Part shown: piece after piece, positions 1 through 21,703 of the stretch | Layout of the letters: each line of letters begins with the position of its first letter | How positions within the stretch are numbered: position 1 is the stretch's first letter | Origin: a virus | Virus record (IMG/VR): IMGVR_UViG_3300047177_000015 | Location: 1 to 21,703 of that record | Direction: 5' to 3' (one strand) | Length of the DNA: 21,703 bases | The notes under the pieces: generated by a model | Told to the model about the DNA's origin: nothing | Databases searched by the model: none | The model's input: the letters and a program-made list of their open reading frames with translations, nothing else | Translations under genes and position numbers: made by a program

Positions 1-104
1 CCACTATTGTCCGGCAGCGCGTTGGTTGGGATGCCCATCTGCCCACGGATAAACAGCAGGAAGTTAGCTTGCGACGGTGCTCCCGGACCAACAAAGCCCG
101 ACAC
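1..104 (-). CDS. Partial phage structural protein, N-terminus only (possible head-completion/connector protein)
   Basis: Reading on the minus strand from a GTG at 104-102 gives 34 residues beginning MSGFVGPGAPSQANFLLFIR and continuing GQMGIPTNALPDNS, open to the window edge. It starts 3 bases after the TAA of the preceding gene, as expected inside a tightly packed operon. There is no strong Shine-Dalgarno sequence, so the start is chosen on spacing. The position after the capsid gene and the 170-residue protein suits a head-completion or head-tail connector protein. The text recalls podophage proteins with a similar opening, but this is memory only and the domain cannot be judged from 34 residues. 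Confidence 0.55.
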   Translation of the reverse strand, partial: MSGFVGPGAPSQANFLLFIRGQMGIPTNALPDNS

Positions 105-107
105 GGT

Positions 108-620
108 TTATGCGCGCCTGGCGCGCCGCTGCTCGCGCGCGGAAGTCGGCTTGCCGCTATTACGACGGTTTACTTCGATGGCCTCGGCAACGCGCGGCGT
201 CTCGCCCTTGGTATCCTCGACAATTTCCAGCTCCATGTGCGCAAGGCCATCATTCTCACTGAACATCTGGTGTTCCATGGCGACAGCAGTTTGCTTGCGC
301 ATCTCCACACCGCGCTGTGTTAGAACGCTGGTGTTGTGATCGTCCGCAACCATCATAACATCCATTGGCACGGGCTTGTCGATGGAATAGCAGAAGCCGA
401 TAAACTCACGCGTGCGATCCACCTCGTTGACCGCGACCAGACCGTAGGGCCGCATTTGATCAACAATCGCCATCAGCACGGGCAGGGAATCCGGCTTCCA
501 AATGACCTGCTGCGTGCCGGGCGCAATCGATGTCCGGTAGGGCATCTTGCTGCGGTCTTCCGGCACGCGATACTGAAAATCGAGGATCTGCTTCGTGCAG
601 TTAGCGAGGTAGAGCTGCAT
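108..620 (-). CDS. Conserved phage protein of unknown function in the head module (170 aa)
   Basis: The 170-residue protein starts MQLYLANCTKQILDFQYRVP and has a soluble, mixed alpha/beta look with no membrane segment or signal peptide. The central part (VAVNEVDRTREFIGFCYSID) is well-formed globular sequence. The last 40 residues are charged and arginine-rich (SAREQRRARRA), perhaps a disordered nucleic-acid-contacting tail. It lies downstream of the major capsid gene across a 98-base gap that holds a dispersed repeat. Its place in the operon suggests a virion or head-assembly protein. I do not recognise a named family with confidence. Confidence 0.8.
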   Translation of the reverse strand: MQLYLANCTKQILDFQYRVPEDRSKMPYRTSIAPGTQQVIWKPDSLPVLMAIVDQMRPYGLVAVNEVDRTREFIGFCYSIDKPVPMDVMMVADDHNTSVLTQRGVEMRKQTAVAMEHQMFSENDGLAHMELEIVEDTKGETPRVAEAIEVNRRNSGKPTSAREQRRARRA

Positions 621-638
621 AGCGCTGGCACCTAGTGC

Positions 639-702
639 AAAACGGGGTTTTCAAGCACCGCCAGCAGGTTTTGGCGGGGTAGCCGTGGGGGTAGTAGCGG
701 CC
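639..702 (+). repeat. Dispersed intergenic repeat, copy A
   Basis: This stretch matches 20123-20189 (inverted) and in part 13243-13302. Shared blocks are TTTTCAAGCACCGCCAG, a G-rich block with GGGGTAGCC, and GGGGGTAGTAGCGGCC. The AAAAC...GTTTT pairing seen in the other copies is weaker here. It fills the gap between the capsid gene and the 170-residue gene. Read with transcription (minus strand) it could be a processing or attenuation hairpin, but this is inference. Confidence 0.7.
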
Positions 703-718
703 CACCCCCACAGGGGGC

Positions 719-1744
719 TTAGTAGGGCATGGACACAATGGTGATGGCCTCGGGACGCAAGCCCCAGCCCGAGGTGATCCGCATCTCGGAAACCACGTCG
801 ATCGCCCCGCCCGGAATCGGGGTGGGAATCTCCCGAGGTGCGGCCATGTCGCAAAGCTGGATGTTGGCCGCTTCAAGACCGGGGGTCAGCTCGGCGAACT
901 CGTTAGTGTTGATCTTCTGATTCTGCACCTTCGGCTTGCGCACCTCCGGCATGGTGATGATCACAGCGTCGGACCCGCCGCTGCCCTTGCCGATCAGTGT
1001 ATCGTCGTAGACCCATTCCAGCGTATCACCGTTCATCTCCAGCACCTTCTCTGTCATGCCGGCCGTTGAATCAGTGCCCGCACCCGGACGCTGGAACTGA
1101 ACAAGCTGGACAATGCCCGCATACGCGAACTGGGCCAAAGTTTGCTGGCTGCCACAGATGGTGATTTTAACACCTTGGCCCATCTGGAACATGCGCGTCT
1201 TGAGCGCGGACACCTGGCCGATCAGGAATAGCGCCATCGCACCGTTGTCGTAGGTGCGAACCGTTGTGTTGCCGTTCATGTCCGGAGGCAGCAGCACAGC
1301 CGTCGCGCCGTTGGTATTCAACAAGCCCTCGCCGTTGGCTGGATTGAACCCATACAGCAGCGCGTTACGCACGTTGCCGAAGTGACCCTGTCGCATACCG
1401 AGGCGCTGGGCGTCGACGATGCTGTAGCCCCACTTGGCGGCGGCGGCGGTGTCGTGGTGATCGTATTCCGCCCGGATACGCTGGAGGTAGGTCGGGGTCT
1501 GGATCATTGACGTGATGGTTTCCACCGACGGCAGCTGATTGTATGCCGTCTGGCCGGAGGCGACCTTGGTCCGCAGCTCCATCTTCTTGGCGTAGACGAA
1601 CAGATCACCTTCGCCGAGCCGAACCATTGGGTTGCCAGTCGCGATGGTCTCGAACGCGCCGGACGCCTGCTGATATTGCAACAGAAATTCCGGGAGGACA
1701 TAGCTCGGGTGGATCATCACCCGTGCCGGAGTCACGTTGGGCAT
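719..1744 (-). CDS. Major capsid protein, DUF2184-like
   Basis: A 341-residue protein with the size and character of a HK97-fold major capsid protein of the DUF2184 type. It would form the icosahedral shell. The N-terminal part (about 1-110) has the tyrosine/aromatic-rich YLQRIRAEYDHHDTAAAAKW, followed by KWGYSIVDAQRLGMRQGHFG and an ALLYGFNPANGEGLLN segment that resembles the family. The C-terminus ends with the beta-rich TSGWGLRPEAITIVSMPY. The start ATG follows GGGGAG at 8 bases. It lies downstream of the Nudix/DUF2213/scaffold gene and the 282-residue structural gene, the usual order for this head type. The capsid role is inferred from family resemblance and order. Confidence 0.8.
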   Translation of the reverse strand: MPNVTPARVMIHPSYVLPEFLLQYQQASGAFETIATGNPMVRLGEGDLFVYAKKMELRTKVASGQTAYNQLPSVETITSMIQTPTYLQRIRAEYDHHDTAAAAKWGYSIVDAQRLGMRQGHFGNVRNALLYGFNPANGEGLLNTNGATAVLLPPDMNGNTTVRTYDNGAMALFLIGQVSALKTRMFQMGQGVKITICGSQQTLAQFAYAGIVQLVQFQRPGAGTDSTAGMTEKVLEMNGDTLEWVYDDTLIGKGSGGSDAVIITMPEVRKPKVQNQKINTNEFAELTPGLEAANIQLCDMAAPREIPTPIPGGAIDVVSEMRITSGWGLRPEAITIVSMPY

Positions 1745-1759
1745 GGTAGATGCTCCCCT

Positions 1760-2608
1760 TTATAGCAGGATGAGTGCAGCGGTGCCGTTCGGCGTCCAAT
1801 GCACCAAATTGTTGACAGCGTCGTAGGATACCACCTTGCTGTTGCCCACCTGAACCATCAGCACACGCACGGGCAGCGCACCACCGCCCGCAAGCACCTG
1901 ACCCTGCGTCGTCACAGCGCCCGGCGTGCTGGCCAGCGGTAGCAGATAGACCAACGTGCTGCCCGTCGTGCCGGCAATGAGCGTCACGTCGCCGTTGTAG
2001 GCCGTGGGCACAACACCACTGATCGTCACGACATTGCCGGCCACGTAGCCGTGCGCCGTGGTCGTGGTCGCGGTGACGGTGCCACCGTTTGTATTGGCCC
2101 ACGACATCGCGGTGATGACATTGGCCGCTTCGACTGGCGCGTAGGGGATCAACTGCTGAGCGTTGAAGTCCCACGAGACCTGCTGCGTGACCAGTCCGCC
2201 CTCGAGGGACACTAGGGATGGCGCGCACGCCACGGCCAAGCGCGCATTACTGCCGAATCGATAGAATGGCACCGTCATGCTGACGCCGGCAGACGGGCAC
2301 TCGGACTGCGGCGAGCTGATCCAGGCGTGGGCCTGGTTGAATGTGCTGAACCCCGTCAGGTTGGCCAGCGTGGTTGCTCGCTGCAATGACGGACCAAGAC
2401 CCGTCAAATTGTTGTTGAACGGAATGTCTTCCTGGATGCCGACACCGCCCCACATCGGCAGGGTTTCTGTTAGCGCCAGGATGCCACCCGCGAGCTGGTA
2501 GCGCGCGGCCGGATCATCCATCACCGCGCCTTGGACAAGGCCGTCCGTGGTCGCAAGAAATAGCCCTGCTGCGCTGTTCGTCAGCATGGGGTTGAAAGAG
2601 AACGTCAT
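1760..2608 (-). CDS. Phage structural protein with an AHG-type beta domain (282 aa)
   Basis: The 282-residue protein lies between the scaffold/protease gene and the major capsid gene, where a decoration or minor head protein is usual. Start ATG is preceded by GGAGG at 8 bases. The first 160 residues are not assigned. Around residues 163-225 there is a beta-rich module with the recurrent phage motif TTTTAHGYVAGNVVTISGVV followed by PTAYNG, which occurs in many virion proteins and may be Ig-like or a similar surface fold. The last part (VLMVQVGNSKVVSYDAVNNL) is beta-rich too. No signal peptide is present. Decoration role is inference. Confidence 0.75.
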   Translation of the reverse strand: MTFSFNPMLTNSAAGLFLATTDGLVQGAVMDDPAARYQLAGGILALTETLPMWGGVGIQEDIPFNNNLTGLGPSLQRATTLANLTGFSTFNQAHAWISSPQSECPSAGVSMTVPFYRFGSNARLAVACAPSLVSLEGGLVTQQVSWDFNAQQLIPYAPVEAANVITAMSWANTNGGTVTATTTTAHGYVAGNVVTISGVVPTAYNGDVTLIAGTTGSTLVYLLPLASTPGAVTTQGQVLAGGGALPVRVLMVQVGNSKVVSYDAVNNLVHWTPNGTAALILL

Positions 2609-2611
2609 GGG

Positions 2612-3451
2612 TTATGCCTCCTGGCTGACGCGGCGCAGTCGGGCGCCCATTGGGTCCATTTTGAATGGAGCCCAGCACGCCTCCGGGCTGCCGACGAACT
2701 CCGTGATGGCCCGGCCGGAACCATCCCGACGCGTGATGGCCCGCAGCGTATTGGCCGGCAAGTCGGTTGGGTTCAGCGCCGCTGCTTGCGCGTCCGCATA
2801 AACCTGGCTTTCGACCACACCGAAGTGACCTTCGTCGACGATCTTGGACAGGTCGATGTCCTTCCAAGTCGTGCTGTGCTTCTGAAACGCCGAGAGCTGG
2901 CGCTTGCGATAAGCAAACGGAGTCTCACCCGCCAGCGGCCGGGGGGCGGACGAACCAAACAGCTGAGCGACGCTGTCAGCGCGTGCCTGGATCTCGGCCA
3001 TCTTGTTGTAGTCCTCATCAGACAGCACCTTGGGCATGTTGCGCTCGAGCGCTGCCAGGCGCGCCGCCGTGTCGGCCGCATCCTTGCGCGCCTTGTCCTC
3101 GCGCTCCTTCTCCTCGGCGTCCTTGCGCGACTTGTCCTCGCGCTCCTTCTCCTCGGCGTCCTTGCGCGACTTGTCCTCGCGCTCCTTCTCCTCGGCGTCC
3201 TTGCGCGACTTGTCGGCTACCGGCTGTTCCGGCTCGCCCTTAACCTTCTTTTCCTCAGCGTCCTTTTTGAATTGGTCTTCCATCGCATCCAAACGCGACA
3301 CTGTGTCCGCCATGAACTTGTCCATGCGCGACATGCACGCATCGAGCCGGGTGGCGCGTTCCTCCGCATCCTTGCGCGCCTTGTCCTCGCGCTCCTTCTC
3401 CTCGGCGTCCTTGCGGGCGGCGTCAGCACGGTCCTTGTCTTCTTCAGGCAT
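2612..3451 (-). CDS. Putative nested scaffold protein (internal start within the Nudix-DUF2213 gene)
   Basis: An in-frame ATG at 3451-3449 (residue 311 of the long protein) is preceded by GGAGG with 5-base spacing, a better ribosome binding site than that of the full gene. Translation from it gives 279 residues starting MPEEDKDRADAARKDAEEKE, made of the coiled coil and C-terminal region without the Nudix and DUF2213 domains. This is the layout of lambda C/Nu3, where a scaffold is made from an internal start in the protease gene. The coiled-coil, charged composition suits a scaffold. The evidence is a strong site at a domain boundary; that the shorter protein is really made is inference. Confidence 0.5.
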   Translation of the reverse strand: MPEEDKDRADAARKDAEEKEREDKARKDAEERATRLDACMSRMDKFMADTVSRLDAMEDQFKKDAEEKKVKGEPEQPVADKSRKDAEEKEREDKSRKDAEEKEREDKSRKDAEEKEREDKARKDAADTAARLAALERNMPKVLSDEDYNKMAEIQARADSVAQLFGSSAPRPLAGETPFAYRKRQLSAFQKHSTTWKDIDLSKIVDEGHFGVVESQVYADAQAAALNPTDLPANTLRAITRRDGSGRAITEFVGSPEACWAPFKMDPMGARLRRVSQEA

Positions 3452-4381
3452 GGTAGCCTCCACAGCAGTTGATGAAAGGACGCCTTGTGGCGCGCCGCCC
3501 TTATCCCAAACACCTAATTCACAGATCGCCACATGGTCAACCAAGCTAGGCGTGCCCTCGATCAGCACCGTGCCGCCGTCATCCAGAGTAGAGTCGTCAT
3601 TGGCCAACGGTCGGAAGTAAGTCAAACTGGAACCCAGCAGCACACCGGGCGACGTGGACAGCACTTCGCTGCCCATCATTGTAATTGCGTCTTTGTCGAA
3701 AACCTTCGCAATACCCCACACTTCATTATCATTAATGTAGGGTAGGAAGATTGTGCCAACAATACGCTTGCTGAACTCGTCACTGTCCAGCAGCGGCTTC
3801 TCAGGATGATCCCACAGGACCGGCAACCCGTTGCAGCGCGCTAGAAAACGCTCGTTCAGGTAGAGTGTAGGGTCGCGCCAAGTGTATTCGTTATTCTTGA
3901 CGCGGTAGGCCGCACCCGTGCCTGTAATGCGCAGCGCAAACAGGGCGACGTTCTGGTAAATCTGTGGCGACACCAGATCACCGGACGAGATCATTCGCGC
4001 GATGTCGAGTTCGTCAGCGGTCAGCTTTGCCAATGCTACCGCACACCCCGGATGAAGTGGTTCCGGAGGCGCTTGTGGGTCCGCCCACATGAAACCCGTA
4101 TGCTCGTCGTTAAGCACGGGATTGAATTTGTCGCATAGCTGGACGAATGTTGTGTAATCAACACCGTCCTTTACGCGCCGGCATAGTAGCTTGCGCGCAC
4201 CTGTAGGGCAAGTGCCGAGCTCCTCTTTACACTCGCGGACAGCCGCTTGCTCAGCAGTCTCGCCAGCCTCCATCTTACCGCCAGGCGCGCCCCACGCGCC
4301 GGGTGCGTCACCTTGGTCGCTGCGCTGTAACAGCAGCACTTGCCCATCAGCGATAAAGAGAATACCGGCAGCTTGGATCAC
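2612..4381 (-). CDS. Nudix hydrolase - DUF2213 - coiled-coil fusion (putative head maturation protein)
   Basis: A 589-residue multidomain protein. Residues 1-130 are a Nudix domain with a complete Nudix box: G35, E41, R49-E50, E53-E54, G56, the metal-binding pattern of nucleoside-diphosphate-linked hydrolases. Residues about 140-305 resemble DUF2213, a phage head-module domain often suspected to be a maturation protease, with VDHVAICELGVWDKGG near 281. Residues about 312-450 are a highly charged coiled coil built on a 13-residue repeat (KDAEEKERED). The C-terminus (450-589) is globular. The gene starts with GTG and overlaps the head-morphogenesis stop by four bases (GTGA). A strong internal start at 3451 suggests a nested scaffold product. 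Enzyme function of the DUF2213 part is not shown by the sequence. Confidence 0.85.
   Translation of the reverse strand: MIQAAGILFIADGQVLLLQRSDQGDAPGAWGAPGGKMEAGETAEQAAVRECKEELGTCPTGARKLLCRRVKDGVDYTTFVQLCDKFNPVLNDEHTGFMWADPQAPPEPLHPGCAVALAKLTADELDIARMISSGDLVSPQIYQNVALFALRITGTGAAYRVKNNEYTWRDPTLYLNERFLARCNGLPVLWDHPEKPLLDSDEFSKRIVGTIFLPYINDNEVWGIAKVFDKDAITMMGSEVLSTSPGVLLGSSLTYFRPLANDDSTLDDGGTVLIEGTPSLVDHVAICELGVWDKGGAPQGVLSSTAVEATMPEEDKDRADAARKDAEEKEREDKARKDAEERATRLDACMSRMDKFMADTVSRLDAMEDQFKKDAEEKKVKGEPEQPVADKSRKDAEEKEREDKSRKDAEEKEREDKSRKDAEEKEREDKARKDAADTAARLAALERNMPKVLSDEDYNKMAEIQARADSVAQLFGSSAPRPLAGETPFAYRKRQLSAFQKHSTTWKDIDLSKIVDEGHFGVVESQVYADAQAAALNPTDLPANTLRAITRRDGSGRAITEFVGSPEACWAPFKMDPMGARLRRVSQEA
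3081..3213 (-). repeat. 39-bp in-frame tandem repeat encoding a 13-residue coiled-coil unit
   Basis: Three near-identical 39-bp copies (3081-3119, 3120-3158, 3159-3197) and a partial fourth encode KDAEEKERED-type units in the coiled coil. One further copy stands apart at 3369-3407. The copies differ by only one or two bases, which points to recent expansion by slippage or recombination and predicts length variation between relatives. Confidence 0.9.
3452..3461 (-). promoter_or_regulatory. Internal Shine-Dalgarno before the nested scaffold start
   Basis: On the minus strand GGAGG (3461-3457) and a 5-base spacer CTACC precede the internal ATG at 3451. It sits just at the end of the DUF2213-like domain, at the point where the coiled coil begins. 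Confidence 0.55.
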
Positions 4382-5235
4382 GCCGCTGTCCTCCGTAGGG
4401 CGCGCACACGCGCCAGTTCGTTGTGCCCCTTCGGTGTAATCATGTCTGGTGGTAACGCGCTAATGGCGTAGATGTATTGGTAGTGACACCTGCAAAGGAC
4501 TTCCTCACCTGGCTTAGTCATATCGTCCGTGTAGCCCGCGCCCTTGTTCATTAGGCCTTTCTCTATTGCCCAATTCCCACGGATTGCGTAGACCTTGAGG
4601 TCGCGTTCCTTGTGGTCTTCGCGGTAGTTGTAGCCTAGCTGACGCCAATTACTATGCCACACAGCAGCGATAGCACCACCATCCACCGCAATGATATTGT
4701 TGAGTTCGGAAGTAAACTTGTGCCCTTGGTCGATCAGGACGCGGCGCTCTTCAAACGGAAGCTGTGACAGCGCTTTGCGTAATTCCTTCTTTACCTCGGG
4801 CTTACGCACGGCGTCGCTGCCGTCAGGTGGGATTGAGGTGGACCAGCCAGAAAACCGTTGTAGCGTCTTTTGAATTGACGCCTCGCGGTTCAACTTGATC
4901 AAGTTAGCGGAAGCCAGTATGCGACGATCGAGTTCCGCCCGGAGGCGAGGCTTGACGCGATCCAGCGTAAAGCGGGCAACACCGGGGTGCTGACGCAGTA
5001 TGTCGCCCCGCTCCACAACACGCTGGTAGACGCTGCCTAGCACACGCGCCAGCTCCTCGCGCAACTTGTATTCGGGCACCATGCTACGCAACGCGGCACG
5101 CCGCAGCACCTCCACCCAACGCACTAGACGCTCATGGTCGTCATAACCATGCTCGGCGAAGTCCGCGATAGCTGTGGACAACGCTTCAACAAACGTCGGC
5201 TCGTCAGGGAGCGCCTTAGCCAACGAACTGCACAA
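4378..5235 (-). CDS. Phage head morphogenesis / minor head protein (Mu gpF / SPP1 gp7-like)
   Basis: A 285-residue protein. The C-terminal third carries the pattern typical of this family: WRQLGYNYREDHKERDLKVY, then GNWAIEKGLMNKGAGYTDD and GEEVLCRCHYQYIY, with a conserved Cys-x-Cys-His near the end. Members are minor capsid proteins that attach to the portal region and help start head assembly. The N-terminal two thirds is helical and charged. It lies after the portal and 81-residue genes and before the Nudix/DUF2213 gene, as usual. The start is uncertain: a TTG at 5235 directly after GGAAGG, or a TTG at 5223 that overlaps the upstream TAA. Confidence 0.8.
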   Translation of the reverse strand: MCSSLAKALPDEPTFVEALSTAIADFAEHGYDDHERLVRWVEVLRRAALRSMVPEYKLREELARVLGSVYQRVVERGDILRQHPGVARFTLDRVKPRLRAELDRRILASANLIKLNREASIQKTLQRFSGWSTSIPPDGSDAVRKPEVKKELRKALSQLPFEERRVLIDQGHKFTSELNNIIAVDGGAIAAVWHSNWRQLGYNYREDHKERDLKVYAIRGNWAIEKGLMNKGAGYTDDMTKPGEEVLCRCHYQYIYAISALPPDMITPKGHNELARVRALRRTAA

Positions 5236-5461
5236 CCTTCCAATTATGCACCGTTAGATTAGCGGCTTCACGGCTGGCCAGAAGCTGACTTGGAAACTTA
5301 GCAGCGGCGGTCCTGTCAGTGGTCCACCCGGAGTTCCCGGACATCGCGGAGCTGTAGAGGTATTCGTCCATACCGATCTCGTGCCGCACGATCACCCAAT
5401 ACCCTTGCTGCGTTTCCGACAAACGCTTGACGCGCTGCTCGCCGGTCTCGATGTCGTCCAT
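5216..5461 (-). CDS. Small protein between portal and head morphogenesis genes (81 aa)
   Basis: An 81-residue soluble protein, MDDIETGEQRVKRLSETQQG at the start, tryptophan-containing, with no membrane segment. The ATG has a good ribosome binding site (GTAGGAG, 7 bases away) that includes the TAG stop of the portal gene, so the two are likely translationally coupled. Its end overlaps the start of the head-morphogenesis gene. The family is not recognised. The WVIVRHEIGMDEYLYSS...GWTTDRTAAAKF stretch resembles small phage proteins that read like a cell-surface or enzyme-display fold, but no function can be assigned. Confidence 0.75.
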   Translation of the reverse strand: MDDIETGEQRVKRLSETQQGYWVIVRHEIGMDEYLYSSAMSGNSGWTTDRTAAAKFPSQLLASREAANLTVHNWKVVQFVG

Positions 5462-5471
5462 CGTCGTGCTC

Positions 5472-7001
5472 CTACGTTGTAGACTTGAAAGGTGCTGGCT
5501 CGGCCGGTTCCTTGTCAGCAGGTTCGCCAGCCTTGGGGTCAGCCCCTGGCTGCATCAGAACTGCTTCGGCTTGCATGTCTGCTTGCTTCTTATCCTCTTC
5601 GTATTTGCTCTGCAGCTCTTGCACATCCAACAGCAACGGGTTGCTGAACAGCAGTTGGAACGCCCTGTCATTAAAGCTGTCGCACACCCATTGAATAAGC
5701 GTTGCCTTATTGATTGGGTCCATCTCCGGCAGCAGCACCTCGAGCACGGCAATCACCGCCTTCAGCTTGACGTCCACCACCTTGATCTTCTCGCTGTCCG
5801 GCTCCGTCAGCAATGACGGCCAGGATGCTTCAAAGCTATTCTTCCATTCCGCGAACGCCGTGAGAAACGGCTTATCCTTGTATTCAGGAAACTCGTTTTG
5901 CAGCGTCGCATAGAACTCCGGTGTCCACGCGCGATACATAACGATTTGATCCATGAACTTGTAGAGCGGGTCCATAGCTTCGCGCTCACGATCAATGTAT
6001 CGCGCAACGGCCTTAGCGTCCTCTGTGCCCTCGGCCAGCCCGGACGCGTAGGTCTCTTCGTGCAGCATTTGCGCTGGCATGGGCACGGCAGCGGCAATGT
6101 TATCCAAGATATTCTTGCGAGCTGCGTTGTGCGCGCCGTCGATATTTTGCAGGTTAAGACTTTGGATGTCCTCGTCCGGCGCTGCAATGGACAGCACGTT
6201 GTTCGTGCGCCCCTGCTGTAGCAGCGCACGCTTTACGCCAGCGATGGCGCTCATCATGTTGTCAATGATTGAACCGGGTGGTTTGAGCTTGGCGATCAGC
6301 AAACCGGCCTTGCGCGTCACCATGTCGTCTGTGATCATGGATTGCACAAACGACTTCAGCGGGAACAACGCCCGCTGATACACGCTGCGACCAACGAACC
6401 CAAACGCGGACGACGTGTAAGACAAGTAAACCGGATTTTCGTTCTGAATGATAACCACGCGATTGCGCGCATAGGGTTTGCCAGCAACAGACACCGACAC
6501 CGTTTTGAGGAAGTCCGCTGCGTTGGGGTCTTGGTTCATTACTGCGCTACCCGCCGTATTGAGCGGGTCAAACACGCTGAAGTAGATTTCGGCCGCGCCC
6601 AGCTTGGCGAAGTTCAGCGGTTTGCCGGGGTCTTTGTTTAGCTCGCCTAGTGCGATGGCGGACAAACCATACACACGGGACAACACTCGGCAATTCAAAA
6701 TGTGCTTGCTGCACCCCAACGCGTTCCAAGTGTCGTTGAACGCCTTGGCAACGCTGTCGCCCGGTGCCCTGCCGACCACGATCTCGCGAGCCTGTGACTG
6801 CGCCAGCAACACGGGGGCTGAAGCAATTTTCTCACCCAGCGGGTGATAGAGGTAGATGACTTTGCAGAGCTGATAGCTGGGGTCGTAGCCTGGCACAATG
6901 TCGTCGGACAGCAGCAGCTCTTGCAGAGCCGTGCCAAGCTGTGATCCATCAGCAGTAAGGAACGCAGACCCCGTAGGCGCTGTGCCGAGACTACCACTCA
7001 T
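5472..7001 (-). CDS. Portal protein, DUF1073-like
   Basis: A 509-residue protein of portal size at the head of the capsid module. Sequence features that recall DUF1073-type portals are an N-terminal region with SDDIVPGYDPSYQLCKVIYL, a following HPLGEKIASAPVLLA segment, and a long central helical part including AAVPMPAQMLHEETYASGLA with the surface loop. The C-terminus is acidic and proline-rich (DPKAGEPADKEPAEPAPF), probably disordered. Portals form the dodecameric DNA channel at one head vertex and dock terminase. I chose ATG at 7001, two bases after the TAG of the 1133-residue gene, instead of a GTG at 7040 that would overlap it by 37 bases. Neither start has a strong ribosome binding site. 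Confidence 0.75.
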   Translation of the reverse strand: MSGSLGTAPTGSAFLTADGSQLGTALQELLLSDDIVPGYDPSYQLCKVIYLYHPLGEKIASAPVLLAQSQAREIVVGRAPGDSVAKAFNDTWNALGCSKHILNCRVLSRVYGLSAIALGELNKDPGKPLNFAKLGAAEIYFSVFDPLNTAGSAVMNQDPNAADFLKTVSVSVAGKPYARNRVVIIQNENPVYLSYTSSAFGFVGRSVYQRALFPLKSFVQSMITDDMVTRKAGLLIAKLKPPGSIIDNMMSAIAGVKRALLQQGRTNNVLSIAAPDEDIQSLNLQNIDGAHNAARKNILDNIAAAVPMPAQMLHEETYASGLAEGTEDAKAVARYIDREREAMDPLYKFMDQIVMYRAWTPEFYATLQNEFPEYKDKPFLTAFAEWKNSFEASWPSLLTEPDSEKIKVVDVKLKAVIAVLEVLLPEMDPINKATLIQWVCDSFNDRAFQLLFSNPLLLDVQELQSKYEEDKKQADMQAEAVLMQPGADPKAGEPADKEPAEPAPFKSTT

Positions 7002-7003
7002 TA

Positions 7004-10000
7004 CTACTGCACCGTGCTGCAGACGGTGGGCGTGCTGCACGACACCGACAGCGACTGATGCGCTGTGTTCAGCGTCACGCTGGCCGCGCCGTTGATGGTG
7101 CCGCCGCTGGGTGCCGCGATGGTGAACGCCGTGCCGCCAGCCGCCGTGCCGCCGATGTCGGCGAAGGCGTAGCGATGCCGCAGCATCGGCTGCGCCGGCA
7201 TCGACACCGCCACAGCCGTCGCCGCGCCGTAGTTAAAGTCCAGCTCACTGTCGCTAAGCTGCACCGCCTGCGTCGCGCCCGAGGTCACGATGCGCGGCGC
7301 GGAGGCGAAGCTGGGCGCGCTGAACTCCATCTGCGCGGAGTTGGCGTTGTAGGTATCTTCGTAAGCCTTGATGCTCAGATGGCTGGCGTGTGCGACGCAA
7401 GCGCCGCCATAAGGGCCGGTGCCGTTCTGGCCGCCTTGCTGGCAGGATCCGAACGCCTCATAGCCGGTCTCCATCGGCGGCAGCAGCGGCTGAGTGCCGG
7501 TAAACTGCGTCGCCTCGCTGCGCTGGGTGTTGCTGTCCAGGTAGAACGAGAACAACGCGCTCCCGACGCCGGTCTGCGCCGAGGTGATGAGCGGCTGATA
7601 GTGGCCGCCGAACGTTTCGACGTTGCCGTCGAAGGCTGGCTGCCCGGTGGTCAAGACGCCGTTCGTCGTCAGCACGTAGCCATGCGTCCCGAGCACGCCG
7701 GCGAAGGTCAGATTCGTCAGATAGGACCCGTTGGTTGCCAGCACGACCGGAATGCCGGTGTCGGTAATCGGGTAGAACGAGTGATAGATCGCCACCGTGA
7801 CCGCAGCACTGCTCAACGTCGCCGTCGCCGGGTCGCTCAGCGTCAGAGTTTTGCCGTCCGCACTCACCGGATTCGTGGACACGCCAGGTTTGCCGATGGT
7901 GGTGTTCAGGCAGTTCGTGGAGGCGGCGATCATCCACGGGCAGGCAGCACTCCCCGCTCCGGGAATGCTGATCTGCCCGTAGCTATGCCCCTGATTGGCC
8001 AATGAGGCGCTGCACACCAGCGAGGTTTGACCGCTAGTGATGGAGCACGTGCCCGATGATGTGAAATTGTACAGGTAGCCACCCACCGTGTAGTCGGTCC
8101 CGTTCGTGCCCTCCACCAGTTCGTTGCCGGGATAGCCGGTCAGCATCGTGCTCGTCTGGCCGCCGATCCCGACAGGCGTTCCATAGGCACCGTTGCCGAT
8201 TCCCATGATGAGGTAGCCGCCGAGGTTCGACCAGAAGGTCGACGCGCTACCGGCCACGCTCTTGGTCTGGAATCCGAGTTCCCAGCCCATGACCGGCACA
8301 GGCCACTGGAATGGCGGCGTGGCGATGGCGCCGGTCGTGTAGTTTGCCCCCATGCCCTCCACTTCATCGGCACGGCGCAGCGGCCCGCGTTCGATGTCGA
8401 CTCCGGTCTGATACAGGATGTCGGTGCGGCCGGTGTCGAGCAGCCCGATGTGGCCGCCGCTGGCAAGCGTTCCCCACGTGTTGCTCTGCGGGTTGTAGTA
8501 GTCGCCGCTCTCCACCATCGACGCCTCCCAGCGCGAGATGAACAGCATGTTCTCTTGCTGGGCATAGCTGGCGTTGCTGGTGTTCCCCTGCGGATTGAAG
8601 GCCGCGGAATTGATGATGATGTCTGGGTTGCTGCCGCAAGTGGTCCGCCACGCCGCCGTCTGGGTATAGGCGATGACGTTCCACCATGCCGACACGTTCA
8701 AGTTCACAAGGTCATTTGAAAACCGGATTGTCAGCACGTCCGGGCAGTCGGCCTTGATGTAGCTGATCCACTGCGAACCCTGGTTCGTATACCACTGCGA
8801 AATGCTGGTCAGGTTGGTCGGCGGCACACCCGAGGCAGCGCCGATCACCGGCCCCGCCGGGTCGAGTTCCGACATCGTGGTAGCGCCGATGCAGCGGTTG
8901 TTCACGGTGATTCCAGGGAAGCCCAGAGGCGAACCCGCATTGGCGGTCTTGTAGCTCTCCTCGATGACTTTCGACAGCGAGCCGAAGAACGCCAGATGGT
9001 TGCTGCTCGGCGAGCACATGCTGTCGCCGGTCGCGTCCACCACGACGGGGCCGCCGGCCAGCGCCTTGCTGACCGCCTGCCGGTAGTTTTCGTTGCGGTT
9101 AAGCGTCACCGGAATTGCTTGCCGCGCGAATGGCGGCGTGCAGCGCGCGGCGTTGCGAAGGAATTGCGAGCCGATCGGATAGACGATGCGGCCGCCGTTG
9201 ACCGATCCATCGTTGCACAGCAGCACGTTCGCCACCGCCGCCGCGCTGGGCGTCACCCAGAACGGCTTGACTCCTTGCGGGAACGTGACTTCCGAGTAGC
9301 CGCTGTTGACCGCGTAGCTGAACAGCGAGATCAGCGCCGCGCTGTCGTCTGTGCCGCAGCGCAGTTCGTTGGGCGTCTGATGCCTCGTCACTCCGGCATT
9401 GGACGCCAGGGTGACGTGGAACGGGTCGGTGTAGCCGCTGATGGCGGCAATCAACTCCGCCCCAGCCGCGCCGATATTGCCGATGTCACAGGTCTGCCCG
9501 ACCATCGCCGGGGTGAACACCATCGGCCCGAACGACAATTGCACCGCATTGGCATTGGACAGCGTGTAGGGAGGTGCTGCCGCCAGCGTCGCGACGCTGC
9601 TGGTCGCCGACAGCACCGTGGTGGTGAAGTCCGCATTCGTGCCGGTCGGGTCGTGAATCGTTATCTGGATGCTCGATCCATCTCCCGCCGTCGTGTCCGA
9701 ATACAGGTAGGTCGCGTTGAACGCCCCGGCTGGGCAAGTCAACAGATTGCCGGACGTGGAGCAGAAGTTCAGCTCCATCGTGTTCTCGGCATTGTCTTGC
9801 GAGGCGGTGAACGGGGTGCTGGAGTTGCTGTAGGACCCGAACACCGAACCGCCGGTCGACGGCAGGAATGCCAGCCCGCTCGTGAAGGTGCCGCTGCTGC
9901 TCGGAGCGGGGTTCAGCGTCACCGTGTAGGGTCCTGTCCCGGTGATTGCGGTCACGATTGGGTTGTTCGACCATGTGGTGCCGGTTGCGAGCGAGACGGC

Positions 10001-10405
10001 TTTGATGCCGTTGCCCGCGACGTTGCCCAGCAGATAGCTCGGCAGGGTCACGCCGGACGGCAGCGTGATGACTGCCTGCGCGGTGCCGTTGGTGGTCACG
10101 CTGACGGTGCCCGCAGCGTAGACATAGGCCGCAGTGATGCCGAGGCTGGGCGAGCCGCTCGTTGTTTCGGTTGAGGACGGGTCCGACTGCGCGTTGGCGG
10201 CGATGGTCGGGCCGCCGAACGTGGCGGAGTCGAGCGGCGTCAACACGGTCGGCACCGCGCCCAGCGTCACCCGCCCAGCCGCGCCCGAGGCGACGAGGCC
10301 CGGCACCGTCTGGGTGGCGACTCCCGGCGCAGGCGCGGGCAGCGGCCCGCCAAACGCCGGAGGGGCACACACCAAGACTGTGGCGGCGAGGATCCATGCG
10401 CGCAT
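7004..10405 (-). CDS. Large exported tail-spike-like protein with SGNH-hydrolase-like motifs (1133 aa)
   Basis: The protein begins with a Sec-type signal peptide (MRAWILAATVLVCAPPAFGG, cleavage likely near residue 20) followed by a proline/alanine linker. The first 440 residues are Ser/Thr/Gly-rich beta sequence as in tail fibres. From about 455 a catalytic-type segment carries G460-D461-S462-M463, the block I pattern of SGNH/GDSL esterases, and S563-N564-D565, like block III. A clear DxxH block V is not seen. Such domains in tail spikes remove acetyl groups from surface polysaccharide. The C-terminal half is beta-rich with several cysteines. Start ATG follows AGGGGA at 8 bases. It comes directly after the 140-residue exported protein. 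Enzyme role is inference. Confidence 0.75.
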   Translation of the reverse strand: MRAWILAATVLVCAPPAFGGPLPAPAPGVATQTVPGLVASGAAGRVTLGAVPTVLTPLDSATFGGPTIAANAQSDPSSTETTSGSPSLGITAAYVYAAGTVSVTTNGTAQAVITLPSGVTLPSYLLGNVAGNGIKAVSLATGTTWSNNPIVTAITGTGPYTVTLNPAPSSSGTFTSGLAFLPSTGGSVFGSYSNSSTPFTASQDNAENTMELNFCSTSGNLLTCPAGAFNATYLYSDTTAGDGSSIQITIHDPTGTNADFTTTVLSATSSVATLAAAPPYTLSNANAVQLSFGPMVFTPAMVGQTCDIGNIGAAGAELIAAISGYTDPFHVTLASNAGVTRHQTPNELRCGTDDSAALISLFSYAVNSGYSEVTFPQGVKPFWVTPSAAAVANVLLCNDGSVNGGRIVYPIGSQFLRNAARCTPPFARQAIPVTLNRNENYRQAVSKALAGGPVVVDATGDSMCSPSSNHLAFFGSLSKVIEESYKTANAGSPLGFPGITVNNRCIGATTMSELDPAGPVIGAASGVPPTNLTSISQWYTNQGSQWISYIKADCPDVLTIRFSNDLVNLNVSAWWNVIAYTQTAAWRTTCGSNPDIIINSAAFNPQGNTSNASYAQQENMLFISRWEASMVESGDYYNPQSNTWGTLASGGHIGLLDTGRTDILYQTGVDIERGPLRRADEVEGMGANYTTGAIATPPFQWPVPVMGWELGFQTKSVAGSASTFWSNLGGYLIMGIGNGAYGTPVGIGGQTSTMLTGYPGNELVEGTNGTDYTVGGYLYNFTSSGTCSITSGQTSLVCSASLANQGHSYGQISIPGAGSAACPWMIAASTNCLNTTIGKPGVSTNPVSADGKTLTLSDPATATLSSAAVTVAIYHSFYPITDTGIPVVLATNGSYLTNLTFAGVLGTHGYVLTTNGVLTTGQPAFDGNVETFGGHYQPLITSAQTGVGSALFSFYLDSNTQRSEATQFTGTQPLLPPMETGYEAFGSCQQGGQNGTGPYGGACVAHASHLSIKAYEDTYNANSAQMEFSAPSFASAPRIVTSGATQAVQLSDSELDFNYGAATAVAVSMPAQPMLRHRYAFADIGGTAAGGTAFTIAAPSGGTINGAASVTLNTAHQSLSVSCSTPTVCSTVQ

Positions 10406-10408
10406 GAT

Positions 10409-10831
10409 CTAATTCCCCTGGCTGACGGAAACCACGGCCGCCGCCGTGCAGAAGACATGCACGCTGGCCAGCGTCACGCCGTCCGACAGAACGCTGGGCG
10501 GCGGTTCTACGATGTTCCACACGTAGCCGCCCGGTATCGGCGTGGAGGTCGCAGTCGCCGCCGTGCTGTCATCGGTCATGGTGCATGTCGCGTTGTTCGG
10601 GACGATCCGCAGCACGCGCGCGAACACCACGCTTGCCGTCGTGCCGGTCGGGGCCGTCCAGACCAAGGTGGACACACTGGCCGGCACGCTGACAGACACG
10701 TCCCCCTGCATGGTCTGGCCAGGGGCCAGCGGTGTGATCTCCATGCCGTTGTAGACCGCGCCCGCCTGTGCCCATGCGACGGCAGGGAGCAGGCACAGGG
10801 CCGCCGCCAGCGTCTTCATCGTGCCGCCCAT
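10409..10831 (-). CDS. Small exported protein between two spike genes (140 aa)
   Basis: A 140-residue protein with a clear N-terminal signal peptide: MGGTMKTLAAALCLLPAVAW followed by A and a likely cut before QAG. The mature part is beta-rich (GQTMQGDVSVSVPASVSTLV) with two cysteines in ATCTM and VFCTAA, perhaps forming a disulphide, which suits a periplasmic destination. The ATG has AGGAG at 7 bases and overlaps the end of the 755-residue gene by 16 bases; the gene is followed by the 1133-residue gene after 3 bases. No named family is recognised. It could be a chaperone or accessory subunit of the flanking exported spikes. Confidence 0.75.
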   Translation of the reverse strand: MGGTMKTLAAALCLLPAVAWAQAGAVYNGMEITPLAPGQTMQGDVSVSVPASVSTLVWTAPTGTTASVVFARVLRIVPNNATCTMTDDSTAATATSTPIPGGYVWNIVEPPPSVLSDGVTLASVHVFCTAAAVVSVSQGN

Positions 10832-13083
10832 GTGGTAGCTCCTGTCGACCGAGGAAGGAATGATGCCGAACCACCCGATACGATCACGGCGGCGGCGTTG
10901 GTGGCCCGTCCGTCGATAGCACTCCCAACAACAGGCCAGACATCGACCGGGCCAGAACTGCGGTTCACCACCACTTCAGCGCACGCTTGCGCCGGCTCGG
11001 CGAACAACCGCACGCCCCCAGCGCCGGCAGTGACCGTATTCGTGCAAGCGGTCAGCAACGTAGCCGCCGACTGCGCGCCGCTGTTGGCCACGCCATCCGC
11101 GTAGTAGGTCCCGGCCGCCGCCACGCTTGCATAGGTCAGCGGCGCGCCACACGACCCGATGCCGACCACGCCGCTCACATCGCCCCCGAGGCACGGCAAG
11201 CCGGCCAGCGCCGGTAGCTTCAACGCGGTCGAACCGGAAGCAGTGTCCACAGCTACCTCGCTGATCAGCGCCGACGCCGCCGGGTCCTCCGGGTAGATGT
11301 TGGTCGTGAACAGGTTCCAGACATCATCCGTGAAGTGCGCCGTCGTCATCCCGTCGGACACATAGGCCGCGCCGGAACCGTTCATGATGGTATTCGAGAT
11401 TTGGACAGCGCCGGAAAGCAGTTGCAGCCCGACACCCCCAGCAACTATGTTGTTCCGTAGCTGGGTGCCATGGATCGTAACGCCCGTTGCGGTGTTGCTC
11501 GAATTGGCAACTAGTTGGAAGGCGACGGACGACGTATAGCCATCGGTGAAGTTGATCGTGGCCGCATTATCGGTGACGTTGTATCCAACATTGATGGCAT
11601 CATTCTTGTCTGCTCCATCATAGGAGCAGTTCTGGCAGAACAAGCCGTTCAGCCCGACGCCGGCATGGAAGGCGACGGCGTGGGACAGGGAGAACAAGTT
11701 AAGCGCCTCGATATTTTCTGAATTGGTGAAATAGAACCCATCCCCTGCACGATAGCCGGTGTCGAAGTTCACCGTGCCCCCGGAGGTATAGGCGACGTTG
11801 CTGAAGGTGGCCGTGCCGGTGCCGTTAGCCGTTGCCAGGCTAGATGCCACGATGGCGCTGCCCGCCGGCATGATCCCCAGCACCGTGGCGGCCGGCAACC
11901 CCGCCGTAGCTACATGCATCCCTGGCACGATGCCTGTCATGCTCGACAGACCAGAGATGACCGAGGAGCCGAGATGTGTGGTGCCGGTGACGGATACCGG
12001 AGCCGTCTGCGATCCCTGCAGATCGATATGCGTGCTGTCCACCACCGTGACCGGGTACGGATAGTTGGCCGCAGCCATGCCGCCCACGCCTTGGATCGTG
12101 GCCCGCGAGCCGCTCGCGATCGATGCGTCGATCGCCGAAGCAAGCGTCAAGCGGATCAGCCCCGACCCGTTGTCCGCCGCGCCCGCGACGCTGTAAGAAG
12201 GAAGCGAGAACGTTTGGTTCTCGGTCAGGAACGGACCGCACTCGACATCCTTGAGCCGGCTCGGGTCCGTCGAGCCGTCGACGTGCAAGCAGGACGTATC
12301 ATCCAGGAACAACCCGTCCGCGTAGAACCGTGGATAGTTGGAAGCGATGCCTAGCGCAAACCCATAAACCCCGACATGGCGAAGGTGCACGTCCTTGCCC
12401 GTGGTGGTGATCCCCGTGCCGGCAAAGCTGGCGACCAACGCATAATTCTGCCCCGCGCTCGTTGGAGTAATCAGCCCCGCCTGCATGACGGAGACGTTTT
12501 CCATCGTGGTCGATGCGCCGAAGACCAGGGAGTAGGCTGGCGCGAATTGGATGACGCACGGAAGCGTGCTCCACGCGAAATTGTAGGGCTGCCCGAAGTT
12601 GTCCCCTACGCATTTCAGCGTCACGCCGCGAGGCACCGTGATGTTGCCGCTGGTTGCCAAGTAAACGGCCGGTGCGAGGACCAACACCTGCCCAACGTCA
12701 TTACCGATGCTGCCCGCCACCGAGGCGTTGAGTGCGTTCTGTAAGCACGTGCGCGCATCTGTCACCCCATCGTGCGGGCAAGAAAAATCATCCGCGTGAG
12801 GCTCGTCTGACGCACGTGACGCAAGCGTCCGCGCAGTACTGCCGACCGTGCCGATGGTGGTATTAGTCGAAGCAAGACCCCCAACTGCAACTGCTCCCAC
12901 ACTCGGAGCGGTCAACGTGACCACCGGCCCGGTCTGGCCGTTGACGGATGTGATGGTGCCGCCCCCGCCGCCGCCTCCGCCACCCCCAGGCGTGACCTGT
13001 TGGGCGTGCGCGGCCGCCGACGTGCAGACGCAGAGTGCGTATATCAAACCAGCACGGAGAATTCTCATGTTTTGGCTTTTCAT
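10816..13083 (-). CDS. Exported tail-spike-like protein with pectate-lyase-type beta-helix (755 aa)
   Basis: The N-terminus is a signal peptide (residues 6-27, MRILRAGLIYALCVCTSAAA then HA, cut before QQ). It is followed by a ten-glycine linker (33-42) and the fibre motif TSVNGQTGPVVTLTAPSVGA. From about residue 97 (DFSCPHDGVTDARTCLQNAL) the sequence has the opening of a right-handed beta-helix of the pectate-lyase type, continuing as repetitive beta sequence to the C-terminus. Spikes with this fold bind or cleave surface polysaccharide. Start choice is unclear: ATG at 13083, or ATG at 13068 that shares its CATG with the plus-strand gene; neither has a good ribosome binding site. Confidence 0.75.
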   Translation of the reverse strand: MKSQNMRILRAGLIYALCVCTSAAAHAQQVTPGGGGGGGGGGTITSVNGQTGPVVTLTAPSVGAVAVGGLASTNTTIGTVGSTARTLASRASDEPHADDFSCPHDGVTDARTCLQNALNASVAGSIGNDVGQVLVLAPAVYLATSGNITVPRGVTLKCVGDNFGQPYNFAWSTLPCVIQFAPAYSLVFGASTTMENVSVMQAGLITPTSAGQNYALVASFAGTGITTTGKDVHLRHVGVYGFALGIASNYPRFYADGLFLDDTSCLHVDGSTDPSRLKDVECGPFLTENQTFSLPSYSVAGAADNGSGLIRLTLASAIDASIASGSRATIQGVGGMAAANYPYPVTVVDSTHIDLQGSQTAPVSVTGTTHLGSSVISGLSSMTGIVPGMHVATAGLPAATVLGIMPAGSAIVASSLATANGTGTATFSNVAYTSGGTVNFDTGYRAGDGFYFTNSENIEALNLFSLSHAVAFHAGVGLNGLFCQNCSYDGADKNDAINVGYNVTDNAATINFTDGYTSSVAFQLVANSSNTATGVTIHGTQLRNNIVAGGVGLQLLSGAVQISNTIMNGSGAAYVSDGMTTAHFTDDVWNLFTTNIYPEDPAASALISEVAVDTASGSTALKLPALAGLPCLGGDVSGVVGIGSCGAPLTYASVAAAGTYYADGVANSGAQSAATLLTACTNTVTAGAGGVRLFAEPAQACAEVVVNRSSGPVDVWPVVGSAIDGRATNAAAVIVSGGSASFLPRSTGATTWAAR

Positions 13084-13225
13084 TGTCTTTGCTTGCTTCG
13101 GTCTGGTTGGTTTGCTGCTCTACGCAGCGGCGCGCGTAGCATGGGCGCTACTGCGCTTAGCAGTCTACCTAATACCAATCTTCTGTGTGGGTATGGCGCT
13201 ATGGGCGCTAGTGCTGGCCCTGTAG
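13067..13225 (+). CDS. Small two-span membrane protein on the opposite strand (52 aa)
   Basis: Translation from ATG 13067 gives 52 residues, MFWLFIVFACFGLVGLLLYA to ...FCVGMALWALVLAL, with two hydrophobic spans (about 2-22 and 31-52) separated by AARVAW. GGAGA at 13056-13060 lies 6 bases before the start. A longer reading frame runs upstream, but that part is antisense to the signal-peptide region of the spike gene. Its first 17 bases overlap the 5' end of that divergent gene. Size and hydrophobicity fit a holin-like or immunity-like phage membrane peptide. No function can be assigned. Confidence 0.5.
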   Translation: MFWLFIVFACFGLVGLLLYAAARVAWALLRLAVYLIPIFCVGMALWALVLAL

Positions 13226-13242
13226 CATAGCTAATTCAAGCC

Positions 13243-13302
13243 AAACGGCACACCGCCAGGCCGTTTTAGGGGCGGGGCTGGGGGTGTAGTAGCGGCCAGC
13301 GG
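13243..13302 (+). repeat. Dispersed intergenic repeat, copy C
   Basis: A hairpin AAACGGC (13243-13249) / GCCGTTT (13260-13266) with loop ACACCGCCAG is followed by a G-rich block and GTAGTAGCGGCCAGCGG. The same order of blocks occurs at 639-702 and, inverted, at 20123-20189. It lies between the ends of the convergent plus-strand membrane gene and the minus-strand HTH gene. Confidence 0.7.
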
Positions 13303-13313
13303 CCAAACTGGCC
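13301..13313. terminator. GC-rich hairpin between convergent genes
   Basis: GGCCA-AAC-TGGCC forms a short stem inside a larger nested inverted repeat that spans 13291-13324 (AGCGGCC to GGCCGCT). It lies just past the stop of the minus-strand HTH/zinc-ribbon gene. There is no U-tract, so intrinsic termination is unproven; it may be a 3'-end-protecting structure. Confidence 0.35.
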
Positions 13314-13322
13314 TGGCGGCCG

Positions 13323-13619
13323 CTAATAGGAGCTGGTTTGGTAGACGTCCATCTGCTTGCACGAGCGGCAGACGAAGTTGCCCTTTGAGATTGGCGTAAA
13401 GGGCTTCTGACAGCACAAGCATTTCCGATCGCCTATGGTCAGCTTAGATGGCGGTGTGGCCTGCGACGCGGAACTGCGCCTGTAGCGCTGTAGCACGTAG
13501 CGGACCTGAGTGACGGTCAATCCCAAATCCTGCGCAACGTCGGTGACGGTGCGCCCGGGAGTAGCGCTGGAGAGAATACGCTCAATCCTCTCCAGCGGTA
13601 TTAGCTGCCCTATCGGCAT
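13323..13619 (-). CDS. HTH and zinc-ribbon DNA-binding protein (98 aa)
   Basis: The first half (about residues 15-48) reads as a helix-turn-helix: SSATPGRTVTDVAQDLGLTV followed by TQVRYVLQRYR. The second half has four cysteines in CLCC (about 67-70) and CRSC (about 83-86), a short treble-clef or zinc-ribbon pattern. The start ATG overlaps the upstream TGA (TGATG). As the last gene before the structured gap, it could be a regulator of late genes or a DNA-packaging accessory protein. Targets cannot be inferred. Confidence 0.75.
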   Translation of the reverse strand: MPIGQLIPLERIERILSSATPGRTVTDVAQDLGLTVTQVRYVLQRYRRSSASQATPPSKLTIGDRKCLCCQKPFTPISKGNFVCRSCKQMDVYQTSSY

Positions 13620-13972
13620 CAGTTTGGTTTGACGCCTTGCTCGACCATTTGATCAAGCATCTGCTGCGCTTGTAGATGGTCCACCACAATCTCGGCAAAG
13701 GTCTTGGCGATTGCGTTGGCCACGGCCAGCCGTTCCAACGGTTCCAAATTTTGGACCATGTGGAGCAGCGTGGACGTGGTAAGGTTGATTAAAGGCGCGG
13801 CGTTAGTGTGTTCGCCGATGTCGTAGCAGCGCGTGCCAGTGCCGGTATTATCGTAGAACACCAGCAAGGATGCGGATTTGTCCGCGTAGCAGCCATTAGT
13901 CAAACCTTCCAGGAAGGTCTTTGCCGCCTTGGTCAGCGACGGCACACGCTCATTGTTACCGAGGACTAGCAT
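13619..13972 (-). CDS. Phage protein of unknown function (117 aa)
   Basis: A soluble protein of 117 residues starting MLVLGNNERVPSLTKAAKTF. It is predicted mixed alpha/beta with a helical end (LERLAVANAIAKTFAEIVVD followed by HLQAQQMLDQMVEQ). There are no signal peptide, membrane span or known motifs. It follows the acidic 207-residue gene by 2 bases and overlaps the HTH gene start, so it is co-translated with both. Unknown family. Confidence 0.75.
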   Translation of the reverse strand: MLVLGNNERVPSLTKAAKTFLEGLTNGCYADKSASLLVFYDNTGTGTRCYDIGEHTNAAPLINLTTSTLLHMVQNLEPLERLAVANAIAKTFAEIVVDHLQAQQMLDQMVEQGVKPN

Positions 13973-13974
13973 GA

Positions 13975-14598
13975 CTAGCCGCCGATTCCCACGCCTTTCT
14001 CATCACCGGATGCTTTTTTGATGCGCGGGCGCTCGAGTGCCTTGGGTTGACCTGCAACCTCCGACGCATCGGCGAGCTGGCCGCTGTCGAACTGGTAGTC
14101 GACTTCGTTCTCGTCCGTATTCTGACGATCCTCACCAACCGCGCCGACCACGGCATCCGGCTGTTGCTGCGCGTCCACGTCGCTGACGGCCTCGGTCGCG
14201 TCCTGGTAACCCGCATATGGGTGCGGTTCGTTTGGCTTATCCGGGCTGGCCGGATTCGGCTGGCCGGGGTAGCTGCCGGTGCTAGCCTCCTGGCCAGGGG
14301 CGACTTCTGTGCCGGGTGTGTCTGGACGCTTGTCGATCATCACCGTGCGCGGCCTGGCGGGTTGGTTGGCGCGTTCGGGGTGCGCAACCAGGTGCTCGAG
14401 TTCCGCGATGAGCGCACGGACGCTGTGACCCACGAACGCACGCGACACATCCAGCGCATGTTGCACGCCGGCCTGCCAGGTGTAGTTGTTTGCGACTGCT
14501 GCGGGGTCCGCCGTCGTGCTGTTGTCGGCCGGCTGCTGGAGAACTTCGTCGCCCTCGCGCACAACCGGGCCGGGGGTTGCAGTCATTGGATCGGACAT
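13975..14598 (-). CDS. Acidic, low-complexity phage protein (207 aa)
   Basis: The protein starts MSDPMTATPGPVVREGDEVL, with a good AGGAG site at 6 bases. Residues about 36-75 may be a short helical domain (NYTWQAGVQHALDVSRAFVG). The remaining two thirds are Asp/Glu/Gln/Pro-rich and most likely disordered, ending in a basic stretch (ALERPRIKKASGDEKGVGIG). Composition suggests a scaffold, inhibitor or linker protein, but position upstream of the head module is not diagnostic. No named family. Confidence 0.7.
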   Translation of the reverse strand: MSDPMTATPGPVVREGDEVLQQPADNSTTADPAAVANNYTWQAGVQHALDVSRAFVGHSVRALIAELEHLVAHPERANQPARPRTVMIDKRPDTPGTEVAPGQEASTGSYPGQPNPASPDKPNEPHPYAGYQDATEAVSDVDAQQQPDAVVGAVGEDRQNTDENEVDYQFDSGQLADASEVAGQPKALERPRIKKASGDEKGVGIGG

Positions 14599-14622
14599 TC
14601 TAACTCCTGTTGCCTTGTTGTG

Positions 14623-14886
14623 TTAGATAGCGGACTGATCATCGCCGATAGCGTGGACCGGCACGGTGTCCGGTGGGCCGGGCTTCTTGTTGCCATGCAG
14701 CAGCGCCCGCATGGACGCGTAGGGCATCGGCACCCACTTCATAATGCCGTTAAAGAAAACCCGACAAACAGGACGGTCGTGTTCGTCGGGTGTAAATTCA
14801 TCAGACACACCGACAGCGCTACGGGACATGTCGTAGCGCGTGCCGTCGACGTCGCGGAACGCGATACGTGTATCGTCGATATTCAT
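14623..14886 (-). CDS. Small phage protein of unknown function (87 aa)
   Basis: An 87-residue protein, MNIDDTRIAFRDVDGTRYDM at the N-terminus, with no membrane segment. Its ATG overlaps the TGA of the preceding 89-residue gene (ATGA), so translation is coupled. The central VCRVFFNGIMKWVPMPYASM has a compact beta/helix look. No function recognised. Confidence 0.7.
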   Translation of the reverse strand: MNIDDTRIAFRDVDGTRYDMSRSAVGVSDEFTPDEHDRPVCRVFFNGIMKWVPMPYASMRALLHGNKKPGPPDTVPVHAIGDDQSAI

Positions 14887-15152
14887 TTGATTTGCTCACT
14901 GTCCTCGACGTGCGCCAGCCGCGCATCGGGTAACACCGTTATACGGACAGCACGGAGAGCGCTGTCCCGTTCCTGCGCATCAAGCGCCAACGCATTTTCG
15001 CAGATTAAAGCAAGTGCTTCGTTGACGCGCGCCTTTGCTGTGTCCGGCGGTGTCTTGGCCAAGTGCTGCTGTTGGTAGTAGCGGTGCTGCTGTTGGTAGT
15101 AGCGGAATTGATCGCGGCGCATCTGGACGCAAACACGAAGATTGTTGCTCAT
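14883..15152 (-). CDS. Small phage protein with a YYQQQH repeat (89 aa)
   Basis: I use ATG 15152, giving MSNNLRVCVQMRRDQFRYYQ...; a longer upstream reading frame is antisense-free but overlaps two other genes. The start has GGAG 6 bases away and shares ATGA with the stop of the zinc-ribbon membrane protein. A 21-bp unit duplicated exactly at 15064-15084 and 15085-15105 encodes RYYQQQH twice. The rest is helical (AKARVNEALALICENALALD). Unknown function. Confidence 0.7.
   Translation of the reverse strand: MSNNLRVCVQMRRDQFRYYQQQHRYYQQQHLAKTPPDTAKARVNEALALICENALALDAQERDSALRAVRITVLPDARLAHVEDSEQIK
15064..15105 (-). repeat. Perfect 21-bp tandem duplication
   Basis: Two exact in-frame copies of 21 bp end in GGTAGTAGCGG. 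That last 11-base string also occurs in the dispersed intergenic repeat, possibly by chance. Confidence 0.85.
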
Positions 15153-15349
15153 TGCAAGCTCCACGCGACCAGCAGCCACAGCACCATACACACGATCGCC
15201 CAAAAGAAGACCGCCGGATGCGGGCCGGGCTTGCGCGCGTGCCAGCCACACGGGTTGCCTTTTCGCATCATGGTGTTGCAGTGAGGACAACGCTGCTGGT
15301 AGGTCGGTGGTGCGTTGACACACGGCGGCATCAGGTGCATCCGCTCCAT
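15149..15349 (-). CDS. Zinc-ribbon membrane protein (66 aa)
   Basis: Translation from ATG 15349, which overlaps the upstream TGA (TGATG), gives 66 residues. CPHC at 21-24 and C34-G-W-H37 could bind zinc. A single C-terminal membrane span (about 48-64, AVFFWAIVCMVLWLLVAW) follows a charged GWHARKPGPHP. The likely topology is N-terminus inside with a membrane-tethered zinc ribbon. A longer frame starting at 15463 is not used because its extra part overlaps the membrane-protein gene in another frame. Role unknown. Confidence 0.65.
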   Translation of the reverse strand: MERMHLMPPCVNAPPTYQQRCPHCNTMMRKGNPCGWHARKPGPHPAVFFWAIVCMVLWLLVAWSLQ

Positions 15350-15519
15350 CAGCCCCACCGTGCGAAAATGAGCCAGTCCCACCGTGCGAAAATGAGCGCC
15401 AGCACAAGGCTGGAGCACACGAACAGGACGAGAAACACGAACACCCACGGCACACCCCACCACGGCTCGCCGCGACGGGAGTATTGAATGCTCTTGCTTT
15501 CCTTTTGAAGTCCCAGCAC
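15349..15519 (-). CDS. Single-span membrane protein (56 aa)
   Basis: GTG at 15519 has GGAGGAG centred about 7-9 bases upstream, a much better site than the GTG at 15558. The protein is MLGLQKESKSIQYSRRGEPW with a span at about 20-44 (WWGVPWVFVFLVLFVCSSLV) and a short tail containing LIFARWDWLIFARWG. The repeated tail comes from a 20-nt duplication. A small phage membrane protein next to the terminase gene may be linked to lysis, but that is a guess. Confidence 0.65.
   Translation of the reverse strand: MLGLQKESKSIQYSRRGEPWWGVPWVFVFLVLFVCSSLVLALIFARWDWLIFARWG
15354..15397 (-). repeat. 20-nt direct repeat in the membrane protein tail
   Basis: CCCACCGTGCGAAAATGAGC occurs at 15354-15373 and 15378-15397, 24 bases apart, making the repeated LIFARW in the protein. 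Confidence 0.85.
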
Positions 15520-15561
15520 GTCGACTCCTCCTGTTTTTTCAGCTAACAGGATATACACGGC

Positions 15562-16881
15562 TCAGTAGCCGTCCACATTTCCGAGTGCGATGCTGATCGC
15601 GTAGCACCACGTATCAAGTAAATCGTCCGCGCGCTTAGCCGCGTCCTTGTCACCTAGTCGGAAACCAAACACTTGCGCCAGCAGGTGATTCCGCGTGGTA
15701 TCCTTGTATTGCACAATTTTGTTGTAGGCTGGCTCACTGATCTTGACAAGCCCCTGGTAGACGTAAGCGGACACGTTCAACGCCCGCTCGTCCTTACCCT
15801 TGGACGTCAGCTTCATGTCGATGCCTTGAACAGGGGCTTGCTTGCGCTGCATCTGCTGCACAAGGATAGCACCGGAGTTGACGTTCTCCACGAACACGCC
15901 CAGCGAGCCCATGCGCGACCCACACAGCTTGGATAACTCTTGCGTGCGCGCAATCACGTTAGGTATCCAATGCTCGAGCAGCGAACCCTCGATTTGAAGG
16001 ATGTCGTAGTCCAAGCACACCAGGCGCTGCCCGATATAGCGTGACGTCGCCCAATAGCTGACGGCTGTGCCGTCATTCTCACTGCCTGCTTTGACAGCGG
16101 TATCGACTACGGCAAACACACCGTCGCAAATCATCGGTAGCGGCGTGGGCAGTCCGTTGACCAGACAGCGCTCCAGCTCAAAAAACTGGATACCATGCCA
16201 GTCGACAAACTCGGCAAGATATTCCTGGCGCCACACAAGCGGGGGCTTAGCCTGATGTAGCCGCGCCAGCTCCTCAACCGGCATCCGAGGATTGCTGTGT
16301 GTTGGTGCGTGGTATTCGGCGAAGTCCAAGTCGCGCTGCGTGCAAACCTTGTAGAAGAAATTCTCGTCATCGATTCCGGCGGTGTTGCTGGCCACAATGA
16401 CGTTGCCGCAATAGTCCAGGAGCGTCGGTTCGATGCTGCGCTCCCAAATCGCCGTCATGTTGGGTTTGGCGAACGCGGCCTCGTCGATGAGGACCGTGTG
16501 GTATTTGCGGGAGCGGCCAGCGGCCTCGTCCTCAAGCGTCCAGAAATCAATAATACCACCGTGCTCGGTGCGCAGCACACCTTCGGTCTTGGAACTGCGC
16601 CGTAGTATCGGACCCAGCATCTGTCGCAGGTCTTCAAAGACCTCGGAAAGCCGCTTGTAGTCCGGCGCGAAGTAACCAATCAGTTTCTGCTTTGCGGCAC
16701 CGTCACCAGCGATGCACTCCAGCAGCGTAGTCTTACCCCACCGCCGTCCGCACCTGATGGACAGACGTCGGTGCTTCCTGGACATCCGGTAGGCTTCAAC
16801 CTGTGACGCATGAAGCGTCGGCAGCACAATAACAGCAGGTCCGTCATTCCTCGCTTGCTGCTTGTATCCCAGGGAGCTCAA
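15562..16881 (-). CDS. terL: Terminase large subunit (ATPase and nuclease)
   Basis: A 439-residue DNA-packaging motor. The ATPase domain has a Walker A variant C44-G-R-R-W-G-K50-T51, as is usual for terminases, and Walker B TVLIDE (129-134). The nuclease domain shows the acidic residues expected to bind metal: D260 (AVVDTAV), E332 (VFVENVNSG) and D423 (DDLLDTWCYAI). It uses a TTG start at 16881, overlapping the small subunit's TGA (TTGA). A GGCGG-like site is weak, so coupling with the upstream gene likely carries initiation. The protein cuts concatemers and pumps DNA through the portal. Confidence 0.92.
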   Translation of the reverse strand: MSSLGYKQQARNDGPAVIVLPTLHASQVEAYRMSRKHRRLSIRCGRRWGKTTLLECIAGDGAAKQKLIGYFAPDYKRLSEVFEDLRQMLGPILRRSSKTEGVLRTEHGGIIDFWTLEDEAAGRSRKYHTVLIDEAAFAKPNMTAIWERSIEPTLLDYCGNVIVASNTAGIDDENFFYKVCTQRDLDFAEYHAPTHSNPRMPVEELARLHQAKPPLVWRQEYLAEFVDWHGIQFFELERCLVNGLPTPLPMICDGVFAVVDTAVKAGSENDGTAVSYWATSRYIGQRLVCLDYDILQIEGSLLEHWIPNVIARTQELSKLCGSRMGSLGVFVENVNSGAILVQQMQRKQAPVQGIDMKLTSKGKDERALNVSAYVYQGLVKISEPAYNKIVQYKDTTRNHLLAQVFGFRLGDKDAAKRADDLLDTWCYAISIALGNVDGY

Positions 16882-17405
16882 TCGGGCAGGCCGCCAATGA
16901 TCTTCACTGCAACGCCGACGTTCGGGTCATTTGGATCGGGGTTCGTGTTGACCGCTACTTCCAAGTGCCGGTCACGCCACAGATCGGGACGACGGTTCTT
17001 CAGCCAGAAGATGCAGCTTGTCGGGTCCGGTGCATAGTGCTCAACGTATTCAGCGCGAACGATCTCACCACCTTTGGTACAAAAGATCTTTTCCACTTTG
17101 TGACTGTAACCTTTTGCACGGTGGAATAGCGATTTTGCTATGTAGGCGTCAGCATTTTCACGACCATCTTTTAAGGCATTGTCAAAAGATTGGTGTGCTG
17201 CACGCCATTTGTAAATCGTAACGATGTCCACCTGATGGAAGTTCGCGATCTCCTGATCCTTAGCACCCAACAGGCAAAGATTGTAGGTTTGAACATCCAT
17301 GTATGAATGGTATTCCGTGGGGCGGCCTAGCTTGTTGGCCTCCCGCTGCGCGACCTTGTCCTCAAAGGTCGGCCGCTTCAACTTTGTAATCACTGGTCGC
17401 TGCAC
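16878..17405 (-). CDS. terS: Terminase small subunit
   Basis: A 175-residue DNA-recognition subunit. It has a helix-turn-helix-like region (LCLLGAKDQEIANFHQVDIV followed by TIYKWRAAHQ, about 45-73), and the familiar phage pattern LFHRAKGYSHKVEKIFCTKG and CIFWLKNRRPDLWRD (about 90-145). Small terminases bind the packaging site and load the large subunit. The start is GTG at 17405, overlapping the NusG-like gene's TAG (TAGTG), with GGAG 8 bases before it. The large subunit follows with a four-base overlap. Confidence 0.88.
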   Translation of the reverse strand: MQRPVITKLKRPTFEDKVAQREANKLGRPTEYHSYMDVQTYNLCLLGAKDQEIANFHQVDIVTIYKWRAAHQSFDNALKDGRENADAYIAKSLFHRAKGYSHKVEKIFCTKGGEIVRAEYVEHYAPDPTSCIFWLKNRRPDLWRDRHLEVAVNTNPDPNDPNVGVAVKIIGGLPD

Positions 17406-17893
17406 TACAGGTACTCCACGTCGTTATAGTTCAATTCCAGGTTTGTTAGACTTCGGCCAAACAAATCGATAAACACATGCACGGACTTACGATCAACGCT
17501 GGACACTACACCTTGAAATGATGCAAATGGTCCGTTGACGATTCGAACAGTCTGACCAGGCACTACAGTGTAACGCGCTGGTGGTGGCTGTTGTTCGGGT
17601 TCAAGCATTCTATTGATTACAGCATCCGGGATCGGTGTGGGATGCTCGGGTGTCGTTGAGAACAACTTGCGCACACCAAACGTCGAACAGATTGGGCGCC
17701 AGCGATCACACTGTGGATCAAACTGGACAAATAGGTAGCAGCCCAGCAGGCTTGCCAGGGATTCTTTCTTACGCTTGTTCACTATCACACGCGTCGGCAA
17801 GAACACCGTGTAGCCCTGGCGCTGTAGCTGTTGCTCAGCCAGGAATTCTTGCTTGACGTGTGATTGAACGCAAAACCACTTCGGAAATCTCAT
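17405..17893 (-). CDS. NusG/RfaH-family transcription factor
   Basis: At 162 residues it is as long as E. coli RfaH. Residues 1-95 fit the NGN domain (WFCVQSHVKQEFLAEQQLQR, LGCYLFVQFD), which contacts RNA polymerase. Residues about 108-162 are a KOW domain (VPGQTVRIVNGPFASFQGVV and FGRSLTNLELNYNDVEYL). NusG paralogues increase processivity and suppress termination, often at specific sites. Being the first gene of the packaging and structural operon, it is well placed as an antiterminator of late transcription. No good ribosome binding site precedes the ATG. A perfect hairpin is 47-71 bases upstream. Function as an antiterminator is inferred from family and position. Confidence 0.88.
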   Translation of the reverse strand: MRFPKWFCVQSHVKQEFLAEQQLQRQGYTVFLPTRVIVNKRKKESLASLLGCYLFVQFDPQCDRWRPICSTFGVRKLFSTTPEHPTPIPDAVINRMLEPEQQPPPARYTVVPGQTVRIVNGPFASFQGVVSSVDRKSVHVFIDLFGRSLTNLELNYNDVEYL

Positions 17894-17939
17894 ACTTTGC
17901 CCACGGCTACCGCACTCAACGGCCGGAAGCGGCGCGTTG

Positions 17940-17964
17940 AGTTAAGCTGGTTTCCAGCTTAACT
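17940..17964. promoter_or_regulatory. Perfect 11-bp inverted repeat upstream of the NusG-like gene
   Basis: AGTTAAGCTGG-TTT-CCAGCTTAACT, an 11-bp stem with a 3-base loop, 47 bases upstream of the NusG-like start. It could be an operator, or an RNA hairpin at the start of the late transcript. The T-tract on either strand is too weak for a normal terminator. Confidence 0.6.
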
Positions 17965-17968
17965 TTGG

Positions 17969-17998
17969 GTTGTAGCACTTCTTTTGCCAGGCATGCAA
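17969..17998 (-). promoter_or_regulatory. Candidate sigma70 promoter for the late operon
   Basis: On the minus strand TTGCAT (17998-17993) and TACAAC (17974-17969) with an 18-base spacer. It would start RNA near 17962, placing the perfect hairpin at the extreme 5' end of the message. Both boxes are imperfect. Confidence 0.25.
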
Positions 17999-18149
17999 GT
18001 GTTAGTTTATTCAAACATCCCTGGCTAAAGTGAAGGTTGGGAAGCACGGTCGGAATGGATGAGTGTGCGGAGCGTCAGCGTAGCACACCGTCTATTCGAC
18101 GTGCTGCACAACCCGACGCGCTTCGCGCGTCGAAGCACCGTTCACGCTG

Positions 18150-18177
18150 TTGTCAGACCTGCTATGAAAGCAATAAT
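18150..18177 (+). promoter_or_regulatory. Candidate sigma70 promoter for the plus-strand small genes
   Basis: TTGTCA (18150-18155) and AATAAT (18172-18177), spacer 16, each one base off consensus. Transcription would run through the two hairpins before the gene at 18375. Confidence 0.4.
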
Positions 18178-18191
18178 TTTCCACACCCTAT

Positions 18192-18235
18192 CCCCCCTAA
18201 AGACCTTCCCTATAGGGGAAGGGAAGAAAGGGGGG
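18192..18235. promoter_or_regulatory. Nested inverted repeat
   Basis: CCCCCC (18192-18197) pairs with GGGGGG (18230-18235) around CCTTCCC (18204-18210) / GGGAAGG (18216-18222) with loop TATAG. It lies between the candidate promoter and the first plus-strand gene. Confidence 0.55.
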
Positions 18236-18240
18236 CGTGC

Positions 18241-18271
18241 GCGCACGCGGCAGTGTACTACCCGCGTGCGC
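18241..18271 (+). terminator. GC-rich hairpin in the plus-strand leader
   Basis: GCGCACGCGG (18241-18250) pairs with CCGCGTGCGC (18262-18271), 11-base loop. A T5 run lies at 18285-18289, too far for a classic terminator. It may be an attenuator. Confidence 0.35.
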
Positions 18272-18374
18272 GTAGGCTGTTGAATTTTTGACTTTGAATA
18301 AAAATAGTTGTTGCATTCCGTTTAGCGACACGTATATCGCTCCTGTAGGCCGACCCTGGCCAAGTGAGGACGAC

Positions 18375-18839
18375 ATGGTCGCCCTGTTGGAGAGCATCGA
18401 GACTGCCAGCGAAGCGGAGCGCCGTGAGGCGTTCGCGCGGCTGAACTATGAGTTCGGTCGGTCGCAGTCGAAAACACGCGTCTACGACGATTTCGAACAT
18501 GAGGTGTTCGACGCCGTGTGCTCCGTGCTTGCATCGAGGATGCCCATTCACAACTGCGCAAACTCAATGGGCGTGCTGGCATTCAAAGATTCTTGCGCGA
18601 TAGCGGCCAATTTCATCCGGGCGGCGTCGGCCGTGGTGCTGCGCAAGCCAGATCGGGAAACGCTGCTGCGCCTGGTCATGCGTTCGCTGCGCGCGCACCT
18701 CGAGCTGGTGGGCGTGCCGCCATCGGCGACGGCCATGCTTCAGAACATGAACGTCCTGTGGTTTGCAGTTGACAAGGACTATCCGGGCTACGCGGAGGCC
18801 CGGATGCTGCACTTCATTCTAAATCGGGTTCCCGTATAA
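18375..18839 (+). CDS. Phage protein of unknown function (154 aa)
   Basis: I use ATG 18375, which has GAGGA 4 bases before it. A TTG at 18288 would add 29 residues but has no ribosome binding site and lies in an AT-rich, promoter-like stretch. The protein is helical and soluble: MVALLESIETASEAERREAF, SKTRVYDDFEHEVFDAVCSV, and a C-terminal helical bundle ending FILNRVPV. No family is recognised. It heads a plus-strand group of small genes read away from the late operon, and may be early. Confidence 0.65.
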   Translation: MVALLESIETASEAERREAFARLNYEFGRSQSKTRVYDDFEHEVFDAVCSVLASRMPIHNCANSMGVLAFKDSCAIAANFIRAASAVVLRKPDRETLLRLVMRSLRAHLELVGVPPSATAMLQNMNVLWFAVDKDYPGYAEARMLHFILNRVPV

Positions 18840-18852
18840 CGGGTTCGGGGTT

Positions 18853-18915
18853 GTGGCCCTGTTCAAGGTGGAACGGGCGCTGGTCGCCCTGCGCGAGGAG
18901 CCCGGCGATGTCTGA
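18853..18915 (+). CDS. Possible 20-residue leader peptide
   Basis: GTG 18853 opens MALFKVERALVALREEPGDV and stops at 18913-18915, overlapping the ATG of the next gene by 8 bases. It could couple translation of the 154-residue and 72-residue genes. The ribosome binding site is weak and it may not be translated on its own. Confidence 0.25.
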   Translation: MALFKVERALVALREEPGDV

Positions 18916-19126
18916 CCACAAACGGGAAGCGTTTTCTCACCCGAATTACGGGAGGGAGGTTCGTATTGAGCAATACGACCGCGAGGTTCATCTGATCTTC
19001 GTGGCCGGCACGCGCGCGATGTCGGACCGCCTCGTTGAGGACCTTCTCAAGCAGCTCAAGTCTGGCGCACTGAACATCACGCTGATGGGCAAGCCGACCA
19101 GCGTGATCGAGGAGCCTGCCGCATGA
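18908..19126 (+). CDS. Small phage protein of unknown function (72 aa)
   Basis: ATG 18908 has GAGGAG 7 bases before it; an upstream in-frame ATG at 18851 lacks one. The protein, MSDHKREAFSHPNYGREVRI, then EQYDREVHLIFVAGTRAMSD and a helical RLVEDLLKQLKSG, has an alternating beta-helix pattern of a small enzyme-regulator or adaptor. Its TGA overlaps the ATG of the next gene. No family assigned. Confidence 0.7.
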   Translation: MSDHKREAFSHPNYGREVRIEQYDREVHLIFVAGTRAMSDRLVEDLLKQLKSGALNITLMGKPTSVIEEPAA

Positions 19127-19239
19127 ATTACTGGCGCTTGTTCCGCCGGAATTTCTGGGACGGCTTCGGTAACGGCGTAGGCTTCGTCGCGGCGGTGGAG
19201 CTTGCCTTTTGGCTGTTCCACCACAGGTGGTTCCATTGA
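19123..19239 (+). CDS. Short aromatic membrane-type protein (38 aa)
   Basis: ATG 19123, in an ATGA overlap with the previous stop, with GGAG 8 bases before it, encodes MNYWRLFRRNFWDGFGNGVG then FVAAVELAFWLFHHRWFH. It has one hydrophobic span near 18-32 flanked by basic and aromatic residues. It is too short to have been detected easily, but spacing and coupling on both sides support it. Confidence 0.6.
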   Translation: MNYWRLFRRNFWDGFGNGVGFVAAVELAFWLFHHRWFH

Positions 19240-19433
19240 GCCGCCGCGAGCTGCACGACGTGTTCGGCATCGTCATCCATGAAACGCAAAAGGCATGGCT
19301 GATTGATGCCGGGGAGCGCGAGAACGTCTGGCTGCCGAAGAGCCTGGTGGAATTCGACCCTCAGCCCGGCAAGCCGGACCGAGGCACATTTACCATGCCG
19401 GTCGGCTTCGCGACTCAAAAGGGGCTGACGTGA
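19236..19433 (+). CDS. Small phage protein of unknown function (65 aa)
   Basis: TTG 19236 overlaps the previous TGA (TTGA) and has AGGTGG 5 bases before it. The protein is MSRRELHDVFGIVIHETQKA then WLIDAGERENVWLPKSLVEF with a Pro-rich end, beta-rich, typical of small phage replication- or recombination-module proteins that have an IxxETxKAxLxDxG...WLPKSxxE pattern. Function unknown. Confidence 0.7.
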   Translation: MSRRELHDVFGIVIHETQKAWLIDAGERENVWLPKSLVEFDPQPGKPDRGTFTMPVGFATQKGLT

Positions 19434-19573
19434 CAGTCTATGTTGATGACATGCGTGCGCTCGTTCGCCGCTACGTTATGTGCCACATGATCGCCGACAC
19501 CGAGGCTGAGCTGCACGCCATGGCTGATCGGCCGGCGTCTTTGATCAACCAGCAAACCGCTTCTGGCCGCTGA
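19430..19573 (+). CDS. Truncated DUF4031-like protein (47 aa)
   Basis: GTG 19430 (GTGA overlap, AAGGGG 5 bases before) gives MTVYVDDMRALVRRYVMCHM then IADTEAELHAMADRPASLIN. This is the N-terminal half of DUF4031, a small phage/bacterial protein that normally continues past HAMADR with RIGV... and a His-rich C-terminal half, total about 80-90 residues. Here the frame ends after 47 residues with an unrelated tail. It reads as a decayed or shortened copy. It is the last gene of the plus-strand group, before a strong hairpin. Confidence 0.6.
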   Translation: MTVYVDDMRALVRRYVMCHMIADTEAELHAMADRPASLINQQTASGR

Positions 19574-19576
19574 ACC

Positions 19577-19606
19577 GTGGGGCGGGATCTTACGATCCCG
19601 CCCCAC
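19577..19606. terminator. Strong hairpin between convergent genes
   Basis: GTGGGGCGGGATC (19577-19589), loop TTAC, GATCCCGCCCCAC (19594-19606): a perfect 13-bp stem. It follows the truncated DUF4031-like gene and the end of the minus-strand zinc-ribbon gene, so it can serve both. T-tracts are weak on both strands. Confidence 0.65.
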
Positions 19607-19612
19607 TTGCAT

Positions 19613-19849
19613 TCAGTAACCGTCGTAGCCCCCGCACCCCTCGGCGCGGTCAGCGCACGCATCACACTGATAGCCACGCGCACGGTCGGCCGGGGTCAAC
19701 CGATTCTGTACTTTGCACGTCGGGCAGGGCTGGTTGCGGGGGTTGCGGGACGATGCGGCCCGCAGCGCTGACCGGCCACCCGGATCGGCGAACGGCGCTT
19801 CTTTGGGGAAACCATCGTCTTCAATAAACTTGTCGCCGAAGCTACGCAT
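19613..19849 (-). CDS. Small zinc-ribbon protein (78 aa)
   Basis: ATG 19849 has AGGAG 6 bases before it. The protein has a CPTC ... CDAC pair (about residues 42-45 and 62-65), a likely zinc ribbon, ending in a GGYDGY tail. The N-terminal part is charged. No family assigned. It is transcribed leftward toward the hairpin at 19577-19606. Confidence 0.7.
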   Translation of the reverse strand: MRSFGDKFIEDDGFPKEAPFADPGGRSALRAASSRNPRNQPCPTCKVQNRLTPADRARGYQCDACADRAEGCGGYDGY

Positions 19850-19863
19850 TAGAGTCTCCTATC

Positions 19864-19974
19864 TCAGACAGTGTAGTGTGGTAGGTAGTGCTGACGCACG
19901 AACTCGGTTTTGATTTCCGGAAGCTCCTCTCCACCCAGCAGCGCGAGGATGAGGATGAAGAGCAGCTTTAGCAT
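19864..19974 (-). CDS. Short protein with signal-anchor-like N-terminus (36 aa)
   Basis: ATG 19974 gives MLKLLFILILALLGGEELPE then IKTEFVRQHYLPHYTV. A hydrophobic start of about 15 residues could be a signal or membrane anchor. A longer frame from 20094 covers a repeat palindrome and is not preferred. The AAGG site lies 11 bases off. It is 14 bases from the start of the zinc-ribbon gene and probably transcribed with it. Confidence 0.4.
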   Translation of the reverse strand: MLKLLFILILALLGGEELPEIKTEFVRQHYLPHYTV

Positions 19975-20041
19975 GACCGGGTCTACCTTTGCGCGCCAGC
20001 GTGGGGTGCTCCCTGCGCCTGAATCGAAAGGTAGTCGCGGA

Positions 20042-20060
20042 CTTGCGGAAACGCAAGCGG
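20042..20060 (-). promoter_or_regulatory. Palindromic element, minus-strand-facing copy
   Basis: CCGCTTGCGTTTCCGCAAG read on the minus strand, about 68 bases upstream of the 36-residue gene start. The stem CTTGCG/CGCAAG has a 4-base loop. An identical copy faces the other way at 20287. Confidence 0.65.
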
Positions 20061-20105
20061 GAATCTGCTGTCTCGTCGATCTTTTTTCTGACACAACGGC
20101 AGGGC

Positions 20106-20130
20106 GGCCAGCGTGCGCTAACCGCTGGCC
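20106..20130. promoter_or_regulatory. Inverted repeat GGCCAGCG / CGCTGGCC
   Basis: Eight-base arms around a nine-base loop, adjoining repeat copy B. A related GGCCA...TGGCC structure flanks copy C. Confidence 0.5.
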
Positions 20131-20189
20131 GCTACTACCCCCCTAGGGCTACCCCCAAAACGGCCTGGCGGTGCTTGAAAAGCCGTTTT
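20123..20189 (-). repeat. Dispersed intergenic repeat, copy B (inverted)
   Basis: Reverse complement matches copies A and C. AAAACGGC (20157-20164) pairs with GCCGTTTT (20182-20189), followed by a further T, resembling a bidirectional terminator. Blocks GCTACTACCCCC and CTGGCGGTGCTTGAAAA are shared with copy A. Confidence 0.75.
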
Positions 20190-20286
20190 TAGCTGGCGTG
20201 CTGGCCGGGGCTACCCGCCGCTGCGGAGGACGGTTGGGCAGTTAAGGCGAGCCGACGACAAAAATCTTGCTACGACCCCCATTTTT

Positions 20287-20306
20287 CCGCTTGCGTTTCC
20301 GCAAGC
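20287..20306 (+). promoter_or_regulatory. Palindromic element, plus-strand-facing copy
   Basis: CCGCTTGCGTTTCCGCAAG identical to the element at 20042-20060, 60 bases before the start of the repeat-protein gene at 20367. A weak promoter-like TTGCGT...TATGTA (17-base spacer) lies over it. A shared operator or promoter part is likely. Confidence 0.65.
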
Positions 20307-20352
20307 CCCGGCCTATGTAGGGGTTGTGGCCGGCGCTGGTGCTGGACGAAAA

Positions 20353-20426
20353 AAAGGAGACATAACATGACCGACACGGAAGCACATCGGCGCATTGCGG
20401 CCTACGCCGCGTCTGACCGGACCGGC
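20353..20426 (+). repeat. 74-bp exact direct repeat spanning ribosome binding site and gene start
   Basis: AAAGGAGACATAAC, the ATG and the first 20 codons are identical at 20353-20426 and 21207-21280, 854 bp apart. This marks the unit of gene duplication. Confidence 0.9.
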
Positions 20427-21224
20427 TACCTCGATCTCCGCGGATGCACGGGCCTGACCACGCTGGCCGGCATGGGCAGCGTGGGGGGTGACCTCTACCT
20501 CCGCGGATGCACCCGCCTGACCACGCTGTCCGGCATGGGCAGCGTGGGGGGTGGCCTCTACCTCTCCGGCTGCACGGGCCTGACCTCGCTGGCTGGCATG
20601 GGCAGCGTGGGGGATGACCTCTACCTCCGCGGATGCACCCGCCTGACCACGCTGTCCGGCATGGGCGACGTGGGGGGTGACCTCAACCTCGACGGATGCA
20701 CAGGCCTGACCTCGCTGGCCGGCATGGGCAGCGTGGGGGGTAACCTCTACCTCCGCGGATGCACCCGCCTGACCACGCTGTCCGGCATGGGCAGCGTGGG
20801 GGGTGGCCTCTACATCTCCGGCTGCGCGGGCCTGACCACGCTGGCCGGCATGGGCAGCGTGGGGGGCGGCCTCGACCTCTCCGGCTGCACGGGCCTGACC
20901 TCACTAGCCGAGGATGAGCGTGAGCGGTTTGCGGTGCCGGTAGTGCCGCACATCGACGCCGCAATCGCTGCCGCCATCGGTGACGGCGGCGCGCTGGACA
21001 TGGCCACCTGGCACACCTGCGAGACGACGCATTGCCGCGCCGGGTGGGTGATCGCCTTGGCCGGCGAGGCGGGGGCAGCCCTGGAGCGCCGGGTTGGACC
21101 GGCCGGAGCCGGCGCGCTGATCTACCTCGCGTCCAGGCCCGGCAAGCCGATCCCGGACTTCTACGCTAGCAACGAGGACGCGCTCGCCGACATCATGGCC
21201 TGCGCCAAAGGAGACATAACATGA
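20367..21224 (+). CDS. Leucine-rich-like solenoid protein with a conserved HC-motif C-terminus (285 aa)
   Basis: The ATG follows AAAGGAG at 7 bases. Residues 1-21 are a leader (MTDTEAHRRIAAYAASDRTG). From 22 to about 181 there are eight 21-residue units of the pattern LxLxGCTxLTxLxGMGSVGG, a leucine-rich-repeat-like solenoid, probably with a Cys ladder along one face. Residues 182-285 form a separate domain with WHTCETTHCRAGWVIALAGE, then GALIYLASRPGKPIPDFYAS and a helical DALADIMACA. This C-terminal type recurs in phage proteins with repeats, by memory. The last codons are also the next gene's ribosome binding site (KGDIT, with ATGA overlap). Function unknown; interaction role inferred. Confidence 0.85.
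   Translation: MTDTEAHRRIAAYAASDRTGYLDLRGCTGLTTLAGMGSVGGDLYLRGCTRLTTLSGMGSVGGGLYLSGCTGLTSLAGMGSVGDDLYLRGCTRLTTLSGMGDVGGDLNLDGCTGLTSLAGMGSVGGNLYLRGCTRLTTLSGMGSVGGGLYISGCAGLTTLAGMGSVGGGLDLSGCTGLTSLAEDERERFAVPVVPHIDAAIAAAIGDGGALDMATWHTCETTHCRAGWVIALAGEAGAALERRVGPAGAGALIYLASRPGKPIPDFYASNEDALADIMACAKGDIT
20430..20909 (+). repeat. 63-bp tandem repeat array, first gene
   Basis: Seven complete 63-bp in-frame units and part of an eighth, highly similar at DNA level with two alternating variants (SGCTGLTSLA and RGCTRLTTLS types). Near identity suggests recent expansion by recombination. Confidence 0.9.
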
Positions 21225-21703
21225 CCGACACGGAAGCACATCGGCGCATTGCGGCCTACGCCGCGTCTGACCGGACCGGCAACCTCGACCTCTCCGGCTG
21301 CACGGGCTTGACCTCGCTGGCTGGCATGGGCGACGTGGGGGGTGACCTCTACCTTACCAGATGCACGAGCCTGACCACGCTGGCCGGCCTCGGCGACGTG
21401 GGGGATGACCTCTACCTCCGCGGATGCACCCGCCTGACCACGCTGTCCGGCATGGGCAGCGTGGGGGGTGGCCTCTACCTCTCCGGCTGCACGGGCCTGA
21501 CCTCGCTGGCTGGCATGGGCAGCGTGGGGGGCTACCTCGATCTCCGCGGATGCACGGGCCTGACCACGCTGGCCGGCATGGGCGACGTGGGGGGCGGCCT
21601 CGACCTCTCCGGCTGCACGGGCCTGACCTCGCTGGCTGGCATGGGCAGCGTGGGGGGCGCCCTCAACATCTCCGGCTGCGCGGGCCTGACCACGCTGGCC
21701 GGC
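21221..21703 (+). CDS. Second tandem copy of the repeat protein, truncated by the window
   Basis: ATG 21221 overlaps the TGA of the first copy (ATGA) and uses the AAAGGAG within that gene's tail. The first 20 residues are identical to the upstream gene, then six complete 21-residue units and part of a seventh follow (LDLSGCTGLTSLAGMGDVGG, LYLTRCTSLTTLAGLGDVGD, and so on). Unit order and variants differ from the first gene. The reading frame stays open for 161 codons to the end. A C-terminal domain like the first is expected beyond the window. Confidence 0.85.
   Translation, partial: MTDTEAHRRIAAYAASDRTGNLDLSGCTGLTSLAGMGDVGGDLYLTRCTSLTTLAGLGDVGDDLYLRGCTRLTTLSGMGSVGGGLYLSGCTGLTSLAGMGSVGGYLDLRGCTGLTTLAGMGDVGGGLDLSGCTGLTSLAGMGSVGGALNISGCAGLTTLAG
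21284..21703 (+). repeat. 63-bp tandem repeat array, second gene
   Basis: At least six full 63-bp units and a partial one, continuing off the window. Units are shuffled relative to the first array. Confidence 0.9.

Follow-up and report, generated by a model that had tools for sequence, protein, structure and literature searches.

On balance, tailed phages appear to have taken up NusG paralogues on at least two occasions for use as dedicated late antiterminators. In one group the protein would act with a conserved leader RNA of its own, a two-stem hairpin with a GUGC-NNNA-GC tail, to override an intrinsic terminator before the terminase genes. It would be the NusG-type equivalent of lambda Q and would form, next to LoaP, a second pairing of a NusG paralogue with an RNA. 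The other lineage, on the RfaH side, is represented by the window (the whole stretch of viral DNA analysed, 21,703 nt), where the paralogue would head its own late operon and be recruited in its own leader. The antitermination systems known from phages are of the N, Q or RNA-only (put) type. A sequence-only reading of the window had noticed a NusG/RfaH-like gene with a 5′ hairpin and proposed a dedicated antitermination system. The observation is confirmed and the interpretation partly supported: a sister group of phages, with its RNA element and terminator, points strongly to such a system and makes the best case for NusG-based late antitermination, rather than the window hairpin.

NusG-family protein and late unit of the window

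The window protein is a two-domain member of the NusG family (NGN plus KOW) of the specialised-paralogue type. Both domains, already made out in the sequence-only reading, exceed their Pfam cut-offs: NusG/NGN covers residues 5-97 (E=4.9e-16; 59.5-60.3 bits versus a cut-off of 22.2) and KOW the residues given in Table 1 (2.7e-8; 33.7 bits versus 22.3). Over its full length (residues 4-160) the protein matches phrog_6386, a 'transcription antiterminator' in PHROGs (2.5e-20). The best curated model is the RfaH equivalog TIGR01955, at 78.6 bits under its cut-off of 144.5; scores for the housekeeping nusG equivalog (58.6 bits, cut-off 135.7), the UpxY subfamily model NF033644 (55.6 bits, cut-off 100) and the LoaP model NF033641 (30.1 bits, cut-off 125) are likewise under the cut-offs. 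The housekeeping secE-nusG-rplK context is absent and terminase genes adjoin instead. Chains of NusG and RfaH match the predicted structure, whose confidence is modest (pLDDT 61.6). Single-protein scans for closer relatives returned near-identical contigs only.

Phage proteins were aligned to E. coli NusG and RfaH and compared at the positions named in section 10 of PMC7593976. The window protein has F at the RfaH F56 position, as found in 9 of 13 aligned phage proteins, and Y at Y54. Checked in this way, the RNA polymerase-contacting residues, whose loss would have counted against the earlier reading, are kept, and since the F56-type contact is among them the protein is expected to bind RNA polymerase. 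Its Rho-contact loop is L-F-G, of the NusG type; because this Rho/S10-contacting LFGR loop is retained, Rho binding may persist. RfaH is described in the same section as having lost its I-F-G Rho loop. At the RfaH autoinhibition positions E48, I93 and F130 the window protein carries A, I and V, and it is predicted to lack RfaH-like autoinhibition. K10 and R73, which in RfaH contact ops DNA, are not kept. The label 'RfaH-like' thus holds for the F56-type contact but not for autoinhibition, ops contact or loss of the Rho loop.

The gene leads by overlapping codons into both terminase subunits, as had been read: its stop overlaps the terS start by 1 nt and terS overlaps terL by 4 nt. A second contig (G001) shares 17,555 bp with the window with one mismatch and thereby extends the one-strand block to ~34.4 kb, which fits a place at the head of a long late operon. 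A long plus-strand ORF in G001 overlaps a minus-strand ORF and was treated as a shadow. The transcript may begin earlier than the leader, since two small, unmatched minus-strand ORFs (18197-18397 and 18258-18551) sit upstream.

Table 1. Features of the late unit and its leader, in window positions
Feature	Position	Strand	Remarks
Candidate promoter TTGCAT-18-TACAAC	17969-17998	-	TGC before second hexamer; by eye
Perfect 11-bp hairpin, AAA loop	17940-17964	-	arms 17940-17950 and 17954-17964, 100% complementary; 3-nt loop
Second hairpin	17914-17942	-	8-bp outer stem, inner GCCG/CGGC
ops-like octamer GCGGTAGC	17906-17913	-	12 nt before start codon; weak lead
NusG-family paralogue gene, 162 aa	17405-17893	-	first gene of late unit; ATG start
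NGN domain (PF02357)	17603-17881	-	over curated cut-off
KOW motif with GPFASFQGVV	17465-17560	-	residues 112-143; then LFGR loop
terS, terminase small subunit	16878-17405	-	phrog_309, 2.5e-41
terL, terminase large subunit	15562-16881	-	phrog_2, 2e-26
Remainder of late unit within window	1-15558	-	one strand; 16.5 kb more in G001
Portal	5472-7040	-	
Head morphogenesis	4378-5235	-	
Capsid-like	719-1744	-	

Three further gene regions of the window were recorded. Two large minus-strand proteins of 1133 and 755 aa (7004-10405 and 10816-13083) have no Pfam or PHROG match and lie between terL and portal; they may be receptor-binding proteins, for which this site would be unusual. In the head gene cluster, a minus-strand gene at 2612-4381 fuses a NUDIX domain to long charged repeats (KDAEEKERED), and a nudix gene at the equivalent place is annotated in Rac-SA53 and was recognised by eye in L077. 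On the opposite strand, 20367-21224 (+) encodes leucine-rich-like repeats of ~20 residues (GCTGLTTLAGMGSVGG), and its C-terminal part corresponds to phrog_31265.

Leader of the window

The perfect 11-bp hairpin noted earlier is present 46 nt upstream of the NusG-like ORF; it may serve in recruitment, as an operator or to stabilise the 5′ end of the mRNA. It adjoins a second hairpin, with which it competes for 3 shared nt. Perfect hairpins with a stem of at least 11 and a loop of 3-8 number two in the window, against a mean of 0.07 in equally long order-1 Markov sequences, where such a hairpin turned up in 4 of 60; the longest perfect stem of the window is a separate 13-bp hairpin at 19577-19606 (GTGGGGCGGGATC/GATCCCGCCCCAC). 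For the whole 96-nt leader the folding energy is -35.5 kcal/mol (z -3.56), a stability equalled by 0 of 200 shuffles. The fold also contains a third stem, and the GGG at 17900-17902, near the start codon, is paired. A transcript from the by-eye promoter would open with the 11-bp hairpin; a promoter scan missed this candidate and gave none on the minus strand. A scan of 17300-18700 for intrinsic terminators found none, leaving no obvious stop near the leader for the protein to override.

The octamer GCGGTAGC occurs three times in the window against 1.02 expected. It is also present in the E. coli waaQ leader, where this core is the RfaH ops site, yet the DNA-contacting residues of RfaH are not kept in the window protein. 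A T7-like sequence, CCCTATAGGG, at 18208 was dropped, being present in one copy and also found once in 22 of 100 shuffles.

Conservation of the 11-bp hairpin in relatives, for which the earlier reading had proposed a search, did not emerge. An exact search of IMG/VR found it in two near-identical contigs only, its 17-nt core occurs in 9 of 135 loci compared, all nine of the window type, and it is absent from L014, L018 and L066. Its confinement to near-identical contigs means that conservation could not be shown. This lack in other NusG phages suits a reading in which a phage repressor or activator binds the hairpin as DNA, the 25-bp palindrome being its operator at the promoter, while the NusG-like protein acts generally on elongation and uses no leader signal; a perfect palindrome a few bases downstream of the by-eye promoter would be well placed for that. 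The unusual stability of the whole leader RNA, which has two more paired elements (second hairpin, third stem) and exceeds the needs of an operator, makes this reading unlikely, though a serious one. It is improbable, too, that the 5′ hairpins serve to stabilise late mRNA or to control translation of the first gene. Such roles would agree with a hairpin that forms the very start of the transcript and with the closing of the predicted fold near the start codon, but RNase protection is unsupported and the promoter is only a candidate, with no minus-strand match in the scan.

NusG-like genes before terminase and the sister-group RNA element

All nine named tailed phages of 39-55 kb (phi3LM21, phi2LM21, PPF1, Rivra, vB_MseS-P1, Nsp-JY10, vB_LagS-V1, MinM1 and ppBjS10J-1), drawn from protein matches in a phage collection, have a NusG-like gene directly ahead of the terminase genes or separated from them by no more than 3 small genes. 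The records of PPF1, Rivra and LagS-V1 start at or near terminase, so that gene order was followed from one end of the record to the other; a separate step identified terS in MinM1 and both terL and portal in ppBjS10J-1. Over all loci, the window included, the terS genes beside a NusG-like gene belong to families phrog_309, 4044, 1482 and 57. Among 35 non-identical TerL-related viral contigs, many of them fragments, three have a NusG-like gene (L014, L018 and G012), beside terS of phrog_4044, 309 and 1482. A scan with the window TerS gave 43 loci, three of them near-identical to the window; none of the other 40 has a NusG-like gene, and 31 of these 40 have at least 700 nt of upstream sequence.

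Of four huge-phage records the gene-order survey took in one; Salmonella, Acinetobacter, Listeria, Staphylococcus and Enterococcus records and the remaining fecal fragments lie outside it. MT836236 and MT836476 were set aside as phage cases, being bacterial nusG-ribosomal protein loci, as was MaAM05, a secE-nusG-rplK-rplA locus. MW495066, MT836236 and MT836476 are bacterial nusG-ribosomal protein loci filed as phage, and contaminants of this kind would distort any count of NusG genes in phages. The 636-kb huge phage LR756504 has a NusG-like gene (L073 3977-4537), and no terminase was recognised by eye within 4 kb of it. A GGTCGAAAGTYYRGA-like motif stands just before terS in Rivra (L054 ~4690), MseS-P1 (L056 ~4537) and JY10 (L057 ~4788), with a partial form in LagS-V1, and is perhaps a packaging site.

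Folding of the gaps around the NusG-like genes revealed a common hairpin 3′ of the gene in phi3LM21, phi2LM21 and Rivra. The element has the form CCCUGA-CAG-[YCUC n6 GAGR]-...-UCAGGG, with a tail AGUGC-NNNA-GCUAUG, and is followed by an intrinsic terminator and then terminase; L005:5626-5689 is an example and 87 further phage loci carry it. The phages of this sister group are mostly rhizobial, and in phi3LM21 the order is cI, cro, replication, NusG-like gene, element, then late genes. A passage search of PMC5537653, a paper that describes phi2LM21 and phi3LM21, found neither 'antitermin' nor 'anti-termin'.

Two scans linked the element to the gene. The first, a pattern search of IMG/VR that made no use of the protein, gave 49 stretches, 52 with the three known ones. 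The closing arm is present in 43, and a NusG-like ORF ends 64-127 nt upstream in 41 of these; the two exceptions have just 142 and 23 nt of upstream sequence. The nine stretches that lack the closing arm, taken as chance matches, have no NusG-like gene. The 43 copies include repeats and comprise 31 distinct segments. The 41 proteins fall into 11 clusters at 50% identity, so the RNA has been kept despite wide divergence of the protein. The second scan used the compensated outer stem CCUUGA/UCAAGG and left the inner stem unconstrained. The tail motif occurs in 54 of its 67 stretches, 47 of them with a NusG-like gene 105-128 nt upstream and the other seven with at most 197 nt of upstream sequence; the 13 tailless chance matches have none. 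Over both scans, the gene precedes the element by 64-128 nt in 88 copies and is missing from nine, all with less than 200 nt of upstream sequence, against 0 of 22 chance matches that have it. A covariance model run on the second scan matched 54/54 tail-bearing stretches and 0/13 tailless ones. Rfam has nothing at the element in the seven loci scanned.

The inner stem reaches at least 4 bp in 34 of the 35 distinct inner segments of the second scan, compared with 38% of shuffles. All five inner pairs are changed on both sides, giving 35 covariation cells versus 10.6 in shuffled data (0/500 as high); the first scan gave 21 cells versus 6.0 (0/500), with most left-arm letters fixed by the search pattern. 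A terminator-like site lies 3′ of the element in 36/43 copies from the first scan and 45/52 from the second (44 starting at 61-78 nt, one at 143), against 19/260 shuffled controls. A terminator at the early/late junction is also what one would see if element and terminator were just the 3′ end of an early operon and the late genes had their own promoter. That reading is improbable: a simple terminator has no need of a conserved two-stem element and conserved tail 60-75 nt ahead of it, and every copy that could be assessed has the element linked to a NusG-like gene.

Bacterial genomes contain few matches to the element (2/398 in Pseudomonadota, 5/397 in one order). G146 alone scores high (65 bits), with a NusG-like gene and terminase, and its element is identical in sequence to that of contig L181 from the second scan; the remaining matches, at 22-27 bits and with neither gene, were taken as chance. 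As for the window, the covariance model (R1) rejects the element there, with a best score of 10.2 bits (E 0.27) within a gene and 5.3 bits (E 7.5) in the leader. A tail-only position-weight matrix ranked a site in the window leader 15th of 43,376, a score reached in 389 of 20,000 shuffles, and gave a combined p of 0.026 over 12 NusG-flanking regions of non-element phages; this test was chosen post hoc, and neither result is claimed.

A FastTree of 45 proteins, with a small reference set and rooted on two housekeeping NusGs, places the element-linked proteins (35/35) in one group (support 0.76). The window protein groups with those of L018, MinM1, L066, ppBjS10J-1, LagS-V1 and L014 and with E. 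coli RfaH (support 0.986). The position before terminase seems to have more than one origin, since the proteins form two tree groups and the window lacks the element. The gene order, for which the earlier reading had proposed a search in other phages, is thus found in at least two NusG lineages. The window probably represents the second, without the sister RNA and with a putative leader signal.

Proposed mechanism and known systems

The window gene probably encodes a specialised NusG paralogue that pushes host RNA polymerase through the phage's own late operon. The family of the protein, the order of the genes, the ~34 kb of late genes on one strand and the structured leader are observed, and from them the following course can be inferred. 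Late transcription would begin near 17,962, and the nascent leader hairpins, perhaps together with a pause at the ops-like GCGGTAGC, would load the protein onto RNA polymerase. Short transcripts could supply the first-gene product, which would then load on later polymerases and travel with them, suppressing pausing and premature termination in a feed-forward loop as in UpxY operons. In the sister group the gene closes the early operon, and hairpin and terminator both stand between it and terminase; the most likely role of its product there is thus to bind the hairpin and allow terminator read-through into the late genes. This group is read as a NusG-based late antitermination switch with a LoaP-like mechanism and a Q-like position, which suggests a late-gene switch different from the textbook types. 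That the protein instead works in trans against host transcription, as an antagonist or decoy of Rho/NusG, with its place before terminase a matter of timing only, would accord with the NusG-type LFGR loop but is very doubtful given the recurrence of that place in unrelated phages and the linkage of the sister gene to a leader RNA and terminator.

UpxY and the survey of NusG paralogues are covered by PMC7819879 and PMC7315117, and the literature considered also includes PMC6391919, PMC6370827 and PMC12607645. In searches that excluded bioRxiv and most subscription papers, no description of a NusG paralogue with the role of a late antiterminator in phages came up. UpxY proteins of Bacteroides capsule operons, as described in section 14 of PMC7819879 and in parts of PMC7315117, are encoded at the start of the operon that they serve and act in its 5′ leader. 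The window gene likewise starts its presumed target operon, but would serve phage late genes and not a capsule. The window protein resembles E. coli RfaH and plasmid ActX-type proteins in its best-scoring model, its tree group and F at F56, and its leader has a candidate ops-like octamer; it differs in that its gene does not stand alone, its Rho loop is NusG-like, and E48/F130 and K10/R73 are missing. The evolution of RfaH is treated in section 10 of PMC7593976, which notes rfaH-like genes on prophages.

LoaP of Bacillus, in the excerpted text of PMC12691694, is a NusG paralogue that works with a small leader hairpin and an intrinsic terminator ahead of a long operon. This layout of paralogue, leader hairpin and terminator is that of the sister phages, whose RNA element differs in sequence and has a conserved tail. 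In the window, by contrast, no UNCG-type loop was seen and the leader has no terminator. The pairs found here would be the second case of their kind and are directly testable. If the proposal is true, a class of phages in which a NusG paralogue and a dedicated leader RNA work together would link paralogue evolution to late control, and would offer many natural protein/RNA pairs for studying how such a paralogue selects its operon.

In phage lambda, Q lies at the end of the early operon, followed by a terminator and the late genes. The sister NusG-like gene occupies the same position. Q and N are unrelated proteins, whereas the phage protein here is a NusG paralogue.

Follow-up and report, generated by a model that had tools for sequence, protein, structure and literature searches.

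A phage gene family with a constant C-terminal domain behind exchangeable tandem-repeat modules

The window, that is, the whole stretch of DNA analysed here (21,703 nucleotides, IMG/VR record IMGVR_UViG_3300047177_000015), is a 21.7-kb virus fragment that ends in two genes, A and B, arranged in tandem (Table 1). The exact 74-bp stretch with which the two genes begin consists of a 14-bp leader (AAAGGAGACATAAC) followed by 60 bases of coding sequence. The first 20 codons include a helix at residues 3-15 in the AlphaFold model, which is predicted to cap the repeats. Gene A starts with ATG, and the start of gene B overlaps the stop of gene A as ATGA. The last bases of gene A (AAAGGAG...ATGA) thus supply gene B with its Shine-Dalgarno sequence and its start codon, which makes each copy a self-contained cassette that another copy can follow. 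An earlier, sequence-only reading of this DNA had described the common start of the two genes and the ribosome binding site of the second gene in the tail of the first, and both are present as described. It had also stated that the array goes on past the window. This is borne out by a separate contig, L005, which is 100% identical to the window over 7,337 bp and extends it by 381 bp. There gene B runs through at least 12 full units without reaching a stop codon.

Table 1. Coordinates of the tandem genes, their parts and the repeat-free cyanophage gene pairs. Positions are those of the window unless a contig is named.
Feature	Position	Strand	Remarks
Gene A	20367..21224	+	285 aa; helical cap, about 7.5 LRR-like 21-residue units, C-terminal alpha domain (ORF list, AlphaFold model)
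Exact 74-bp stretch, first copy	20353..20426	+	Identical to 21207-21280; leader with Shine-Dalgarno AAAGGAG, start codon and first 20 codons
Exact 74-bp stretch, second copy	21207..21280	+	Leader within gene A 3' end
Gene A repeat tract	20427..20909	+	Seven full 63-bp units and a partial eighth
125-bp exact block, gene A copy	20489..20613	+	About units A2-A3; recurs as B3-B4
C-terminal domain, gene A	20931..21221	+	WHTCETTHCRAGW motif; matches phrog_31265 (unknown function)
Gene B	21221..21703	+	Open at window end; continues in L005 (6855-7718)
Gene B repeat tract, visible part	21281..21703	+	
125-bp exact block, gene B partner	21406..21530	+	Common with gene A
Cyanophage gene pair, CGTSHCIAGWA motif	L169 1255-2467		No repeats
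Cyanophage gene pair, CGTSHCIAGWA motif	L170 1312-2378		No repeats

A third contig, L004, is likewise identical to the window where the two overlap, and the exact agreement of the window, L004 and L005 makes simple misassembly of the visible part unlikely. The sequence-only reading had named repeats produced by short-read misassembly among the findings that would refute it, and contigs do often break in these genes. At 16 of 79 loci the match to the C-terminal domain described below lies less than 500 bp from a contig end on the repeat side, and the window, L004 and L005 all end inside repeats. However, the three contigs are in exact agreement over the A/B junction, the reading frame is kept through repeats that consist of distinct units, and unrelated phages have tandem copies with matching junctions. 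That the second gene or the repeat number is a product of misassembly is therefore very improbable.

Among the genes with the same C-terminal domain that have 1.5 kb of sequence on both sides, 8 of 83 have a neighbouring copy. Arrays are found in L028, L034, L078, L071, L020 and L047. The ribosome binding site of the next copy lies in the tail of the previous gene, with an ATGA or GTGA overlap, in L028 (GGGAGGTAGGCTGTGA), L034 (GGGAGGTACCCGATGA), L047 (GGAGGTATCCGATGA) and L020. The arrays of L078 and L071 have separate intergenic leaders instead. At 4399-5324, L020 has the C-terminal domain twice in tandem, without repeats; the second copy opens with a short FFTGGGFFDIGYKQSGF stretch resembling the start of a DNA cytosine methyltransferase, is situated directly before a methyltransferase-like gene and looks like a chimera.

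Tandem Repeats Finder gives a period of 63 for both genes, with 7.5 copies in gene A and 6.8 copies in the visible part of gene B, far beyond chance. The 21-residue units are of the same kinds in A and B and differ in their order, in agreement with the sequence-only reading. Units A2 and B3, and likewise A4 and B12, are identical at the DNA level, and exact blocks of 125 bp and 121 bp are common to different positions of the two genes. Such identical units and blocks are expected if recombination exchanges units.

The units have the core pattern LxLxxC..L..L. In the AlphaFold model of gene A (pLDDT 90.7, pTM 0.80) the units form a regular solenoid in which every 21 residues contribute two strands, and almost all of the PDB fold matches listed for it are leucine-rich repeat (LRR) proteins, none of them significant (best E 0.17, TM about 0.1-0.3). 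The repeats can thus be called LRR-like, as had been proposed. None of the curated cut-offs of the Pfam LRR clan is reached by the window repeats, LRR_4 scoring 16.4 and 17.8 bits against a cut-off of 27, and PF00805 matches neither gene, the units being of 21 residues and not pentapeptides. Bacterial LRR proteins resemble the window repeats in having units of about 21 residues, the LxLxxC..L..L core and a regular solenoid in the model. However, the window repeats have two short strands per turn and are not linked to LRR effectors. Similar LRR-like repeats of the GG-x-L-x-L type are present in proteins of Edwardsiella phage Edno5 and EBPR podovirus 1, but these have different C-terminal ends, lacking the HCxAGW domain.

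Over the 19 units of A and B, the residue is invariant at unit positions 2, 7, 10, 11, 13, 15, 17, 19 and 20 and varies at positions 1, 3, 5, 9, 12, 14 and 18. The strands of the model are situated at positions 2-5 and 12-14. With the faces assigned from strand alternation in the model, and not from computed solvent exposure, the outward strand positions 3, 5, 12 and 14 have a pN of 0.31 and a pS of 0.20, and the inward positions 2, 4 and 13 have a pN of 0.035 and a pS of 0.085. Choosing the exposed positions partly by their variability gives a pN of 0.33 against a pS of 0.13, a circular grouping to which the model-based one is to be preferred as fairer. Since the 19 units recombine with each other, this contrast is not a formal selection test. 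Nevertheless, the replacement changes in the window concentrate on the strand positions predicted to face outward, in agreement with the variable surface that had been suggested from the sequence.

The codons seen at unit positions 1, 5 and 9 all have C as their third base. Variable codons of the NNC type could be produced by the adenine-specific reverse-transcriptase mutagenesis of a diversity-generating retroelement, which is also a phage route to variable proteins. However, codons ending in C are expected in a G+C-rich genome, and the reshuffling of whole units is a pattern of recombination. Furthermore, RVT_1 is found in only one of the 41 records that carry the family and is not found in the window record. 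Its absence from the other 40 largely refutes a retroelement, which is rejected as having next to no likelihood. The sole reverse transcriptase in these records (L171, the same record as L034, contig positions 41126-41695) is some 6 kb away from an array of three family copies.

The C-terminal domain occupies the last ~95 residues of gene A, from about residue 189 to 285. It is matched by the PHROGs v4 profile phrog_31265 with an E value of 4.4e-25; the match covers the C-terminal part and not the LRR-like repeats, and the profile is a name only, without function or structure. All 89 of the 89 aligned relatives match this profile, and 75 of them weakly match phrog_889. The best-conserved part of the domain is the motif WHxC.T[TS]HCxAGW (WHTCETTHC in gene A). 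In the 89-row alignment H32, C34, T36, H38, C39, A41, W43, G49 and G52 are invariant, an invariance that is partly selected because part of the motif served as the search pattern. In gene A, H32, C34, H38 and C39 correspond to H216, C218, H222 and C223. R40 is not invariant in the family as a whole, in which CIAGW, CMAGW, CISGW and CLAGW variants occur. AlphaFold predicts an all-helical domain of four helices (pLDDT 88.7, pTM 0.84), with the conserved histidine and cysteine residues in a less certain loop ahead of the second helix.

No Pfam model matches the C-terminal domain and no NCBIfam model matches gene A. In the PDB, there is no relative of the domain by sequence better than E 0.099 and no match by fold at E <= 10, and a known enzyme or fold is therefore rejected. 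In BFVD, one viral protein of 74 residues matches the domain (E 7e-3, 45% identity). Repeat-free proteins with the motif CGTSHCIAGWA are encoded by adjacent gene pairs in the cyanophages S-CRM01 and B23. The short motif, together with weak tblastn scores (E about 0.004), suggests that a wider family may include these cyanophage proteins. The pair in B23 is closely followed, on its downstream side, by a pentapeptide-repeat gene.

The domain is preceded by at least five unrelated classes of repeats, namely pentapeptide, Cys-x-x tripeptide, LRR-like, HEAT and 12-residue repeats. About 100 of the 130 dereplicated genes have pentapeptide fronts (PF00805, E 4.5e-57 in L013) and 19 have Cys-x-x tripeptide fronts (L009, L122 and others). 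A HEAT front occurs in L033 (PF02985, E 2.9e-10) and a 12-residue repeat in L086. The LRR-like fronts are of two kinds, one in the window and the other in L080 and L098. In addition, L113 has an A/W-rich stretch in front of the domain, L020 has no repeat there, and L048 has a 19-residue repeat, which is visible only where a contig ends. The CSxCSx and CRDCSx tripeptide tracts reach 48 units (L009, L106, L109, L112, L114, L118, L122, L123 and others), and no Pfam model matches the two long tracts of this type that were tested.

In a tree of the C-terminal domain, the LRR-like gene of the window is separated from those of L080 and L098 by a branch with an SH-aLRT value of 99. Thus LRR-like fronts have been joined to the domain at least twice. 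The window gene is situated among pentapeptide and HEAT genes, its nearest relatives being the pentapeptide genes L016 and L018. The tree as a whole requires at least eight changes of repeat class, but as it has few columns and many unresolved forks, only the split with SH-aLRT 99 is relied on. The LRR units and the gene array on which the sequence-only reading was centred are real. They are not, however, the essence of the gene, for across the relatives the C-terminal domain is constant while the type of repeat is exchanged. The C-terminal domain is the informative part of gene A.

The number of repeats changes as well. The group L157/L159/L162/L165/L166, a single phage population, shows 99.9-100% identity over 1,500 bp upstream and 98.7-100% identity in the C-terminal domain. 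The open reading frames, measured from stop to stop, have 320 codons in L159, 265 in L162, 280 in L165 and 240 in L166; so measured, the absolute lengths are upper limits, and the differences within this group are those of the tract itself. A second gene of the same phage has 230, 235 or 265 codons. Bordetella prophage records have 283, 313, 363, 388 and 438 codons, with a C-terminal identity of 98-100%. Most of these length comparisons use metagenome or draft assemblies, in which the number of repeats may be miscounted. The series of natural lengths found on identical backgrounds (L159/L162/L165/L166 and Bordetella) are ready-made allelic sets. Across the family the tracts have about 4-48 units. 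In the window phage there is no variation in length among the three contigs, which are identical throughout. The earlier proposal that gene number and repeat number can change is thus supported by near-identical relatives that differ and by tandem copies elsewhere, but not by the window phage itself.

These observations could also be explained if the repeats were merely a spacer, scaffold or multimerisation rod of near-neutral length, a part that any solenoid could play, with the C-terminal domain doing the work. Such a rod would account for several unrelated repeat classes serving the same domain, for the wide range of tract lengths, for virtually identical phages that differ in tract length, and for the cyanophage stand-alone proteins, which carry a similar motif without repeats. 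However, replacement changes in the window are concentrated at the predicted outward strand positions, with the inward positions and the glycines fixed. Such varied outward faces count against a spacer because a pure rod would not need them. This is the main rival explanation, and it is somewhat unlikely.

The best-known pentapeptide-repeat proteins, MfpA and Qnr, are DNA mimics. Most members of the family have pentapeptide fronts (the window genes, which are without pentapeptides, do not), and the solenoids might likewise imitate DNA and so block gyrase, restriction or some other host enzyme that binds DNA. The charge of the repeats argues otherwise. The pentapeptide tracts have a median charge of -4 (median 16 units; range -29 to +7), the Cys tripeptide tracts a charge of -4, and gene A a charge of -3 over 168 residues; nor do HEAT, 12-residue and LRR-like fronts suggest the shape of DNA. 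In view of the low charge across the repeat classes, DNA mimicry is rejected as improbable.

The C-terminal domain was found by an alignment-based search in about 297 viral stretches and in 34 bacterial genome contigs. The latter come from MAGs and isolates classified as Pseudomonadota, Bacteroidota, Verrucomicrobiota, Myxococcota, Acidobacteriota, Actinomycetota and candidate phyla. Among 50,697 records of cultured phages one has a family member, which is interrupted there. The only cultured relatives are Flavobacterium phage FL-1 and a plasmid record from Bordetella that contains phage genes. The FL-1 copy (L012 5806-6634) has Cys-tripeptide repeats and is broken by a change of reading frame close to the HCxAGW motif. 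A search with the C-terminal part of gene A alone found nothing in phages, showing that the window copy is highly divergent. Owing to this near absence from cultured phages, an experimental handle has so far been lacking. Among the papers listed by literature searches, none describes the family in its title or abstract.

The neighbours of the relatives include Erf-like annealing proteins, RecE/exonuclease VIII, RecT, RusA, NinG, DnaB, DNA methyltransferases and repressors, and mark an early or lysogeny region. As the counts per neighbour family are small (1-3 of 115) and there is no control set, no special link to recombinases is claimed. The commonest PADLOC matches among the 115 neighbour proteins are methyltransferases, with two members each, and beyond these few there is no enrichment of defence genes. 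A defence island is rejected as the setting of the relatives, the neighbours being early-region genes and not defence clusters.

The reading that we prefer, and hold with about even confidence, is that of a phage protein in which a recognition solenoid, varied by recombination, is joined to a constant effector or docking domain and engages a changing target. The family consists of widespread phage genes with an N-terminal tandem-repeat module and a conserved, predicted all-helical C-terminal domain of ~95 residues. The repeat module would be a recognition surface that binds a macromolecule, and its unit order, tract length and exposed residues may be reshuffled by homologous recombination or gene conversion among units that are nearly identical. 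Whole copies could duplicate by means of the cassette of leader, gene and a stop doubling as the next start. As an early-region product, the protein probably works within the host, and changes in a host or rival-phage target may drive the variation. A more detailed version of this reading is possible, though doubtful: the helical domain, perhaps binding a metal via its H-x-C-...-H-C core, would recruit a conserved host machine, and the unrelated repeats would be interchangeable recognition arms, tuned by recombination in an arms race with the defences of the host or with other, rival phages.

Poxvirus ankyrin-repeat/PRANC (F-box-like) proteins are encoded by multicopy genes and have variable N-terminal repeats and a constant C-terminal docking domain. 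The similarity to the phage family is one of outline only, with no sequence or structural link claimed, and in the phage genes the class of repeat is exchanged, not only the copies.

Variable tandem-repeat proteins are already well known. In this family, however, one small phage domain persists behind repeat scaffolds that are swapped for quite different ones, and the number of repeats differs between otherwise identical phages. Rapid evolution of an early-region gene is usually a sign that its product meets a changing opponent directly. As the family is present in hundreds of uncultured phages and in prophages of several phyla, identification of the target would open up many unknown genes.

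The terminase, portal and capsid genes of the window are situated on the opposite strand, and the capsid has relatives in phages of Klebsiella, Yersinia, Pantoea, Shewanella and others, with 42-58% identity. A NusG-like antiterminator gene (NusG and KOW; 17405-17893, minus strand) lies directly before the terminase genes. Adjoining the capsid genes is the gene of a 589-residue protein (2612-4381, minus strand) that combines a NUDIX-like domain at its N-terminus with recurring charged KDAEEKEREDK segments. The noncoding stretch before gene A is flanked by a 32-nucleotide inverted repeat (84%; 20032-20063 and 20284-20315), the arms of which are themselves hairpins of the type CTTGCG-GAAA-CGCAAG and are possibly regulatory.
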